A stretch of DNA of 64,000 bases from Candidatus Cloacimonadota bacterium (GTDB lineage Bacteria; Cloacimonadota; Cloacimonadia; Cloacimonadales; TCS61). Positions 1-64,000 of the stretch are shown one piece after another. The translations under genes and the position numbers were made by a program. The stretch is from the NCBI GenBank assembly GCA_030600585.1, contig JAUVLU010000006.1, forward strand, positions 1-64,000, written 5' to 3'. How positions within the stretch are numbered: the stretch's first letter is position 1; every line of letters starts with the position of its first letter. Under the pieces are notes generated by a model, which saw nothing but the letters and a program-made list of their open reading frames with translations, was not told the origin of the DNA and did not search any database.

Positions 1-957
1 GTCAATTACAATCATATCAGAACTTGCACCGGCAAATTTTAAACTTTTATCAACTAATTCAAGATGGTCTGGTTCTGTGTCAAGAAGACCTAAATCAATA
101 ATTGCTCGGTATGATGTTTCTCCAATATTAGTTTGGTCAAATTCAAAACTTTCACCTTCCACATTTGTCCCAAACTCACCTATAGGAACAATTGGTTTTT
201 CAATTAATTCGATTATTTCAGAATACAGACTAAATACATCAGAGTGCATTTTTTTGAATTTTGTATTATTATAAACATCTGTTCCAAGAAATAATGTTTC
301 ACCTACTCTAAAATGATTAATTCCTTTTGGTAAAAGATTTTGAAAAATCAAAGGTATTGTTACGGAAGAACCACCTGAAACATATGGAATTTGCTTGTTA
401 AATTTTGCTTCAATTAACTGTTCATATAAACTTAACTGAATTAATTTATCGTGATTTGGCAAAACGCCATACAAACAAGATAAGTTCGCACCAATTCCTA
501 TAACTTTAATGTTTTCTAATTTAAAAATTTTTTCATAGAAATCTATGAAGTCTTCACCTAATACACCCTCTCGAAGTTCTCCTAACTCAATCATTATTAT
601 GATTTTGTGAGTTTTATTTTGCTTTTTGGCTTCTTTCGATAAAAGTTTAATAGTTTCAATTTGAGTGTTCATACTGATATCTGCATATTTTACAACACTT
701 GATATTGAGCGTTTTGCAGGTGGTTTAATATAGATTGTTTCAATTTTCGGATTAATTAATTTAATCTCTTTCAAGTTTGACACACGAGAGTCGCATATTT
801 GATTTATGTCAAATTTTAACAATTCCGTTAAATATTTTTTATTACCACTTAACATTTTTGACACAATAGACCATTCTATACTATTCTTTTTAAAAATAGT
901 ATTAAGATAATCAAAGTTTGATTTTAATTTTTTAATATCTAATGTTATAAAAGCCAT
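1..957 (-). CDS. alanine/ornithine racemase-family PLP enzyme, 3' end beyond window
   Basis: The ORF track misses this gene because it has no stop inside the window. Reading the minus strand from the ATG at 957 gives an open frame to base 1. It starts MAFITLDIKKLKSN and includes VSKMLSGNK, CDSRVSNLK and YIKPPAK. It is clearly a paralogue of the 367-residue protein at 49590-50693. The fold is the alanine/ornithine racemase family (COG3457-like PLP barrel); the lysine in VSKM is the expected PLP lysine. Substrate is not evident: ornithine, lysine or another amino acid are all possible. The ATG overlaps the stop of the upstream GNAT by one base (TAATG), so the two are probably translationally coupled. 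About 50 C-terminal residues should lie to the left of base 1. Confidence 0.8.
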   Translation of the reverse strand, partial: MAFITLDIKKLKSNFDYLNTIFKKNSIEWSIVSKMLSGNKKYLTELLKFDINQICDSRVSNLKEIKLINPKIETIYIKPPAKRSISSVVKYADISMNTQIETIKLLSKEAKKQNKTHKIIIMIELGELREGVLGEDFIDFYEKIFKLENIKVIGIGANLSCLYGVLPNHDKLIQLSLYEQLIEAKFNKQIPYVSGGSSVTIPLIFQNLLPKGINHFRVGETLFLGTDVYNNTKFKKMHSDVFSLYSEIIELIEKPIVPIGEFGTNVEGESFEFDQTNIGETSYRAIIDLGLLDTEPDHLELVDKSLKFAGASSDMIVID

Positions 958-1403
958 TATCTCTCCTTTTTATATCGCATTTCAATATATTTGCTGCTAA
1001 ATCCAACTTTTTCATATAAAAATCTTGCTGGATTATCGGGTTCTACGTGTAGTGCAATATCACCTTCTGTTAATTTTATTGTTTTTTTCATTAATTGTTT
1101 TCCAACACCTTTTCCCCTATGGTCTTTATGTGTTGCTATGTAAACCAATATATTTTCAGGAATATAGTCTTTCATTCCTGTTTGATTTATAACTACTGCA
1201 CCTATAATCTCTGTATTATTTTTTGCTATTAAAACAAAACCGCCAAAAGATGAATGTTCTCGTAAAGAAAAATCAATAGCTTTTTCAATATCTGCCTTTG
1301 GGTCACCGTACTCTTGCAAATTCTCAAATAAAAAATTAATAATCTCTTGCTTTTCTTCTAAACTCGGTTTGTTTGTAGCATTAAATACTTTCATTTCAAT
1401 CAT
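957..1403 (-). CDS. GNAT family N-acetyltransferase
   Basis: 148 residues with the GNAT acetyl-CoA loop HRGKGVGKQLM near residue 96 and a C-terminal FLYEKVGF motif, typical of Gcn5-related acetyltransferases; the acceptor substrate is unknown. It is about 60% identical by eye to the GNAT at 50693-51145 and has the same neighbour, a racemase-family enzyme, in the same order and with the same one-base TAATG overlap. The pair therefore behaves as a two-gene module present twice in the window. An AGGAA-type ribosome site precedes the ATG, and a TTGACA promoter-like element lies just upstream, overlapping the stop of the next gene. Confidence 0.8.
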   Translation of the reverse strand: MIEMKVFNATNKPSLEEKQEIINFLFENLQEYGDPKADIEKAIDFSLREHSSFGGFVLIAKNNTEIIGAVVINQTGMKDYIPENILVYIATHKDHRGKGVGKQLMKKTIKLTEGDIALHVEPDNPARFLYEKVGFSSKYIEMRYKKER

Positions 1404-1425
1404 AAAAATAATTTCCTCTTCCTTA

Positions 1426-1470
1426 ACATCATCGTAAATCCTAATTTGATTAATGATAACTTAAGTGTCA
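1426..1470 (-). promoter_or_regulatory. putative promoter of GNAT-racemase module
   Basis: The minus strand reads TTGACACTTAAGTTATC, then an AAATTA-like -10 eighteen bases after the -35, then GGATTTACGATG. The TGA stop of the 170-residue gene lies inside the -35 box. A closely similar 40-base segment precedes that upstream gene (1990-2035), so the promoter region appears duplicated. The stretch also contains TGATTAATGATAAC (plus strand), resembling the cassette boundary TGATTAATGACTGATAAC upstream of the paralogous module at 51178-51195. Confidence 0.4.
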
Positions 1471-1980
1471 ATCACAAAATACTGATCTCGGATTTTCTAT
1501 CTGTTCCTTTATTATCTTCATTACTTCTTCCGGATTTCTGGTTGAAAACACAAACTTTTTAAACCTGCCTTTCTTCAATGAGAGGACAATGCGTGATCCT
1601 CCAATAACATTGTACACTAATCTCCATTTTCCCTTAACTTGTGCCATGCGGATGCCCCAGCCTCCATATTTGAATGTTGAAACATCGTCTAAATAACAGA
1701 TCTCAATATTTTCCCAGAGAATTGAATGTTTAATAATTCCATAACCAACGGAGAAATATCTGGACGTCATCCTGATTGTAAGTATACTAAAATTAATCAT
1801 CACTCCCCAAAATAACAGAAACATAAACATATAAAACCAGTTTGGAGCAGGATTAGTTCCGATCGGTCCTACCAAAATCTGATAGAACAATAGAAAAAGA
1901 AAGATAGCTATAAAAACGATTAATATAACCACTGTCCATTTCGAGAATATTTTTTCTTCATAGAAATCTTTTGTTTGCAT
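1468..1980 (-). CDS. small membrane protein with PH-like C-terminal domain
   Basis: 170 residues. Two hydrophobic segments at about residues 15-37 and 45-66 suggest a two-helix membrane anchor. The remaining ~100 residues alternate short beta-like stretches (YGIIKHSILW, WGIRMAQVKGKWRLVY, SRIVLSLKKG) and end in an amphipathic helix, EVMKIIKEQI. This resembles bacterial PH-like domains found in small membrane proteins, but I cannot name a family. AGAGGT lies a suitable distance before the ATG. It has its own promoter-like TTGACA element at 2013-2035, similar to the one that follows it. Role unknown. Confidence 0.55.
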   Translation of the reverse strand: MQTKDFYEEKIFSKWTVVILIVFIAIFLFLLFYQILVGPIGTNPAPNWFYMFMFLLFWGVMINFSILTIRMTSRYFSVGYGIIKHSILWENIEICYLDDVSTFKYGGWGIRMAQVKGKWRLVYNVIGGSRIVLSLKKGRFKKFVFSTRNPEEVMKIIKEQIENPRSVFCD

Positions 1981-1989
1981 TTTCTACCT

Positions 1990-2035
1990 CTTTGTAAATC
2001 CAAGTTTGTTTAAAAGAAATTTAAGTGTCAACATA
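1990..2035 (-). promoter_or_regulatory. putative promoter, copy of the 1426-1470 element
   Basis: Minus strand TTGACACTTAAATTTC, then AAACTT at the -10 position, then GGATTTACAAAGAGG, which runs into the ribosome site of the 170-residue gene. Alignment with 1426-1470 conserves TTGACACTTAA and GGATTTAC with similar spacing. Confidence 0.4.
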
Positions 2036-2196
2036 GAAATTAGTTAAACCCTCTTTAATTCCCCCTTTCCGTCTTCGTCCCAATTTTTGGGACTACACCG
2101 CGACGAGTCGAAGGGGGATGCATTTTCTCTTCTTGCTTTTCTACGTTTCCCTTTTAGGAACAGAGTTCCGTATAAAAGGGAATTGCAAGGGATTCT

Positions 2197-2240
2197 ACAC
2201 ACCCCACGGCTAAAGCCGTACCCCTCTCAAGAGGGGATTT
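2197..2240 (+). repeat. dispersed double-hairpin repeat, copy 1
   Basis: Consists of ACACCCCAC, a small hairpin GGCTAAAGCC, a few bases, then a larger hairpin CCCCTCT-CA-AGAGGGG and ATTT. A second copy at 10042-10085 has compensatory changes in both stems (GGCT/AGCC to AGCT/AGCT; loop CA to GT). It ends against the stop of the phosphohexomutase gene. The rest of 1981-2196 contains another hairpin, GTCCCAA-TTT-TTGGGAC near 2089, and no gene. Confidence 0.6.
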
Positions 2241-3582
2241 AACTAACCAACTTCTCAATCGCATCCATGCAGATATTCTCAGATCTCTCAGCCGTTTCAC
2301 TTTCTACATAAACCCGGATGATCGGCTCAGTTCCGCTTTTACGAATATGTATCCAGAATTTATCTCCCAGAATTTTAATTCCATCGGTTGTATCTAATTG
2401 ATAGTCAGAAAATATTTCAGGAACTTTCTGCATTATCGAGTCGAGTTTTGAGGGATCGACTTTAATTTTATTTTTGGCAAAGTAGTATTTTGGAATCTGA
2501 TCGGCAAGCTCGGAAACAGTTTTTCCGCTTTCTGCCAGATACGCCAGAATTACCGCCATTCCGGCTGGAGCATCTCTTGTAAAATGGACTTCCGGGCAGA
2601 TAACTCCACCATTTCCTTCTCCGCCAACAGGACTATTTATCTCCATCATTTTTTTTCCAACATTAATTTCGCCAACTTTAGTTCGATGCACATTTACGCC
2701 AAAATATGCAGCAATATCTTCCGAAGCCATCGAAGATGAAAGATTTGTAACGACATCTCCTTTTACTTTGGATAGAATGAATTTCTCAGAAAGCAAAAGT
2801 GAGAATTCTTCACCGATGCAATTTCCGTTTTCATCAACTATTGCCAGTCTGTCCACATCGGGATCGGTAGCAAAACCAATGTCAGCTTTATGTTCCTTAA
2901 CTGCATTTTCTAATTGCTTCAAATTTTTATTCAGCGGTTCGGGAGTGTGCGCAAAAATTCCAGTTGGTTCACTATTCAGTTCGATAACTTCACAGCCGAG
3001 TTCTTTCAATAATCTTGGTGAGATCAAGCCACCAGCTCCATTTACGGAATCGATTACAACCTTGAAATTCTTTGCTTTGATCTTTTTAATATTCAAATAT
3101 GAAATATTCATGATTCTTGCAATATGACGCTCGGCAGCATTATTATCTTGAGTTAATTTCCCAATTTTATCCCAACCGATATAATCGACTTCATTTTGGA
3201 AAGACGAAACAAGTTTAGAAGCATTTTCAGGGAAGAGGAACATTCCGTTTTCTGCAACGAATTTCATAGCATTCCATTCGGCTGAATTGTGAGATGCGGT
3301 AATAGAAATTCCTCCGCAAGCATCGCTCTCTTCCACTGCCAACAAAACGGTTGGAGTGGATACAACGCCAATATCGATAACATCGCAGCCAACCGACATC
3401 AAACCGGCAGTAACCGCATTGAACATTGCCTGACCTGTAACGCGTGAGTCACGACCTACGATTATTTTTCCACGACCCGAAAATATACCAAAATGTGCAG
3501 CGTATTTCATTGCGATCTCAGGTGTTAGGCTTTCACCGTAAATTCCTCGTATTCCTGAGACGCTTATCATTAATTTACTCAT
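2239..3582 (-). CDS. glmM: phosphoglucosamine/phosphomannomutase-type phosphohexomutase
   Basis: Alpha-D-phosphohexomutase superfamily. The N-terminal SGIRG motif, the phosphoserine loop ITASHNSAEWNAMKF, the metal-binding loop DPDVDRLAIVDENG, the sugar loop GEGNGGVICPE and the C-terminal phosphate-binding KSGTEPIIRVYVE appear in the expected order. The SAEWNA variant after TASHN resembles archaeal-type phosphoglucosamine/phosphomannomutases more than standard bacterial GlmM, so the substrate call is inference. The likely role is glucosamine-1-phosphate supply for UDP-GlcNAc, or mannose-1-phosphate. The ORF track starts at 3618, but AAGGAG lies eight bases before the internal ATG at 3582, which gives the natural N-terminus MSKLMISVSGIRG and 447 residues. 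Confidence 0.85.
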   Translation of the reverse strand: MSKLMISVSGIRGIYGESLTPEIAMKYAAHFGIFSGRGKIIVGRDSRVTGQAMFNAVTAGLMSVGCDVIDIGVVSTPTVLLAVEESDACGGISITASHNSAEWNAMKFVAENGMFLFPENASKLVSSFQNEVDYIGWDKIGKLTQDNNAAERHIARIMNISYLNIKKIKAKNFKVVIDSVNGAGGLISPRLLKELGCEVIELNSEPTGIFAHTPEPLNKNLKQLENAVKEHKADIGFATDPDVDRLAIVDENGNCIGEEFSLLLSEKFILSKVKGDVVTNLSSSMASEDIAAYFGVNVHRTKVGEINVGKKMMEINSPVGGEGNGGVICPEVHFTRDAPAGMAVILAYLAESGKTVSELADQIPKYYFAKNKIKVDPSKLDSIMQKVPEIFSDYQLDTTDGIKILGDKFWIHIRKSGTEPIIRVYVESETAERSENICMDAIEKLVS

Positions 3583-3612
3583 ATTTATTTTCTCCTTAAT
3601 TTTTTTTATCTT

Positions 3613-3819
3613 GTTCACAAGTTGAACTTGTGAACATAATTGAAAGCGAAGTTTAACTTCGCATCCATTTGCATTACGGAGTGTCCCGATAAAACGGGAT
3701 AACGAGAATAATGTTTGCGAAACAGGGATTTTGCATCACTTTAGCGTTCCCAAAGAGGGCTTTGGGAACGAGCAACAATCTTCTTGCTTTTCTTATGTTC
3801 TCCTTTGAATCAAAGGAGA
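3613..3819. repeat. cluster of five perfect or near-perfect hairpins
   Basis: Five inverted repeats lie within 207 bases of the gap between the phosphohexomutase and the AddA-like gene: GTTCACAAGTT-G-AACTTGTGAAC (3613-3635), GCGAAGTT-T-AACTTCGC (3646-3662), TCCCG-N6-CGGGA (3684-3699), CGTTCCCAAAG-AGGG-CTTTGGGAACG (3745-3770) and TCTCCTTTGA-A-TCAAAGGAGA (3799-3819). No gene is seen between them. The fourth recurs exactly at 7157-7182. None is followed by a clear T-run on the minus strand, so simple terminators do not explain them. Confidence 0.75.
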
Positions 3820-3830
3820 CAGCAGAGGAT

Positions 3831-6800
3831 TCAAACCCTCACTTCCACAAACTTTGTTTCCACTCTATATTTTTCTCTCACAACTACAGGCAACTTCTCT
3901 ATAATCGCTTTATATCTGTCAAGCTGCTCTTCATCAAACTTATATCCTGTCTTATAATCTACTATCAGAATCTCTTTATTATGTGTATCGATCATTAAGC
4001 GATCAATGCGATATTCTTTGTTAACATCAAAGATCGAAAATTCATTAAATATTTTATCCCAATTATCTTTATTGAAGAATTTACTATTCTCATTTATGAA
4101 TTTATCAACTTTGGAAATGATTTTTTTCAGCTTGATAATATTCATCAAACTGCCGTATTTAGCGATAGTTTTATTAGAAGCAGCTTCCAATTCCTTTGGC
4201 TGAGCGTATTTAATATATGAGAGATATTCGTGCACAATATTACCAATGAGAACACTTTGATTTTCCAAAAATTCTTTCTTAATTTGTTCGATCTTTTTAG
4301 GCTCACATAACTTCGCATCTTTTAAGCTGAATAATTTGAATGATTCGTTAAATGAATATTCAACTTCATTAATTTTGTCGGATTCGACTGATTCTTTTGT
4401 GATCTTACCATATTCAAGTTTATGATATACAGCAGATATTTCCTGCAGATCATCAGCAAATTCATTATAAATTGTTTTTGTAATAATCTTCAGAATAGAA
4501 GAATCGTCTTTTACATCTTTTACCAATTTTTCCAAATCACCTTTTTTGTTGTAATGCAAATAAATGAATAAATTATTCTTTGCTCTGGTGAGAGCTACAT
4601 AAAGGTTGTTCAGTTCGTCACCCTGATCTCTTTTTTGCACCGATTCGATCAATAGTTGCTTTTGTGATTTTTTAAGAACTTTGTTGTAATTGAATGTGAA
4701 AGCATAATCTTCTAACTGTGTGAAATCATCGGAAAAATTATAGTATAAATTAAGACCTGCCCTGTTTCCACCTAATTTGGAAGTAACATCAAAAACAGTG
4801 AAAACCGTTTCAAATTGCAACCCTTTCGATTTATGGATTGTAAGCAATTTTATGGAATTACCAATAGTTTGTCCGATCTGCGAATATTCATCTTTTTCCG
4901 ATAATGCTCTGCAGTATTTCAGGAAGCCGAAAACATCGACTGTATATTCGTGATTTATACGTTCAAATTCTGCTGCAACTTCCAAAAACCGTTGCAGATT
5001 TTTTAGTTCTATTTCGCTGGAGAAAACCTGAATGAAACCAAATTCTTCGATTATTAGTTTGATCCTATTTATAAGTGTGCCATCACTATTTTTTATTTTA
5101 AGAAGTGAATCAAAAATATTGCTTTCAGTATTTTTTAGAAAATCATCGATTCCAGCAGAATTATTATAAGTATTCAGGATTTTCTCAAGCTCGTTCAGAT
5201 ACATCAGGACAAGATCGGAGCGTAGGAATTTGACCAATTCATAAGGATCTTCATAAACTAAGAAATTCAAAATAAATAGAATCGGTTTTATTGCTCTATA
5301 TTCGAATAATGATCCGGAAGTTTCCAGCGTATAATCGATTTCATATTCATCCAAAACTTCTGCCATATCTTTCAATTCACTATTTTTACGCATTAATATA
5401 GCCGTATCAGCAGGATTTATCGAAGCTTCTTCGATGTGTTTTAACAAAATATTCTGCACAAATTCCTGATATATTTGAGTTCTATTTATTTTATTTTGCA
5501 GTCCTTCAATTTGCTGAGTATTTCGCAGATGAACCTGTACAAATCCACCTTCAGGTTTATTGTTGCCAATATCCGAATATTGCCAATTCTGAATGGAATT
5601 TAATTGTTCGGAATGGAATAGTCTATTCAGCCAATTCACCATAACGGGTTTGCTGCGGTAAGAAGTTGTAAGGAAACCGGAATTTACTTCGGAACCCAAG
5701 ATTTTTGCAAATTCCGTTAACAATCTTCGTTCTCCGCCACGCCAACCGTAAATTGCCTGCTTTTCATCACCAACAACGATAATATTACCATATTCCTTTT
5801 GTCCAATTCCGCTTATGATCTCTTTCAGCATTGGCTTGAAGATGCTCCACTGCAAAATACTGGTATCCTGAAATTCGTCGATCAGTACAAAACGGGTATT
5901 ATAGGAAAGCTGCTCATAGAAGATGTTCAGGACGTTTCCATTATCGATGATCGAAAGTTGAGTGTCATATAAAAAGCGGAAAGTATAATAACTGATGTCG
6001 GAATGGGTGAAAATTTTATCACGAAATTTTATTTCATCATAAACTTTTAGAATTTCTGCAGCGAGAGAAATAATATTGAGCTGCTCGATAAGTGCTTTAT
6101 CATAAAAGAGGAAATCAGCTAGAGAAATCTGCATTTCTGCATATAATTCTTTTAATTCAGGATTACGAATTTTACTTCCATTCCAGAGATTTTTATTATC
6201 TAAAAGCAGCTTGAAATTATCATCTATAAATTCAGGATTTGTTAGAATATTAAATAAAATTTCAGTGAAATCAGATTTATTAAAATCCGAATTATCAAAG
6301 TATGAAATGATGCTTTTCTTAAAATCTTTTTGCAGGAGCGTACCTATCTCAGCATCTTTTTTTATAAATTCGGATTGCAGAAGTTCAATAAAATCTCGAA
6401 CACGATCTTTATATATTGAGAAAGTTTTTTCCTTTTCTTCTTCGATGTTCAAATTCTGCATTTCAGATAAATCTATAAATTCAAAGAGCCAGCGGTTTTC
6501 TATGATGTCGCTGATAAAACTTCCGAATTGGTCAAGATTACGGCGTTTTGCCTGCAAGAAGATATCAGCGAATATTTTTAATTTATCATCTTGTAAAATG
6601 TGTTCATAAATTTCAGGTAAAATTTCTTTAGTTATTTTATTATCGATCTTGAATTCCATAATGTTATGATAAGGAGCAATGATGCCGCTGAAAATCGTAT
6701 TAACAAACGAATCGATCGTGCTGATCCTCACCGCTGTTTTGTTGGTTAGCATCTTCTGATGAACTTCTTTAAGAAAAGCAATGTCCTGCCGGTTGAACTC

Positions 6801-7046
6801 GATATCGGGATTAATATCTTTTTGAAAACTGGTTTGTAATTCTATGCCTTCTTCTGTATTATCTACTATTTGAGCAAGCTGTTCGAAGATGCGTTCCCTG
6901 ATCTCGGCAGTTGCTTTTTTGGTAAATGTGATAACCAGAATTTCATCGAAATTAATGCGGTATTTTAAGATTAAATTAATAAATTCAAGAGAAAGCCGAT
7001 AAGTCTTTCCGGTTCCTGCGCTGGCACGGATCACAATTGGTTTCAT
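3831..7046 (-). CDS. addA: AddA/RecB-like UvrD-family helicase-nuclease
   Basis: 1071 residues of a superfamily 1A helicase. Walker A ASAGTGKT at residues 8-15, TFTKKAT (motif Ia), IDEFQDT (Walker B, ~390), GDEKQAIYGWRGG (motif III, ~430), TIHKSKGLQFE (motif V, ~735) and YVALTRAK (motif VI, ~815) are all present. The C-terminus carries a PD-(D/E)XK nuclease: RIDRLMID followed by ILIVDYKTGY at ~1030. This combination defines AddA-type subunits, which process double-strand ends for RecA loading. It lies directly downstream of an AddB-like gene on the same strand, separated by 160 bases that hold a hairpin repeat. GAGGT precedes the ATG. Length is slightly below B. subtilis AddA. Confidence 0.88.
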   Translation of the reverse strand: MKPIVIRASAGTGKTYRLSLEFINLILKYRINFDEILVITFTKKATAEIRERIFEQLAQIVDNTEEGIELQTSFQKDINPDIEFNRQDIAFLKEVHQKMLTNKTAVRISTIDSFVNTIFSGIIAPYHNIMEFKIDNKITKEILPEIYEHILQDDKLKIFADIFLQAKRRNLDQFGSFISDIIENRWLFEFIDLSEMQNLNIEEEKEKTFSIYKDRVRDFIELLQSEFIKKDAEIGTLLQKDFKKSIISYFDNSDFNKSDFTEILFNILTNPEFIDDNFKLLLDNKNLWNGSKIRNPELKELYAEMQISLADFLFYDKALIEQLNIISLAAEILKVYDEIKFRDKIFTHSDISYYTFRFLYDTQLSIIDNGNVLNIFYEQLSYNTRFVLIDEFQDTSILQWSIFKPMLKEIISGIGQKEYGNIIVVGDEKQAIYGWRGGERRLLTEFAKILGSEVNSGFLTTSYRSKPVMVNWLNRLFHSEQLNSIQNWQYSDIGNNKPEGGFVQVHLRNTQQIEGLQNKINRTQIYQEFVQNILLKHIEEASINPADTAILMRKNSELKDMAEVLDEYEIDYTLETSGSLFEYRAIKPILFILNFLVYEDPYELVKFLRSDLVLMYLNELEKILNTYNNSAGIDDFLKNTESNIFDSLLKIKNSDGTLINRIKLIIEEFGFIQVFSSEIELKNLQRFLEVAAEFERINHEYTVDVFGFLKYCRALSEKDEYSQIGQTIGNSIKLLTIHKSKGLQFETVFTVFDVTSKLGGNRAGLNLYYNFSDDFTQLEDYAFTFNYNKVLKKSQKQLLIESVQKRDQGDELNNLYVALTRAKNNLFIYLHYNKKGDLEKLVKDVKDDSSILKIITKTIYNEFADDLQEISAVYHKLEYGKITKESVESDKINEVEYSFNESFKLFSLKDAKLCEPKKIEQIKKEFLENQSVLIGNIVHEYLSYIKYAQPKELEAASNKTIAKYGSLMNIIKLKKIISKVDKFINENSKFFNKDNWDKIFNEFSIFDVNKEYRIDRLMIDTHNKEILIVDYKTGYKFDEEQLDRYKAIIEKLPVVVREKYRVETKFVEVRV

Positions 7047-7156
7047 TGATATACCTCAATCTTGTTACGAATTTCAATCTCGTTACTAATTTCTGCCTGC
7101 CTGGTCGTAGTCCCGCTATTCGGGGCGAAGACTGGATTGGTAATGAATGGTCTTTT

Positions 7157-7182
7157 CGTTCCCAAAGAGGGCTTTGGGAACG
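7157..7182. repeat. hairpin repeat, exact copy of 3745-3770
   Basis: CGTTCCCAAAG-AGGG-CTTTGGGAACG followed by AG, identical in stem and loop to the copy 3.4 kb away. It sits in the 160-base gap between the AddB- and AddA-like genes. Confidence 0.75.
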
Positions 7183-7206
7183 AGAGGTTGAAAATTATTA
7201 TATGTC

Positions 7207-9918
7207 TCATTTTATCAACTCCGTTTTCATCTTTAAGTCGCGCCGGGTAATATCTATTTCCTCATAAGTATTTTTTCTCTCTGAAACCATAAAACCATTC
7301 TCAATAATATTTTGCAATACATCTGTTATTTCGCTCTTCATATCGAGTCTTTTGGAAATGCTTTTCATATCTTTTTGTTCAATAAAGAAAAGGTAGGAAG
7401 AAATATCATCGATCATCGATGGGGAATCTATCAAATAATAGATTAATTCGTAAAACTGCAATTGCCTGCCAAATCTTTTGAGCTTGCTATAATCTGTGTT
7501 TCCTGTTTTGAAATCGAAGATAAATTTCTGATTTTGAGTGTGAATACGCAGATCAGATCGTCCGTGAAGGTGTATCTCAAGATCATCGAGATCAAAATAT
7601 TTCTTACCCATTGTTCTAACTGTTTCAGGGAAAAGAGAGATCGGCTTATCCGATAGTTTCAAGTCATTATGCAAACGGTAGAAGAAGTTTTCAATTCCAT
7701 TTTTAAGAATTGGTACGAAGATATTAGAAAAATAATTATTCGAGAAATTATGTGGTGAAATATATTTGAAATATCGATCATATTTGATATAATGTTCCAC
7801 AGCTTGATCTACGTAAAGTTTTGTATTATGAATAAAATTGAAGCTGTTTGAATTATTTTCCAACATCCTTTTTACAACAAGATTAATGATATTGTGGGCA
7901 ATCGATCCGATTAATTTGCTGCTGAAGTCATTATTTATTTCCGGCTCTCTCGCTTTAATATTTGCTGAGTATTCCAGATAATATTCAAAAGGATTATTCT
8001 TCAATTTTTCCCAGCGGTAAAAACTCAGATTCAGTTTATTTTCGGGGAAATGTATATGTTTAAAGCTGAAAAAATCATCTGTAATTATATTTTTTTTGGG
8101 AATATCTTTATCTTCGATCAATTCTCTAAAAAGGTGTTGATGTAGCAAATTAAAATTACCGGATTCGACTTCTTCTACCAGATCCTGCATTTTTAATTCT
8201 TCCAAAAAAGAACTTATTTCAATATTTCCCTGCAAGTTTTTTCGGGTAAAAGCAGAAACATTTCTGCTGCAGGCTACAAGGCGATAAAAGTAGTATTTAT
8301 CTCTCATTGTAATATCTTCGTATGTTTTTAATCCCAATTGTTTTCTTTGATTTTCACTAAATAAGAATTGAGTATGCTTCCTATCCGGCAAAATTCCTTC
8401 TACCACATTCAAAATGAAAACTTCATTAAATTGTAAGTTACGGGTATCTTGAAGTGAGGTTACAGAAATGCGGTTACCATCTGTTTCCAGTTCATATTTA
8501 ATCTCTTTTGCTTTTAAATAATCCAGCCATAATTTAAGAAAGTTTGCAGCCGGTTCTTTTGGGAAAATATCTTTCCAATTTGTGATAAGAGAAATATCTT
8601 CGAGTGATGCAAAGTCAGATAAGGCAGTGAAGAATACTTCCACAATATTAGTTTTATCTTTATCGGGAGACAGCAAAAGATCGATGTCTATCTCATTTGT
8701 GAGAAATTTGATAAAATCTTTTAGATCGTTTACTTGCTTAAATTTCTGCAAGAAAGAGAATATTTTCTCAAAATCTTGCTTGTGTTCCTTATTATCAAAA
8801 TATTCCAGATCTATAAACTTGAAATCACGATCGACCAATTTAAAAAGAAACGTTCTGAGGTCTTCACGCCGGATTGGTTCTGCAACAAAATATTCCCAAA
8901 ATTCATCATTTACAAAAGCGTCTAACAAAGATTGCATAGATAACAGAAACGGCTTTCCATCCCTATTTATAGAATTGAAAATGTCGTGTATAATTTGGAA
9001 AAACCGGAAAATTCTGGTTGTAGAAAAATTAGATTTTGCGGGAATGGCAAATTTTTGTCTGGAAAGCAGGCTTGCATAAGGCTGACGCTCAAATTGAAAA
9101 TCGATGACAGTTTCATTATTTTCAAGATTGGAAACAAGTTGCATTATCATTTCCAGCGGCTGTGAAGATGTATATAATTTCAATTTATTTTGCACAAAAG
9201 GTTCGATATGTCTGGCATCGAAATTAGATATTGTTAGGGTATCTTCATCAAAGCATTCTTGCGGGATCTGAGAGAGAATGATTACATTTTCTTTGAATTC
9301 TTTTAGTAGTTTCTTTTCAAATTTGGTAAAGTAAAATTGGTTAACAACAACTATTTTAGAATACTCGATATTGGCAGGAAAATTATCTGTATTACGGGTG
9401 AAAAGATAATCGGTGAAATTTGTTCCATTTAAAAAATGCAGGTAATTTTCTTTAATTGTTTTCAAAAATTCAAATGTTTCTAATTGCCAGTTTCCGGCAG
9501 TTTGTTTTTGAGAAAGTATTTCGATAATATTTTCATCTGCAACCAATTCTTCTGTAATTTCTTCCCAGAATTTGAAAATATTTTGTGCAAATGCGATCGA
9601 TTGATGATAAGTATTTATTTTGAAAAATCGTTTAGCATCATCCGATAAAGACAAGTATAAAGCAAGTGTGCGTTTTTCTTCTTTCAAGATCGGTTTGTCG
9701 GAAGCAGATAAAGATTCTTTCCATTCGTCCATAGTCAGGAATTTATGCTCGGTAAAATCCCAATTTGGTTGATACAATTTCTGCGCCTTCTGTTTGCTTC
9801 TTCGAGTGGGGAAGAGCAGAAGAGTATTTTCCTCAGAAATTTCCGATAATGCGACTTCTAAAACATTCTGATCGAATGGAATAAATTTAATAAAGCTTTT
9901 ATTTAATGTTTCATTCAT
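7207..9918 (-). CDS. addB: AddB-like PD-(D/E)XK nuclease/inactivated helicase subunit
   Basis: 903 residues. The N-terminus (LLFPTRRSKQKAQKLY) matches the degenerate helicase start seen in AddB and PD-(D/E)XK superfamily partners; no Walker A is visible. LQDTRNLQFNEVFILNVVEGILP resembles motif V. The C-terminal nuclease core reads GRSDLRI then FIFDFKTGN at ~800, followed by RQLQFYEL (QxxxY helix). The four-cysteine iron-sulphur staple of B. subtilis AddB is not visible. It is first in an operon with the AddA-like helicase, so a two-subunit AddAB-type end-resection complex is inferred. Homology in this family is weak, so RexB-like or an unnamed relative are alternatives. Confidence 0.75.
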   Translation of the reverse strand: MNETLNKSFIKFIPFDQNVLEVALSEISEENTLLLFPTRRSKQKAQKLYQPNWDFTEHKFLTMDEWKESLSASDKPILKEEKRTLALYLSLSDDAKRFFKINTYHQSIAFAQNIFKFWEEITEELVADENIIEILSQKQTAGNWQLETFEFLKTIKENYLHFLNGTNFTDYLFTRNTDNFPANIEYSKIVVVNQFYFTKFEKKLLKEFKENVIILSQIPQECFDEDTLTISNFDARHIEPFVQNKLKLYTSSQPLEMIMQLVSNLENNETVIDFQFERQPYASLLSRQKFAIPAKSNFSTTRIFRFFQIIHDIFNSINRDGKPFLLSMQSLLDAFVNDEFWEYFVAEPIRREDLRTFLFKLVDRDFKFIDLEYFDNKEHKQDFEKIFSFLQKFKQVNDLKDFIKFLTNEIDIDLLLSPDKDKTNIVEVFFTALSDFASLEDISLITNWKDIFPKEPAANFLKLWLDYLKAKEIKYELETDGNRISVTSLQDTRNLQFNEVFILNVVEGILPDRKHTQFLFSENQRKQLGLKTYEDITMRDKYYFYRLVACSRNVSAFTRKNLQGNIEISSFLEELKMQDLVEEVESGNFNLLHQHLFRELIEDKDIPKKNIITDDFFSFKHIHFPENKLNLSFYRWEKLKNNPFEYYLEYSANIKAREPEINNDFSSKLIGSIAHNIINLVVKRMLENNSNSFNFIHNTKLYVDQAVEHYIKYDRYFKYISPHNFSNNYFSNIFVPILKNGIENFFYRLHNDLKLSDKPISLFPETVRTMGKKYFDLDDLEIHLHGRSDLRIHTQNQKFIFDFKTGNTDYSKLKRFGRQLQFYELIYYLIDSPSMIDDISSYLFFIEQKDMKSISKRLDMKSEITDVLQNIIENGFMVSERKNTYEEIDITRRDLKMKTELIK

Positions 9919-10205
9919 ATATTTTTCTCAATCTCTCATTACGAAGCAGAACTACTGGTTATCAATTCTAGTTGGAACCCAATGCCAACCGTCGTAACCT
10001 ATCAAGCCGAATCCGGTAGCTGCCTGAGAAGGCGGAAGGTAACACACCCCACAGCTAAAGCTGCACCCCTCTGTAGAGGGGATTTTCGCAAGGTAGTCAC
10101 ACATAATTCAATAATTCACAAATTTACAAGATCATCCTTATTTCACAAAGACGGAGCTTTGTGTTACTTCACGGGGAGAAGTTCTGAAAGAGACCTTTTC
10201 AAGGT
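9919..10205. repeat. intergenic region with hairpin repeats, no gene
   Basis: This contains GCCT-GAGA-AGGC near 10021, the second copy of the double-hairpin repeat (10042-10085: AGCTAAAGCT then CCCCTCT-GT-AGAGGGG), CACAAAG-ACGGAG-CTTTGTG at ~10144-10163 followed by TTACTTC, and ACCTT-TTC-AAGGT near 10192. The 77-codon ORF in the track crosses all of these and looks accidental. Nothing else was recognised. Confidence 0.6.
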
Positions 10206-10901
10206 TTACAAATGAAAATATTTCTTAAAATCAGAACCTTTTTTATTGATCCTGAATTGAAAATAGAGAAATAATCCACTGACAGGCAGGATGCAGGCAA
10301 AAGCTACAACAGACCAACTTATGAATATTTTATTATGACTAAATCTGTTTAGAATAACTTCGAGACAAACCAGAAAAATGCCGATTGCCAATGTTCCAAC
10401 CGAAAGAGCTGAGAGTGATGAAAGATTAAAAGATCGAACCCAGAGAATGACAAGCAGGAATAGAATGCCTATTGCAAGAATAATTGGGAAAGCAAGATTT
10501 AAAAACCAGGAGTAAGCCGGAATGAAGCGATCCAAAAACCAGAGAAAAATAAAGAAATCGATCATTCCAAGCGTTATCAACAGGTAGGGTCTTTTCTTGA
10601 ATTTGTGAATGATAAACACCAATAACCAGGAAAAAACAATTGAGATAAGCGGAATACGTGACCAGGTAAGATTGGCAACATAAGCAAAATCTACAGCAAA
10701 AACGATGATGGCACTTGCTAACGAAAAGAAAGTGAATAATTCAAAAAACCAGGGATGCAAAACTGCAGGTTTTTCAAATGATGGTTTAACCGTAACTTTC
10801 TCATCCTGTTTTATCGCCTTGCTCCCAATCGGTGTGCCGCAAAGTGGACAAAAAGAATGTGCAGCTTCAATTTCAACGCCACAATTTTTACAAATCGGCA
10901 T
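10206..10901 (-). CDS. zinc-ribbon multi-pass membrane protein
   Basis: 231 residues. It begins with a zinc ribbon, CKNCGVEIEAAHSFCPLCG (two CxxC pairs), then a ~25-residue linker and about six hydrophobic helices from residue ~52 onward. AGGAGG is well placed before the ATG. It starts three bases after the stop of the acyltransferase gene, so the two form an operon. From memory, zinc-ribbon membrane proteins of the DUF6320 type sit beside such acyltransferases in other anaerobes, which fits but is unverified. The function is unknown; a role in lipid or envelope modification with its neighbour is inference. Confidence 0.65.
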   Translation of the reverse strand: MPICKNCGVEIEAAHSFCPLCGTPIGSKAIKQDEKVTVKPSFEKPAVLHPWFFELFTFFSLASAIIVFAVDFAYVANLTWSRIPLISIVFSWLLVFIIHKFKKRPYLLITLGMIDFFIFLWFLDRFIPAYSWFLNLAFPIILAIGILFLLVILWVRSFNLSSLSALSVGTLAIGIFLVCLEVILNRFSHNKIFISWSVVAFACILPVSGLFLYFQFRINKKGSDFKKYFHL

Positions 10902-10904
10902 AGA

Positions 10905-12176
10905 TCAAACCTCCTTTACAGAGACAGAAATTCCATTCTCTACCAGTTTTGTAAAGAAAAGTCTTTCAAGTTCTCTGCTTTCTATTACGCTGCTAAAATT
11001 AATGATCAGATCATTTCCAAAAGAAAGAACAGAACAGCATTTTTTCAATGTATGATTTGGCACCATAATGACATCAAAAGATTTTATAAATGGTTTTGCT
11101 TCTTCAGGAATTATTATTGGTCCTAAATTGGAAAGCACACCGGAATGACATTTTTTACCTAATTTGTTGTGCAAACCGGCGAGATAGATGTCTTTAAAAA
11201 TTAATGGGATTATACGTACAAACGGATTTAATTCTCCACCCACATTGCGGGATACTTGTTTGCCCAGTTCTTTACTGTTTATCTGGATTTGCATACTATG
11301 ATGCACACTTTTCAAGATTTCATCGAAAGTGAATTCTCCCAGTTTCAAGTCGATTTCGGGAGATACGAACAAAGAAAAATTCCGCATCGTTTTAGAAGGG
11401 TGAAATTTTCGCATATTCACCGGTATTTCTAATCTAATGATCGAGTTTTTTGGTTTTTTAATAGTGGATTCTTGATGATAGATTTTCATCAGGCTGAATA
11501 TGTATAATGCTGTTAAATATTCAGTTGTAGAAACTTGATTCTGCCGTGATAACTTCAAAAATTGATCAAGTGGAATTTTACCTGAGATCATTCTGAAATT
11601 ATTGTGAGAAAATAGTTTACCGGCTATATGAAAGGCAGAAGAAAGTACTTCAGGCTTGGGGATATTACCGGAAAAGAATTTGAGATGTTCATCTTCAAAT
11701 TCGCTTGAAGCCGGTTTTTCATCAGGTTGGGGAATCCCCTGAACTTTGCCAATTTGGATGCCGTCTAATCGCAGGTATTCATAAATGAGGGCAAGCAGGA
11801 ATCGCATTCCTCCATTACCATCGGTGATGATGTGAGAAAAATCGAGTGCAATAGTGCTTTCTCGCACACTTATTCTGATGAGATGAGCTGTTTTGTGAGT
11901 ATGCTGAAAAGTGGGAATCGGTTCCATTAGCTCAATCGGTGGAATTTTCTGATGTCTTTGTAGATAATACCAGAAAAATCCTCGCCGCAGATGCACCTGA
12001 AAATATGGGCAGCGATTGAGAATTTTTTCCCAAGCTTGCTGCAGGATTTTTAATTTTACAGGAGAATTGAGAGTTACACAAAACCGGAATTGGGCTGGAG
12101 AACGTTTGCTGGAAGTAGCGGGATAGATTTTCGCTGCGTTATCAAGTTTCAGCCAATCCTTATTTTGTTGCTCCAT
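10905..12176 (-). CDS. condensation/alcohol-acetyltransferase-like acyltransferase
   Basis: 423 residues with the BAHD/condensation-superfamily active-site motif HIITDG (HxxxDG) near residue 131, in the context IALDFSHIITDGNGGMRFL. The N-terminus has the usual AWEKILNRCPYFQVHLRR helix-strand, and a second half resembling the acceptor-side lobe ends near VPNHTLKKCCSVLSFGNDL. This family transfers acyl groups from CoA or carrier proteins to alcohols or amines. No carrier protein or adenylation gene is nearby, so non-ribosomal peptide synthesis is unlikely. It is the first gene of a two-gene operon with the zinc-ribbon membrane protein. AGAGGA precedes the ATG. The substrate is not deducible. 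Confidence 0.75.
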   Translation of the reverse strand: MEQQNKDWLKLDNAAKIYPATSSKRSPAQFRFCVTLNSPVKLKILQQAWEKILNRCPYFQVHLRRGFFWYYLQRHQKIPPIELMEPIPTFQHTHKTAHLIRISVRESTIALDFSHIITDGNGGMRFLLALIYEYLRLDGIQIGKVQGIPQPDEKPASSEFEDEHLKFFSGNIPKPEVLSSAFHIAGKLFSHNNFRMISGKIPLDQFLKLSRQNQVSTTEYLTALYIFSLMKIYHQESTIKKPKNSIIRLEIPVNMRKFHPSKTMRNFSLFVSPEIDLKLGEFTFDEILKSVHHSMQIQINSKELGKQVSRNVGGELNPFVRIIPLIFKDIYLAGLHNKLGKKCHSGVLSNLGPIIIPEEAKPFIKSFDVIMVPNHTLKKCCSVLSFGNDLIINFSSVIESRELERLFFTKLVENGISVSVKEV

Positions 12177-12317
12177 AATTCCTCTTTTTTTTAAAGTAAA
12201 TTTGGAATTAGCAGATATGATGTCAAAAGAAATAAATCTATTTTATTGCGTAGTTCTTTACTAAATTCTTGTTCTGAGTTAATCCATACAATGTATCAGT
12301 GACCAATAACCAATTTT

Positions 12318-12953
12318 TTATATCGCTTTTATCAATTCGGGATAATTATTTTTTACCGAACCGATTTCTTTGGAAACTGCGAAATAATTCATTTCTTGAG
12401 CAGAATAAGGTTTTAGCAATTTTATTAAAGAGTTGTCATCATTTGCCTCTAACCATTTCTTTTCATTTGATCCGGATAAAATTACCGGCATCCGCGAATG
12501 TATTGGTTTCACGATATTATTCGGTTCGGTGGTTATGATGGAACAGGTTTTTATGATATTACCTTCCGGAGACTTCCACATTTCCCAAATTCCTGCAAAA
12601 GTAAATAATTCTCTTTCTTTCAGGAAAAAATAAAATGGTTGCTTATCTTTCTTATTCCATTCGTAAAAGCCATTGGCAAGTATAAGGCATCTCCTCTTTT
12701 GAAAAGCATATTTGAATTTCTCATCGATAGTTTCTGCGCGCACATTAATAAGTTTGTATCCTATTTTTTCATCTTTTGCCCAAAATGGAATAAGACCCCA
12801 ACGTAAAGTAGAAAGTCCATTCTGATAAATTACAGGAATATTCTGTCCGGGTGCTGCATTGTAATTCGCTTCAAGATCATCTATTTTACATAGCAGGTCT
12901 GCATAATCTTTAATTACCTGAAAACTGCTGTAAAGAGCGAATCTTCCGCACAT
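12318..12953 (-). CDS. yedK: SRAP/HMCES family abasic-site processing protein
   Basis: 211 residues, full length for the family. It starts MCGRFALYSSF, so Cys2 becomes the N-terminal catalytic cysteine after Met removal. Downstream are the conserved glutamate in GFYEWN, the ITTEPN segment and the catalytic histidine in HSRMPVIL. SRAP proteins form covalent thiazolidine crosslinks with abasic sites in single-stranded DNA and protect them during replication. It lies 6 bases downstream of the DUF4143 ATPase gene on the same strand, so the two may share a transcript. GTAAGGAA supports the ATG. Confidence 0.93.
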   Translation of the reverse strand: MCGRFALYSSFQVIKDYADLLCKIDDLEANYNAAPGQNIPVIYQNGLSTLRWGLIPFWAKDEKIGYKLINVRAETIDEKFKYAFQKRRCLILANGFYEWNKKDKQPFYFFLKERELFTFAGIWEMWKSPEGNIIKTCSIITTEPNNIVKPIHSRMPVILSGSNEKKWLEANDDNSLIKLLKPYSAQEMNYFAVSKEIGSVKNNYPELIKAI

Positions 12954-12959
12954 AATTCC

Positions 12960-14123
12960 TTACTTAAATTCACTTAATAATTCATCAATCAACGGATAAC
13001 CAAAAACTGAATGTCCATCTCGATTTTGCCAGGTATCATTTCCCATAATTAAGACTGATCTCTCAATTCCTTTTTCCAATTTTCTAAAATAGTTTAATCC
13101 TTTTAAATAATCTGTATTAAAAGTTTTAGCAGATTTGATCTCAATTGGAATTGGTTTTAATCCTGTATCATAAATAAGATCAACTTCATTACCTGTTTTA
13201 TCTCTATAATAGAAAAGATTACTTCTCTTTCCTCGATTATAGCAATTTTTTAAAAACTCAATGACTACGAAGGTTTCAAATAGCTCTCCTTTCAGAGGAT
13301 GAGTTTGTAATTGTTTAGCACTTTGAATTCCGATAAGATGAGCGGCTAATCCAACATCAAGAAAATATAATTTTGGAGCTTTTCTGATGCGTTTATTGTA
13401 ATTTTTGTAGTAGGGAGGAAGAAGATAAATAATGTAACTAGCCAATGCAATCGAAATCCATTCTTTCACTGTTTTATGATCAATTCCCAATTCATTACTA
13501 ATGCTGCTGAAATTTACAATTTGCCCGGTTCTTCCAGCGCAAAGTTGAAGAAATCTATGGAATTGCATTAGGTTTTTTATGTTGGAAATCGAGCGAACAT
13601 CCTTTTCTACATAAGTTTCCAAATAACTGGAAAGAAATAATTCAGGTCGAATATTCTGATCAAAAATTCTAGGATAAAAACCAGAATACAGAAGTTCATT
13701 TTGGGGAATCGAAGAAGTTCCATATAGTTCAGAGTAGGAAAACGGTAGTAATTTCAAAATTCCTGTTCTACCTGCAAGAGATTGAGAGATTGAGTTTAAA
13801 TATTCAAACTGATTACTTCCGGTTAAAATAAACCTTCCATTTGATTGTTCTGCATCTACTATCGTTTGAATATATGATAATAGTGACGGCACTTTTTGAA
13901 TCTCATCAATGATCACACTGTTTGGATATTTTGATAGAAAATCTCTTGGATCGTTTTCAGCATTTTCTCTGATATCAAGCTCTTCTAAAGAGACATAATC
14001 CATTTCCGGATAGGTTTGTTTGACCAATGTTGTTTTGCCAGATTGACGTGGTCCTGTTATTGTAACCACCGGAAATGACATCATCATTTCCTTTAGCAAT
14101 CTCTGGATCTCTCTTTTAATCAT
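12960..14123 (-). CDS. AAA_14 ATPase with DUF4143 domain
   Basis: 387 residues. Walker A GPRQSGKTTLV is near residue 24, Walker B SVIIDEIQKV near 72 and the sensor ILTGSNQF near 98; the C-terminal DUF4143 region includes FETFVVIEFLK and YYRDKTGNEVDLIYD, a PD-(D/E)XK-like segment. This family is widespread, often in many copies per genome, and its cellular role is poorly known; it is frequently taken for part of mobile or toxin-like modules. A promoter-like TTGACA-17-TAATTG lies at 14163-14191. The ribosome site is AAGGTGG. It is followed closely by the SRAP gene. Confidence 0.88.
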   Translation of the reverse strand: MIKREIQRLLKEMMMSFPVVTITGPRQSGKTTLVKQTYPEMDYVSLEELDIRENAENDPRDFLSKYPNSVIIDEIQKVPSLLSYIQTIVDAEQSNGRFILTGSNQFEYLNSISQSLAGRTGILKLLPFSYSELYGTSSIPQNELLYSGFYPRIFDQNIRPELFLSSYLETYVEKDVRSISNIKNLMQFHRFLQLCAGRTGQIVNFSSISNELGIDHKTVKEWISIALASYIIYLLPPYYKNYNKRIRKAPKLYFLDVGLAAHLIGIQSAKQLQTHPLKGELFETFVVIEFLKNCYNRGKRSNLFYYRDKTGNEVDLIYDTGLKPIPIEIKSAKTFNTDYLKGLNYFRKLEKGIERSVLIMGNDTWQNRDGHSVFGYPLIDELLSEFK

Positions 14124-14504
14124 AGCTTACCACCTTATTGTCCAATTCGGGAATACGATACCCAATTAGGCAAATTGAATATTTGTGTCAAGTTTTATGG
14201 AAATTTCATTCTCTTGAATCATATTATAGTTCATTCGTTGAATGCCGAATTAAACACTTGCGAACAAGGCAAGAAATCCAATCTGCAAAATCCTCAAAGA
14301 CAGACCCAGTGAAATATTCAGCAAACTGAATTTCACAGGTTAAAAGCTTTGAGTTACAAGTACCACAACTATTTGGATGTTGCTTTTCATTTACATTAGC
14401 GCCAAATGTCCCCTAAGATTCTGGTTTCCAAGCTCCAGCTTGGAAACCTTGTCATCACGTTGACTATTTGTATCCAAGCTGGGGCTTGGATACAAGAGCA
14501 TATG
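14124..14504. repeat. gene-free region with promoter and related hairpins
   Basis: This 381-base gap holds the DUF4143 promoter (14163-14191), a hairpin GTGAAATATTCAG-CAAA-CTGAATTTCAC near 14310-14337, the sequence AAAGCTTTGAGTTACA that recurs near 15872, and two related long hairpins: GGTTTCCAAGCT-CC-AGCTTGGAAACC (14423-14448) and TTGTATCCAAGC-TGGG-GCTTGGATACAA (14468-14495). Both share the CCAAGC stem core with the CGTTCCCAAAG hairpins upstream. No coding sequence was recognised. Confidence 0.6.
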
Positions 14505-15836
14505 TCAGTATTTCAAAAGCAGCATCCTCTTTGCTTGGGAAAAATCATTTCCTGCTTTCAACTGATAGAAGTAAATTCCACTGGAAACAGGTTGGTTGTT
14601 GTCATCAGTTCCATTCCAAATAATTTGCTGATTTGTTGATTCAAAGATTTGGTGATTTGTGAAAGTTCTCACTTTTTGTCCTTTGATATTATAGATTTCG
14701 AGATTCACAAAATCGGAATTTTGTGTTACTGAAAAAGAAATTGTTGTTGAAGGATTGAAAGGATTGGGATAATTCTTTAATAAAGTCACATTATTTATTT
14801 CAGTTACTTCATTATTTGAAACTGATGTTAAATTTGTACCCAAAAACACACCAATATCTGTGCCAACCATAAAATTATGTTCATATGTAGGATAAAACTC
14901 AAAGCAATAAACATCATTAATGCTGAGTTCTGAACCAATTTGTTGAATTAGTCCGTTTTCTATTGGTTCAACTAAATATAAATTACTGTAATAATCGATA
15001 CAGCCGATAACCAAATAATCTTCATACTCATAAATCTGATTTGGTTGGAATAATCCACAGATATAAGTTAGACCTGTAATTTCGTTGTTTTCATATTCAA
15101 CACGAAAAACTGCATCACTATAGCTTCCTCCGCCACTTGCAATATAGACTTCATCATTGTTTGGATAATTTCTGATATATATATCAGTTATCAAAGAAGG
15201 TGTTGTAAGCGAAGTATAACTTCCATTATTTTCAATATATATTTCATTTCCGGCAGAGATAAAAAGTGTTCCGTCACAATTTTCTTCAACATCAGTAACA
15301 TCTTTAAAATTGAAAAACTCTATTGCTGTCCATTCATCTCCATTGGTAGAATGTAGAAGTCCACCATACATATTCCCAAAACCATAACCAAAATAAAAAC
15401 CGGAAGATAGTTTTTTTACAAAATGCGGTGGATATTCGCAATATGTTATTAATTCAAATTCTTGAGTAGTTACATCGAATTCATATAATCCATCACTATA
15501 CGAACCGCTACCAAATGCACAAAAAATCCTATCGTTAGGATTATCAGGAACAATAGAAACAGCACCAAGGTTGGATGCAAAATTGAAAATGTTTAACGAA
15601 TCCTGATTTGTAAAATAGGCTAAACCGCCATCATTACCGGGTAGAGCTAATAATAACCCGTATTCGGAAATTCCGCTTATCGATGAGAATTTCATATCAG
15701 CCACAGGTCTATCGATCATTTGATACAATTGATCCCAATCTCTAATTTGAGATAATAGTGTTGAACAAAATAGTAATAGCATCATAACAACAAAACAGAT
15801 TGTTCTTTTTTGGGATAAAACTTTTTTTAACAACAT
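14505..15836 (-). CDS. exported protein with T9SS-type C-terminal sorting domain
   Basis: 443 residues with an N-terminal signal peptide (CFVVMMLLLFCSTLLSQ). The middle contains repeated beta-rich segments (for example VYIASGGGSYSDAVFRV and YLVIGCIDYYSNLYLV), consistent with a propeller-like fold. The final ~85 residues form a Por/T9SS sorting domain with the NYPNPFNPSTTISFSV motif, EIYNIKGQKV, WNGTDDNNQPVSSGIYFY and a basic C-terminal RMLLLKY. Such domains target proteins across the outer membrane by type IX-like secretion. The sorting-domain DNA is almost identical to those at ~48.0 and ~51.6 kb. GGGAGG precedes the ATG. Passenger function unknown. Confidence 0.85.
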   Translation of the reverse strand: MLLKKVLSQKRTICFVVMMLLLFCSTLLSQIRDWDQLYQMIDRPVADMKFSSISGISEYGLLLALPGNDGGLAYFTNQDSLNIFNFASNLGAVSIVPDNPNDRIFCAFGSGSYSDGLYEFDVTTQEFELITYCEYPPHFVKKLSSGFYFGYGFGNMYGGLLHSTNGDEWTAIEFFNFKDVTDVEENCDGTLFISAGNEIYIENNGSYTSLTTPSLITDIYIRNYPNNDEVYIASGGGSYSDAVFRVEYENNEITGLTYICGLFQPNQIYEYEDYLVIGCIDYYSNLYLVEPIENGLIQQIGSELSINDVYCFEFYPTYEHNFMVGTDIGVFLGTNLTSVSNNEVTEINNVTLLKNYPNPFNPSTTISFSVTQNSDFVNLEIYNIKGQKVRTFTNHQIFESTNQQIIWNGTDDNNQPVSSGIYFYQLKAGNDFSQAKRMLLLKY

Positions 15837-15894
15837 AATAACCTCCCGTTCTTTGTAAAAACATCAAAGCAAAAGCTTTGAGTTACATTTTGTA

Positions 15895-16983
15895 TTAATT
15901 GCATCTGTTTTTGTAAAACGAAAAAATCTCTTGTTTATCATTTTCGTCATCTTCCCACACAAGATTAGAAACACTCAAACCCAAAAGCCGGATTTTACAA
16001 TTCGGTCCCAAAGTTTCCAGAAGCATTTTTTTTGCTAAATGAATAATTACTTTCTCATCATCAAAATCAATGTCTATAGTTTTGCTTCTACTCACAACGT
16101 CAAAATTTGCATACTTGATTTTCAGTGTCAAAGTTTTTGCTTTAAATTTTCTATCTTGCATCTGTTTACTTATCTTTTCGCTGAACTTAGTAAGGACTTC
16201 CACCATTTTATTCACATCGCTAATATCTTTGGCAAAGGTTCGTTCATGTCCCAAAGATTTTCTAATTCTCTCGGTACTAACTTTCCTGTCATCGATCCCG
16301 CGCACGATGTTATAATAATAACTTCCAACTTTTCCAAAATGCTTCATCAATTCTTGCAATGTTCGCTTTTTCAGATCTTTACCGGTGCGGATTCCAAGAT
16401 TGTGCATTTTCTTTTCACTGACCTTCCCAATTCCGTGAAATTTTCCAATTGGAAGTCCATCCAGCACTTGTCTTGCCTTCAAAGGAGTTACAACCATTAA
16501 ACCATCAGGTTTGTTCATATCAGAAGCTATCTTTGCCAGAAATTTATTGTAGGAAATTCCCGCCGAAGCTGTTAATCCGGTTTTATTAAATATCTTTCTT
16601 CTTATCTCGATCGCAATCTGAGTAGCAGATGCAATATCCTTTTTATTCTCGGTTACGTCGATATATGCTTCATCGATAGAGACCGGTTCTACAAGATCGG
16701 AATATTCATAAAATATTTCTATTATCTGTTTGGAAGCTTCGCGGTAGGCATCGAATCTGCCTTGCACGAATATTGCCTTCGGACATAGCTTATAAGCCAT
16801 GAAGCTGGGCATTGCAGAATGGATTCCGTATTTACGCGCTTCATAATTGCAGGTAGAAACAACTCCCCGACTATTCGGTTTTTCTCCAACGATGACCGGT
16901 TTACCTTTGTACTGGGGATTATCACGAATTTCCACAGCTGCGAAGAATGCGTCCATATCGACATGAATTATTTTTCTGATCAT
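15895..16983 (-). CDS. dinB: DNA polymerase IV (Y-family translesion polymerase)
   Basis: 362 residues, normal for DinB. The catalytic motif HVDMDAFFAAVE at residues 7-18, the YEARKYGIHSAMPS steric region, SIDEAYIDVT carrying the second acidic pair, and the helix-hairpin-helix FHGIGKVSEKKMHNLGI are intact, as is the little-finger region. It is the last gene of a umuD-umuC'-dinB operon: its ATG overlaps the stop of the truncated umuC remnant by four bases (ATGA). Expression is therefore probably linked to the promoter and palindromic operators upstream of umuD. Confidence 0.95.
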   Translation of the reverse strand: MIRKIIHVDMDAFFAAVEIRDNPQYKGKPVIVGEKPNSRGVVSTCNYEARKYGIHSAMPSFMAYKLCPKAIFVQGRFDAYREASKQIIEIFYEYSDLVEPVSIDEAYIDVTENKKDIASATQIAIEIRRKIFNKTGLTASAGISYNKFLAKIASDMNKPDGLMVVTPLKARQVLDGLPIGKFHGIGKVSEKKMHNLGIRTGKDLKKRTLQELMKHFGKVGSYYYNIVRGIDDRKVSTERIRKSLGHERTFAKDISDVNKMVEVLTKFSEKISKQMQDRKFKAKTLTLKIKYANFDVVSRSKTIDIDFDDEKVIIHLAKKMLLETLGPNCKIRLLGLSVSNLVWEDDENDKQEIFSFYKNRCN

Positions 16984-17189
16984 ATTGCCTTTACCACCGG
17001 AATATCATTCCAATTTGTAGTATAACTTGGAGTGAGCTTTTTTAGTTCGCTGGAAAGAGCTACGATAATGCCGTCATTATTGGACAATATCCCCACCGGC
17101 TTTTGAGCGATAGCAGGATTGAATACTTTCTCGCAGGAAGCGTAAAAGCTGTTGCAATCAACCAAAGCGAAGATGTCTTTTGCCATCAT
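16980..17189 (-). pseudogene. truncated umuC remnant (N-terminal ~50 residues)
   Basis: 69 codons starting MMAKDIFALVDCNSFYASCEK, followed by VFNPAIAQKPVGILSNNDG, which is the conserved start of the Pol V catalytic subunit UmuC, including the first catalytic Asp and the SFYASCE helix. Homology ends after about SSELKKL; the tail TPSYTTNWNDIPVVKAI is unrelated and the frame stops. A full UmuC is about 420 residues, so palm, fingers and little finger are missing. The reading frame is nevertheless kept open and couples umuD to dinB through overlaps at both ends. It could persist as a translational coupling leader. It is not a functional polymerase. Confidence 0.8.
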
Positions 17190-17651
17190 TCACCTCATCT
17201 TATGAATGGAATAGATGACAATTCCCCAAATATGAAAATTTATATCACGAGTAATTTCGAGCGGCTCAAATTCGGAATTTTCCGGTACAAGAAACCATTT
17301 CTCACTTTTTCTATAAAGTCGTTTTACCGTAAGTTCACCATCAACTATAGCGATCACCACTTTTTTGTGAGTCGGTTCTACAGCTCTATCGACAATGAGA
17401 ATGTCACCCGGATAAATTCCTGCATCTACCATGAAATATCCATCAACTTTTACAAAATAGGTTGCCGAAGGATGAGAAATAAGATGCTGGTTGAGATCGA
17501 GACTTTCTTCAATGTAATCCTGTGCAGGAGAAGGAAAGCCGGCAGATATTTCAGTTCCAAGAAGAGGCCGTGGCAGGAGTGTAGAAATTTTACAATGAAA
17601 AATATTTGTAATAGTATCATGTACTCTGTGTTTTGATATGTTATCTTTCAT
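17190..17651 (-). CDS. umuD: UmuD/LexA-like S24 peptidase-fold protein lacking the catalytic serine
   Basis: 153 residues aligning with UmuD over most of its length: the cleavage-site region EISAGFPSPAQDY (A37-G38), the core TYFVKVDGYFMVDAGIYPGDILIVDR, and VDGELTVKRL with the catalytic lysine at ~110. The usual SGDSM serine motif reads DGYFM here, so the nucleophile position is Phe73 and self-cleavage by the standard Ser-Lys dyad should be impossible. Family role: cleaved UmuD' pairs with UmuC in mutagenic repair. Here UmuC is truncated as well, so the protein may be a remnant or act only as a regulator. It starts one base upstream of umuC' (abutting). GAGGG lies before the ATG. Confidence 0.85.
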   Translation of the reverse strand: MKDNISKHRVHDTITNIFHCKISTLLPRPLLGTEISAGFPSPAQDYIEESLDLNQHLISHPSATYFVKVDGYFMVDAGIYPGDILIVDRAVEPTHKKVVIAIVDGELTVKRLYRKSEKWFLVPENSEFEPLEITRDINFHIWGIVIYSIHKMR

Positions 17652-17670
17652 AATTACCCTCTTATTTCCA

Positions 17671-17736
17671 TATCTTACAAAGATAAAATTAACGATATAG
17701 TTAAAGTGTCAATAAAAATATTATCTTAAAAGATAA
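17671..17736 (-). promoter_or_regulatory. umuD promoter bracketed by two palindromic operators
   Basis: Plus-strand TATCTTACAAAGATA (17671-17685) and TTATCTTAAAAGATAA (17721-17736) are two copies of a TATCTT-N2/3-AAGATA palindrome. Between them the minus strand has TTGACA (17707-17712) with a 17-base spacer to ATTTTA, which abuts or overlaps the downstream palindrome. This layout, one operator at the -10 and one just upstream of the -35, suggests repression of the mutagenesis operon by a dimeric regulator, probably the local LexA-type SOS repressor. The regulator itself is not visible here. Confidence 0.6.
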
Positions 17737-17772
17737 ACTCAAGAAGGTGACATTAAAAGCATTTAGTTATAT

Positions 17773-17826
17773 ATAATAGTTAATCTAAGTAAAATTCTTG
17801 ACATTGTAAAATAAGAATTTAAATTG
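17773..17826 (+). promoter_or_regulatory. promoter of 82-residue membrane protein gene (repeat copy 1)
   Basis: TTGACA (17798-17803), a 17-base spacer and AAATTG (17821-17826). The preceding ATAATAGTTAAT and AAGTAAAATTC are repeated almost exactly before the next gene (18217-18252), so the whole upstream element is duplicated. Confidence 0.55.
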
Positions 17827-17943
17827 AATCATAAAAAAAGGATGTTATTATTAATTTATTATTATGCTCAAGAAAACAGTCAGAAACGAAGTTAAACTGG
17901 AAAATTTTACTAACAGGGAAAATTAAAATAAAGGAGAAATTGT

Positions 17944-18192
17944 ATGGATAATCAAAGAAACTATGCTATTACAACTGGAGAGTGGATGGGAACTTTATTG
18001 GTTACAATGATACCGGTAATTGGTCTTATTATGCTGTTTGTTTGGGCATTTGATAGTAGCTCAAATCCAAGCAAAGCAAATTGGGCAAAAGCACAATTAA
18101 TTTGGAGTGCTATTTTTATTGGTATTTTCGTATTGATATCAGTTGTTTTTGGCGCTACAGTTTTTACTTCTCTATATGAGAATTTTCATTAA
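17944..18192 (+). CDS. small two-helix membrane protein
   Basis: 82 residues with hydrophobic segments at about 17-36 (LLVTMIPVIGLIMLFVWAF) and 51-72 (LIWSAIFIGIFVLISVVFGA), joined by a polar loop containing NPSKANWAKAQ. AAAGGAG precedes the ATG. No family was recognised with certainty. The shared upstream element suggests co-regulation with the downstream zinc-ribbon/TM2 protein, a kind of protein often seen with small membrane proteins of this type. Function unknown. Confidence 0.65.
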   Translation: MDNQRNYAITTGEWMGTLLVTMIPVIGLIMLFVWAFDSSSNPSKANWAKAQLIWSAIFIGIFVLISVVFGATVFTSLYENFH

Positions 18193-18216
18193 ATTGATTT
18201 GATAACATATTTATAA

Positions 18217-18270
18217 ATAATAGTTAACCCAAGTAAAATTCTTGACATTGTAGATTTGTAATCTAAATTA
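18217..18270 (+). promoter_or_regulatory. promoter of zinc-ribbon/TM2 gene (repeat copy 2)
   Basis: TTGACA (18242-18247), 17 bases, AAATTA (18265-18270). The upstream 25 bases, the -35 and the following TTGTA match the 17773 element with only two differences, while the spacer beyond them diverges. Confidence 0.55.
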
Positions 18271-18300
18271 TGTCTGAATAAAAAAAAGGAGGAAGAAGAT

Positions 18301-18741
18301 ATGTTTTGTAGAAATTGTGGGAAAGAAGTTCCTGAAAATGCGGAAGTTTGTGTAAATTGTGGTATGAAACCATTAATGGGAAAAAAGTTTTGTCAAAATT
18401 GTGGTGCAGAAACAAAAGAGAATCAAGAAGTGTGTACAAAATGTGGTGTGAAGTTGAAATCATCAATGGGAAAAGGAGCTAAAAGTAAGTTAGTTGCTGG
18501 TTTATTGGGAATATTTTTAGGAAATCTTGGTATTCATAAATTTTATTTAGGTTATACTATTCCGGGTCTTATTATGCTTTTGGTTACAGTTGTTTTAGGA
18601 ACTATAACTTTCTTGTTTCTACCATTTATAATACCTGGAATTATGGCTGTAATAGGTCTTATAGAAGGTATAATATATTTAACTAAGTCAGATGAAGAAT
18701 TTGATGAAATGTATGTGCAAAATATGAAGCAATGGTTTTAA
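18301..18741 (+). CDS. double zinc-ribbon TM2-domain membrane protein
   Basis: 146 residues. Two zinc ribbons (CRNCGKEVPENAEVCVNCG and CQNCGAETKENQEVCTKCG) are followed by a TM2 domain, with the GNLGIHKFYLGYTIPGLIMLL signature at ~75-97 and a second hydrophobic segment ending near residue 130. TM2-domain proteins are common, usually of unknown function. AGGAGGAAGA precedes the ATG. A strong intrinsic terminator follows directly, so this is a monocistronic unit. Confidence 0.85.
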   Translation: MFCRNCGKEVPENAEVCVNCGMKPLMGKKFCQNCGAETKENQEVCTKCGVKLKSSMGKGAKSKLVAGLLGIFLGNLGIHKFYLGYTIPGLIMLLVTVVLGTITFLFLPFIIPGIMAVIGLIEGIIYLTKSDEEFDEMYVQNMKQWF

Positions 18742-18762
18742 AATAATTTACGTTTATGAAAG

Positions 18763-18794
18763 AAAAAGCACCGCAAGTTAGCGGTGCTTTTTTT
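18763..18794 (+). terminator. intrinsic terminator of TM2 gene
   Basis: AAAGCACCGC-AAGTTA-GCGGTGCTTT followed by a run of T. Perfect ten-base stem, positioned 22 bases after the stop. Confidence 0.9.
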
Positions 18795-18810
18795 ATTTGC
18801 AATTGTGCCA

Positions 18811-18960
18811 ATGGAATATATCCTAATATTACAGGAAGAATTCTTCTTTTATGTGTGGGATGAGCATAAATCTGAAGTAAGATGGATGACATCATTTGAT
18901 ACTACCGAAAAAGATATTAAGAAATTTATCAATCGGGTAACAAATTTATTAAAGAAATAA
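18811..18960 (+). pseudogene. C-terminal fragment resembling threonine aldolase-type PLP enzyme
   Basis: An unlisted 49-codon frame: MEYILILQEEFFFYVWDEH, then SEVRWMTSFDTTEKDIKKF and INRVTNLLKK, stop. The VRWMTSFDTTEKDI segment looks like the extreme C-terminus of low-specificity threonine aldolases and related beta-eliminating lyases, where a small beta strand precedes a final helix. Upstream is only a terminator, so the catalytic domain is absent. It is probably a deletion remnant, but a small independent protein cannot be excluded. The call rests on a short stretch. Confidence 0.4.
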
Positions 18961-18973
18961 AATTATTCGTTTA

Positions 18974-20155
18974 TTATTCTTCCTCGAATAGTTTATCTAC
19001 TTCAGTATTTTTAAACCTGCTTTCTCTAATTTGTTCTTCAACTTCTGTAGCATTTAATTTTCTCTGTTCGATGTCATCTACGATCTCTACTTTTAAGATT
19101 ATAATCATTTCATTTGAGGATATGCTTTTACTGGTACGACCAAAAACATAACGAAGTCCGAAAACCCACCAAGGGAGATCTCTTAAAATTGGAATACCGG
19201 ATCTTTCAATTTTTGTATCGTTGTCATATAATCCCCCAATAACAGTTTCCTCACCATCATATAAAAGAACATCGGTAATTGATTTACTTTTATTGATAAT
19301 AGTAGTTAATGCTCCAGGAATAGCTGAACTTTTTTCTATTTCCAGCATTAAATGGATTGCCTGCTTATTGTTTTCAGTTAGTATCTTTGGAGTTACCGTA
19401 AGGATCATACCGGTCTCATAGAATTTATCAATAACATTACCAGCTTGATCAAAGGTTTTTATTGAGAAGTCCTGTCCAACTTGAACAAATCCTTTTTTTC
19501 CTGATATAACAGTAATGTTTGGTCTGGCAACTATTGCTCCTCTTTGGTAGGATTCTACAATTTTAAGAAGTGCATCGAGAGCAATAGTAACATTTCCAAT
19601 ATCAAAAATTTCGGGTATACTTTCACCAATACTGGCAGAAATAATATCATCTCCCATATCATCTGATCCTGTAAAATCGACATTTATCATACCATTTATA
19701 AGTGTTGACCAGTTAATACCTACTTCTTTAGAAAGTGATCTATCTGCTTTAAAGAATATGGCTGATATTTTTACTTGAGGTGAATTTGGTGTTAATACCA
19801 GTTCTTTCTTAACAGTCTCTTCCATTTTTTCAATTTCTACATCCTTAATAATATATGTACCGGGTTGTTCTTCAAGTATAAGATGATGATATCCAACTAT
19901 TAACATTAAAGCATCCTTCCAATGTAGTTGATTAACTGGAATGCCAACTGGTTGATTGAAGTTGCTTATATTCAAAATATTCTTTCCTGCAAAATCCAAA
20001 GAAAGATATTCGATAGCTTTAATTGCAGCTACGAAATTTGTTTCACGGGAGATTGTGATCAACTCTTTTTCTGGGATCTTATTGATATTCTGTTCCTGAC
20101 CAAATAAGGTAAGAACAAAACATAGGAGAATAAGAAGGCTAATTAATTTCTTCAT
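18974..20155 (-). CDS. pilQ: secretin-domain outer-membrane protein of type IV pilus system
   Basis: 393 residues. A signal peptide (LISLLILLCFVLTLFGQ) leads into an N-domain (~25-105, with VPVNQLHWKDALMLIV as in STN/N0 modules) and a secretin domain from ~120. The latter shows VKISAIFFKADRSLSKEVGINW, VARPNITVISGKKGFVQVGQ and the signature ERSGIPILRDLPWWVFGLRYVFG. It is short for PilQ because the AMIN and multiple N-domains are missing. It is the last gene of pilT-pilMN-pilOP-pilQ, with two-base gaps between genes. The expected role is the outer-membrane gate for the pilus. Confidence 0.85.
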   Translation of the reverse strand: MKKLISLLILLCFVLTLFGQEQNINKIPEKELITISRETNFVAAIKAIEYLSLDFAGKNILNISNFNQPVGIPVNQLHWKDALMLIVGYHHLILEEQPGTYIIKDVEIEKMEETVKKELVLTPNSPQVKISAIFFKADRSLSKEVGINWSTLINGMINVDFTGSDDMGDDIISASIGESIPEIFDIGNVTIALDALLKIVESYQRGAIVARPNITVISGKKGFVQVGQDFSIKTFDQAGNVIDKFYETGMILTVTPKILTENNKQAIHLMLEIEKSSAIPGALTTIINKSKSITDVLLYDGEETVIGGLYDNDTKIERSGIPILRDLPWWVFGLRYVFGRTSKSISSNEMIIILKVEIVDDIEQRKLNATEVEEQIRESRFKNTEVDKLFEEE

Positions 20156-20157
20156 TT

Positions 20158-21039
20158 TTATTCCTCTTTTAATACATTCAAATAAATCTTTTTATCTTTA
20201 GTTATACCGATTTCATTCAATTGGAATGCTGCATACTGCTCTTCCCAATTGATAGATTTGAGAGTTCCGTATGCTACTTTGTCACCCAATTCAAGTATAT
20301 GTATTCTGCCAATTCGGTCTTTCATGAATACTTTATCAGGTGTTAATCCAATTATAACGGAAGAATTAATATCTAAGAATTCTTTTTCCTTTTCATCAGG
20401 CATAGGTGCATGAATTCTAGAATAGAAAGGATCATATTCTATATTTTTATATTTCAATTTTCTAAATGGAATTTCACCAAATTCAGATGCGGATTCTTCA
20501 AAATACGCATTGAGAATGATCGTGAAATTAACATTCCCTGTTGAAATTGCATCTTTAATGTCTTCATCTATCTTTATTGATTCAATAATATAAAGCATAT
20601 ACTGACTTTCGATCTGATAAATAAAAGAATAAAAAGAACGTACAGGTGCATTTCCAGTAATTGTATATGTATAAAAATTGATATCCTCGATCCTGCTAAG
20701 TTGTTTATAGATAAAATCGAATTTAATATCCAAGCAAAAATTATCGCAAATATCCAGCAAATATTTATATGTTATTGTCGGATTGCTTTTCTGGGGAATA
20801 ATTTTGCTTTCTATTTTAACTCTTTTTTCAAGATCACTTAATGATTTAATAAAAAGGTCATGATCTTTCATATCAGGATTTGCTGTCTTTAGATCGTCTA
20901 ATTTTTTTTTATTACTCTCATAAGCAATTTTGATTTCTTTGACCTTTTTTACTGAAGAAGTATTTCCTATAAGAAATCCTAATATAACCAGAATTAGTAA
21001 AACTGAAAGAATAAATGTATTTCTTAAAGCATAATTCAT
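20158..21039 (-). CDS. PilO-PilP-like fused alignment-complex protein
   Basis: 293 residues. One transmembrane helix at 9-27 is followed by a charged coiled coil (~30-80), a ferredoxin-like region with FYTYTITGNAPVRSFYSFIYQIES as in PilO, and a C-terminal beta segment (VFMKDRIGRIHILELGDKVAYGTLKSINW) like the PilP beta domain that contacts the secretin. Separate pilO and pilP genes are absent. A fusion is inferred from order and architecture rather than from strong sequence identity. It lies between the PilMN-like gene and the secretin gene with two-base spacing. Confidence 0.65.
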   Translation of the reverse strand: MNYALRNTFILSVLLILVILGFLIGNTSSVKKVKEIKIAYESNKKKLDDLKTANPDMKDHDLFIKSLSDLEKRVKIESKIIPQKSNPTITYKYLLDICDNFCLDIKFDFIYKQLSRIEDINFYTYTITGNAPVRSFYSFIYQIESQYMLYIIESIKIDEDIKDAISTGNVNFTIILNAYFEESASEFGEIPFRKLKYKNIEYDPFYSRIHAPMPDEKEKEFLDINSSVIIGLTPDKVFMKDRIGRIHILELGDKVAYGTLKSINWEEQYAAFQLNEIGITKDKKIYLNVLKEE

Positions 21040-21041
21040 TT

Positions 21042-23156
21042 TTATCTACCTTTTATTTTATCTATCTTATAATGTGCTGCTTTTGATAGATCATTATCAG
21101 GATATTTTTCAATTAGTGTGTTCCAGTACTGTATTGCCGATTTCAGGTCATTTTCTTTTTCACTGCAATTACCCAGCATAATAAGTGCATCCGGTGATTT
21201 GCTGCCGTTTAGCTTATAAACCACTTCCAAAGTTTCTCTCGCTTCCTTATAACGGTTCATCAAGTATAAACATTCACCGATAAAATATTTTGCGCTATAT
21301 GCTGTTTTGTGCTGTGGATAATTTTGTACAAATTCACTGAATTGATTAAATGCATTATTAATATTTCCTGAAAAATATAATGAAAGTATTGAGTGATATT
21401 TTTCGTTTATTTTCTCAGATGTTTCCGTAATTATCTTTGTATCGGGCTTATCTTCAACTTTTTCTATAGTTGTCTCTTCGGTTTTTTCGTGTTGAATAGG
21501 TTCCTCCGATTTGGTTTTTTCTTCTTTAGTACTTTTCCATGATGTTGGATCGGGGTAGTTACAAGTGATATTAAAACTCCAGATTGTAAGTTCATGGCTA
21601 TCATCTTTTGATACATTTGTAATCCTACTTTCCGGAAAGAGTTTAGATAAAGCGATTACCGCACGCCTATTTGTTGTGTATCCTTCAATGGTGAACCCAT
21701 TATCATTACTTGTGATGTCACTGAGCCAGCTTAATCTGTTTTTAGCAAGGGATTTAGAAAATACATCAAGAATATGGTTCCATTGATTTTTATTCCCTGT
21801 GATCATGTCAACTTTAGATAGATTTTCTTGAAGTTTATTTAATTTTATTTTTATTTCATTGAGTCTTCTTATAAGTTCACGGTTCTTTGAAAGTTCCCTT
21901 TCTACTTTATAATTCTTTTTTCCATAATCTAAAATATCTTGTTTTAATTCCAGATTTTTAATAGTTCCGGTAAAAGCAAAATAGAAAATAGCAGCCAGAA
22001 CCAAAAAGCCATGCCATGCAATTTTAAAATATTTCTGATTCTCAATTACCTTATTTGGTAGTAGGTTTGTGGAACTGAAATTTTTATTCTTCGGCTCTAA
22101 AGTTTTCCAAGCTAATTCAATCGGGATAGCATATTTGGCAATTTTTTCAGATGTAAACTTGTCTTCCATTCCTTCTTGAATGGATAGATGCCTAAGGTCA
22201 ATCCTTGCTATATTATCTCCCTCTTGAGCAGCGGAACGGAAATATTCCAAATCTTCATCGGCAGTGTTATCACCAACTAATAGTATGTTTTTTGTAATTG
22301 GAATATCAGAAATATCTTGTTCAAGAAGTATTTTAGAATAGATGACTTCTCTCATAGATACTTCATCACTGTCAGGAGTAATAATAGGGAATGTTTTAAT
22401 CTGAATACCGTTTTTCAGTACGATACCGATCTTGTAATCAAAACCAATATATAAAATTAGAATGTATTCATCTTCAGAGAAGCTGTAGTTGTTATTAACC
22501 AGGTTTATCAAAGAAACTTCGTTTGTATCAATATAACTATAAAAGAATTTTTCTTTTGAAAGAACGAGGTTAACATCTCTTAATGCATGGAATAACCCAA
22601 ATTTCCCGCGATGCACAAAAGCAAATCCTGATTTATCAGGATTTAAAATATAGTCGAAAGAATAGCTTTTAGCCATAATTTCTTCTTTTGATAATAATTC
22701 ATTTAGAAGGCGTTTTTGAAGATTTTTTATTCCATATGAGGAATTAAATTGGAAATATGAGATTTGCTCATTATTTGCGTTGAAAGATATTTTTCCTCTT
22801 TCAAGTGGAAATTGTTGGAGGAAATTTTGTAGATCTCGCAAGCCGGGTAACATATCCTCTTTTGTAGAACCATCAAATTCTTCAGTACTTTCAAATTCTG
22901 ATATATCGGGCAATGAGAATGTCCCATCTTCAATTTCAGATAGTTCCGGAAGTTTTATTTCATCTTCTTGTTGTTCTAAAGGAAGTAAAGCATCCTTATT
23001 ATCTTCCACTTCGTGACGGAAGAGCGCAGAAGATAATATAGTTTCTTCCAGACTTTGAACTGATACAATACCATTACAAAGAGAAAGCTGTGCTATTTTT
23101 ACTTTCAGCCCGTCTTTATAAATCCCAAATGCAATTTTTTCTTTCTTTATAGCCAT
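21042..23156 (-). CDS. PilM-PilN-TPR fusion protein of type IV pilus assembly
   Basis: 704 residues in three parts. Residues 1-~350 look like the actin-like cytoplasmic PilM, starting IAFGIYKDGLKVKIAQLS. Then STNLLPNKV (the PilM-binding NLLP motif of PilN) precedes a transmembrane helix at ~375-395, a coiled coil and a PilN-like periplasmic domain (LSWLSDITSNDNGFTIEGY). After a Lys/Glu/Thr-rich linker, the last ~130 residues are tetratricopeptide repeats (SAKYFIGECLYLMNRYKEA, PDALIMLGNCSEKENDLK). PilM and PilN are normally separate proteins; the TPR tail would be periplasmic and could bind peptidoglycan or the secretin. Part boundaries are approximate. Confidence 0.75.
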   Translation of the reverse strand: MAIKKEKIAFGIYKDGLKVKIAQLSLCNGIVSVQSLEETILSSALFRHEVEDNKDALLPLEQQEDEIKLPELSEIEDGTFSLPDISEFESTEEFDGSTKEDMLPGLRDLQNFLQQFPLERGKISFNANNEQISYFQFNSSYGIKNLQKRLLNELLSKEEIMAKSYSFDYILNPDKSGFAFVHRGKFGLFHALRDVNLVLSKEKFFYSYIDTNEVSLINLVNNNYSFSEDEYILILYIGFDYKIGIVLKNGIQIKTFPIITPDSDEVSMREVIYSKILLEQDISDIPITKNILLVGDNTADEDLEYFRSAAQEGDNIARIDLRHLSIQEGMEDKFTSEKIAKYAIPIELAWKTLEPKNKNFSSTNLLPNKVIENQKYFKIAWHGFLVLAAIFYFAFTGTIKNLELKQDILDYGKKNYKVERELSKNRELIRRLNEIKIKLNKLQENLSKVDMITGNKNQWNHILDVFSKSLAKNRLSWLSDITSNDNGFTIEGYTTNRRAVIALSKLFPESRITNVSKDDSHELTIWSFNITCNYPDPTSWKSTKEEKTKSEEPIQHEKTEETTIEKVEDKPDTKIITETSEKINEKYHSILSLYFSGNINNAFNQFSEFVQNYPQHKTAYSAKYFIGECLYLMNRYKEARETLEVVYKLNGSKSPDALIMLGNCSEKENDLKSAIQYWNTLIEKYPDNDLSKAAHYKIDKIKGR

Positions 23157-23166
23157 TATTTATCTC

Positions 23167-24384
23167 TCATGCAGAATAGGTTAACAAGTGTTGTATACGC
23201 TTTTTATTGTTTGCATAATTCATAGCTACTTCCTTTGTGATAATACCCTTTTTATAATTTGCGAAAAGATCTTGTTCCATTGATATCATTCCCTTTCTCT
23301 TACCTTCAGTTATCATCTGGTATATCTCACCAATATTCTTGTTCCTTATTGCTGCTTGAATTGATGAATCAACCGAAAGAATTTCTTTAACCATAATAAG
23401 TTTACCATGTTTGTCGGGAACGAGCTTCTGTGAAATGATAACTTTTAAAGTATCAGCAAGACGAAATCTAACACGCTCTTGTTCAATTGGTGGGAACTCG
23501 GCAACAATACGGTGAAGGCTATCTACAGCAGAACATGTATGTAATGTAGAAAAGACCTTATGACCACTATCAGTTGCTTCTAAAACTGTAGCAATTGTTC
23601 CGGGATCTCGCATTTCTCCAACAACAATTATATCGGGGTCCTGTCTTAATGCCTGAATAGTTCCTTCCTGAAAACTTAATACATCTTCTCCAATCTCTCT
23701 ATGTCTAACTATAGATTCAATTGAGTTATGAATATATTCAATTGGGTTTCCGATTATTATAATATGAGCATAGTTTGTCTTGTTGTTCATATCTACAATT
23801 GAATCCAAAGTACTGCTTTTGCCAGAACCAGTAATTCCTGTAACGAGGAACAATCCGGATTTCTCATATTTAAGATTGAGTTGTTTGTTGATTATTTCCG
23901 GGAAATTTAACTGCTTAATATCAAAAATATCTTGATTAATTCTACGGAAATTCGCAACTAAAGTATTTCTCTCATAATAAATATCACCCCGAAAACGATT
24001 TGGCTGTTCTCCTTTTTTAAGAATTAAACCTAATGAAATATCAACATTCTTATTATTAAATAACGTTACTTTTTGATCATCACTTAATATACTTAATAAA
24101 ATTGCAGATATTTCATCTTGTGTGAAATTATTTACTTTATCAGAAGGTGCTTTAGTACCATAAACTCTATACCATATCTTATTATTAGATCCTGGCCCAC
24201 CACAATCTATATCTGATGCTTCTATGTCTCTCATATGAATCATTAAAGTTCGCAGGCATTCGTATGATTCTTCTTTCCATGCTGTGTTGAATGTAATCAT
24301 TTTATTGATGCTTTGAAATCTTGATGTACCTTTGAGATATTTACCTAACATAACTTGCATCTCAGATAAGAATGATAAACTCAT
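23167..24384 (-). CDS. pilT: PilT-like type IV pilus retraction ATPase
   Basis: 405 residues. Walker A GITGSGKSS is near residue 185, the Asp box RQDPDIIVVGEMRD is followed by the His box STLHTCSAVDSLHRIV, and the PilT-type tail AIRNKNIGEIYQMI. The first ~130 residues form the PAS-like N-terminal domain, a little longer than in classical PilT (~345 residues). It disassembles pilin from the filament base to power retraction. It is the first gene of the pilT-pilMN-pilOP-pilQ transcription unit, with a promoter-like TTGACA-17-ATTCAT at 24426-24454. Confidence 0.9.
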   Translation of the reverse strand: MSLSFLSEMQVMLGKYLKGTSRFQSINKMITFNTAWKEESYECLRTLMIHMRDIEASDIDCGGPGSNNKIWYRVYGTKAPSDKVNNFTQDEISAILLSILSDDQKVTLFNNKNVDISLGLILKKGEQPNRFRGDIYYERNTLVANFRRINQDIFDIKQLNFPEIINKQLNLKYEKSGLFLVTGITGSGKSSTLDSIVDMNNKTNYAHIIIIGNPIEYIHNSIESIVRHREIGEDVLSFQEGTIQALRQDPDIIVVGEMRDPGTIATVLEATDSGHKVFSTLHTCSAVDSLHRIVAEFPPIEQERVRFRLADTLKVIISQKLVPDKHGKLIMVKEILSVDSSIQAAIRNKNIGEIYQMITEGKRKGMISMEQDLFANYKKGIITKEVAMNYANNKKRIQHLLTYSA

Positions 24385-24425
24385 ATAATCTCCAAAATTT
24401 CAATAAATATACTTTTCTGATAACA

Positions 24426-24454
24426 ATGAATAAATTTTTTGATATAAATGTCAA
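24426..24454 (-). promoter_or_regulatory. putative sigma-70 promoter of the pilT unit
   Basis: Minus-strand TTGACA (24449-24454), 17-base spacer, ATTCAT (24426-24431), 42 bases before the pilT ATG. The rest of the 24385-24661 gap holds the response-regulator terminator and no gene. Confidence 0.5.
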
Positions 24455-24606
24455 GTATATTTTGTTAACTAACTAATTTTTAGGGGGATATGGAGATTAG
24501 AAACAGATTTTCAAATATAGATATAATCACCTAACAGCTTGAAATAGAAGGGAATAGCAGGCGATGGACATGTAAAATAATAAAAAGTGTATTATATAAC
24601 AAAAAA

Positions 24607-24628
24607 AGCTTCCTATAGTAAGGAAGCT
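24607..24628 (-). terminator. intrinsic terminator of the pilin-to-response-regulator operon
   Basis: On the minus strand AGCTTCCTTACTATAGGAAGCT is followed by TTTTTTT, 34 bases after the stop of the response regulator. It separates the pilin/pilB unit from the pilT unit. Confidence 0.88.
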
Positions 24629-24661
24629 AAAACACTTAATATTATAAATTAATTGCCGGAA

Positions 24662-25510
24662 CTATTCTCTAGTAACCAGTTTTAACATTACGATTCTTTG
24701 AACAGCTTTACGCCATTTGAAGAAAGTGCTATTTACCAGATTGATCATAAAACGCTTAAGCAATTTTTCACCTTTGTACGCAAAGAAATTCAATATTTTT
24801 TTTCTATCAAAATGTCTTATCACTACAGTTGTTTCTGCACGTAAAGTAACAAAAGCAGATCCAGCAAGAATAAAGCTTTCTTCTCCAGAAGAATCCCACT
24901 TTTGCAAATAGTCGATTGTTGTATTACTATGCCAGACAGAAACTTCACCACTTTCAATAATAATAATAGATCCGGAATTCTTATCAATCAAAATATCTTC
25001 ACCAATCTCATATTTTATTGTCCTTCCTAAAGCCATAAAATCTACTTTATCTTCAGGAGAGAACCCATGAAGTATTATAGGCTCACCTTTTTGAACAGTG
25101 TCTGTCCCTGGTTCAAAAGCTCTTTGTAATGGACCGTAAAGGTCTTCTGATTGTTGGACTCCAGCTTTTACAACTGCGAAAAGTTCTTCTGAATTGATAG
25201 GTTTAGAGAGATATTGGAATGCACCCGCATGTAAAGCTTTCACGGCTCCATCGATACTAGAAAAACCTGTAAGGATCACGATTACGGCAAGTGGTTGTTT
25301 CTGTTTGATTATTTTCATCAGTTCGAATCCACCGATCCGTGGCATAGCCATGTCTATCAGAAACATGTCGAATACGTCGTAACCCATCTTATCAAGAGCA
25401 TCCTGCCCATCTACAGCCAAAGTTACTTTATAGCCTTCTTCTTCCAAAAGCTCTTTACATAATTCTCGAATTGTTTGCTCATCATCAACAATTAATATGT
25501 GCTTTTTCAT
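24662..25510 (-). CDS. response regulator with C-terminal cyclic-nucleotide-binding-like domain
   Basis: 282 residues. The receiver domain (1-~120) has the acidic DDE pocket, the phospho-acceptor in MFLIDMAMP (~D53), LTGFSS and the KPIN lysine. A linker leads to a beta-roll resembling cNMP-binding domains (GRTIKYEIGEDILIDKNSGSIIIIESGEVSVW), ending in a helical tail. No DNA-binding domain is evident, so the output may be protein interaction. It overlaps the stop of the upstream sensor gene by four bases and terminates the pilus operon, which suggests control of pilus assembly or retraction. Confidence 0.75.
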   Translation of the reverse strand: MKKHILIVDDEQTIRELCKELLEEEGYKVTLAVDGQDALDKMGYDVFDMFLIDMAMPRIGGFELMKIIKQKQPLAVIVILTGFSSIDGAVKALHAGAFQYLSKPINSEELFAVVKAGVQQSEDLYGPLQRAFEPGTDTVQKGEPIILHGFSPEDKVDFMALGRTIKYEIGEDILIDKNSGSIIIIESGEVSVWHSNTTIDYLQKWDSSGEESFILAGSAFVTLRAETTVVIRHFDRKKILNFFAYKGEKLLKRFMINLVNSTFFKWRKAVQRIVMLKLVTRE

Positions 25511-26421
25511 AATTTATCCTTGTTGTTTTTGTGTTGTTCCTGAATCAAATCCAATTGTTTTAATTTTCGAAGTTTTAGCAATATTTTATTAATCTTATTT
25601 ATTGCTTCTGTCATTTGGTTACTGGATTTCTCTAATTTCTCATCATTATAATCATGGGCAGCTTTAATTATTCTGCGAATTGAGAGAGAAATAATAGTAA
25701 GAGGATTGTTTAGGTCGTGGTCTAAACCAATAATTACAGAAGATTCTTGTACAACTTCCCGATATTTTTCCATGAGTATTTTATTATTCAGTAGTTCTGT
25801 TTCTTTTTCCGAAAGCACAATTTTCTGATCATTTAAAAATTTTATGTTTCTTTTCGAAGATGTAGAATACTGTCTTAGTATATTGCTTATATAACTTGAG
25901 ATGAAAGCTATTCCACTGAAAAGACCGGTATATGAGATGAGAAAAATGGTTTGAGTTGGAATATCAGCATTAAATTCCGTTCCATCAGCTGAAATAAGCC
26001 AGCCAAAGTTATACATTAAGATCAGCATTAATAGACACATACTGCCTATCATTGCGGCAAGTATACCACCGGAATTCTCAATAGCCAGACTTGCAGTAAT
26101 CACAGCGATCAGATATATCCATACAAAAGAACTACTCAACCCTCCGGTAAGATGGACCACAACAGTAGCAAATAAAATATCTAATATTATTTGCAACGAG
26201 CTAAAAAGAATATTTGTTTTTATGATTTGGAGATGAAACAGAATATTTAGAATACATATCCCAAGAAATGTTATCACAAATATTACAATCGGATAAGTTT
26301 GATTTATCTGAGTAATACGCAATGTACCAATGGCAAATAGGATTAAAACAATGAACCAGCGTACTTTTGACCACCATTTATAGGTCTCAATCTCATGATT
26401 AAAAGAGTCATTCTTATTCAT
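25507..26421 (-). CDS. membrane sensor histidine kinase-like protein without ATPase domain
   Basis: 304 residues. About six transmembrane helices (residues ~20-175) are arranged as in PilS-type sensors, followed by a cytoplasmic helix and a DHp-like segment with the H-box GLDHDLNNPLTIISLSIRR at ~235. The protein ends at a Lys-rich tail 60 residues later; the N, G1 and G2 boxes of the HATPase domain are completely absent. It could not autophosphorylate alone. It might be a phosphotransfer or scaffold protein, or a substrate of another kinase. It overlaps the response regulator gene by four bases. Confidence 0.75.
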   Translation of the reverse strand: MNKNDSFNHEIETYKWWSKVRWFIVLILFAIGTLRITQINQTYPIVIFVITFLGICILNILFHLQIIKTNILFSSLQIILDILFATVVVHLTGGLSSSFVWIYLIAVITASLAIENSGGILAAMIGSMCLLMLILMYNFGWLISADGTEFNADIPTQTIFLISYTGLFSGIAFISSYISNILRQYSTSSKRNIKFLNDQKIVLSEKETELLNNKILMEKYREVVQESSVIIGLDHDLNNPLTIISLSIRRIIKAAHDYNDEKLEKSSNQMTEAINKINKILLKLRKLKQLDLIQEQHKNNKDKL

Positions 26422-26447
26422 ATCTTCTCCAAAAATTATTTTACAAA

Positions 26448-27356
26448 TTAATCATCTTCAAACAAACTAATTATGTTGAGTTCATAATCTAAACTTAGTG
26501 ATGTACCTGAAAACGCATCAATTATTGCACCTATATCATAAGTAATTTGACAGTTACCAAGAAGGGTTACATCATCATACTCAATTCCGCCTTCGCAGTA
26601 AATTGCTCCGTTAAAACCGTCATTACCATTGATGAATAATGTTCCTGTAACCCACATTATCCCATTGAAAGTACCTCCTGAAAATTGTGCATCGCCGTCA
26701 ACAATAAGCAATCCACTTCCTTCCCAACCTGATGTTGTTACCTTCAATTTGCCGTTTTCATTATTGAATGAAACCCATGTTATGTTTTCAAAGCCAGTGG
26801 GGTTAATGGGAGGGTCTACAAAGTAGTTGTCTGCAATAGCATACATTTGCGCTTTTGTAATTCCGAAAAGATCTTCAAAAGATAAAGGAGGATCGCAGTT
26901 TTCATCAAGACTACCGGTAATATCGGCACTACCACCTACATCAATTGCTCCGTTTGAAGACATGGCTGATTGAGCGTAAGTGGGAACCCAAGATACAAGA
27001 GCACTGCTTTTATGTAGAATTATTTCATCAGCATTTTGATAGCTTGCATAAGAAATAATTTCTATGGTGTCATTTGTTGCATTTGATATATATTGAATAC
27101 TGTCTATTGTGCCTTCCATAACTTCGAAATTAGTAAAGGTCTGTGTATTGGTTCCCGGAGACATTGAAACGGTTCCATTATTGATGTTTCTCATCCCGTA
27201 TATAAGGGCTTCACGACATAATGCTTTAGCTTGTAATTCTGCAAGATTACTGGATAAAAGTTCCGGAACCTCTTGAGTTTTATTATGAACAAAAACTAAA
27301 ATTGTTGATATTATTGCAACAACTATCAATATGGCTATTATCAATAATTTACCCAT
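26448..27356 (-). CDS. PilX-like minor pilin-type protein, paralogue 2
   Basis: 302 residues. An N-terminal hydrophobic helix follows directly after MGK (LLIIAILIVVAIISTILVFV), then LAELQAKALCREALIYGMRNIN as in PilX-type proteins. The C-terminal half has a beta-helix-like repeat, GSGLLIVDGDAQFSGGTFNG, IMWVTGTLFINGNDGFNGAI, typical of pilus-associated PilX-like proteins. It is a tandem paralogue of the next upstream gene. A role as a minor pilin at the pilus tip or base is inferred from the operon. Confidence 0.65.
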   Translation of the reverse strand: MGKLLIIAILIVVAIISTILVFVHNKTQEVPELLSSNLAELQAKALCREALIYGMRNINNGTVSMSPGTNTQTFTNFEVMEGTIDSIQYISNATNDTIEIISYASYQNADEIILHKSSALVSWVPTYAQSAMSSNGAIDVGGSADITGSLDENCDPPLSFEDLFGITKAQMYAIADNYFVDPPINPTGFENITWVSFNNENGKLKVTTSGWEGSGLLIVDGDAQFSGGTFNGIMWVTGTLFINGNDGFNGAIYCEGGIEYDDVTLLGNCQITYDIGAIIDAFSGTSLSLDYELNIISLFEDD

Positions 27357-27394
27357 AAATTACCTCCTTATATAATTTAAATTTTCTCATCAAT

Positions 27395-28300
27395 TTAATT
27401 TTCCCAACTTAATATCCTGATTTCCGGATCAGAATTAATACTATATGTACTTAATAATGTTTGTATAATATTTTCATCATAATAAACATCACAATTTCCA
27501 GTAACTTTGGTTTGTGCATCAGGGTGAGTATTAATGAAAATGGTTCCTTGTACAAGCCCATTACCTGACATCATGAAACTTTCGTTCCTTCCGTCTCCTT
27601 CCACCCAGATGATACCATCGAAAGTACCGCCTGTCATGTGAAATTCTCCATCAACTATCAAGATACCGCTACCAGTCCAAAAATGATTTGTAAAATGTGC
27701 TTTGTTGTTGCCGGTGGTCTCTATGTATGTTATCCCTTCTACAGGAGTAACATTATTTGGCGGATCCGTGTAATCATTATCGGCAATAGCTCTCATTTGT
27801 GCCATTGTCATACCGAAAACAGCTTCAAAATCCATATCAACATTTTCCTCTACATCACCTACGACGGTTGCGTGACCTGTAATATCAATTTCTTTTGAAC
27901 AGGTAATGGCATTATCAAAAGCTCCCGAAGAATAAAAAATCTTAGAGGAACTTTGATGTTGGGTAAGTTGCCCATTGATATCAGCAGTCACAAAAGAAGT
28001 TATCTTCAGAGTATCTCCGGAGCCGATCATCACATATTTGATACTGTCAATTGTGCCATCCAAAACGTTAAAATTCGAAAATACTTTATTCACACCGGAT
28101 CCACTTAACGAAATGTTACCTTCGTTCAACTGTCTAATGCCGTACATAAGAGCCTCATTACTTAGAGACTTAGCTTTAATTTCCGACATATTAGAAGAAA
28201 GCAGATCAGAAGTGTCAGTGCTTCTACTTTGAACCGAAACTGTAATAGCAGAAAAAACAACTGTTAGCATTAGAATAATAATAATTAATAATTTTCCCAC
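27395..28300 (-). CDS. PilX-like minor pilin-type protein, paralogue 1
   Basis: 301 residues with the same plan as its downstream paralogue: MGK leader, hydrophobic helix 4-23, LLSSNMSEIKAKSLSNEALMYGIRQLN, a variable middle, and the beta-helix-like GSGILIVDGEFHMTGGTFDG, IIWVEGDG, MMSGNGLVQGTIF. The shared phrase MRAIADNDYTDPP / MYAIADNYFVDPP marks recent common ancestry. Likely a minor pilin of the same apparatus. Confidence 0.65.
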   Translation of the reverse strand: MGKLLIIIILMLTVVFSAITVSVQSRSTDTSDLLSSNMSEIKAKSLSNEALMYGIRQLNEGNISLSGSGVNKVFSNFNVLDGTIDSIKYVMIGSGDTLKITSFVTADINGQLTQHQSSSKIFYSSGAFDNAITCSKEIDITGHATVVGDVEENVDMDFEAVFGMTMAQMRAIADNDYTDPPNNVTPVEGITYIETTGNNKAHFTNHFWTGSGILIVDGEFHMTGGTFDGIIWVEGDGRNESFMMSGNGLVQGTIFINTHPDAQTKVTGNCDVYYDENIIQTLLSTYSINSDPEIRILSWEN

Positions 28301-28369
28301 AAATATCTCCTTTTTATTCCTAATTCATCATTAACTTTTCTGTCAATTCATTTCCTGAAAACATCATAT

Positions 28370-28966
28370 TTATAGATACAGATTTTTAAAATATTTCCAG
28401 AATACTATATTATGTCTAATGAATCTTTTATCTATATCCGGTTGGTAAGTATCATAGTAAAAAGTAACATTAACTTCAACTGAACGAATCAGGTCATGAT
28501 TTGAATCTGGAGAAGTAATTAGGTTATTACTTACATCGTAATATTGAATTGATAATGAATCTGACATCCAGAAAGGACCTGAAACCGGATTAGACATATC
28601 ATCTTGATAAACATATAAAGGTAAACCGTCGCTTGTTACATTTTCTTGTACAAAGTAGAAAGTGCTAATGCCGGATGTCGGACTCGTCTGACCGAGGAAT
28701 TTGAAGCTTATAGAAGTAGCTTCAATTATTGGATCAGTGGTTGAAGGAACTCCCGCACCGACTTTGGATAAGTAATTATCAATACCAGGTTGATCTAAGC
28801 TTTCTACTTTCCTGCCGGTGATCATATCTTCAGATATCTTGGTTAAATTGATCTGAAGTTGGGTATTATAGCTTACCACCTGCACATTTAAAAGTGCGCT
28901 GAATATCATTATAAGTACCATGCCTCCTGAAATCGTTGCACCTAATACATCCAATAAACTTGACAT
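28370..28966 (-). CDS. minor pilin/pseudopilin-like protein
   Basis: 198 residues. A hydrophobic N-terminal helix (VLGATISGGMVLIMIFSALLNV) is followed by an amphipathic helix and a beta-rich C-terminal region. There is no canonical prepilin leader with GFTLIE. It starts two bases after the stop of the 144-residue gene. Position between pilB and the PilX-like genes supports a minor pilin role; the specific family was not recognised. Confidence 0.55.
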   Translation of the reverse strand: MSSLLDVLGATISGGMVLIMIFSALLNVQVVSYNTQLQINLTKISEDMITGRKVESLDQPGIDNYLSKVGAGVPSTTDPIIEATSISFKFLGQTSPTSGISTFYFVQENVTSDGLPLYVYQDDMSNPVSGPFWMSDSLSIQYYDVSNNLITSPDSNHDLIRSVEVNVTFYYDTYQPDIDKRFIRHNIVFWKYFKNLYL

Positions 28967-28968
28967 AA

Positions 28969-29403
28969 TTAAAATCCTCTATTAAAAAACACTTTACTGA
29001 ATGGAGAGTTTAATGTTCCTATGTACAATGTATCCATTGTCGTGGATAGGCAATTAATGCGTACATCAAGTTTTTGATATAAAGTATCAGCATATGGAGT
29101 ATTTCCCAAACTATCACAATAAGTTGAAATAACGTTAATATTATATATGACATTATTCACAGTTCTTGTTTCACTAAGATTTAAGTAATTAGAATGAATT
29201 TGTGTGAAATAAAAAACTGGAGGATCACCAAGTAGTTCTGCTTCAACTCTCTGGAAGTACCTGTCGGCGATTTTTTGTCCTTGCAGGTAAATCATGTTAT
29301 CATAAACCAAAGCAGATTGATCCAGTAAAATATTATAAGTATTCAACAACATTGTAGAAAAAAGTATTAATGCTAAAAGAACTAATAACATCTGTTGACC
29401 CAT
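28969..29403 (-). CDS. small minor pilin/pseudopilin-like protein
   Basis: 144 residues. It begins MGQQMLLVLLALILFSTMLLNTY, the same MG-plus-hydrophobic-helix start as the major pilin and the PilX-like proteins, then a long amphipathic helix (IYLQGQKIADRYFQRVEAEL) and a short beta domain. It is encoded three bases downstream of pilB. Likely a minor pilin; family not recognised. Confidence 0.55.
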   Translation of the reverse strand: MGQQMLLVLLALILFSTMLLNTYNILLDQSALVYDNMIYLQGQKIADRYFQRVEAELLGDPPVFYFTQIHSNYLNLSETRTVNNVIYNINVISTYCDSLGNTPYADTLYQKLDVRINCLSTTMDTLYIGTLNSPFSKVFFNRGF

Positions 29404-29406
29404 GAT

Positions 29407-31191
29407 CTAATCCTCTGAAGTTGCATAAGTTATTTCGGAAACGGAAGTCATTCCAGTCCGAATTCTATCTAATCCCGAGTCCATTAATGAAAGCATTCCC
29501 TGGCTTTCAGCAATTGCACGGATCTCATCTTCATCTATATCTTCACCCGATTCTACAATAGCTTTTCTTATTTCAGGTGTAAAATACAATGCTTCACAAA
29601 TATTGGTTCTGCCTTTATACCCACCATTGCATTTTTTGCATCCATCACCCGCTTCGAATATTTTACCGGATTTAAGTTCTTCTTCGGTAATTCCCATATC
29701 AAGTGCTGCAGGCCATCTTTCTTTTGAGATTGGTCTTTTGCACTTCAAACATAATTTTCTTACTAAACGTTGTGCAATAATAATGTTTATTGCGTAGGCT
29801 AGCAGGAACGTCTCTACTCCCATTTTGTACATACGTGAAATTGCACTAGGTGCATCGTTTGTATGCAATGTGGAAAAAGTAAGATGACCCGTATTTGCCA
29901 GTTTGATAGCAATTTCAGCTGTGATCTTGTCACGGATCTCGCCAACCATAACTACATCCGGGTCGTGACGAAGTATGGAACGAATAGCAGAATCAAATGT
30001 ATATCTATTTCCTATTTTTAGTTGTCTTGCACCCTTAATATGGTATTCAACCGGATCTTCAACTGTTAGGACATTGATAGCAGGATTAATAATATGATAA
30101 AGTGCTGCCATCAAAGTTGTGGATTTACCACTACCGGTAGGTCCTGTAACCAGAATAATTCCCTTTGATTTACTGATCGATTTTAAAAAATCATTTTCAG
30201 CTTTAGTCTGGAAACCAAGTTTTCTTAAGTCGGTGATAACATTCCTGTCATCAATTGTCCTGATAACAATGCTTTCAAATCTTCTTTCGTATTCAGATGA
30301 TGTAATTGGTATAATTGAAACTCTAAAACGGATAAGATGATCATCAACTATTCTTTGCATAAAGCCGTCTTGAGCAGTATCTCTTTCAAAACGATCGACA
30401 CCGACAGCTCTATCTTTCACAACTGCAGATATTGCTTCTGGTGATGTTCTTTCCTGTCTGTGCCAACGGATGAGTTTGCCATCAATTCTGAAATAAAAAT
30501 CCACAGATGATCTGCGGTATGGAATTATATGTACATCACTGGCACCCTTTCGCACAGCTTCTATTAAGCAACCTTCAAATAGATTAACAAGAAGGCTTTG
30601 GTTGATCTCTTCATCAAGGGCATATTCATCGATCTCCGCTTTAAATTTTGATTCATCCATATCCTCTATTTGTTCTTCAGCTTCTTGAAGTAGATCCAGA
30701 AATTCATTTTTCTGCGGGGCGATAATCCCAATTAATTCTTCTAGTGTTTTTAATTTACAATATACAACTTCGTATTTTTTAAATTCGGAATAAACAGGTA
30801 TCCGCTCAGTGATTTTATCTGTTGGATCTGCTGCTAGAACTATGAGTGTATTGCGTCTTCCAAAACTTAACTGATATGGCAAGATTCTTTTATAGATTAA
30901 TTCTTTTCTAAATTCTTCAGGAAACTTTAACAGCAGTTCAGTTGTATGTTTTATTTGATTACTATCCAGTTCATTTACATTAATATCAATAGAGCGAAAA
31001 GCATATAATTCTGCCAGTAAACCATAAATAGCATGATGATCGATCTTAAAATCATCAGCTAGTATTTCACCTAATCCTCTGGGATTTGAAGGATCATCAC
31101 CAGCTTGAATAATTAGTGCTTTCTCCAATGTTTTCTGATCAATTACCTCTTTTTTGAGTAATAATTGACCAAATCTGGATTTCCTGATCAA
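29407..31191 (-). CDS. pilB: PilB/GspE-type pilus extension ATPase
   Basis: 594 residues. The MshE-like N-terminal domain (FGQLLLKKEVIDQKTLEKAL) is followed by the ATPase core: Walker A GPTGSGKSTT at ~350, LRHDPDVVMVGEIRD, STLHTNDAPSAISRM, and the zinc tetracysteine CLKCKRP/CKKCNGGYKGR at ~480-515. All catalytic motifs are intact. It powers pilin polymerisation. It lies downstream of pilC in the sigma-54-promoted operon with 14-base spacing. Confidence 0.93.
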   Translation of the reverse strand: MIRKSRFGQLLLKKEVIDQKTLEKALIIQAGDDPSNPRGLGEILADDFKIDHHAIYGLLAELYAFRSIDINVNELDSNQIKHTTELLLKFPEEFRKELIYKRILPYQLSFGRRNTLIVLAADPTDKITERIPVYSEFKKYEVVYCKLKTLEELIGIIAPQKNEFLDLLQEAEEQIEDMDESKFKAEIDEYALDEEINQSLLVNLFEGCLIEAVRKGASDVHIIPYRRSSVDFYFRIDGKLIRWHRQERTSPEAISAVVKDRAVGVDRFERDTAQDGFMQRIVDDHLIRFRVSIIPITSSEYERRFESIVIRTIDDRNVITDLRKLGFQTKAENDFLKSISKSKGIILVTGPTGSGKSTTLMAALYHIINPAINVLTVEDPVEYHIKGARQLKIGNRYTFDSAIRSILRHDPDVVMVGEIRDKITAEIAIKLANTGHLTFSTLHTNDAPSAISRMYKMGVETFLLAYAINIIIAQRLVRKLCLKCKRPISKERWPAALDMGITEEELKSGKIFEAGDGCKKCNGGYKGRTNICEALYFTPEIRKAIVESGEDIDEDEIRAIAESQGMLSLMDSGLDRIRTGMTSVSEITYATSED

Positions 31192-31205
31192 AACAACTCC
31201 TTAGA

Positions 31206-32549
31206 TTACATTCCTGGTGTATTCGGTGAAATCATTGCAACTTCAGAAGAAACAACGGTAAGTGCTGTAATAACTATTGCAATGAAAATACCAATAAATA
31301 CCTGGATAGATTGGATAATATTCTCCATTTTGTAAGTTGTTTCTTTTTCATAGAAAGTGGCGATCTGCTGTGCAGATTGAAGAATATTACCTGATTCGGT
31401 ACCGGTCGTTAAACGACTAAGTGTACTTTGATTAAAAACATCGGCTTTTTCCAGCGCAGGTACAAGTGACATTCCATCTTTTAACATTAATGGAATTGTA
31501 ATTTCTTTTATACCCTTTTCAATATACTTATTCCTACAAGCTTCAGATGAAGCTTGTAGGGTCTCAATATTATTTTCTGCTCCTGCATAGATTGCTGAAA
31601 ATACCCGGAAGAAAATTTCAATGCTGGATTTATGGATAAGATGCCCAACAACAGGCAATTTTATCATATTCTTATCACGCCAAACCATGCCTTTGGGGGT
31701 ACGCCACCAAAGGGCTGCTAAAATTATAGGGATAACAATTATTGAAACTATCCACCACCAGTTCATAGCTAAATAATCACTTATGTTAAGTGTTGCTGCT
31801 GTCATGGGTGGAAGATCAATACCAAATTTAAGGAACATCTTAGCAGTGTCGGGAAATACTTTTATAACATAATACATTACGGCTCCAAACATTGCCAGTA
31901 CAGTGAAAGCCGGCATCATCAAAGCTTGGCGCAAACTTTTTTTGTATTCCATTTCACGTTCCATGAATTTAGCAGTTGCATCATAAACTTCTGCCATATT
32001 ACCGGATTTTGTAGCCAATCCAAGCATATAAGCTGGGAATTTCCCAAATACATCCTGATGTTTTGCGAAAACTTCAGTTCCTTCCTTTCCTTTTTTTAAC
32101 TCACTTTCGATTTTCTTTAATGTTTCTTTAAGAGTTAGATTTGTCTCTTCATCTGCAAGCATGCGTAAAATTTTATCATAACTCATTTTTTCTTTTAAAA
32201 GAAAGGAACTCAAGTTTACGAACATTAGAATGCTGGAATAAGGTGGTTTCATCTTTATATCGATGATAGCTTTTTCAATCTTGGCATTCTTATAACCCAT
32301 ATTAGCCAGAGCACGACTTACTTCACCTTTTGTATATGCGAATTGTCTTCCTTTAACTTTTTTCCCGTTTGGTAATTTTATATTATAAAGAAATAAACTT
32401 TTTTTGAGAATTGAATTAATTCTAATACTATGTTTTTTGGCAAAGTTATCGATCACCTTTTTTGCCATTCTTTTGTTTGAAGCTAGAACAATTCCCTGAA
32501 TGCCCTTGCCTTGAGTGGTTATACCTTGATACCTAAATTCGTACTGCAT
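31206..32549 (-). CDS. pilC: PilC/GspF-type inner-membrane platform protein
   Basis: 447 residues. The N-terminal ~100 residues form the unique cytoplasmic extension (YRYQG-type start, KKVIDNFAKKHSIRI), then two GspF helical domains: LLKEKMSYDKILRMLADE, MREMEYKKSLRQAL and transmembrane segments near 210-230, 262-285 and 418-440. The C-terminal FYEKETTYKMENIIQSIQVFIG is the typical family end. It links the motor ATPases to the pilin fibre. It is preceded by a long perfect hairpin that separates it from the major pilin gene. Confidence 0.92.
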   Translation of the reverse strand: MQYEFRYQGITTQGKGIQGIVLASNKRMAKKVIDNFAKKHSIRINSILKKSLFLYNIKLPNGKKVKGRQFAYTKGEVSRALANMGYKNAKIEKAIIDIKMKPPYSSILMFVNLSSFLLKEKMSYDKILRMLADEETNLTLKETLKKIESELKKGKEGTEVFAKHQDVFGKFPAYMLGLATKSGNMAEVYDATAKFMEREMEYKKSLRQALMMPAFTVLAMFGAVMYYVIKVFPDTAKMFLKFGIDLPPMTAATLNISDYLAMNWWWIVSIIVIPIILAALWWRTPKGMVWRDKNMIKLPVVGHLIHKSSIEIFFRVFSAIYAGAENNIETLQASSEACRNKYIEKGIKEITIPLMLKDGMSLVPALEKADVFNQSTLSRLTTGTESGNILQSAQQIATFYEKETTYKMENIIQSIQVFIGIFIAIVITALTVVSSEVAMISPNTPGM

Positions 32550-32583
32550 TAATTATCCCCTAAATAGAAAATATTTAAAATAC

Positions 32584-32617
32584 AGTAATATGGGAAGACA
32601 AGTCTTCCCATATTACT
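32584..32617 (-). terminator. perfect 16-bp hairpin between pilin and pilC (attenuator or mRNA stabiliser)
   Basis: AGTAATATGGGAAGAC-AA-GTCTTCCCATATTACT: a perfect 16-base stem with a two-base loop, 30 bases after the pilin stop. On the minus strand it is followed by GTATTTTAAATA rather than a clean T-run, so it probably attenuates readthrough or protects the pilin mRNA 3' end rather than fully terminating. Confidence 0.7.
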
Positions 32618-32647
32618 CCAATTTTGTTTGATCGTAATAAATAAATT

Positions 32648-33079
32648 TTAGTTAGTTACAGTTGCTGATATAGTGCTTGTTGAACCAGTAATTGTAAGAT
32701 AACCACCAACATTAGCTGAACCATCATTACCTGTTTCTGTTCCAAGACCAGTAATTGTTAATACATCAGTAGCAATTGAAAGAACATATGTTCCATTACC
32801 TGTAGAACAAGTATTGGCAGGATTGCCGCTAGTTTCATAGTCATAACCAAGCCACTGTCCAACATCATCTGTGGTTCCCCATGCATTTCCACCCCCACCG
32901 TGTGTATCTGGTGTTTTGTAATATGCCAAAGCTGAAGCTGCCAGATTGTTCATATCACCCATGATTGCTGTACGGTTAGAGTTTGTAGCTTGCGCATTGA
33001 ACATTGTGATACCCACCGCAACTGCAATACCAACGATAATTACGCTTAATACGATCAATAGAATTTGTTGTGTTCCCAT
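32648..33079 (-). CDS. major pilin-like protein with non-canonical leader
   Basis: 143 residues: MGTQQILLIVLSVIIVGIAV then AVGITMFNAQATNSNR, a single N-terminal helix followed by a helix (MGDMNNLAASALAYYKTP) and a Thr/Gly-rich beta domain with two cysteines absent or single (one Cys at ~91). It lacks the basic leader and the conserved GFTLIE with Glu5 of type IVa pilins; if Gly2 is the processing residue the leader is two residues long. Placement first in the operon, a sigma-54 promoter and a hairpin behind it support its being the major pilin. GGAGGG precedes the ATG. Confidence 0.75.
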   Translation of the reverse strand: MGTQQILLIVLSVIIVGIAVAVGITMFNAQATNSNRTAIMGDMNNLAASALAYYKTPDTHGGGGNAWGTTDDVGQWLGYDYETSGNPANTCSTGNGTYVLSIATDVLTITGLGTETGNDGSANVGGYLTITGSTSTISATVTN

Positions 33080-33148
33080 TATACCCTCCTAATTTGGTTT
33101 TAAGTTCACTTTTTAATTCACTCTTTTTAAATTCACACCAAATTACAT

Positions 33149-33164
33149 TGCAAATAGTGTGCCA
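33149..33164 (-). promoter_or_regulatory. sigma-54 promoter of the pilin operon
   Basis: Minus strand TGGCACACTATTTGCA: the -24 GG and -12 GC dinucleotides are exactly ten bases apart and it matches the TGGCAC-N5-TTGCA consensus. It lies about 70 bases before the pilin ATG. Type IV pilins are classically sigma-54/PilR controlled, and an NtrC-type activator is encoded at 37776-39182. The remaining 33165-33395 is AT-rich, with a plus-strand TTGACA-17-GATTAA at 33344-33372 likely serving gtrA, and no gene. Confidence 0.85.
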
Positions 33165-33343
33165 ATGCAATATTTTTAATAAAAAACTCAATTACTTTTT
33201 CGTAAACTACTTTATTAAGCTGTTTTAAAACATGCAAGGAAAAAATTAATTAAAGTGAAAAAAAATTGAGAAAGCATTAATATGTCATAGAAAAATTACA
33301 TTAAAAATCTATATGTAATGATATTATGTCGAAAATACAATTC

Positions 33344-33372
33344 TTGACAAAAAAAAGTAGCTTAATGATTAA
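33344..33372 (+). promoter_or_regulatory. putative promoter of gtrA operon
   Basis: AATTC directly before TTGACA (33344-33349), 17-base spacer, GATTAA. The AATTCTTGAC core recurs at several other promoter positions in the window. Confidence 0.45.
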
Positions 33373-33395
33373 TAATCCAAAAAAAGAAGATAAAT

Positions 33396-33824
33396 ATGTT
33401 GAATAAACTTTTTGTAGAAAAAACGGATAATACTTTAATTCAGTTATTCCGCTATACATTTGTAGGTGGAATTGCATTCGTTGTTGATTTTAGTAGTCTG
33501 TATCTTCTTACAGAATTCGCAGGATTGCATTATCTTCATTCAGCAGCTATCGCTTTTATATTAGGATTAATAATAAATTATATTCTGAGTATATTATGGG
33601 TATTTAAATCTCGAGTAATTAATAAAAAATTATTTGAATTTATTATTTTTGCTATTATTGGAATTGTTGGTTTAGGCTTAAACGAATTAATTATCTGGTT
33701 TTCAACAGAACAATTAAAATTATATTATCTTCATTCAAAACTAATATCAACAGCTATAGTTTATTTCTGGAATTTTCTCGCAAGAAAATATATTTTGTAT
33801 AATAAAGGAAGTGTAAATGAATAA
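33396..33824 (+). CDS. GtrA-family membrane protein
   Basis: 142 residues with four transmembrane helices. The start [21 protein letters not shown] and the loop [15 protein letters not shown] match GtrA/DPMS-type flippase subunits, and the C-terminal [12 protein letters not shown] is typical. The family is thought to move or assist lipid-linked sugars for glycosylation. It is the first gene of a plus-strand operon with an FAD oxidoreductase (8-base overlap) and two GT87-like glycosyltransferases, which supports a polyprenyl-linked sugar pathway. Confidence 0.85.
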
Positions 33825-35388
33825 AAAAACAGCAATAATCATCGGAGCGGGACCAGCAGGTCTTACCGCAGCTTATGAATTATTAATCAAAACTGATATT
33901 AAACCAATAATCTTTGAAGCAACAAATGATATTGGTGGTATTTCAAAAACTGTGAAGTATAAAGGAAATCGTATCGATCTTGGCGGGCATAGGTTTTTTT
34001 CTAAATCTAAAAGAGTTATGGATTTCTGGCAAGATGTTCTTCCTGTACAGGGTAAATCTTCAAAAGATGATATTATTCTTGGAAGAAGAACACTTCTCTC
34101 AAGTAATACAAATGCTCCTGATCCACAAGAAGATGATGATGTGATGCTGGTTCGAAGCAGACTTTCCAGAATATTTTTCTTGCGTAACTTTTTTGATTAT
34201 CCCATTTCATTGAATATTAATACCTTTAAAAATCTTGGATTTATTAGAATATTAAGAATTGGTTTTAGTTATTTATGGTCACGTATTTTCAAAATAAAAA
34301 AAGAGAAAAACCTGGAAGATTTCTTTATCAATAGATTTGGGAAAGAACTTTATAACACTTTTTTTAAAGATTACACCCATAAAGTGTGGGGAAGACCATG
34401 CTCAGAAATTAGACCGGAATGGGGAGCGCAAAGAATTAAGGGGCTTTCGATCTCCAAAGCAATTTTCCACGCTATAAAGAGTATCTTTAAAAAAGATGAC
34501 TCTATCCATCAGAAAAATACAGAAACAAGTCTTATAGAACAATTTATGTACCCAAAATTTGGTCCCGGACAATTGTGGGAAGAGCTTGCACGGAAGATAG
34601 AAGCAAAAGGCGGAAGGATTCATCTTGATTGCAAAGTAACAGGATTGACTTCCAACAAAAATGAGATAACAACTGTTACAGTGAACAATATTAAAAGTGG
34701 AGAGAGCAAAAAAGAAAATGCTGATTATTTTTTCTCAACAATGCCCGTGAAAGACCTCATAAACTCAATGAATGATGTTCCAAAAAAAGTTACAGAAATT
34801 GCAAATGGGCTTGTCTATCGTGATTTTATAACAGTTGGATTACTATTGAGAAAATTGAAAATAAAAAATCAAACTAAACATAAAACCATAAATAACATTG
34901 TGCCCGATAATTGGATATATATTCAAGAACGTGATGTAAAAGTAGGAAGGCTTCAAATATTTAATAATTGGAGCCCGTACATGGTCAAGAATGATGATAC
35001 TGTTTGGATCGGACTGGAGTATTTTTGTAACGAAGGTGACGAGCTTTGGAGTATGACCGATAATAAATTTGCAGAATTTGCAATTAATGAATTAGAAAAA
35101 ATTGAGATCATTAGCAAGAATGATGTATTAGACAGTACTGTGATAAAAATGCCTAAAACATATCCGGCGTATTTCGGAAGTTATGATAAATTTGATGATA
35201 TTCGAAATTATGTAGATAAAATAGAGAATCTGTTTCTTATAGGAAGAAACGGAATGCATAGATATAATAATCAAGATCATTCTATGTTAACGGCTATGGA
35301 AGCAGTGGAAAATATAATTCAAAATATAAAAACTAAAGATAATATCTGGAATGTGAATACGGAAGGGGAATACCATGAAGGAAAGTGA
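33817..35388 (+). CDS. NAD(P)/FAD-dependent oxidoreductase (amine-oxidase/UGM-like)
   Basis: 523 residues. The Rossmann FAD-binding start reads [17 protein letters not shown], followed by [23 protein letters not shown] and the C-terminal FAD motif [23 protein letters not shown]. This subgroup resembles protoporphyrinogen oxidase/UDP-galactopyranose mutase-like proteins found in polysaccharide loci next to GtrA and glycosyltransferases. The reaction is not known; sugar or polyprenol modification is inferred. AAGGAAG overlaps the end of gtrA and sets the ATG. It overlaps the next gene by 14 bases. Confidence 0.85.
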
Positions 35389-36514
35389 AGTAAATTTATT
35401 ATTGAATGTTTTATTAATATCTTCAATTTTTTTTGCTGCTGTTGGTTTTCTGCAGGATTTGGAAAACAGTGCTAATTATGGTGGCATTGATCTACGTAAC
35501 CGAGTAGTTGGAGCCAGATTAGTAAAAGCTAACTATGATCCATATTTTTTTAAATGGAATGAAAAATATTCAGATTTTTTTCTTGATCCCAGAGATCATC
35601 CGAATTTATCAGTAAGTAGAGTTACTGTACCTCCTACGGTCTTAATGATTCATTCCATTTTTAGTGATCTACCCTATAAATTTCAGAGATATTTATGGAC
35701 AATCATTCAATGGTTACTAATTTTTTTTAGTATTTCCTTTTTCTCTCGATCGGAGAAGAATGAAATAAAATCAAAATTGATTTGGATAGTTAGTTTATTT
35801 TTTATTGCAGGTAGTTTTATCTTCCGATTACATGTTGAACGTGGGCAGATATATATTTTGTATGTTTTCTTGTTTGCTTTGAGTTATTATTTTTATAATT
35901 CAAACTTTAAAATTAATAGATTACTAAGTGGAATTATCATGGGTTATGTTTCGGCATTACGTTTTCCAATGATTATAGTTGGTTTACCTTTCCTATTATA
36001 TAAACGTTGGAAATTCATATTTGGACAAGTTATTGGATTTGTAATAGGAATTGTAATCTCTTTTAGTTTTGCTGGTTACGAAATATGGAAAAGCTATTTT
36101 AAAGCAATGCCAATCCACGGTAAGGTTCATAATGGCGTTATAAAAATTACAACTGAAAGATATCCATATATTGATATTGAAGATATGGAAAATCTATGGA
36201 TTTGGGCAAGATTACCAATTTCGGACTCTTCAATTCAAGGAATTGCAAGGAAATATTTTGGTATTCAAACATCATCTAATTTTTTATTGATTAGTTTGGT
36301 AATAAGTATTATATTATTAACAATATTATTTCTGAGAATTAAAAAACAATACGAAAATCATAATTTCCTGTTTTTATACAGTATATTAATTATCTTAGTG
36401 TCAGAACTTTTCCTCCCAGCTGCAAGGTATTCCTACAATAATGTTATCTGGCTTGTTATTCTCTCACTTATAATAATTAATTCTAAGGAGATGTTATCAC
36501 TTCTGAAGAAATAA
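35375..36514 (+). CDS. GT87/DUF2029-like membrane glycosyltransferase
   Basis: 379 residues, about ten hydrophobic segments. [11 protein letters not shown] followed by DPYFFKWNE fits the extracytoplasmic loop with the conserved early acidic residue of GT-C enzymes such as GT87, and [19 protein letters not shown] is the typical W/GQxN-type region. Such enzymes use polyprenyl-phosphate sugars. It overlaps the FAD oxidoreductase gene by 14 bases and is paralogous to the next gene, sharing NRVVG, DPYFFKW and TVPPTVLM. Confidence 0.7.
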
Positions 36515-37779
36515 ACAAATATTGGAAGATCTTCCTTAATTTTCTTCTAATATATTCCATCTTAATGTCTGCGATCTGTATTTCATTTGATACTGTCAAC
36601 ACTTTAAAATATGGTGCTTTAGATCTTCGTAACCGTGTTGTTGGAACAAGAGTTTTATTGAATGGAGAAGATCCCTATTTTTTCAAATGGGAACAGGATA
36701 CACCGGAAGAAATAGTTGATGCACGGGATTTTTATTCTAATTTCCCAATGAGTAGACTAACTGTTCCTCCAACTGTGCTTATGCTTCATTCACCTTTTGC
36801 TTCAATTCCTTACAAAATGCAGCAGATTTTGTGGGCATTTATTCAATGGTTACTACTTCTTCTAAGTGTTATTCTGTTTTCAAATACAACTGATTCCATT
36901 ATTAAAAAGAAGATTCTCTGGATAATTGGTCTATTGATCATTGCATCGAGTTTTTTCTGGAGACTGCATATTGATAAAGGGCAGATTTATATCCTATTTG
37001 TATTTCTTATTTCCTTATCGTATTGGTTTGCTAAAAGAGAGAAGAATTACATTCTCAGTGGTTTCATTTTAGGGTTAACCGCTTCTTTCAGACCACCTGT
37101 GATATTAATGGGTATCCCGTTCCTTATTAAAAGAAAATGGAAATTTATTATCAGTGGTCTTGCAGGAATAATAATAAGCTTCATATCTTCTTTGTTTATT
37201 GCTCCATTCTCAATTTGGAAAAGTTATTTTAATTCTATGGAGTTTCATGAAAAATTTCATTTACTTATAATTCAGCCAACCTATGGTTTTTTTAATAAGA
37301 ATGTTGTAGATGGAATAAAGAATGCAATATTCTCTGCAAATATAGCAATGGAAGATTCTTCTATTCAAGATATGTTCCGTATTTTCTTTCATCTAAAAAT
37401 TAAAGCGAATATTCTTGAATTATCTTTGATCATTTGTATCTTAGTTTTAACTATCTTTTTATGGAGAAGAATAGTAAAAACAAAAGACAGTGTTTCTCTT
37501 TTTTATATTGGGATAATATTTGTAATTATCAGTAGTTTTTTCCTTCCGGCAGCTCGTCTTTCATATATCAATATTTATTGGCTGTTGCCATTATCACTGA
37601 TTGTTATTAAAACAGATGATATTAAGTGGATATTAAAACCGGAATTAATACTATTAATAGTAGGAATAGGCTTGAATACTATGTTTAGAATATTTCCCAA
37701 AGGAGTTATACTGAGTGACTATTTAATAGTATTTTATTTAGTAATTATAACATTTAGAATAACAAATTCCAAATATTAA
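36496..37779 (+). CDS. GT87/DUF2029-like membrane glycosyltransferase, paralogue
   Basis: The ORF track begins at the ATG at 36565, but the open frame continues upstream to 36487 and encodes [20 protein letters not shown], which aligns with the N-terminal helix of the preceding paralogue. No ATG, GTG or TTG exists there; AAGGAG (36485-36490) stands five bases before an ATC codon at 36496, which I take as the likely non-standard start. If the ATG is used, the protein is 404 residues and loses half of its first helix. It shares [29 protein letters not shown] and HIDKGQIYILFVFL with its paralogue. It overlaps that gene's end by 19 bases. Confidence 0.65.
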   Translation: MTSEEINKYWKIFLNFLLIYSILMSAICISFDTVNTLKYGALDLRNRVVGTRVLLNGEDPYFFKWEQDTPEEIVDARDFYSNFPMSRLTVPPTVLMLHSPFASIPYKMQQILWAFIQWLLLLLSVILFSNTTDSIIKKKILWIIGLLIIASSFFWRLHIDKGQIYILFVFLISLSYWFAKREKNYILSGFILGLTASFRPPVILMGIPFLIKRKWKFIISGLAGIIISFISSLFIAPFSIWKSYFNSMEFHEKFHLLIIQPTYGFFNKNVVDGIKNAIFSANIAMEDSSIQDMFRIFFHLKIKANILELSLIICILVLTIFLWRRIVKTKDSVSLFYIGIIFVIISSFFLPAARLSYINIYWLLPLSLIVIKTDDIKWILKPELILLIVGIGLNTMFRIFPKGVILSDYLIVFYLVIITFRITNSKY

Positions 37780-39182
37780 TTATCCCTGAAATCATCGGGA
37801 TTAATATTACAACGTTTAAACTTATCGTAAAGATTCTGACGTTTTATATCTGATATTCTGGATGCTTTTGTAACATCACCATCGCATTTATTCATAAGAC
37901 TTTCTATGTATTTTTTTTCAAATTTCATTTTAGCTTCATGATAAGGTAATTCAAGAAAATGAAATGTTGTGGAATCAGGTTCTTTTGATTCTCCTTTGTA
38001 AATGTAATCAGGCAGATCTTCGGGAATGATCGTATCGTGTGAAGCAAGAGCAACAGCGTGTTCTATGGTGTTTTTCAGCTCACGTATATTTCCTTTCCAT
38101 TGATGGTTCAAAAGAATGGATAGAGTAGCATTTGATATTTTGAGTTCTTGTTTTTTGTATTTATTGGAAAATCCGGATATGAATTTGCTTACGAGAAGCT
38201 TGATATCTCCGACTCGCTCCCGTAATGGCGGAATATGCAAATTGATCACATTTAACCGATAATAAAGATCTTCTCGAAGATTCTTGTTAACTATTTCTTC
38301 TTCTAAATCTTTGTTAGTCGCTGCGATTATTCTTACATCAACGGTAACATCACTCTCACCACCGACTTGTCTGATAATACCTTTTTCTAAAGCTCTTAAC
38401 AATTTTACTTGGAATTCAAGACTGGTTTCAGTGATCTCATCGAGAAACAGTGTTCCTCCATCAGCTTCTTGAAAATATCCAATTTTGTCTTTGATCGCAC
38501 TGGTAAAGGATCCTTTTTTATGACCAAAAAGAGTGCTTTCTAAAAGGTTTTCCGGTAAACTTCCGCAGTTGATAGCAACAAAATTTTTATTACTTCTGCT
38601 GCTGTTTCGATAGATCAGATCGGCAATGAGTTCTTTGCCTACACCTGTTTCTCCGGAGATGAGAATAGTTGTATCAAGTGGTGCGATCTTTTTTACTTTT
38701 TCCATAATCTTTTGAATAGCCAAGCTGTTCCCGACAATATGAGTTCTATCAAATTCTTTATCTAAAATAGATCTCAATCTTTTGATCTCATCTGTCTGCC
38801 ATTTAGCTTTTAATAATTTTTCTATTTTCAACTTAAGCAGATCAAGATCTTCCACAGGTTTTTCAATAAATTCATCAGCACCTATTTTCATTGCATTTAC
38901 AGCCATCTCGATCGATGCTTTACCGCTGATTACCATTACAGCAATTTCCGGCCAATTCTTTTTGATTTTTTTTAGTAAGCTCAACCCGTCTTCACCAGGC
39001 ATTACAAGGTCACTAAGTGCAATCTGATAAGAATTATTTTCCAATTTTTCTAAGGCAGCCATAGCTGAGTCTGCTGTGTCGATCAAGTATTCATCTTCCA
39101 GGTGTCTTCTGAAAATATCTCTGGTATCTTTTTCATCATCTACTATCAATATCTTAGCTTTCTTCCCATTATTCTCGAACAT
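37776..39182 (-). CDS. NtrC-family sigma-54-dependent response regulator
   Basis: 468 residues: receiver (1-~125; ALSDLVMPGEDG with phospho-Asp, KPVED), AAA+ domain (~140-375; Walker A GETGVGKE, Walker B GGTLFLDEI, R-fingers in LREDLYYRLNV) and a FIS-type HTH (VTKASRISDIKRQNLYDKF). The sigma-54 contact loop, normally GAFTGA, reads GSFTSA. It is the last gene of a three-gene signalling cluster, four bases after the kinase. The sigma-54 pilin promoter 4.6 kb away is an obvious candidate target. Its stop overlaps tail-to-tail with the glycosyltransferase stop. Confidence 0.92.
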   Translation of the reverse strand: MFENNGKKAKILIVDDEKDTRDIFRRHLEDEYLIDTADSAMAALEKLENNSYQIALSDLVMPGEDGLSLLKKIKKNWPEIAVMVISGKASIEMAVNAMKIGADEFIEKPVEDLDLLKLKIEKLLKAKWQTDEIKRLRSILDKEFDRTHIVGNSLAIQKIMEKVKKIAPLDTTILISGETGVGKELIADLIYRNSSRSNKNFVAINCGSLPENLLESTLFGHKKGSFTSAIKDKIGYFQEADGGTLFLDEITETSLEFQVKLLRALEKGIIRQVGGESDVTVDVRIIAATNKDLEEEIVNKNLREDLYYRLNVINLHIPPLRERVGDIKLLVSKFISGFSNKYKKQELKISNATLSILLNHQWKGNIRELKNTIEHAVALASHDTIIPEDLPDYIYKGESKEPDSTTFHFLELPYHEAKMKFEKKYIESLMNKCDGDVTKASRISDIKRQNLYDKFKRCNINPDDFRDN

Positions 39183-39186
39183 ATAA

Positions 39187-41280
39187 CTATCCTTTTGTTT
39201 GTGGTAAAATTAGAGTGAATGTCGATCCAAAATCCGGCTTGGAATTAACTTTGATCTCACCATTATATTTTTCAATTATACTTTTTGTTATTGCCAGTCC
39301 AAGCCCGAAACCAGTTCCCGATTTTCCAACTTTGGTAGAGAAATATGTTTCGAATATTTTATTCAGATTATAGTCAGGAATTCCTTCTCCCGTATCTGTA
39401 ATTTCGGTGTAGACCATTTTGTTTTTTTCATAAGTACGGATCGTGAGTTCCTTTTGTATACTATCTTTTATTGCCTGAATAGCATTATTTATAATATTGG
39501 CAACACAAAGACTTAAATCACCGTAAGATGCTGTAACGTTAGGAATATCTTTTTGGAAATCTGTGGTAAGTTTTACATAGTGTTTGAAGAAGAGATTATG
39601 TTTGCAAAACTCCAGTTCTTGTGAGATCATCTCATTAATATCAATTGGGCGGTCTATTGATATATTACTTTGTTTCACTTTTGTTAATAAGCCCTTAACT
39701 GTTTGTGCAATATTTTTACCGGCTTCTATTATTCTATCTAAATCTGTATTATCTTTCATGTCCTTCTTCATAAGTTGAGCATAGCCCAATACAGCGTTCA
39801 AAGGGGAATTGATATTATGAACTATACCCTCGATTCTTTTGCCGATGTCAGCAAGTTTGTTACTTTTTATCAATTCCAGTTCAAGTGATTTTCTTGCTTC
39901 TGTTTCCATGATCTCTTTTGAAACATCTATAATACTGCCAAAAAATTTGATACTTGCATCATGTTTTACAGCACTAATATTCAATGCTACATATTTTAAT
40001 TTTTTGTTTGGGTATATCTTTAAATTTGAAAACGTTAAAGGTGCCTTATATAATTTTGCAAATTGTTTTTTATCCAATCCTATTAATCTACTCAAATTCT
40101 GGTGGATCAGATGATTTTCATTCATTTCCATAATTTTAATAAAACTGGGATTATACAGGATCACTTCAAATTTATGATTCAACCAGAAAATGCCGGTATC
40201 CAGATTATCGGTCAACTCTTTGTATTCACGTAGGGTTTGACCATGTTTAGATAGGGCAATATTCATAGTATTAAAAGATGTAACCATATCTCCCAATACA
40301 CCGGAATATCGTTTTTCAATAGGTTCCAATTTAGATGGATTTTTGGCAATATCCTGCATGTTATTACTAATATTCCTTACCGGAATTAAAATTGTTTTAC
40401 TGAACCAATTACCAAGTAAGCTTATCATGATCAATGTAACAGCGAGAAGAATGAGAACAAATATGAGGATACTCTGCTGCACAAATTGATTTACATATCT
40501 CTTATATGAAATTATGAAAACTCCGGTTGGTTTATTTGTAAGATCGTAGAATATTTTGATACCGGCAGCATTATAAATATTGAATTTCTTAATAGCTTGT
40601 TCCATTTTTTTTTCAGTCATGGATTCAATCATGTTATTGATATCTGAAACAGTAAGATTACCGGGGATTGTATTTTCAGAAAGTGTCTTATCATATGAGA
40701 TCAAGTTTACTTCGGAATCAGTGCTGAGGTTCAAATTATTCACATCGAAATTTTCTGCAATGATAAGAACACCCAGAAGCTCTTTTTTTTCAGTTGAAAT
40801 AAAAATAGGATCGTATGTTATCTGGAATAGCCGATTACCGTAATTTCCGATGAATCCTCCAGAATGTTCTTTAGAAATATCTCGATATATCTGAGACAGA
40901 TATTTATCTATAAATTCCCATTGTTCTCCAAAAATATATTTTCGTTGTTTATTGCAGATAATAAGCTTATTAATTTTATCGGTCTGATAATTTTGTGTAA
41001 GATGATCTTTGATAAGGTTTTTGTTTCCTTTCTGCAATGCTTCAATAATTATCTTGTCAATTTCAAGTCTTTGCAGAAAATTTTGTTGTTCCATATTCAT
41101 CTCAGCACGTGTGATCTTCAATTCGGAAAGGGTCAGCCTGATGTCCATGTCTTCATATTGATTTATTCCGAATCTGGCTAATTGCCACTCGATTAAGATC
41201 AAAATGAGCACAAGAATAAATGTTATAATAAAAAATAATACAAAGATCCTTTTTTCTAGTTCTGCTTTTCTATTTTTCAA
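39187..41280 (-). CDS. membrane sensor histidine kinase
   Basis: 697 residues: transmembrane helix 13-33, an extracytoplasmic double-Cache-like sensor (~35-275), a second helix (SILIFVLILLAVTLIMISLL), HAMP, a PAS domain (~355-465, TGIFWLNHKFEVILYNPSFI), HisKA with H-box IEGIVHNINSPLNAVLGYAQ, and a full HATPase (NIINNAIQAI, DTGEGIP, GTGFGLGLAITKSII). It probably phosphorylates the adjacent NtrC-type regulator. The 21-base gap to the upstream hybrid kinase indicates an operon. Confidence 0.92.
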   Translation of the reverse strand: MKNRKAELEKRIFVLFFIITFILVLILILIEWQLARFGINQYEDMDIRLTLSELKITRAEMNMEQQNFLQRLEIDKIIIEALQKGNKNLIKDHLTQNYQTDKINKLIICNKQRKYIFGEQWEFIDKYLSQIYRDISKEHSGGFIGNYGNRLFQITYDPIFISTEKKELLGVLIIAENFDVNNLNLSTDSEVNLISYDKTLSENTIPGNLTVSDINNMIESMTEKKMEQAIKKFNIYNAAGIKIFYDLTNKPTGVFIISYKRYVNQFVQQSILIFVLILLAVTLIMISLLGNWFSKTILIPVRNISNNMQDIAKNPSKLEPIEKRYSGVLGDMVTSFNTMNIALSKHGQTLREYKELTDNLDTGIFWLNHKFEVILYNPSFIKIMEMNENHLIHQNLSRLIGLDKKQFAKLYKAPLTFSNLKIYPNKKLKYVALNISAVKHDASIKFFGSIIDVSKEIMETEARKSLELELIKSNKLADIGKRIEGIVHNINSPLNAVLGYAQLMKKDMKDNTDLDRIIEAGKNIAQTVKGLLTKVKQSNISIDRPIDINEMISQELEFCKHNLFFKHYVKLTTDFQKDIPNVTASYGDLSLCVANIINNAIQAIKDSIQKELTIRTYEKNKMVYTEITDTGEGIPDYNLNKIFETYFSTKVGKSGTGFGLGLAITKSIIEKYNGEIKVNSKPDFGSTFTLILPQTKG

Positions 41281-41301
41281 GATAAATTCCTTTTTTAAAG
41301 T

Positions 41302-43212
41302 TTAATTATCAAGGATCTTTCTGATCTTTGACATAATAGAATCATATGTAAATGGTTTATGAAGAAAACTTACATTTGAGTCGGGTGATTGTTCTTTAAT
41401 GAAATCGTTATTGACATTCCCGGAAATAAAGAGTATTTTAATATCAGGTTGGAGTTTTCTTAGTTCATTTGCCAGTTCCTGTCCACCCATCTTTGGCATT
41501 ATAATATCGGAGATCAATAGATGAATTTTGTCATTAATTTCTTTGAACTTACGTAAACCTTCTTTACCATTTGATGCATTAATAACTTTGTATCCATGTT
41601 CTTCCAAAATTTCAGATAGGAAATCTCTGATGCTGTCTTCATCATCAACAAGCAGGATTGTCTCATTACCGGTAGGAAGACTGCCGATATCTGTTTTTGC
41701 AATTTCGTCTTCATCGATTTCTGCAATAATTTGTGGAAGATATATCTTGAATTCGGAACCCCTGTCTTCTTCTGATTCAACAAGTATCACTCCGCCATTT
41801 TGTTTTACGATCCCAAAAACAGTAGAAAGACCAAGACCGGTACCCTTACCAACTTCCTTAGTTGTAAAGAAGGGCTCAAATATTTTCTCCTGAATCTCTT
41901 TACTCATCCCTGTTCCTGTATCAAGTATGGAAATCATTATATACTCATAAGATGCATCAAGATTATGCTGTTTAATGAATTCTTCAGTTAGTAACTCTTT
42001 GGTTGTAGATATTATGATCTTGCCATAACCTTTTATTGCATCACGAGCATTAACAACAAGATTAACCAGTACTTGTTCGATCTGGCTTTTATCTGCAAAT
42101 ATCATACATGAAGAACTTTGGAAATCAGTCTCCATAGTTATTTCATCCCCGATCAATCTTTTAAGCATTTTCTCAAGTTCGATAATAGTATTGTTCAGGT
42201 CGATATTTCTTTTTTCAGTTATTTGCTTTCGTGAAAATCCGAGTAATTGTTTTGTTAATCTTGCAGCTCGTTCTCCACAATCTCTAATTACTTTAATATC
42301 ATCATAAACATTGCTGTCATTATTCAATTTTTTTAGAGCCAGATCGGAATAGCCGTTAATTGCTGTTAATAAGTTATTAAAATCATGTGCAATTCCACCT
42401 GCAAGTTTTCCGACAACTTCCATCTTTTGAGATTGGAACAATTGTTCTTGAGCAATCTGTCTTTCATCTTCAGCCTGTTTACGTTTAGTTATATCACGGG
42501 CAATAACTAAGAGTACCTGTTCATTCTTAAAGGTTATATTATTTTTATGCAGTTCTACTATTATTTTTTTACCATTTTTTTTAATATGAGTAAATATGGG
42601 AGAATCACCGGTGTTCTTCTCATTCAAATATCGTGACAGTTGTTCCCGCTCTTTTTTAACATAAAGTTTAAAACCATTTAATGCGATAAACTCGTTTTTT
42701 GTATATCCGTATTTATTTAATACAACGTCATTAAAATCCAGGATTTTTTCTCCATTTTTGGTAAGTATAAAAATGGGATCTGCAATACTATTGAAAAGGA
42801 GACGGTATTTTTCTTCGCTTTCGCGAAGAGAGTTCTCAATTTTATGCCGGTAAAAAGCCATCTCGATTGTTGCATGCAATTCATGTCCTTCAAAAGGCTT
42901 TATCAAGTAACCAAAAGGCTCGGTGATCTTTGCACTACTTAAAATAGGTTCATTCGTATATGCGGTTAAATAAATTATTGGAATGTTGCATTTTTCCTTT
43001 ATTCTACCGGCAGTTTCGATACCGTTGATTTTTCCGGCAAGCATAATATCCATTAAAATCAGATCAGGATTTAATGCTTCATAGCATTCAAGTACACTTT
43101 CTCCACTAGAAATAATATCAATGACATGATAGTCAAATTGAAGTAATGTTCTCTTTATATCCTCAGCAATGATTCTTTCATCTTCAACGATCAATAACCT
43201 TTTTTTTGTCAT
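41302..43212 (-). CDS. hybrid kinase with two receiver domains (REC-PAS-HisKA-HATPase-REC)
   Basis: 636 residues, no transmembrane segment. Residues 1-~120 are a receiver (DLILMDIMLAGKINGIE, LTAYTNE, IKPFEG); a PAS domain follows (~135-250, LLFNSIADPIFILTKNGEK), then HisKA with GGIAHDFNNLLTAINGYSDL, HATPase (VVNARDAI, DTGTGM, GKGTGLGLSTVFGIV), and a C-terminal receiver (LLVDDEDSIRDFL, LLISDIIMPKMGG, HKPF). This is a cytosolic phosphorelay kinase. It is first in the operon with the membrane kinase and the sigma-54 regulator. A weak TTGACC-17-ATTTTT lies upstream near 43290. Confidence 0.92.
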   Translation of the reverse strand: MTKKRLLIVEDERIIAEDIKRTLLQFDYHVIDIISSGESVLECYEALNPDLILMDIMLAGKINGIETAGRIKEKCNIPIIYLTAYTNEPILSSAKITEPFGYLIKPFEGHELHATIEMAFYRHKIENSLRESEEKYRLLFNSIADPIFILTKNGEKILDFNDVVLNKYGYTKNEFIALNGFKLYVKKEREQLSRYLNEKNTGDSPIFTHIKKNGKKIIVELHKNNITFKNEQVLLVIARDITKRKQAEDERQIAQEQLFQSQKMEVVGKLAGGIAHDFNNLLTAINGYSDLALKKLNNDSNVYDDIKVIRDCGERAARLTKQLLGFSRKQITEKRNIDLNNTIIELEKMLKRLIGDEITMETDFQSSSCMIFADKSQIEQVLVNLVVNARDAIKGYGKIIISTTKELLTEEFIKQHNLDASYEYIMISILDTGTGMSKEIQEKIFEPFFTTKEVGKGTGLGLSTVFGIVKQNGGVILVESEEDRGSEFKIYLPQIIAEIDEDEIAKTDIGSLPTGNETILLVDDEDSIRDFLSEILEEHGYKVINASNGKEGLRKFKEINDKIHLLISDIIMPKMGGQELANELRKLQPDIKILFISGNVNNDFIKEQSPDSNVSFLHKPFTYDSIMSKIRKILDN

Positions 43213-43324
43213 TATTTACCTGCACTTTATAAAAATTATGTCCTAAAAAAATTACATGTAACAAAAAATAGAAAAAAAGAAAAAGTGGTCAAATTATTTT
43301 TATAATATAGGTAAAAGAAAAAGC

Positions 43325-43344
43325 CATCCGGCAATTGCCGGATG
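43325..43344 (-). terminator. intrinsic terminator of the Ser-Ser-Gln tRNA operon
   Basis: Perfect palindrome CATCCGGCAATTGCCGGATG followed on the minus strand by GGCTTTTTC, eight bases after the tRNA-Gln CCA end. Confidence 0.88.
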
Positions 43345-43351
43345 ACTTTAA

Positions 43352-43426
43352 TGGTTGGGCCGAGAGGATTCGAACCCCTGAATGCATGGACCAAAACCAT
43401 GTGACTTACCGCTTGTCGACGGCCCA
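43352..43426 (-). tRNA. tRNA-Gln(UUG)
   Basis: Minus strand starts TGGGCCGTCGACAAGCGG. The anticodon stem-loop is CATGG-TTTTGGT-CCATG (anticodon TTG), the T-arm is GGTTCGAATCC, and CCA is encoded. Confidence 0.95.
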
Positions 43427-43446
43427 AAAGATCTATAATTAAGAAC

Positions 43447-43540
<94 letters not shown>

Positions 43541-43553
43541 ACTTCTATAATTC

Positions 43554-43639
43554 TGGCGGAGGATGAGGGACTCGAACCCCCAAGGGCTAAGCCCGGCGGT
43601 TTTCAAGACCGCTGTCTTACCAATTAGAGCTAATCCTCC
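43554..43639 (-). tRNA. tRNA-Ser(UGA)
   Basis: Minus strand starts GGAGGATTAGCTCTAATTGG. The anticodon stem-loop is GCGGT-CTTGAAA-ACCGC (TGA), followed by a serine-type variable arm CGGGCTTAGCCC, T-arm GGTTCGAGTCC and an encoded CCA. Confidence 0.93.
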
Positions 43640-43653
43640 TAAATGGAATTAAC

Positions 43654-43682
43654 AAATAATTTTTGCGTTGAATTGATGTCAA
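43654..43682 (-). promoter_or_regulatory. promoter of the Ser-Ser-Gln tRNA operon
   Basis: Minus strand TTGACA (43677-43682), 17 bases, TTATTT (43654-43659), 14 bases before the first tRNA. Confidence 0.6.
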
Positions 43683-43745
43683 ATATTTTTTATTCTTTTT
43701 ATTAGCTCAGATTTACACATTGTTGCAACTTTAAAAAATCTAAAA

Positions 43746-44630
43746 TTATCTATATCCAAATTCCTTTAAGGCATTCTGTTTTTTTCGCCAATTTGGCTTG
43801 ATCTTTATCCACAGATCAATTTTCACTCTCTTTTCAACGATTTTGTGGACTTCCTTTTCTGCAGTAATTCTTATAGCCTTAATTTTTTTCCCGCCTTTTC
43901 CTATAACAATTGGTTTTTGTGATTTTTTTTCCAGCCAGATATTAGCAGCGATGACCACTTTATTTGGAAAATCGTGATATTGTTCTACAACAACAGTAGA
44001 AGCGTAAGGAATTTCATCATCGAAATTAAGAAATATTTGTTCACGGATAATTTCCTGAACAAAGAATCTCATTGGCATATCTGAAATTTCGTCTGTAGAA
44101 TAGAAAGGAGGATTAGATGGAAGCAATTCAGTGAGTTCATCTAAAAATAAGGTGAAATCCGACGTTTTAAGAATAGAGATAGGTATAATTTTTTCGAAAT
44201 CGTATTCTTTTAACAAACCGATTTTTTTCTCAACTGTGATCTCGTCTGAAATATCGATCTTATTCAGCATCGCTATTTTTGGAACCGAAAGTCTTTTCAA
44301 ATTTTCACAGATCTGTTTATCATAATCTGTTGGGAATTTTTTAGCATCTGTCATGAAAATAACTACATCAGAATCTTTTAAAGAATTATTGATATACTCG
44401 AGCATTTTATTATGCAGTTCGTATCTGGCTTCCACAAATCCGGGAGTGTCCATTAATATGATCTGTCTATTATCATCAGAAATAATGCCTTTGATCTGCT
44501 GTCTTGTTGTTTGGGGCTTGGGAGAGATTATCGATAGTTTCTCACCAAGCAGTTTATTCATTAAAGTCGATTTTCCAACATTTGGTTTTCCTACAATTGA
44601 AACAAAACCGGCTCGATAATTACAATTCAT
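43746..44630 (-). CDS. era: Era, 30S-assembly GTPase with KH domain
   Basis: 294 residues. G1 GKPNVGKSTL, the TTRQQIKG effector segment (G2), DTPGF (G3) and LNKID (G4) are present, followed by the KH domain IGKGGKKIKAIRITAEKEV. Era binds the 3' end of 16S rRNA during 30S maturation. It is the last gene of the run DUF610-uppP-holA-era, nine bases after holA. All GTPase motifs are intact and the length is normal. Confidence 0.95.
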   Translation of the reverse strand: MNCNYRAGFVSIVGKPNVGKSTLMNKLLGEKLSIISPKPQTTRQQIKGIISDDNRQIILMDTPGFVEARYELHNKMLEYINNSLKDSDVVIFMTDAKKFPTDYDKQICENLKRLSVPKIAMLNKIDISDEITVEKKIGLLKEYDFEKIIPISILKTSDFTLFLDELTELLPSNPPFYSTDEISDMPMRFFVQEIIREQIFLNFDDEIPYASTVVVEQYHDFPNKVVIAANIWLEKKSQKPIVIGKGGKKIKAIRITAEKEVHKIVEKRVKIDLWIKIKPNWRKKQNALKEFGYR

Positions 44631-44639
44631 AAAGTACCT

Positions 44640-45659
44640 TTAACTCTTACAAATTTTGTAAACAAGAATTTCCAAAATGATCTCATCTTTTAAATTTAAT
44701 GATTTTGCATCGATGTCAGCTTGCAGAAGTAATGAGAATATGGTACTCAGATTACTATCTGAATAATTTCCAGCAAAAGCAACATGTTCTTTCCTGAATT
44801 TATAGAATATTTCAGGTATATAACGATTCTCGATCTCAGAGTTGCTGATATTATTCTTTTGCAGAGCTTTGATCCGCCATAAGGTGAGGAAGAACCTTGA
44901 TAGCATAATAATAATAAAGACGGCTGTTTCATTATTTGCGATCATATTTTCTAAAATTGTCAGTGACTTTTTCAAATTTTGTTTTCCAATCTCATTTTGA
45001 AGATCATAAACTTTGTTTGTTCTGGATTTGCCAACTGTTTCCTTTACATCGTCAATTGTGATGTTTCCCTTGCCTTTTGTGTAGATAATCAATTTTTCTA
45101 ATTCATTGGCAGCTAATTGATAATCTAATTCAATACTTCTTGTAAAAAGCTCTTTTGAATCGTTATCCATGAATAGTTTCTTTTCTCTAATTTCAATATT
45201 CAGCCATCTGAGAATATCAGTTGAATTATAGGGAGAGCGACAAATGATCTTCACCGCTTTTTCTGAGATCAATTTATTTACCTTTGTCCGTTCATCTATT
45301 TTATCTGCTGTTAGAACAAGGATAGAGGTTGGAACAGGATTTTGTACATATTCTGCAATAAGGTTCTTATCAGAAACTTTCATCGTATCGAAGTTCTTCA
45401 ATATAACAAGTCGGAACTTTGCCATGAAAGGCATCATCTCAAGTTGCTCTAAAGCATTTACTGCTGAATCCGTATCGGCATGAAGTACTATAGAATCGAA
45501 ATCTTCAGAACCTGCTGATTGGTACTTTTTTGTGATCTTTTTTAGAACTATATCTTTAAGATAATTTTCCGGACCGAAGATATAATAAACAGATTGGGAT
45601 TTAAGATTTGGAAAATTCTTCAAGAATTCATAATGCGGGAGAGTTCTGGATTTAGCCAT
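44640..45659 (-). CDS. holA: DNA polymerase III delta subunit
   Basis: 339 residues typical of the clamp-loader delta subunit: YYIFGPENYLKDIVLKKI at the start, LRLVILKNFD in the AAA-like core, and the C-terminal helical collar (NNETAVFIIIMLSRFFLTLWRIKAL, SLLLQADIDAKSLNL). It opens the beta clamp with gamma/delta-prime. One base separates it from uppP upstream and nine bases from era downstream. Confidence 0.9.
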   Translation of the reverse strand: MAKSRTLPHYEFLKNFPNLKSQSVYYIFGPENYLKDIVLKKITKKYQSAGSEDFDSIVLHADTDSAVNALEQLEMMPFMAKFRLVILKNFDTMKVSDKNLIAEYVQNPVPTSILVLTADKIDERTKVNKLISEKAVKIICRSPYNSTDILRWLNIEIREKKLFMDNDSKELFTRSIELDYQLAANELEKLIIYTKGKGNITIDDVKETVGKSRTNKVYDLQNEIGKQNLKKSLTILENMIANNETAVFIIIMLSRFFLTLWRIKALQKNNISNSEIENRYIPEIFYKFRKEHVAFAGNYSDSNLSTIFSLLLQADIDAKSLNLKDEIILEILVYKICKS

Positions 45660-45660
45660 A

Positions 45661-46464
45661 TTAATGTTTTATATATAATATTAGTGTAATAATTGCAATT
45701 AACCAGCAATAGAATGCAAAATACTTCAATTTCTGTTTTTTTACAATTTTAATGAGAAAAGAAATTACCAAATAACCGGAAATAAACGCTGCAACCGTAC
45801 CCAAAAAATAAGATAACCAAAGTGATCTATTAAGATTTATTAAACTTGAAATCTTAAGGATATTTGCGCCAAATATTGCTGGAATTGAAAGGATAAAAGA
45901 GAATCTCGCAGCTTCCTCTCTATCTAATCCGGCAAAGATGCCAACGGTAATAGTTGTTCCTGAACGGGATATTCCGGGAAGTATTGCAAATGCCTGAGCT
46001 AACCCGATAAGAATAGATTTTTTTATTCCAAGTTGATGTGTTTTAATACCTCGTGGCTCGATCTTATCTGAAATGTATAGTATAAAACCCGTGATGATCA
46101 ACATGAAGCTTGGAATATATAGCGAGGAGAAAGCTTTGGTGAGTGGATCTTCAAAATAAAGACCTAATATGCCGGTTACAGTTGTAGCAACAATTATATA
46201 GAATATTATATTTCGGTTTCTTGTATGTTCCGATCCTTTGTTTTTGAATAGGATTAATGATTTGATTAAAGAAAGTATATCTTTACGGAAATAGAGTAAT
46301 ACTGCGAATACTGAACCAAGATGTAATATTATTTCAAAACTTATATCGGGATTATTGAAATTTAAATAATGTTCAGCAAGAACGAGATGTCCTGAACTGC
46401 TGATTGGCAGGAATTCAGTTAAACCCTGTATTATTCCTAATATTATTGCTTTAAATAGTTCCAT
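45661..46464 (-). CDS. uppP: undecaprenyl-diphosphate phosphatase
   Basis: 267 residues and about eight transmembrane helices. The signature GLTEFLPISSSGHLVL is at residues 14-29 and the second catalytic segment LPGISRSGTTITVGIFAGL is near residue 163. BacA/UppP recycles undecaprenyl pyrophosphate to the monophosphate carrier for peptidoglycan and other glycans. Co-transcribed with the deacetylase-like gene upstream and holA downstream. Confidence 0.95.
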   Translation of the reverse strand: MELFKAIILGIIQGLTEFLPISSSGHLVLAEHYLNFNNPDISFEIILHLGSVFAVLLYFRKDILSLIKSLILFKNKGSEHTRNRNIIFYIIVATTVTGILGLYFEDPLTKAFSSLYIPSFMLIITGFILYISDKIEPRGIKTHQLGIKKSILIGLAQAFAILPGISRSGTTITVGIFAGLDREEAARFSFILSIPAIFGANILKISSLINLNRSLWLSYFLGTVAAFISGYLVISFLIKIVKKQKLKYFAFYCWLIAIITLILYIKH

Positions 46465-46475
46465 AACTTCTATTC

Positions 46476-47648
46476 CTAAATTATTTCAGGCAGCTTTGAT
46501 TTGAATAACTCAGATACCGGAACTAATTCAAAATCAAGTTTTTCAATCTCTATTATGAATTTCTTTAAAAAATCATATCTGTCTTGTGTTGCGCAATGTG
46601 TAATGACTAATATCTTATTTCGATTTTTAGCAAGATATTTTAATTGCCTGATTTTATTAGAAAGTGTTTTCTTATTAATTGACGGTGTATCCAGAAAAAG
46701 TTGATTTTCACAAGTTGGGATCAACATCTTTTTAGCAACATTATACGCTATAGAAGATTGAGATGTGCGGCTATCTACAAAATAAAGATCATGTTTCTTC
46801 AAAACTTGTAGAACGCTTTTCATTACAGATTCATCGGTTGTTGCGAATGAACCCATATGATTATTGGCGCCAACGCACAATGGGAACTGTTTAATATAAC
46901 TTTCCATTCTGCGCTTTATCTCTTTTTCGGTAAGATGTACATAAATTGCATTGGCTCCAGGATTATCGCGTGGATAGCTGATAGGTTCCATCGGGATGTG
47001 GATCATTGTCTCGTGACCTGTCTCAGCAGCTTTGTTCATCACGTGTTTGGAAAATTTTTGATCTGGAAGAATTGCAAAAGTAACATTACTGTTCAAGTTG
47101 CAGAAATCATCTAATAATTTGTTGTTCCGAATTCCAAAATCATCAACAACTATGGCAAGCTGGGTTTTAACTTTTGTTTCATTTTGAGATTTGTTATAGT
47201 ATAAAGTAACAAAATATTTCTGAGAATCGCGCGGATCTTCTATCTCCAGAATTTGTTTATTACCATTATATTTTTCTTTCCCTGCTAATATTTTGCCACC
47301 AATTAATTCTACCTGACCGGTAATGATAATGTTTGCATAATTGAGATCCATCTCCGAATTATCTATTCCAATAGAAATATAAATAGCATCTTCGCCAATA
47401 TGATTTTTATAATTTTCTTCAGTTACTCCCAATAATAATTTTGCATGGGCTATTGCATCAAGAACTGAAATATATTCTTGCTTTGGCTTAATGGATACCG
47501 TATTTTTTTTTTGTTGAGGATTTATTATCAAATTTGTGATTTTATCATAATTAAATAAAATTAAAAGTAATATAAAACCTATGAATAGAAGAAAATATAA
47601 ATAACTTTTATCTATTTTGTAGTGTTTAACGCTTTTTCTCTTTCCCAT
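46476..47648 (-). CDS. divergent polysaccharide deacetylase family protein
   Basis: 390 residues: a single N-terminal transmembrane helix (LYFLLFIGFILLLILFNY), a linker domain, and a C-terminal divergent polysaccharide deacetylase fold (DUF610-like) with LAIVVDDFG, THETMIHIPMEPI-type GHETMIHIPMEP, NNHMGSFATTDESVM and FVDSRTSQSSIA. The family sits in the NodB-like superfamily, but its metal site is altered and substrates are uncertain. A promoter-like TTGACT-17-TAGACA lies at 47668-47696. Confidence 0.85.
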   Translation of the reverse strand: MGKRKSVKHYKIDKSYLYFLLFIGFILLLILFNYDKITNLIINPQQKKNTVSIKPKQEYISVLDAIAHAKLLLGVTEENYKNHIGEDAIYISIGIDNSEMDLNYANIIITGQVELIGGKILAGKEKYNGNKQILEIEDPRDSQKYFVTLYYNKSQNETKVKTQLAIVVDDFGIRNNKLLDDFCNLNSNVTFAILPDQKFSKHVMNKAAETGHETMIHIPMEPISYPRDNPGANAIYVHLTEKEIKRRMESYIKQFPLCVGANNHMGSFATTDESVMKSVLQVLKKHDLYFVDSRTSQSSIAYNVAKKMLIPTCENQLFLDTPSINKKTLSNKIRQLKYLAKNRNKILVITHCATQDRYDFLKKFIIEIEKLDFELVPVSELFKSKLPEII

Positions 47649-47667
47649 TTTTCTCCTTCACATATGT

Positions 47668-47696
47668 TGTCTATTTTGCATAGGAATTTGAGTCAA
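47668..47696 (-). promoter_or_regulatory. putative promoter of the DUF610-uppP-holA-era operon
   Basis: Minus strand TTGACT (47691-47696), 17 bases, TAGACA (47668-47673). Transcription would start about ten bases upstream of the AAGGAG ribosome site. Confidence 0.5.
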
Positions 47697-47770
47697 GGAA
47701 ATAATTAATCATAGTTAAATATTATTTAATATGATTTAAGTAGAAATAAGAAAAGCTGTAAAAGTAAAAC

Positions 47771-47804
47771 AAATCCAGCTTGAAGAATTTCTCAAGCCTG
47801 ATTT
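47771..47804 (-). terminator. terminator-like hairpin after beta-helix T9SS gene
   Basis: Minus strand AATC-AG-GCTTGA, loop, TCAAGC-TG-GATT followed by TGTTTTACTTTT. One two-base internal mismatch in the stem. It follows the stop of the 47811 gene at the place where a cassette 3' attC would be expected, and no attC is found here. Confidence 0.6.
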
Positions 47805-47810
47805 ATTGAA

Positions 47811-49481
47811 TTATTTTAGCAGCAAACATTTCTTCACGGATTTTGACTTACCATTAATAGATAATTTATAGAAATATATTCCTGATGAAACAGGTTGGTT
47901 ATTGTCATTAGTGCCGTTCCAAGATATGGAGTAGCTGACTCCATCGGCAAAAAACGGCGAGGGACTCGCCGACTCCAAAATATCCAAAGTTTTTATTTTC
48001 TGACCTTTGATATTATAAATTTCAAGATTCACAAAATCGGAATTTTGTGTTACTGAAAAAGAGATTGTTGTAGAAGGATTAAACGGATTTGGATAATTAG
48101 TTAATTCACATTTTTCATTATTCATTATACATTCTTCATTTACATCCACTTGTGGTTCTCCGAATTGATTTTCATAAGCACCAATATCCGGCATACTACC
48201 AAAGGGAGTTGGTCGAGGATTTCCTTCAAAATCAAATTCAGGGCATATATATGTAATTTCTCCAATCATAATTTCATCTATCCCTGATCCAATGCAGGGA
48301 CTTGCGTCTTGAAGATGAACATCATTTAAAAATGTATCAACAAAAAGTGGCTCTGAATCGATACAATTTTCATAGTCACCATTGAAATAAGGAGCACCAT
48401 CACCTCCAAAAGCTTCCACTCCTCCCTGTACATCACAGTTGTAAAAATTTGGATTTGTTTCTTCCGTCCATAAATATATTTGACTTCCAACTGCAGCTAT
48501 GTTCCCCCAAATAATATTATTAATTAGTTGAACATTATCACCAGTAATTGACAAACCTCCACCGTAGATCGATTCATTATTGAAAATTGTATTATTCGCG
48601 ATTATTATTAATGTATCGGAACAACATTTAATTCCACCGCACATATATTCTACATTATTTCCAAATATTAAATTGTTTGTTACTATGGAGGAACCACCAT
48701 TAAGCAGAATTCCGCCAGTATCAATTCCACTATTATTTGAAATAATATTGTTACTGATTATAGGGGATGAGCCAAAAGCCCGAATACCAATTGCACCATA
48801 AGCCATATTATAGCTAATAATATTATTTCTTATGAGCGGTGAAGAGCATTGATATAAAGAGATTCCACATCCCCAGCCACCACCGGGTTCTTCACTAAAT
48901 GAGATATTATATGAGATGTCATTGAACTCAATAATTGGTGAAGAATAATGGGTACAATATATTCCAGCACCACCAGAGTTAGCAAAATTATAATAAAGGG
49001 TAGAATATGCAATTCGTACTTTACTAAAATATTTTAAGTAGAAAACCCCGCCCAGCCAATCTTCTGATTCTGGTCCAACAGCTTTAGCATATTCAAAATG
49101 ACAATAATTGAATTTTGATGAATCATTTGCAGCAGGAGTGTTATTGAAACGAATGCCGTGCCAACCAATATGAGAATAGGTATAATAACCAGTTGTATCA
49201 GCAACTGTAAATTTAATGCTGTCCTGCTCTGTGCCAATTGCCAGAATTTGCCCTTGAACATTGAATTTGTAATGTCCCTGAAATTCTACGATCACACCGG
49301 GATCAATTGTTAATGTTTCTGCATCAGGGACTGTTATTTCTCCTTCTATTAAATAAGGAGAACCGTTTATCAACCAGTTTCCTGAAACATTTCCAGCAGG
49401 AATTGTTGTTTGGGAGATAAGTAAAATCCAATTAACTAAAACAATAATTACGAATATTATCTTTTTCAAATTGACCTCCAT
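47811..49481 (-). CDS. parallel beta-helix exported protein with T9SS sorting domain
   Basis: The ORF track starts at 49532, but those first 17 codons are the attC-like site; real starts are the ATG at 49481 or, better spaced from GGAGG, the TTG at 49469 (MKKIIFVIIVLVNWILLISQ, a signal peptide). The mature protein has right-handed beta-helix repeats (GGAGIYCTHYSSPIIEFNDIS, SPIISNNIISNNSGIDTGGI) and a C-terminal DIGAYE motif, then the sorting domain NYPNPFNPSTTISFSV with an in-frame palindromic insert encoding LESASPSPFFADGVS. Its 5' end (TTAGCAGCAACATAAA) is almost identical to that of the LVIVD cassette at 53.5 kb. Function unknown. Confidence 0.8.
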   Translation of the reverse strand: MEVNLKKIIFVIIVLVNWILLISQTTIPAGNVSGNWLINGSPYLIEGEITVPDAETLTIDPGVIVEFQGHYKFNVQGQILAIGTEQDSIKFTVADTTGYYTYSHIGWHGIRFNNTPAANDSSKFNYCHFEYAKAVGPESEDWLGGVFYLKYFSKVRIAYSTLYYNFANSGGAGIYCTHYSSPIIEFNDISYNISFSEEPGGGWGCGISLYQCSSPLIRNNIISYNMAYGAIGIRAFGSSPIISNNIISNNSGIDTGGILLNGGSSIVTNNLIFGNNVEYMCGGIKCCSDTLIIIANNTIFNNESIYGGGLSITGDNVQLINNIIWGNIAAVGSQIYLWTEETNPNFYNCDVQGGVEAFGGDGAPYFNGDYENCIDSEPLFVDTFLNDVHLQDASPCIGSGIDEIMIGEITYICPEFDFEGNPRPTPFGSMPDIGAYENQFGEPQVDVNEECIMNNEKCELTNYPNPFNPSTTISFSVTQNSDFVNLEIYNIKGQKIKTLDILESASPSPFFADGVSYSISWNGTNDNNQPVSSGIYFYKLSINGKSKSVKKCLLLK

Positions 49482-49493
49482 CTTGTTTATGTT

Positions 49494-49623
49494 GCTGCTA
49501 ATGGATGGCTGCTGCCACGAGCCACCACCCATCTCAAAAAGAAATCACTAAATCGGCTGAATCGAAACGATTCAGACAAAAAAAACCAACTAACCCAGCT
49601 TGTGGATAGCCTTGTTATCAGCC
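49494..49623 (-). repeat. attC-like site 4 (end of racemase-GNAT cassette)
   Basis: Minus strand: R'' GGCTGATAAC, L'' GGCT-AT-CCAC, a variable part containing the palindrome CTGAATCG-TTT-CGATTCAG, L' GTGG-CAGC-AGCC, then R' A/TTAGCAGC. R'' pairs with the 5' TTATCAG of its own cassette. The racemase stop codon (49590-49592) lies inside the site. Confidence 0.65.
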
Positions 49624-50693
49624 GTTTTAACCTTTTTCTCAATATATTTAGAATTCATTAATCTTAAAATACCCATATAATCCATTTTAAATTCTAATGA
49701 ATCACCAACTTTATAATTATTTGGATTATTCTTTAAATCAATTACAATCATATCTGAGCTTGCTCCAACAAATTCGATATTTTTATCGGAAGGCCAAATA
49801 TGTTTTTCATCTACATCAAGTAAACCAAGATTGATGATTGCTCTATAAGATTTTTCTCCTATCTCATTAGTATTAAACTCAAAACCTTTACCTTCAACAT
49901 TTGTGCCCAACTCACCGGAAGGAATAATTGGTTTCTCGGTTAATTCAATTATTTCAGCATATAATTTAAAAATATCATATTCCATACCATCAATTAATTT
50001 GTTGTGGTAAAGGTCTGTCCCGAGAAACAGTGTTTCACCAACTCTAAAATGGTTTATCCCTTTTGGAAGAATATTTGATAAAAGCAAAGGAATTACTACA
50101 GAACTTCCTCCCGAAACAAATGTAATAATTTTATCAAACTTAGCTTCAATTAGCTGCTCATAAAGACTTAACTGAATTAGTTTATCGGCGTTTGGAAGGA
50201 CTCCATATAGACACGAAAAATTAGTGCCAATTCCTACAACTTCAATATTTTCTAATTTGAAAACCTTTTCGTAGAACTTAATAAATTCATCTCTCAAAAC
50301 ACCTTCTCTTAATTCTCCCATTTCAATCATTATGATAACTTTATGAATTTTATTCAGCTTCCTTGCTGCTTTAGATAATGCTTTTATTGTAGATATTTCC
50401 GTATTTACGCTTATGTCAGCAAGTTTTACAATATTAGAAATTTCTCCTTTTGAAGGTGGTTTTATATATATTGTTTCAACCTTATCATTGATAAGTTTTA
50501 TATTCTTTAGATTTGTTAATCTGGAGTCACAAATTTGTTTTATTCCAAGTTTCAATAACTCGGTTAAAAATAATTTATTTCCGCATAAAACTTTAGAAAC
50601 AACAGCCCATTGTATATTATTGATTTTGAATAAATTATCCAAAAATTTGTAATTGTGTTTTAATTTTTCTGTGTCCATTTCAATAAAAGCCAT
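49590..50693 (-). CDS. alanine/ornithine racemase-family PLP enzyme
   Basis: 367 residues. PLP-barrel start with the lysine in VVSKVLCGNK (~33), CDSRLTNLKNIK, YIKPPSKGEI, MIEMGELREGVL, GIGTNFSCLYG, FVSGGSSVVIPLL and HFRVGETLFLGTDLYHNK, all typical of COG3457-type alanine/ornithine racemases. Which amino acid is used is not clear. The final ~10 codons (ADNKAIHKLG) are encoded by the attC-like site, so the C-terminus was probably reshaped by cassette formation. The ATG overlaps the GNAT stop (TAATG). It is a paralogue of the gene at 1-957. Confidence 0.82.
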   Translation of the reverse strand: MAFIEMDTEKLKHNYKFLDNLFKINNIQWAVVSKVLCGNKLFLTELLKLGIKQICDSRLTNLKNIKLINDKVETIYIKPPSKGEISNIVKLADISVNTEISTIKALSKAARKLNKIHKVIIMIEMGELREGVLRDEFIKFYEKVFKLENIEVVGIGTNFSCLYGVLPNADKLIQLSLYEQLIEAKFDKIITFVSGGSSVVIPLLLSNILPKGINHFRVGETLFLGTDLYHNKLIDGMEYDIFKLYAEIIELTEKPIIPSGELGTNVEGKGFEFNTNEIGEKSYRAIINLGLLDVDEKHIWPSDKNIEFVGASSDMIVIDLKNNPNNYKVGDSLEFKMDYMGILRLMNSKYIEKKVKTADNKAIHKLG

Positions 50694-51145
50694 TATTTTT
50701 CTCCTCTAATATATCGCATTTCTAAATATTTATTTTTAAAACCCACTTTCTCATAAAGGAATTTCGCAGGATTATCAGATTCAACGTGAAGAGCAATATC
50801 ACCGTTTGTTAATTCAATTGATTTATTCATTAAGAATTTTCCAATTTTTTTACCTCGATGTTCGTTGTGAACTGCTATATATACAAGTATGTTTTCCGGA
50901 ATATATCCTTTCATACCAGTATGATTTATTATAACTGCTCCAATTATTTCATTTTCTATTTTTGTTGTGATTATTATCCCTCCCAAAGATACATTCTCTT
51001 TAAGTGCATAATCAATAGATTGGATAATATCTTCTGCTGAATCACCGAATTGTTCAAGATGCTTATAAAAGAATTTAACAATTTTGTTTTTTTCTTCATT
51101 TGATGGTTTACTATCAGGAGTGTAAATAGTTAAATTTCTTCCCAT
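50693..51145 (-). CDS. GNAT family N-acetyltransferase
   Basis: 150 residues from the ATG at 51145, which is preceded by AAAGGAG; the listed start at 51244 would translate the attC-like site (CSWRDDVARRRYQS) and is rejected. The acetyl-CoA loop HRGKKIGKFLM and the LYEKVGFKNKYLEMRY end are as in the GNAT at 957-1403. It forms a two-gene cassette with the racemase. Acetylation of an amino acid related to the racemase substrate is a reasonable guess, not shown. Confidence 0.8.
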   Translation of the reverse strand: MGRNLTIYTPDSKPSNEEKNKIVKFFYKHLEQFGDSAEDIIQSIDYALKENVSLGGIIITTKIENEIIGAVIINHTGMKGYIPENILVYIAVHNEHRGKKIGKFLMNKSIELTNGDIALHVESDNPAKFLYEKVGFKNKYLEMRYIRGEK

Positions 51146-51185
51146 TATATTTTCTCCTTTGTACATATTTTGTATTATGATTAAT

Positions 51186-51345
51186 GACTGATAACGGCGG
51201 CGTGCCACGTCATCTCGCCATGAGCATTGGATTTGTTTTTTCAAATCCTGATGCGATCAGTAAGATGATAAAAGATGAGCAAATATAAAGTCAAGGGTTG
51301 TAAACTTTTTTCTCAATCTGAATGTGGAGTGCTTTTGTTAGCAGC
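51186..51345 (-). repeat. attC-like site 3 (end of LVIVD cassette)
   Basis: Minus strand: R'' GCTGCTAAC (51337-51345) eight bases after the stop of the LVIVD gene, L'' GCACTCCAC, a long variable part with hairpin GGATTTG-N6-CAAATCC (51229-51248), L' GTGGCACGCCGCC, R' G/TTATCAGTC (51186-51195). R'' is the exact complement of the cassette's own 5' TTAGCAGC (53545-53552). The L boxes pair only through CCAC/GTGG. Confidence 0.6.
51266..51294 (-). promoter_or_regulatory. putative promoter inside attC-like site 3
   Basis: Minus strand TTGACT (51289-51294), 17 bases, TTATCA (51266-51271), reading into the GNAT-racemase cassette. Confidence 0.4.
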
Positions 51346-51352
51346 ATCTTTT

Positions 51353-53521
51353 TCATTTAAGCAGCAAACATTTCTTAACTGCTTTAGTTTTCCCATTAAC
51401 ATTCAACTTATAAAAATATATTCCTGAAGAAACAGGTTGGTTATTGTCATCAGTGCCGTTCCAGGATATGGAGTAGCTGACTCCGTCGGCAAAAAACGGC
51501 GAGGGATTCGCCGACTCCAAAATATCCAAAGTTTTTATTTTCTGACCTTTGATATTATAAATTTCAAGATTCACAAAATCGGAATTTTGTGTTACTGAAA
51601 AAGAGATTGTTGTGGTTGGGTTGAAAGGATTGGGGTGGTTAGTTAATTCAAAGTCTGGTTTAATCATTAAGTTTTCGTTACTTGATGTTATACTTTCTAG
51701 ATCTAAGATTGAAACACCATAATAATTATTTGCAGTTACTAAATATTCATCAAATACTGTAAAATCCATAGACGACATATTCCAAATATAAGTATTGATA
51801 AGTTCAGGATTAGCAGGAACGGTTACATCATAAGTTATAATCTCATTCCAACTTCTATCTTCTACGATCAATTTATCATCAATAATTATTGGTTTTGTTT
51901 TAAACTTAGAATCTGGGTGTGATGAAATATTTTGAAGAAATACCGGGTTTTCAGGATCCATTATATCTACAAGTTGTAATCCGTCATAACTACAGGCAAG
52001 GTACAAAATATTATAGTGTTTAGATAAAGAATATACGTATCTTTGTGAACTAAAATATGGCAAAATAACAGGATTCTCAAGATTAGAAACATCAATTATT
52101 GTAAGACCATCATTCCCATCAGCTATGTAAACCATATCGTATGCAACTTCTAAATCATATCCGTTACCTGGAGTATTGCATTCACCAACAATATGAGGAT
52201 TTGTATGATTACTTATATCAACAATATAAAGTCCTGCTGCAGAAGATACATAAATATGAGACTCTTTGTGTTTTAGAGCATAGTTAGAACATCCTAATTC
52301 GATATAACTGTACACTACCGGATGAATTGGATCATACAAACCCAAAACGTATAATCTCGAGTTTGTGATAGCATATCCATAATTACCAACAACAATAAAA
52401 TCTTCTATTTGTCCGCAAATTCCAAAATAATTAACAATATATGGCAAGCTTGGATAACTAAAATCAATGATTTGTAAGTAGGAATTATTATCTGCTACAT
52501 AACAGAATTCTTCCGATATCGCTACTGACGAAGCATAAAATGGCGTATCAACCGACCCAACACAATCAAGATTAAAGGGTTCACTTATATCATAAATTTC
52601 CAAACCAGTATATAAATCTATAATGTAAGCAAAATTATCAGAAATTATAGCATTATATGCACAGATTGGAGTTTTTAAAGCACCAATTAATTCCGGCTCA
52701 AAGATATTACTTATATCTAAAACTTGGAATCCACTCTGACCACAGGAGAGATAAGCTATATTTTGTGATATTTTTATTCCATTTATTGTTGTATATGGTA
52801 TTTCATAAGTCGAGATTAAATTAAAATTCGTAGGGTCGCTTATATCATAAATTACAAATTTGCCTGTAGTCGTTGATACATAAGCAAGAGACTCAACAAT
52901 TACAATATCTTTAACCCAGTCAGGTGGATTATAGTATTCATATACTAATGAAGGTGCTGTAGGATTACTAACATTAACAACTTGGATACTTCCCATGAAA
53001 TTAGAAATATATATTAGTGTATCAGAAAGAGCAATTTTGCTAGCACTAATCATATCGAAACTTCCTAATAATTCTGGATTATGAGGATCGCTAACATCAA
53101 TGATTTGTAATCCTGATTGTCGATCTGCGATATATACAATAGAGTCAGAAACCACTAAAGATAATGCACAATCCGGTGTGTCAATGCTACCTAATATTTG
53201 AGGTGATTGTGGATTGCTTACATCTAAAATCAGAAGCCCATCGGTTGTATTTGCAACATAAGCGATATCACCATTTACTTCGATTTCTCGGCAAGTATCT
53301 AAAATCTCTAAACAACCAATATGTATAGGATTATTCTGTTCGCTTACGTCTATTATGTGTATCCCTGCATCATCTGGAACTAAAATTGTAGAATCAATTA
53401 GTTCCAAATCCATTGCCCAGAATGGTTCACCACTATGACCAATTTTGTGATAAATCGCTTCCAATGAGATACATAACAAAAGAATGAATATTATACAGAG
53501 TATACATTTTGATTTATACAT
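51353..53521 (-). CDS. LVIVD-repeat exported protein with T9SS sorting domain
   Basis: 722 residues. Signal peptide KCILCIIFILLLCISLEA, then about a dozen LVIVD-type repeats of ~45 residues (LLILDVSNPQSPQILGSI, LQIIDVSDPHNPELLGSF, LTIIDVSNLENPVILPYF), which form beta-propellers in surface proteins. The C-terminal sorting domain NHPNPFNPTTTISFSV is almost identical in DNA to that of the 47811 gene and has the same in-frame palindromic insert. AGATGGAGGTAAG provides the ribosome site within the conserved cassette 5' end. Probably a secreted or surface-anchored binding protein. Confidence 0.85.
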   Translation of the reverse strand: MYKSKCILCIIFILLLCISLEAIYHKIGHSGEPFWAMDLELIDSTILVPDDAGIHIIDVSEQNNPIHIGCLEILDTCREIEVNGDIAYVANTTDGLLILDVSNPQSPQILGSIDTPDCALSLVVSDSIVYIADRQSGLQIIDVSDPHNPELLGSFDMISASKIALSDTLIYISNFMGSIQVVNVSNPTAPSLVYEYYNPPDWVKDIVIVESLAYVSTTTGKFVIYDISDPTNFNLISTYEIPYTTINGIKISQNIAYLSCGQSGFQVLDISNIFEPELIGALKTPICAYNAIISDNFAYIIDLYTGLEIYDISEPFNLDCVGSVDTPFYASSVAISEEFCYVADNNSYLQIIDFSYPSLPYIVNYFGICGQIEDFIVVGNYGYAITNSRLYVLGLYDPIHPVVYSYIELGCSNYALKHKESHIYVSSAAGLYIVDISNHTNPHIVGECNTPGNGYDLEVAYDMVYIADGNDGLTIIDVSNLENPVILPYFSSQRYVYSLSKHYNILYLACSYDGLQLVDIMDPENPVFLQNISSHPDSKFKTKPIIIDDKLIVEDRSWNEIITYDVTVPANPELINTYIWNMSSMDFTVFDEYLVTANNYYGVSILDLESITSSNENLMIKPDFELTNHPNPFNPTTTISFSVTQNSDFVNLEIYNIKGQKIKTLDILESANPSPFFADGVSYSISWNGTDDNNQPVSSGIYFYKLNVNGKTKAVKKCLLLK

Positions 53522-53544
53522 CTTACCTCCATCTTATTTATGTT

Positions 53545-53637
53545 GCTGCTAATGTTTTGCGGCTGCCACGCTTGCCCGCCTCTGGTGGGTTATTCTTGCT
53601 TCTCTTCTTGCTCACTGTGGAGCAGCCTGTTAGGGGC
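53545..53637 (-). repeat. attC-like site 2 (end of restriction cassette)
   Basis: Minus strand: R'' GCCCCTAAC, one base, L'' GGCTG-CT-CCAC, variable part, L' GTGG-CAGCC, GCAAAAC, R' A/TTAGCAGC. L''/L' form a nine-base-pair stem with a two-base bulge on the L'' side, as in canonical attC sites. R'' is the exact complement of the cassette's own 5' end TTAGGGGC (57299-57306). 93 bases in all, the most canonical of the four. Confidence 0.75.
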
Positions 53638-53654
53638 ATTTTCTTCACCTCTTT

Positions 53655-54224
53655 TTAGAAAATACCCAAATCTTTTCGCATTTGCTTCTCTAATTCATTA
53701 CGAGTATCAATTAATTTTTGTCCAATCAACTTGATTTTAGAGTTTTCATCAATATTGATATTCTGGAATTCAAACATATTTATTGTAGCTAACACATCTG
53801 GGATTAATTTTATCTGTGAATAAGCAAGTTTTTTATATTCATTAAGAATGGATAATGTTTTGCTCGAAGCGATAAATCTTAGTTGTTGAAGTTCCTCGTT
53901 AGCTTGATTAATAGTTTTCATTGATTTAGTTTGGATATTACTTAGTTCTTTTTGCATATTAATAATAGAATGATTTGAATTCTCAGGATCTGTCATAATG
54001 CTTTCAAACACTTTATTAATAGTTGGACCAAGATATTTTTCAAAATCAATCATTAATCGTTCATTGATGTTATCAATCTTTCTAAAATACTCATTATAAA
54101 TTTTAAGTCTATTCTCAAAAACGACTGAAGATTTTTTATATTTATTTATGATAATCGTTTTCCAAATTGCAATTACCCAACCAATTAAAGCAACAACAAT
54201 CGGTATAATGATTTTAAGTTCCAT
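53655..54224 (-). CDS. membrane-anchored coiled-coil protein next to restriction enzyme
   Basis: 189 residues. One N-terminal transmembrane helix (IIIPIVVALIGWVIAIWKTI) precedes a mostly alpha-helical, charged cytoplasmic region with coiled-coil character (NYKKSSVVFENRLKIYNEYF, LSNIQTKSMKTINQANEEL). No family was recognised. It starts three bases after the stop of the restriction-methyltransferase gene inside the same cassette, so a functional link such as a defence accessory is plausible but unproven. Confidence 0.65.
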   Translation of the reverse strand: MELKIIIPIVVALIGWVIAIWKTIIINKYKKSSVVFENRLKIYNEYFRKIDNINERLMIDFEKYLGPTINKVFESIMTDPENSNHSIINMQKELSNIQTKSMKTINQANEELQQLRFIASSKTLSILNEYKKLAYSQIKLIPDVLATINMFEFQNINIDENSKIKLIGQKLIDTRNELEKQMRKDLGIF

Positions 54225-54227
54225 ATA

Positions 54228-57200
54228 TTAATTTTTCCCTTCAACAATCTCGATTTCCTCTTCAGTTAAACCATAAAGCTCATAAACTATCTGATCGATT
54301 TCTTTGTCGGTTTTTTTAATTTGCTTTTGCAATACATTAATTTCATCTTTGTAACTATTAAAATATTCTTCAAATTCATCTTGTTGAGAAAATGAGAGTT
54401 TAATCTTTTTCTTCTTCAATTCAGAGACCAAAATTTTGAAATCGTAATTGTAGAATGCTTTTATTTTATTACTAAAATTTTCAATCTCAAAATTAGTTTC
54501 AAGACGATGTAGAAATTTATGAATTAAATCTTGTTGTTGTTTGTTTAAGGAAAGCATTAAATCTGCTTTTTCGATGAAGGGTTGTTGAAGTTCAATTTTG
54601 ATTTCTTTAAATGGAAATAATCGAAGGTCTTTTAAAATAATTTTAGGAAACATTTTACGAACAGATTTTGCCGTATTCTTTATAAAATAGTAAGATATTA
54701 AAGAACTATTCAAAATAACTAATACATATTTTAAAGAAATGTCTTTTTCTTCTTTTTCAATAATTGCAATATTACTTCTGTTGTATAAATAAATGTCTTC
54801 ATTATATGTTGAAATAATACTTCTTGGATATTTCCCTGTAATTTCTCTAATAATTATTTTCTCTCCATTGAATAAATTAAATGTTCTCGGAGCTGCTAAA
54901 TGAATACCATATTTTAAATATAAACCTGACCACGAAAGAAAATACCTACTAACATCTTTGCCTTCTAAATATTTAAACGTGTTTTCATTAAATTTGAAAG
55001 TAAAATCATATGGACGCTTTTTTACATCTTCTGCAGATTGCCTCGGTGTACCTTTCCCTTTTTCATATGCTTGTAAACCAGCTTTTATTTGAACAATAGA
55101 ATCAAGAATAACAGAATTTAACTCTATCTTTTTTGTTAATAATAAGCTAATATTATCAGAAAATACTTTAAATTCATAACCATCATTTTTGGAAAAATCT
55201 AATTGATTCCTTTTGTGAGAAAATACAAACTCTTTGTCTTTACTTAAAAAAATATCAAACTTATTTATATTTGCTTTTTTCTTTTGTGCAAGAATAATTA
55301 TTGTTTCAACATTTACGCCTTCAAACGAATAACCTTCTAAATTGATTATCTGATTAAGTTTACAATTATTGAGAATATACTCTCTTAATTCTTTGCCAGA
55401 ATAAACCATCAACCAAGCATTCGGAACAATTAAACCAAAAATCCCTTTCTCTTTTAATATCTCAATAGATTTCTCCATAAATAGCAGATAAGTATTTACT
55501 TGGTAGATTGCAGAATTGTAAGATTTTGTATAATAATATTTCTCATTCTCAGTTATGTTTTCTCGTGCAAAAACATAAGGTGGGTTTCCAATCACAACAT
55601 CAAAACCACCATTTTGCATAATTTCTGGAAATTCTTTATTCCAGTCAAAAGCTTTTTCTCCTGCAATTTCAGGATCATCAATTAAGGAATTACCACATTT
55701 AATATGTTCGCTCAAATCAGTTAATTTTCTTCCTTTCTTTGCAGTTTTAAGCCAAAGTGAAAGTTTGGCAATTTCAACTGATTCTTCGTTAATATCAACA
55801 CCATAAAGATTGTTTTCCAAAACCGCTGTATCAATATCAAAAAGAGATAGCTGCCCTTTTCGCAAATCCGTTTCAAGATCAATTATAAAATTGTGCTCAT
55901 CAATTAAAAAGTTTAAAGCTTGATTTAGAAATGCTCCGCTTCCGCAAGCAGGATCGAGAATTTTTAGAGAGAGAAGCCACTCTTTATATTTTTCAAGTTT
56001 ATCGAAAAGCTGTTCGCCTTTTTTTGAAATTGATTTTCTGGTTTTCTTAAAATAGGTTTCATCAATTTCAAGGTTATTTAATTTTAGTTCACTTTTCTTT
56101 TCATTACAAAGTGTACCGACTGTGTTTTCAACAATATGTTTTGTAATGTAATTCGGTGTATAAAAAACACCTTCTTTTTTTCTTCTTGTTTGTTTTTTGT
56201 CTAAACCTTCTCCGCTGATCTCTGCATTTAATTTTTCAATATCTGTTAAACTATGCTCAAAAATGTGTCCCAAAATATTAACATCAATTTCGGAATCAAA
56301 ATCATAATTTGAAAGTTTGAGAGAATCAATAATTAATATTTCATCATCAATTTCTACATTATCTAAAATCTCATCGAATTGGAATAAACCACCATTGTAA
56401 GCATCAATAGAAAGTTTTTCGTAACCCTTATTTATGTAATCAAAATATTTTGTGAAAATTTTGTAGAGTGGGGTGTAAACGTCCAAATCTTTTAGCTTTT
56501 TGTAATCATCAATAATTTTTGAAATTATGTTTGGCGGAATCAATCCTTTATCTTCGGCGAAGAAAATAAACAGAAAGCGGTCTAATAATTTTTGAGATTT
56601 TTTGAATAAGAGTAACTTATTAATTTGGGGATTATTTTTTGTTAAGTTTTGGAAAATGTTATTTCTGAAAATCGAATAATCATTATAAAGCTTTTTAGAA
56701 ATTTGATCTTCGTGCTGGTTGGACTTTTCTTTTATTATTGATGGTACATCTTCGAAAATACTATCTTTACTGAAACAAAGATAAAGATATTTGAATTCAT
56801 CTTTGGAAAGTTGGAATACATTAAATTCTTCAAATTCAGTTGCATCATTAATGTATAATCTGATCTTTTCAAAATTAGAAGTTATTACATATTTGCAATT
56901 TGATTGATGAGCTTTGTAATTAAAAGCCTGTTTTTCAATTGTTTTTAGATCTTTCGTTTTCGTTGATTTTAATTCGATAACTGCAATTGGATTTTCTTTT
57001 CTCAGAATTGCTCCGTCAGCTTTTTCTGCATCGGTTTTATTTTTGAATTCAGTTGTTAGATTAAAATTTTCGTTTGGATTTATTGTGTAATTTAAGCAAT
57101 CAACAAATAATTCTCGTAAAAATCCTTCTTGATATTGTTCTTCTTTAAGAGCTCTGATTCTTTCAGCTCTCCCCAAATCATTAAAATACTTTGTATATTT

Positions 57201-57278
57201 TTTGTAATTATCTTCTATCAAATCAGAAGGTAAATTCTTCAGATATTTTTTAACTATTACTTTTTGGAATAATGACAA
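54228..57278 (-). CDS. type IIG-like restriction enzyme with N6-adenine methyltransferase
   Basis: 1016 residues. The N-terminus has a PD-(D/E)XK-type nuclease core, ADGAILRKENPIAVIELKST (~85-105). The central methyltransferase shows motif I LDPACGSGAFLNQ (~439) and the catalytic NPPY in DVVIGNPPYVFA (~561), and the C-terminal third (VQIKAGLQAYEKG, YLEGKDVSRYF, PKIILKDLRLFPF) is a target-recognition domain. This is the Eco57I-like single-chain restriction-modification layout. The start is a TTG at 57278 with AGGAGG six bases before it, 20 bases inside the cassette 5' end. BREX PglX is an alternative, but no other BREX gene is present. Confidence 0.88.
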   Translation of the reverse strand: MSLFQKVIVKKYLKNLPSDLIEDNYKKYTKYFNDLGRAERIRALKEEQYQEGFLRELFVDCLNYTINPNENFNLTTEFKNKTDAEKADGAILRKENPIAVIELKSTKTKDLKTIEKQAFNYKAHQSNCKYVITSNFEKIRLYINDATEFEEFNVFQLSKDEFKYLYLCFSKDSIFEDVPSIIKEKSNQHEDQISKKLYNDYSIFRNNIFQNLTKNNPQINKLLLFKKSQKLLDRFLFIFFAEDKGLIPPNIISKIIDDYKKLKDLDVYTPLYKIFTKYFDYINKGYEKLSIDAYNGGLFQFDEILDNVEIDDEILIIDSLKLSNYDFDSEIDVNILGHIFEHSLTDIEKLNAEISGEGLDKKQTRRKKEGVFYTPNYITKHIVENTVGTLCNEKKSELKLNNLEIDETYFKKTRKSISKKGEQLFDKLEKYKEWLLSLKILDPACGSGAFLNQALNFLIDEHNFIIDLETDLRKGQLSLFDIDTAVLENNLYGVDINEESVEIAKLSLWLKTAKKGRKLTDLSEHIKCGNSLIDDPEIAGEKAFDWNKEFPEIMQNGGFDVVIGNPPYVFARENITENEKYYYTKSYNSAIYQVNTYLLFMEKSIEILKEKGIFGLIVPNAWLMVYSGKELREYILNNCKLNQIINLEGYSFEGVNVETIIILAQKKKANINKFDIFLSKDKEFVFSHKRNQLDFSKNDGYEFKVFSDNISLLLTKKIELNSVILDSIVQIKAGLQAYEKGKGTPRQSAEDVKKRPYDFTFKFNENTFKYLEGKDVSRYFLSWSGLYLKYGIHLAAPRTFNLFNGEKIIIREITGKYPRSIISTYNEDIYLYNRSNIAIIEKEEKDISLKYVLVILNSSLISYYFIKNTAKSVRKMFPKIILKDLRLFPFKEIKIELQQPFIEKADLMLSLNKQQQDLIHKFLHRLETNFEIENFSNKIKAFYNYDFKILVSELKKKKIKLSFSQQDEFEEYFNSYKDEINVLQKQIKKTDKEIDQIVYELYGLTEEEIEIVEGKN

Positions 57279-57298
57279 TTATTTCCTCCTGTTCTGTT

Positions 57299-57439
57299 GC
57301 CCCTAATGAGCACACTGCGAAATTGTCCCGAAAACTTTCGGGACACTCAGACAAACCACCTAAGTTTGAATCCGGCAGCTGCCGGATTCAGACGAGACAA
57401 ACTACGAGACTGAACCGCACGGCACTTTTGTTATGTGCC
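57299..57439 (-). repeat. attC-like site 1 (end of TIR cassette)
   Basis: Minus strand: R'' GGCACATAAC directly after the TIR stop, AAA, L'' AGTGC-CG-TGCG, a variable part made of two palindromes (24 bases centred on GGCAGCTGCC at 57367-57390 and GTCCCGAAA-AC-TTTCGGGAC-type at 57324-57345), L' CGCA-GT-GTGCT, CA, R' A/TTAGGGGC. The expected matching 5' box (TTATGTGCC) was not found upstream of the TIR gene. Confidence 0.65.
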
Positions 57440-57440
57440 A

Positions 57441-58391
57441 TCATTTAGTCCTTAACTTCCTTTTCAATTCAGGGCTTATTGATGTTACAATTCTACCGTT
57501 TCCACTAAGTTTTATGTTTTTTATATATGTTTGGCTCTCTAAAAAATCAAGAATATGTTTTATAAGATAACTATTTAAATTGGTCTCTTCTTCAATTGTA
57601 GAATTTGAAATTTGACCTTTATAATTAACAATAAAAAAAGCAACTTTGTTTATTGAATCATCATAGCTCTTTAGAAAATGTTTCGCATAACGTTTAAATC
57701 CAATTGTTGTTAAGGTTATGTGTGCTATTTGACCACCTGCTCTTAAACTTTTAAAGAAATATCGATTATCTAGTATTTCAATACTTTCATTAAAAACTTC
57801 TTCAGAAATGTCGTATTTTTTATTAACAATTTCATAAATTTTACTTATATTAAAATCACCAAATCCATTTTTCATTGCTTTTTCACAAATTTCTTTTAAA
57901 ATAATTGTATCTTCTTTTGTAAAACTTGGAATTGTAGAAATAGCTGTTGAAGCATAATTTGGGATACTACCCAACTTTGGTTTAGAATATAGACCAAAAA
58001 TGGAACTTATAATTACTTCTAATTCTGTTTCATAATTATTTAACTCCTTAATATTTTGCCATACAGTTGATTTTAAAGATTCAGGTATTTCACAATCGTC
58101 AATAATAACAGGAATCAGCTTAGTATTTTTTTCAATTTTTTTTATAAATCCTGCATTCAATTCTTCTTTTACCCATTTTTTTGACACACTATTTTTTGAA
58201 AGTATAATTATCATTGCATCTGCATTTTTTATCCCTTCTTCAAAAATTTTGTCTATCAAACTATCACCTGGCAACATTTCCCACTTATCAAGCCAGGCAT
58301 CAATACCATTGTTTCTTAATTTCGTTGCAAAATCTAACACAAATCTTTTCTTATCTTCACTTGCGTGACTGATAAAAACTTTTGGATTCAT
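57441..58391 (-). CDS. TIR-domain protein with C-terminal winged-helix-like region
   Basis: 316 residues. The TIR domain (1-~135) begins PKVFISHASEDKKRFV and has WLDKWEMLPGDSL, whose glutamate is the expected NADase catalytic residue, and MIIILSKNSVSKKWVKEEL. Residues ~165-316 are helical with winged-helix-like pieces (YFFKSLRAGGQIAHITLTTIGFKRY; SNSTIEEETNLNSYLIKHIL), which might sense or bind nucleic acid. Stand-alone TIR proteins often act in anti-phage abortive responses; that role is inferred here from its place beside a restriction enzyme cassette. AAGGAA precedes the ATG; promoter at 58509-58538. Confidence 0.85.
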   Translation of the reverse strand: MNPKVFISHASEDKKRFVLDFATKLRNNGIDAWLDKWEMLPGDSLIDKIFEEGIKNADAMIIILSKNSVSKKWVKEELNAGFIKKIEKNTKLIPVIIDDCEIPESLKSTVWQNIKELNNYETELEVIISSIFGLYSKPKLGSIPNYASTAISTIPSFTKEDTIILKEICEKAMKNGFGDFNISKIYEIVNKKYDISEEVFNESIEILDNRYFFKSLRAGGQIAHITLTTIGFKRYAKHFLKSYDDSINKVAFFIVNYKGQISNSTIEEETNLNSYLIKHILDFLESQTYIKNIKLSGNGRIVTSISPELKRKLRTK

Positions 58392-58985
58392 AAATAAATT
58401 CCTTTTTTTGTTATTTTTGAACGTTTATGTCTAAAAATCTTTTGTATAAATCTCAAGTTTTCTCTCCTAAATTCCAACTGTTTCAAATTAATTATTAAAA
58501 TCAAAACCGAATTTGTAAATATTATTATTAAGTGTCAATTAGAAAATGTTTTTCAGTTAAGAAGTTTAGTTATTTAGTGGTTAATAAGAGAAAATAGATA
58601 TGAAAAATCTGAGATTCTTCGTTAGAAAGGTAAACAGAATTTCTCAGAAAGACAGATTTTTTTCATTCTCAAATCATAAATCGTATATCGAAAATCTCAA
58701 ATCAATTCTTTCTGCTAGTTTAAGGGGAAGGGTTGGGGATGGGGTTCAGAAAGACAGAATTTTTCATTCTCAAATCGTATATCGTTAATCGAAAAATCGT
58801 AAATCTCAAATCATTTCTTCCACCGGCATCTTATGTTCCCTCTCTTGTTTTTTAAGAGAGGGATAGCAGGGTGAGTTCAGCGTTCCCAATATCCTGAATG
58901 CTTTCGGGAAAACGAGGAAAAATGATTGTGATGTTAAGATATAAAATAAAAAAGCTGTCCGATCAATCGAACAGCTAAAAATATA
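58392..58985. repeat. gene-free region with TIR promoter and an imperfect direct repeat
   Basis: Minus-strand TTGACA (58533-58538) with AAATTC 18 bases on is a likely TIR promoter. Two ~70-base direct repeats follow (58645-58712 and 58747-58821), both starting CAGAAAGACAGA and containing CATTCTCAAATC, CGTATATCG and AATCTCAAATCA, separated by a G-rich segment. A hairpin CCCTCTCTT-N6-AAGAGAGGG lies near 58848-58864 and a degenerate GCGTTCCC...GGGAAAACG hairpin near 58880-58916. The 62-codon ORF here reads through the repeats and is rejected. Confidence 0.6.
58953..58976 (-). terminator. intrinsic terminator of the Pro-Val-Val tRNA operon
   Basis: Minus strand AGCTGTTCGAT-TG-ATCGGACAGCT followed by TTTTTTA, nine bases after the tRNA-Val CCA end. 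The one-base stem difference forms a T-G pair. Confidence 0.85.
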
Positions 58986-59061
58986 TGGTGGGCGCGGAGG
59001 GACTTGAACCCCCGACCACCTGCTTGTAAGGCAGGCGCTCTCCCAACTGAGCTACACGCCC
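58986..59061 (-). tRNA. tRNA-Val(UAC), copy 2
   Basis: Minus strand GGGCGTGTAGCTCAGTTGGG, anticodon loop TTACAAG flanked by CCTGC/GCAGG (anticodon TAC), T-arm GGTTCAAGTCC, CCA encoded. Identical to the copy at 59231-59306. Confidence 0.95.
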
Positions 59062-59230
59062 GAGAATTCTAATATCTTTTTAAATTAAATGGTTTGTCGA
59101 GGTGAAGTTTGGATTTTGTCCTCAACAGTTTCTCCGGCTTCACAAGCAAAAGCTGTTTTGTCGGAAAAATCTTTTTATCGGGGCGTAATGAAATGAAGCC
59201 TGACGTTATCCGCTACACTCCAACAAAGAC

Positions 59231-59306
59231 TGGTGGGCGCGGAGGGACTTGAACCCCCGACCACCTGCTTGTAAGGCAGGCGCTCTCCCAACTGAGCTAC
59301 ACGCCC
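59231..59306 (-). tRNA. tRNA-Val(UAC), copy 1
   Basis: Same 76-base sequence as the copy 245 bases downstream. The 169 bases between the two copies contain no gene. Confidence 0.95.
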
Positions 59307-59344
59307 ATTTAATTATTATCACTTTTTTAAAATTTATAAAAAAC

Positions 59345-59422
<78 letters not shown>

Positions 59423-59549
59423 AAGACGACCGCAACAAAAAAAATGCAGTCCTAAGGCGTCAAGAATTTTCTATATGATCTAATAAAAATTTTTTAAAGT
59501 AAAGTTACATTTTTATTTTTAATACTGAACCAATATATATAAAAAAAAA

Positions 59550-59576
59550 ATAAGCCCCGAAATTTCAGGGCTTATT
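59550..59576 (-). terminator. intrinsic terminator of bamA
   Basis: Minus strand AATAAGCCC-TGAAATTTC-GGGGCTTATT followed by eight further T, 14 bases after the bamA stop. Confidence 0.92.
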
Positions 59577-59590
59577 ATATTAAAGTTCTG

Positions 59591-61810
59591 TTAGAAAGTA
59601 GATCCAAATTGGAAATGAGGTTCCCAAACTTTGTCTTCGAAGTTATGGGCATAATCAAATCCGATAAGACCAAATGGACTTTGGATACGAACGCCGATTC
59701 CAGCTCCGCTCTTCATATCCCAGAAGTTAAATTCTTCCATTTTGTTGTAGCAATTTCCAGTATCAAAGAATAACAAAGCGACAATTTGATCGCTGCCAAT
59801 TGGCGCGCTATATTCAGTTGAGAAAATTATCTCTCTCATACCTCCTTCAGATGGTCCAATCGATCGGTCAGCGTATCCTCGAATTCCATCAGCACCGGTT
59901 CCTCCTAAATAGAATCTCTCATCTGGCGGGGCTTCTTTTCCGCCATATCCGGTAACATAACCAAAGCGCCACTTAGTTCTCAAGGCAAGTTTCCAGATGG
60001 TTTTTGTGTACCAGCTAACCTGAGCGATCTGCTTAAAAAAATTGAAATCACCTTGTAATGGTCCACCGGCAAGTTCATTATAAAGAGTAAAATTGGAACC
60101 TGAAGTAGGGAAGAATATGTTGTCCCTGTGATCTCTCGAAAAACTTAATGAAATTGAACTTGTGTTCTGCCAGCCGCTTTCATCAAGTTCTATCAGGATA
60201 TCTGATGCATCATCTTCTCTACTATCTAAAATGGTATATTCTTTGGAGTAAAATGAATAACCTGCTACAAATTTGGAATAATTCAAGAACCCGAGTGGGT
60301 GTCCAAGTCGAATAGATCCGCCATTGGTTTTTACTTTATAAGTATCCCACTCTTTTGTTGTAAGATAGATATCACTTCCGACGAGAGTGGATGAATCTAA
60401 AAAATAAGGATTTGTAAAATTGAAACTGAAATTTGAAGTAGTACTGCCAAACTCCCATTTTACGCCGCTTTGCCAGGAATTTCCAAGCAGGTTATTATGG
60501 GAAACTGCAAGCTGTCCTACAATGCCATCTTGACTGTTCAATGCAATTCCGCCATTGGCACTTCCGGAAACTTTATCGCTAACGTTTATTACAAGATCTA
60601 CATCACCGGTCCGATTAATAACATCGGGATTATCGAGATGAAGGTCAGGCTCAAAAAATCCCATATTATAGATATTTTGCTGGCTTTTCATGATCTTGGA
60701 TTGTTGAAAATAATCTCCGGGAGCAATTACCAATTGTCGGCGGATAACTTTCTCCTTTGTTTTACGGTTACCGGTTATAGAAATTTTTCTAACCTTTGCC
60801 CGATTATTTTCGTTAATATTTAATTTGATATTAATGATCTTGTCGGACTTCTTCAGCTCATGATCAAAGCTTGCATAAATGTAACCCTCTTCGTAATACA
60901 TATTTGTAACTGAACCAAGCTGCATATTGAATTTCTCAAGATTAAATACTTCTTCATCTTTGAATTTGAATTGAGATATTATAAGTTCATCTGTAAATCT
61001 GTCATTTCCTTCAACAGAAATATCACCAAAGAAAAATTGGTTTCCCTCTACGAGATAGATATCGATTATAAAACTGTCTTCGACTAATTTCTTTTCCCAT
61101 GAAATAATACGGGCATCGATAAATCCTTTCTTATTATAATAGTTGATAAGAATATTGAGATCTTCGTCAAATTTCTCTTTCTCAAATTTACCGGATCTAA
61201 AGAGACTAGCTTTTTTTGTTTTTAATTTTCCAAGAAGTTTTTTTGTTCTGATCTCTTTGTTTCCATGTATTCGCAGCTTTTTAATAGAAACTTTAGAACC
61301 TTCATTTATATCTAATAATATATTAATACGATTTTCTTCCTGCTTTTCAACTTTGAAAGTAACTTCAGCTAAATGATAACCTTTTGTTTTGTATTCATCA
61401 GTAATTGTTCTTCTTACTTCAGAAGCAAGGAATGGTGACCAGTAACTTCCCTTTTTCAAGTTGATCTTATCTTGAATATTTTTATCGGATAACTTCTTAT
61501 TTCCGGAAAGATCGATTTGTTCTACAATGGGATATTCCTCTACAAAAATTGATAATGAAATACCTTGTGGAAGCTCTTCTTTTTCTATTCGGATATCTTT
61601 TAATACACCAAGTTGATATAAATTATTAATCGATTCGGAAATGTCATCAGGATTGTAATTTCCACCAACTTCAAATAAAATAAGCGAACGTATCAATTCG
61701 GTTTCAATGTTCTCATTACCGGATGTTTTGATATCTAAAATTAAACTGTTTTCTGCGATTAGCAGAGATCCCATAGCTAAGATCAATATTATAAAAAGAT
61801 ATTTCTTCAT
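59591..61810 (-). CDS. bamA: outer-membrane protein assembly factor BamA (Omp85)
   Basis: 739 residues: signal peptide (YLFIILILAMGSLLIAEN), five POTRA domains in the first ~400 residues (for example EQIDLSGNKKLSDKNIQDKI and VRKISITGNRKTKEKVIRRQL), then a 16-strand barrel with the conserved loop GGTGADGIRGYADRSIGP and a final beta strand ending in Phe (EPHFQFGSTF). It inserts beta-barrel proteins into the outer membrane, direct evidence for a diderm cell. It is monocistronic, with a strong terminator behind it and tRNA genes on both sides. Confidence 0.95.
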   Translation of the reverse strand: MKKYLFIILILAMGSLLIAENSLILDIKTSGNENIETELIRSLILFEVGGNYNPDDISESINNLYQLGVLKDIRIEKEELPQGISLSIFVEEYPIVEQIDLSGNKKLSDKNIQDKINLKKGSYWSPFLASEVRRTITDEYKTKGYHLAEVTFKVEKQEENRINILLDINEGSKVSIKKLRIHGNKEIRTKKLLGKLKTKKASLFRSGKFEKEKFDEDLNILINYYNKKGFIDARIISWEKKLVEDSFIIDIYLVEGNQFFFGDISVEGNDRFTDELIISQFKFKDEEVFNLEKFNMQLGSVTNMYYEEGYIYASFDHELKKSDKIINIKLNINENNRAKVRKISITGNRKTKEKVIRRQLVIAPGDYFQQSKIMKSQQNIYNMGFFEPDLHLDNPDVINRTGDVDLVINVSDKVSGSANGGIALNSQDGIVGQLAVSHNNLLGNSWQSGVKWEFGSTTSNFSFNFTNPYFLDSSTLVGSDIYLTTKEWDTYKVKTNGGSIRLGHPLGFLNYSKFVAGYSFYSKEYTILDSREDDASDILIELDESGWQNTSSISLSFSRDHRDNIFFPTSGSNFTLYNELAGGPLQGDFNFFKQIAQVSWYTKTIWKLALRTKWRFGYVTGYGGKEAPPDERFYLGGTGADGIRGYADRSIGPSEGGMREIIFSTEYSAPIGSDQIVALLFFDTGNCYNKMEEFNFWDMKSGAGIGVRIQSPFGLIGFDYAHNFEDKVWEPHFQFGSTF

Positions 61811-61913
61811 TTAACCCCCGTCTTTTCAGAACAACACCAATTATATTTTTTTGTTTTTCGAGTAAAGTTTTTTTCGAATAAATATTTAGCTGGAATGCGT
61901 AAATAGAAAATTC

Positions 61914-61942
61914 TTGACGTTAAAATGGAGATTCCAAAATTC
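61914..61942 (+). promoter_or_regulatory. promoter of tRNA-Ala
   Basis: AATTC- TTGACG (61914-61919), 17 bases, AAATTC (61937-61942), ten bases before the mature tRNA start. Confidence 0.6.
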
Positions 61943-61952
61943 GAAATTTGTT

Positions 61953-62028
61953 GGGGCATTAGCTCAGTTGGGAGAGCGCATGACTGGCAGTCATGAGGTC
62001 AGCGGTTCGAGCCCGCTATGCTCCACCA
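61953..62028 (+). tRNA. tRNA-Ala(GGC)
   Basis: Starts GGGGCATTAGCTCAGTTGGG. Anticodon stem-loop CATGA-CTGGCAG-TCATG gives anticodon GGC. T-arm GGTTCGAGCCC, CCA encoded at the 3' end. Confidence 0.95.
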
Positions 62029-62223
62029 GTCTTCGTTTTGAACGAAGTGAAAAATGAAGACTGTCCCGGCGAAGTAGCTTTCTTGAACTTCAAAGCTTTA
62101 GCGTAGAAGTTAGCGAAGCCGGACTAATCACCAAAGAATTCGTTCAAAACTACGCCATAGAAAAGATGAAAGAAGTGAGATCGTTTTGTAATGAATCACA
62201 AATCCGACTCTTGGCAGTCCATC

Positions 62224-62463
62224 ATGTACTATGTATATATTTTAGAAAGTTTAACTGATATAACTAAACATTATACTGGATTTACAACTAATTTAAAGAA
62301 AAGATTCATTAAACATAATAACGGAGAAGTTCCTCATTCAAGTAAATACAAACCCTGGAAAATTATAACTTATACAGCATTTGAATCTGAATATAAGGCA
62401 AGATCATTTGAGAAGTATTTAAAATCTCATTCCGGACGTGCTTTTGCACAAAAACACTTTTGA
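62224..62463 (+). CDS. GIY-YIG domain small endonuclease-like protein
   Basis: 79 residues from the ATG at 62224, which gives the natural start MYYVYILES; the track start at 62191 adds unrelated residues. The GIY-YIG motif appears as YVYIL...HYTGFT, then NLKKRFIKHNNG, the conserved helix KARSFEKYLKSHSGRAFA. This is the UPF0213/YhbQ-like stand-alone GIY-YIG type, about 80-100 residues. It lies 195 bases after tRNA-Ala. The gap and the gene end share TTTTGAACGAAGTGA-(A/G)-AAA, a direct repeat flanking the gene, as if a copy had been inserted or duplicated at the tRNA 3' side. Confidence 0.8.
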   Translation: MYYVYILESLTDITKHYTGFTTNLKKRFIKHNNGEVPHSSKYKPWKIITYTAFESEYKARSFEKYLKSHSGRAFAQKHF

Positions 62464-62752
62464 ACGAAGTGAGAAAAACGTCTGGATTCATTCCATCCCG
62501 CCACGATAAAAACACTGTTACAACGAAATTAAACCCCAAACCGAATTAATACAAAGCAGATAAAAATTTGATCAAAACTATGCTATCCAAATTACGTTTT
62601 GAAAAATATAATGAACAAGAAACATAAAAATCTTTTTTTGTTTCCTATAAAATTAGAATTATATATATAATACAATTTTCTTAGTCAATATTTATGGAAC
62701 AAAAAATGCATTTTGTAATTAAAGAATTAAAGAATAAATTGTGAGGAAAGTG

Positions 62753-63757
62753 ATGAAAAGCATAATAATAATTTTCTGTTTGTTTTTTGGGTTGTTTCTT
62801 TTATTAAGTTGTGCAAAACCAAACGAGCCTGCTTCCGTAGAAGGATCATTGAATATAGAACGCCATTTTGAAGTTTCCGGTTATGCCCGAGATATTTTTG
62901 TTTCCGATTCATATTTATATATTGCAGAAGATCAGGCGGGATATACGATATATGATCTTATTACAAACGATACGATCTCACATCATGAAAGCTTCATAAT
63001 GGATGTTGATCCGATCATGTTTGAAAATGTCCGCGCTATTTCAGCTTGCGAAGAAGAAAATCTTCTTTTTGTTTACGACCAATATGGAAGTCCTGCCAGC
63101 ATCAATGTATTTGATATGACAGATAAAACAGATCCGGAACATATTGATCATATAATATCAAATACAGGTGGAATTATCCAACTTGAATCTGGTGTCAGCC
63201 CGAATGGCGGAGTAGATCTTCATTGGACTAGTGGTACAAAATACACCTTTGGCAGGTTTGATATATATTTTCAGGATAATTATTTCTATGAATTTCAGAA
63301 TTCAATTGAAAGATTTGATTTTGATGCAAGCCGGATCTATATTTCTGCTGAACAACTTGGATTTCACATAGTAGACAAGAGTAATGGAGATATTAAAAGC
63401 ACAACAGATACTGATGGCGAAGCATTAGATGTAAAGTTAGTTGACAATTATGTAATAGTGGCATTAAGACAAGCCGGTTTTGCTGTATATGATGTTTCAG
63501 ATTCCTTAGCTACAACACTTGTTTGCCAAAAAGAAACTAATGAATATATTTATACAATAGATATTGAAGGTGATAATATGGTTTTAGGAAGCCATAGTGG
63601 GGGAGTGTATCTTTATAATATTTCTGATATTACAAGACCTGTACTTGTCGGTAATTTAAATTCAGACAAAATAGGATATACCTATAAAGCTGTTTTACAC
63701 AATAATAAAATCTATGCTTCCACACGTCAGGGAGTTTACAAGATTGGAATTGATTAA
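62753..63757 (+). CDS. LVIVD-like repeat lipoprotein
   Basis: 334 residues from the ATG at 62753 (GAGGAAAG precedes it). Type II signal peptide SIIIIFCLFFGLFLLLSCAK with lipobox LLSC. The body has propeller-like repeats (YARDIFVSDSYLYIAEDQAGY, YVIVALRQAGFAVYDVSDSL, MVLGSHSGGVYLYNISDITRP) related to the LVIVD repeats of the 51353 protein. Probably anchored in the outer membrane. It precedes a gingipain-like gene by 18 bases, so the two may be co-transcribed. Function unknown. Confidence 0.8.
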   Translation: MKSIIIIFCLFFGLFLLLSCAKPNEPASVEGSLNIERHFEVSGYARDIFVSDSYLYIAEDQAGYTIYDLITNDTISHHESFIMDVDPIMFENVRAISACEEENLLFVYDQYGSPASINVFDMTDKTDPEHIDHIISNTGGIIQLESGVSPNGGVDLHWTSGTKYTFGRFDIYFQDNYFYEFQNSIERFDFDASRIYISAEQLGFHIVDKSNGDIKSTTDTDGEALDVKLVDNYVIVALRQAGFAVYDVSDSLATTLVCQKETNEYIYTIDIEGDNMVLGSHSGGVYLYNISDITRPVLVGNLNSDKIGYTYKAVLHNNKIYASTRQGVYKIGID

Positions 63758-63775
63758 TAATAAATTGGAGAACAA

Positions 63776-64000
63776 ATGAAAAAATTCAGTATTATTTTAT
63801 TGGCTTTACTTTTTGGAGTAAATGCTTTTTCAAATTGGGTGGAAATTCCGCAAAACACAGGGAAAGACCTTTTTGGATATACAAATTTATCAGATGCAAA
63901 AACTGAGATAACGTTTACCCTTGATGGTTATGAGATGGATACTATTGAAGAGAATGGCGTCAGATATCAGAAAATATCATATTGGAATGAAGGAGAATTC
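63776..64000 (+). CDS. start of a C25 gingipain-like exported protein, 3' end beyond window
   Basis: 75 codons are visible: signal peptide MKKFSIILLALLFGVNAFS, then NWVEIPQ and TEITFTLDGYEMD, ending at the window edge. The phrase order resembles the propeptide of gingipain-like C25 peptidases, usually T9SS cargo in this type of bacterium. With so little sequence the family call is tentative. GGAG lies seven bases before the ATG. Confidence 0.5.
   Translation, partial: MKKFSIILLALLFGVNAFSNWVEIPQNTGKDLFGYTNLSDAKTEITFTLDGYEMDTIEENGVRYQKISYWNEGEF

Follow-up and report, generated by a model that had tools for sequence, protein, structure and literature searches.

The gene of a putative major pilin in this Cloacimonadota bacterium is most probably (with a probability of roughly 0.85) transcribed by sigma-54 RNA polymerase from a promoter element at 33164-33149, and turned on by an NtrC-type activator dedicated to it, the product of 37776-39182, which would act from a pair of dyads at 33283-33331. 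This reading is based on the promoter and its conservation, on the presence of rpoN, on the linkage of the activator gene to the pilin gene and on a dyad pair that is conserved and unique. The window, which is the whole 64-kb stretch of DNA that was analysed, is part of a genome of 2.58 Mb in 89 contigs that is 97% complete. The target gene and its promoter are:

32648-33079, minus strand: major-pilin-like gene, the target of the promoter (143 aa, beginning MGTQQILLIVLSVIIVG), as judged from an alignment of 33 homologues, a structure model and a fold match.
33149-33164, minus strand: sigma-54 -24/-12 promoter element TGGCACACTATTTGCA, a consensus match that is conserved upstream of homologous pilin genes.

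The minus strand reads 5'-TTGGCACACTATTTGCAA, in which the 16-mer TGGCACACTATTTGCA (33164-33149) is directly preceded by TT. Judged by its sequence, this is a textbook -24/-12 element, TGGCAC-N5-TTGCA, having GG at -24, GC at -12 and the correct spacing (TTGGCAC-N5-TTGC); the consensus is quoted as YTGGCACG-N4-TTGCW (PMC2725144). The element ends 69 bases before the pilin ATG (33079), which bears out the preliminary description of a near-perfect element 70 bases before this ATG. By arithmetic from the -12 C at 33150, the transcription start is predicted near 33138, with a leader of about 58 nt, for which no Rfam family match is found. The 16-mer has its sole exact match in the window here, where 0.04 are expected, and pattern searches of the 2.58-Mb genome find TGGCAC-N5-TTGC five times (the pilin site, one other intergenic site and three sites inside genes), as compared with no match for the reversed-pattern control. 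The relaxed pattern TGGNAY-N5-TTGCW has 40 matches in the genome versus 6 in the control; this pattern is three-fold commoner and its matches, many of which are probably chance, are set aside as evidence. Another site-like match is seen at 31278-31293, within the PilC coding region. The rpoN gene, whose presence had been singled out as a check on the promoter, is found and is intact (PF04552, 1.3e-47), being a single open frame of 485-492 aa.

The homologues of the window pilin are almost all from Cloacimonadota, and the promoter was surveyed in 59 fetched loci encoding such homologues, within 200 bp of the pilin ATG, using random windows from the same 59 loci as the control. A score of at least 9/11 is reached in 50 of the 59 pilin loci versus 2.7% of the control windows, a score of at least 10/11 in 36 of 59 versus 0.3%, and a perfect -24/-12 score in 14 of 59 versus 0.05%. 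In all 50 sites the T, G and G at positions 0-2 and the T and G of TTGC are invariant, and the distance from the promoter to the ATG is 55-114 bp in all but two sites. Four of the nine loci without a site (L036, L057, L063 and L064) hold second pilin copies, and another copy in the same genome has the site. In this survey, a sigma-54 pilin promoter is conserved throughout the phylum, and a chance match at the pilin promoter is ruled out by the genome count, the control windows and the conservation.

The 143-aa protein has no match to any Pfam or NCBIfam model. Its AlphaFold model (pLDDT 86) has a 53-residue N-terminal helix followed by a beta domain, and the best PDB match of this model is full-length PAK pilin (1oqw), with a probability of 0.99 and a TM-score of 0.59, but with an E-value of only 0.04. 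The gene is followed in the same operon by homologues of PilC, PilB/GspE, PilT and PilQ, and because of this context, the predicted structure and the fold match, the identification of 32648-33079 as a pilin gene holds. The N-terminus, MGTQQ-LL--L-VIIVG, is invariant in the 33 homologues.

18974-32549, minus strand: rest of the pilus operon, encoding PilC-like, PilB/GspE-like and pilin-like proteins, a PilS-like stub, a receiver-cNMP protein, PilT, PilM/N-like proteins and PilQ.

The PilS-like stub (25507-26421, minus strand) is a 304-aa protein with a six-helix membrane domain (Pfam 6TM_PilS) and a HisKA H-box (DHD-NNPL), having an invariant D-H-D motif and ending after HisKA, with no ATPase domain. 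The next gene in the operon (24662-25510) encodes the receiver-cNMP-binding-like protein. Both proteins are conserved through Cloacimonadota, and they are possibly a split PilS or a phosphotransfer pair.

The activator and the kinases that would feed it are encoded upstream of the pilin gene:

37776-39182, minus strand: NtrC-type sigma-54 activator, the proposed controller, assigned from Pfam matches, synteny, a tree and a loop alignment.
39187-41280, minus strand: sensor histidine kinase HK1 with PAS, HisKA and HATPase domains, encoded upstream of the activator at a distance of 4 bp.
41302-43212, minus strand: hybrid histidine kinase HK2 (REC-PAS-HisKA-HATPase-REC), the first gene of the kinase-activator operon.

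The activator has the domains of the NtrC family, which are a receiver (PF00072), a sigma-54 AAA+ domain (PF00158, 1.3e-67) and a Fis-type HTH (PF02954), and the receiver Asp residues, the Walker region and the HTH are all present. The two kinases that had been described beside it are confirmed, each having HisKA and HATPase domains. HK1 adjoins the activator in nearly all genomes of the family, and from the gene order it is likely to be the partner and phosphodonor of the activator; HK2 probably also feeds into it. Immediately upstream of this operon there are three tRNA genes (43355-43639, minus strand).

The orthologues of the activator share 45-87% identity, as compared with about 35-43% for the paralogues, and in the tree they form a single clade (support 100/100) that is separate from the paralogues. 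In 14 other loci the orthologue is on the same strand as the pilin gene and ends 120-734 bp before the pilin ATG. In six loci (the window, L009, L010, L017, L024 and L029) it lies 1.8-6.9 kb upstream of the pilin gene with genes between, the distance in the window being 4.7 kb with four intervening genes. Where examined, the gap in these distant-activator loci is occupied by GtrA-like and FAD-dependent genes, and a fragment of the GtrA-like gene is retained in the gap of L018. Given the direct adjacency in 14 loci, the gap genes in six and the fragment in L018, the ancestral order appears to be kinase-kinase-activator-promoter-pilin, with the window showing a derived state. The adjacency in the 14 other loci also strongly supports the suggestion of the preliminary description that the signalling cluster is linked to pilin expression and that the NtrC-family protein at 37776 is a plausible controller. 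In the Cloacimonas-type genomes (L148-L157), the orthologue, with a GAFTDA or GSFTDA loop, shares its operon with an aminotransferase-like gene and with genes for ABC transporter permeases, these family names being assigned by eye; it lies between the permease genes and a protein of roughly 200 aa with a HisKA-like H-box.

Between the promoter and the divergent GtrA-like gene, the following elements are found:

33283-33300, strand not assigned: candidate enhancer, proximal dyad TGTCATAGAAAAATTACA, from phylogenetic footprinting; the pair is unique in the genome and enriched over control windows.
33314-33331, strand not assigned: candidate enhancer, distal dyad TGTAATGATATTATGTCG, 31 bp from the proximal dyad, on the same basis.
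33344-33349, plus strand: TTGACA, likely a -35 hexamer that serves the divergent GtrA-like gene (33396) and is conserved wherever a locus keeps this gene.

The two conserved 18-bp dyads, TGtmAT-N6-ATkACA, are seen when the upstream regions of the genus are aligned. They are 31 bp apart in nearly all related loci (29-32 bp overall), and in most loci the pair is centred some 124-148 bp from the GG, the distance upstream of -24 being about 145 bp in the window, which by position places the candidate pair within the 80-200 bp before a promoter where an upstream activating sequence is expected. Both dyads fall inside the interval 33165-33395 that had earlier been proposed for footprinting the regulator. 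A pair scoring at least 18/20 is present in 23 of 28 related loci versus 0.9% of the control windows and 0.4% of shuffles, fractions that are descriptive since the consensus was fitted partly on the sequences scored; in the genome the pair occurs once, at 33283-33331. It is mostly lost in the Cloacimonas-type loci (kept in 2 of 29), where the activator orthologue has left the pilin region. In L039 and L041, where a distant orthologue lies beside the pilin gene, the conserved motif reads as GTCA/GTGACA dyads, as expected if the site and the protein changed together. This distribution suggests that the dyad pair is likely an enhancer, namely the binding site of the activator. The enhancer-promoter distances fall into groups (124, 131-137 and 144-148 bp), but a test for periodicity gives a weak result and helical phasing is not claimed.

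In the proposed mechanism, RNA polymerase with sigma-54 would sit at 33164-33149 in a closed complex, awaiting the activator. The activator, phosphorylated mainly by the adjacent HK1, would bind as dimers at both dyads, assemble into a ring, loop over and remodel sigma-54 using ATP, thereby acting as a dedicated pilin regulator and as the functional counterpart of PilR. From the observations described above we infer the binding, the phosphorylation, the looping and the pilin gene as the sole target.

Between the dyads and the promoter lies the block CTTGCATG-TTTAAAACAGCTTTATAAAGTCGTTT (33198-33239), whose strong conservation is confined to the genus; it may be a second promoter or the site of an architectural protein. 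It is conceivable, although unlikely, that there are two promoters, with a sigma-70-type promoter in this block (minus strand) providing basal expression and the sigma-54 promoter providing induction, as the block contains TTGCAT-N17-TAAAGT, which can be read as -35/-10. The sigma-70 consensus scan does not list this site, however, the matches in the upstream region are no more than chance, and the neighbouring clade, which retains the dyads and the sigma-54 site, does not conserve the block. Such a promoter would in any case supplement, not replace, the sigma-54 reading.

The contact loop of the window activator is GSFTSA instead of GAFTGA. Across 49 orthologue rows, G1, F3, T4 and A6 are invariant and the pattern is G-[AS]-F-T-[DSGN]-A, with D (20), S (16), G (11) or N (2) at position 5, so that D, S or N is present in 38 of 49. 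Among the other sigma-54 activators of related genomes (47 rows, of which one, L238, is an orthologue, leaving 46), position 5 is G in 45 of the 46 readable loops and D, S or N in 1 of 46. In NorR, Bush et al. exchanged the second Gly of GAFTGA for every other residue; activity was constitutive with D and N, partly regulated with S, Q, C and M, and absent with the rest (PMC2941729). For Desulfovibrio, GAFTDA has likewise been judged a variant that permits activation (PMC4641369). The natural residues at position 5 are thus within the set permitted in NorR, which, by analogy, argues for a working pilin activator despite its GSFTSA loop and suggests that repression by the receiver may be weaker. 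A further-reaching interpretation, which is not very probable, is that the loop of this phylum-wide pilin regulator has drifted to D, S or N, with which NorR escapes the repression exerted by its regulatory domain, making the activator partly or wholly independent of its receiver. The partner kinase of the D-fixed clade would then have shrunk to the H-box protein of roughly 200 aa, and the split PilS of the pilus operon, with its membrane domain and HisKA without ATPase, would give pilin feedback instead.

Improbable, too, is a sigma-54-dependent pilin promoter that is controlled by one or several of the remaining sigma-54 activators, of which the genome has three (C25:61315, C61:15656 and C9:563). 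These all have a canonical or near-canonical loop (GAFTGA or GSFTGA), the window activator with its GSFTSA loop lies at a distance from the pilin gene, and the Cloacimonas-type loci retain the pilin promoter while the orthologue of the 37776 activator sits elsewhere. None of the three is beside a pilin gene in any fetched locus, however; the operon of the C25 activator is itself equipped with a consensus sigma-54 site, and the dyad pair tracks whether the pilin locus includes the 37776 orthologue. We infer that the 37776-39182 protein, rather than one of these three, binds the candidate dyads. In the Cloacimonas-type genomes, which keep the promoter although the orthologue lies in another place and the dyads are hard to make out, a different activator may therefore serve the pilin gene. 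Least plausible is that the GSFTSA protein makes no sigma-54 contact and is a repressor or an ordinary regulator, with the -24/-12 match as a relic, since, although the loop is generally critical and most substitutions in it abolish activation (PMC2941729), only its position 5 varies here, with residues that in NorR are compatible with activity, and the sigma-54 promoter is itself conserved.

In Geobacter sulfurreducens, pilA directly follows pilR, and 5'-RACE has mapped a sigma-54 promoter in front of pilA (PMC2725144). The direct-adjacency loci of Cloacimonadota have the same order of an NtrC-type activator gene directly upstream of a pilin gene with a sigma-54 promoter, whereas in the window four unrelated genes are inserted between the two, position 5 of the Cloacimonadota loop is mostly not Gly, and of the two kinases one is a PAS kinase and the other a hybrid kinase that contains REC. 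In Pseudomonas aeruginosa, the major pilin gene is likewise driven by sigma-54 and a response-regulator activator, and the six membrane segments of PilS bind pilin for autoregulation (PMC6058289). Here, the 6TM_PilS domain is instead on the separate stub protein of the pilus operon, and neither HK1 nor HK2 has a 6TM_PilS match. The Cloacimonadota dyad also differs from the site of PilR in P. aeruginosa, which is TGT-N11-AGA with GTCT elements (PMC6058289), and no NCBIfam PilR model is above cut-off for the activator. By analogy, the Cloacimonadota unit, with its activator gene linked to a pilin gene that has a sigma-54 promoter, would work like PilR-pilA of Geobacter and Pseudomonas, but it is not filed as PilS-PilR because its kinases are not PilS-type. 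The comparison with the G266 variants of E. coli NorR concerns laboratory mutants of a one-component NO sensor, as opposed to natural residues in a receiver-domain activator.

No account of pilus regulation in Cloacimonadota was found in the literature searched. The promoter, the candidate enhancer, the activator and the kinases together make up a regulatory unit that can be tested throughout the phylum, and sigma-54 control of the major pilin would extend past Proteobacteria in essentially the Geobacter arrangement. What appears to be new is the unusual contact loop in a proposed pilin activator, otherwise functionally like PilR, whose gene was apparently next to the pilin gene originally. 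The D/S/N variation at the residue mutated in NorR is a natural series that bears on the way in which the GAFTGA loop ties regulation to the contact with sigma-54.

The second intergenic consensus sigma-54 site of the genome (L073:4751, G000:C25:57750) precedes an operon that has a GAFTGA activator of its own, besides genes for a histidine kinase and a secreted Glu-rich protein; this looks like a self-controlled envelope-type response. The invariant pilin start, MGTQQILL, is without the usual leader and Glu5, and if cleaved after Gly2 the leader is two residues; the remaining pilin-like proteins of the pilus operon start with MGKLL or MGQQM, and a prepilin peptidase (PF01478) is found at G000:C60:72392. 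A hairpin is seen after the pilin gene:

32584-32617, minus strand: 15-bp hairpin with a 4-base loop, between the pilin and PilC genes, its pairing kept in relatives.

This hairpin has no Rfam family match, and its pairing is kept while its sequence changes between clades. It is likely an attenuator or an mRNA stabiliser, and it probably separates high pilin expression from low expression of the machinery.

Follow-up and report, generated by a model that had tools for sequence, protein, structure and literature searches.

Five cassettes inserted downstream of tRNA-Val

The window, a DNA stretch of 64,000 nucleotides (GCA_030600585.1, JAUVLU010000006.1:1-64000), is part of contig C44 of a 2.58-Mb genome that is 97% complete. 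Its minus strand encodes, in order of transcription, a 316-aa TIR protein (57441-58391), a 1016-aa type IIG restriction-methyltransferase (54228-57278), and a 189-aa orphan open reading frame (53655-54224), and all three genes lie where the earlier note had placed them. They belong to an array of five cassettes, all on one strand (-) and about 11 kb in total, which is located between tRNA-Val (58986-59061) and a deacetylase gene (46476-47648). In five sister genomes (G094, G095, G096, G097, and G099) these two flanking genes are adjacent, with an insert-free spacing of ~100-150 bp, from which the approximate borders of the whole insertion (47730-58930) were derived; the array is therefore a recent, species-specific insertion downstream of tRNA-Val. 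Contigs of the same-genus genome G094 are identical to those of Candidatus Tenebribacter burtonii (L053 = L086), and the organism of the window is thus assigned to Candidatus Tenebribacter, phylum Cloacimonadota, a genus described from Antarctic Ace Lake (PMC8542988). The literature searched yielded no published work on integrons of Cloacimonadota or Tenebribacter, nor on their defence genes.

Cassette borders and attC sites

Integron cassettes were recognised by attC sites of the arrangement R''-L''...L'-R' with paired, compensating L arms, and by a TTRRRY-like start whose complement forms the end, before AAC. The covariance model used for the attC sites was built without any window sequence from 15 sites of Ca. 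T. burtonii, G099, Cloacimonas sp. SDB, G115, and G116, and it contains compensatory changes in seven of its eight pairs. Complementary ends of 7-8 bases are present in four cassettes of the array. The type IIG cassette (53553-57306, minus strand, 3754 bp) starts with TTAGGGGC at 57306-57299, ends with GCCCCTAAC at 53637-53629, and is closed by an attC site (53543-53639, minus strand) that scores 51.5 bits with an E value of 7.3e-9; the same pair of ends recurs in two Ca. T. burtonii cassettes (L163 and L053). Position 53553 is a cassette junction, as the adjoining cassette begins at 53552 with TTAGCAGC.

The remaining three of these four cassettes, likewise on the minus strand, follow downstream. 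The first encodes a secreted LVIVD beta-propeller protein (51330-53552, lower border approximate; Pfam LVIVD, 183 bits; ends TTAGCAGC/GCTGCTAAC), and the second a GNAT acetyltransferase together with an alanine-racemase-like protein (49612-51196, borders approximate; ends TTATCAG/CTGATAAC), where the same covariance model gives weak matches at both sides (51175-51347 and 49492-49624). The last one, a beta-helix protein with a sorting domain (47800-49503, borders approximate; start TTAGCAGC, end GCTGCTAA), has lost its attC. The R' core retains TTA, while its first base is mostly A (ATTA, compared with the classical GTTRRRY); GTTA occurs at R' in the cassette with the GNAT and racemase genes, and also ahead of the TIR gene of L042. 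Single-strand folding of the attC sites gave no added support for the short site.

The situation is less clear-cut for the TIR gene. The spacer between it and the enzyme (57297-57440, minus strand) matches the model with a non-significant 9.4 bits and resembles a degenerate attC-type site of the long two-hairpin type, with GGCACATAAC as R'' and an L' that is unpaired with L''. Its halves are 85-88% identical to attC-like repeats on contigs C15 and C87 of the same genome, which suggests that the site is probably chimeric, each half resembling a different site. On its right side the spacer is delimited by the conserved start of the enzyme cassette, whereas a complementary start for the TIR cassette, whose gene ends with GGCACATAAC, was not found in the comparison of cassette ends. 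As this left edge was not found, the TIR gene probably, though not provably, makes up a full cassette; the two adjacent integron-type cassettes claimed in the earlier note are supported.

In the genome as a whole, 38 attC matches were listed, 37 of them at E<0.02 and on many contigs, and no match to the integron integrase profile TIGR02249 exceeded the cut-off; with 37 attC sites and no integrase, the genome carries what is termed CALIN (at least two attC sites with no integrase nearby). Among 125 Cloacimonadota genomes, strong attC matches occur in 46 and an integrase over the cut-off in seven, namely six genomes and G099, whose integrase is broken. This G099 gene (L162:52-1053) is split over three frames and heads an attC array. 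Across the 46 genomes the attC family has an R' core of mostly ATTA rather than GTTR.

The best 30 attC matches of the window's genome (L173-L202) adjoin cassettes with Fic (2), RhuM, caspase-domain, and Pycsar TM effector genes, with SacI-like, type III restriction, and SEC-C genes, and with secreted proteins that carry FlgD/Por sorting domains. On contig C87 (L023:3855-5860), an AbiEi/AbiEii-type toxin-antitoxin pair follows a TPR-cyclase-like gene and is flanked on both sides by attC-like elements. Judged by family, many of the cassettes examined in this genome appear to hold defence-type genes.

A type IIG enzyme whose recognition region differs between cassettes

The 1016-aa protein matches Pfam Eco57I (169 bits), Pfam TaqI_C (69 bits), and the PADLOC model REase_MTase_IIG (779 bits); its gene starts with TTG, preceded by AGGAGG. 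In the alignment, the nuclease motif D88...E102-x-K104, the DPACGSG motif (442-448), and the NPPY motif (565-568) are all intact, and the target recognition region spans approximately residues 571-915. The protein is accordingly classed by its sequence as an intact single-chain type IIG enzyme with nuclease, adenine methylase, and recognition region, for which activity is predicted, and the single-chain restriction-methyltransferase named in the earlier note is borne out. An identity as BREX PglX was rejected (132 bits against a cut-off of 500), and BREX genes are absent from the array.

Enzyme relatives are common in Bacteroidota. Compared with the window protein, relatives on cassettes with the same ends (L041 = L163, L042, and L053) are 83-90% identical over residues 1-570, 27-31% over residues 571-915, and 66-75% over the rest, and the corresponding values for other members of the phylum are 61-87%, 22-33%, and 31-77%. 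Such a pattern is as expected if target recognition were exchanged between cassettes. In Ca. Parabeggiatoa sp. HSG14 (L090 and L092), two to three type IIG gene copies stand in tandem, 32-59 bp apart, with recognition regions that are perhaps different.

The 189-aa orphan and the variable slot behind the enzyme

The 189-aa protein, encoded 3 nt behind the enzyme gene and within its cassette, belongs to no recognised family, as had been suspected. Profile searches yielded no assignment, with TolQ and terminase matches below significance, and no relative was found in the 125 genomes of the phylum, among 84,980 species genomes scanned for close relatives, in IMG/VR, or in PLSDB. Candidate homologues in other Cloacimonadota were rejected as weak matches, two of which proved on inspection to be DUF47/PhoU-like helical proteins, the others being short or low-scoring. 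As no second occurrence was found, the supposed co-occurrence of this protein with Eco57I-like enzymes is unsupported; the converse, a wide distribution without any restriction enzyme, was not seen either. Hydropathy analysis predicts one N-terminal transmembrane segment (residues 3-21) followed by an all-helical remainder, in agreement with the membrane character claimed earlier, while the coiled coil that was claimed along with it is only suggested by a heptad bias and a low-confidence structure model (pLDDT 55).

Among relatives of the enzyme with enough sequence, a close same-strand gene lies downstream of the enzyme at 49 of 71 loci and upstream at 11 of 65. The 45 proteins drawn from the downstream slot fall into 37 unrelated groups, including RhuM (3), AAA/OLD (4), GmrSD (2), SIR2 (2), Abi_2, Fic, KAP, and HEPN; the slot is thus generally variable, and its occupants are often of abortive-infection families. 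The enzyme cassette itself was encountered in three states, alone (L163), with the 189-aa gene (window only), and with a DUF1883-TIR gene that in Cloacimonas sp. SDB (L042/L076) stands ahead of the enzyme within one cassette. Because the orthologous Ca. T. burtonii cassette with the same ends (L163) holds the enzyme alone, the 189-aa partner is dispensable for the cassette.

We considered three roles for the protein, of which a membrane-anchored accessory or fail-safe that is dispensable for restriction would be the most likely. Alternatively, the reading frame could be a chance passenger or non-functional, a remnant from the fusion of two cassettes after attC loss, as hinted by the lack of relatives in any collection searched and by the sister cassette with identical ends that does without it; we consider this unlikely, since the frame of 189 codons is intact, its product has a clear amphipathic and transmembrane character, and it begins 3 nt after the stop codon of the enzyme gene, as suits an occupant of the family's variable slot. 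The same spacing, the shared cassette, and the predicted N-terminal helix would also suit a protein that regulates or anchors the enzyme, for instance by membrane retention, instead of acting as an effector. This is an improbable role, however, as all enzyme relatives seen lack the protein and the enzyme family has no conserved partner of such a kind.

The TIR protein

The TIR protein consists of a TIR domain (residues 1-124; Pfam TIR_2, 102 bits) and two winged-helix domains (159-316), the latter also visible in the AF2 model, which has a pLDDT of about 85-90 in the region 160-230. Bacterial TIR domains, including AbTIR and TcpB, are its closest solved structures in a PDB search, and Foldseek matched the model to AbTIR, ThsB, F-93, and MarR-type proteins. 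The catalytic motif reads W73-V-K-E-E77, with E77 aligned to the residue that we take to be the catalytic glutamate of AbTIR; the intact glutamate claimed earlier is therefore present, although within a WxxxE motif and not the WxxxWE that had been given for it. By sequence the protein has a TIR fold with catalytic Glu, and NADase activity is predicted. A Thoeris system was rejected, as no ThsA is encoded among the genes on either side, and a bSEFIR assignment was likewise discarded because TIR_2 outscores SEFIR (102 against 35 bits), though the PADLOC bSEFIR model reaches 89 bits.

Full-length relatives of the protein occur on an IMG/VR contig (L203, IMGVR_UViG_3300040744_000079, 596-3394; 52% identity) and on a plasmid of Rhodoferax antarcticus (43%), where no annotated restriction system adjoins; more distant plasmid relatives stand mostly alone or beside other TIR or caspase genes. 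Two further TIR loci were noted. In one, a DUF1883-TIR gene is followed after 43 bp by a gene for an OLD/AAA-like ATPase (L167, G106:C84), and in the other, the gene of a 546-aa protein with a C-terminal TIR domain shares 23 bp with the end of an HsdS-like gene (L171, G089:C366).

That the TIR protein and the type IIG enzyme form one system, with TIR as a back-up killer that responds to failed restriction or to a build-up of cut DNA, seems very doubtful to us, because the two stand on separate cassettes in the window, the plasmid TIR relatives examined lack an adjacent annotated restriction system, and no TIR was seen in the enzyme flanks (up to 8 kb) at other genome-contig loci, which also led us to reject a general TIR-type IIG partnership. 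Two loci speak for such a system: on L203 the TIR-winged-helix gene is followed after 39 bp by genes for a C5 methylase and an Eco29kI restriction endonuclease, and in Cloacimonas sp. SDB the DUF1883-TIR gene, which has a different accessory domain, precedes a 66%-identical enzyme by 17 bp in one cassette.

Two putative anti-phage modules on an integrase-less array

Taken together, we favour, at a probability of roughly 0.7, an integrase-less CALIN array downstream of tRNA-Val that carries two separate anti-phage modules, the TIR protein and the type IIG enzyme with its accessory, which most likely provide NAD-depleting suicide and restriction independently and were brought in as cassettes. 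Their activities are predicted from family membership. In the first module, a stand-alone TIR protein, the winged-helix half would presumably sense a DNA- or protein-borne infection signal, upon which the TIR half would destroy NAD and thereby cause abortive infection. In the second, the single-chain enzyme would methylate adenine at its own site in the host DNA and cut unmethylated invading DNA, with its target recognition part presumably swapped between cassettes. We also entertain, as an unlikely speculation, that integrons carry the type IIG cassette as an immune unit of modular build, in which a conserved catalytic part would be combined with exchangeable target recognition and an exchangeable fail-safe slot; its effector, an orphan membrane protein or a TIR protein where there is one, would kill the cell once an invader has got past restriction.

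As far as the sequences tell, each part of the locus is of a known kind, apart from the 189-aa companion gene, which had no relative in the collections searched. The view that integrons store genes for defence against phages is hereby extended to a candidate phylum, with attC sites in 46 of 125 Cloacimonadota genomes, and a 3-kb restriction enzyme appears to move as one cassette while swapping its target recognition. The slot behind the enzyme family may be a place to seek new abortive-infection effectors.

Comparison with known systems

Type I hsd operons carry accessory genes such as RhuM, RloA/B, and PrrC, and share with the window a variable gene, often of abortive-infection type, beside the restriction enzyme; in the window, however, the enzyme is a single-gene type IIG and the slot lies directly downstream. 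With AbTIR (8g83/7uxu), ThsB, and the SPARTA TIR, the window protein has in common the TIR fold and the aligned glutamate of the WxxxE motif, but it differs in its tandem winged-helix C-terminus, and neither ThsA, Argonaute, nor a cyclase is encoded beside its gene. The type IIG enzyme combines in one chain an N-terminal PD-(D/E)xK nuclease, a gamma N6-adenine methylase, and C-terminal target recognition, as do type IIG enzymes of the Eco57I/MmeI type (PADLOC PDLC03609), whereas it is carried on integron cassettes with shared ends and is followed by a variable slot, filled in the window by an orphan membrane protein.

According to Darracq et al. (2025), as cited in PMC13064858, sedentary chromosomal integrons serve as biobanks of defence; they likewise reportedly hold defence genes as single attC cassettes in the chromosome. 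Compared with the integrons of that account, the present genome belongs to Cloacimonadota, is devoid of an integrase, and has its sites dispersed over ~25 contigs, while its attC sites are lineage-wide with R' mostly ATTA and one of its cassettes accommodates a full 3-kb restriction enzyme.
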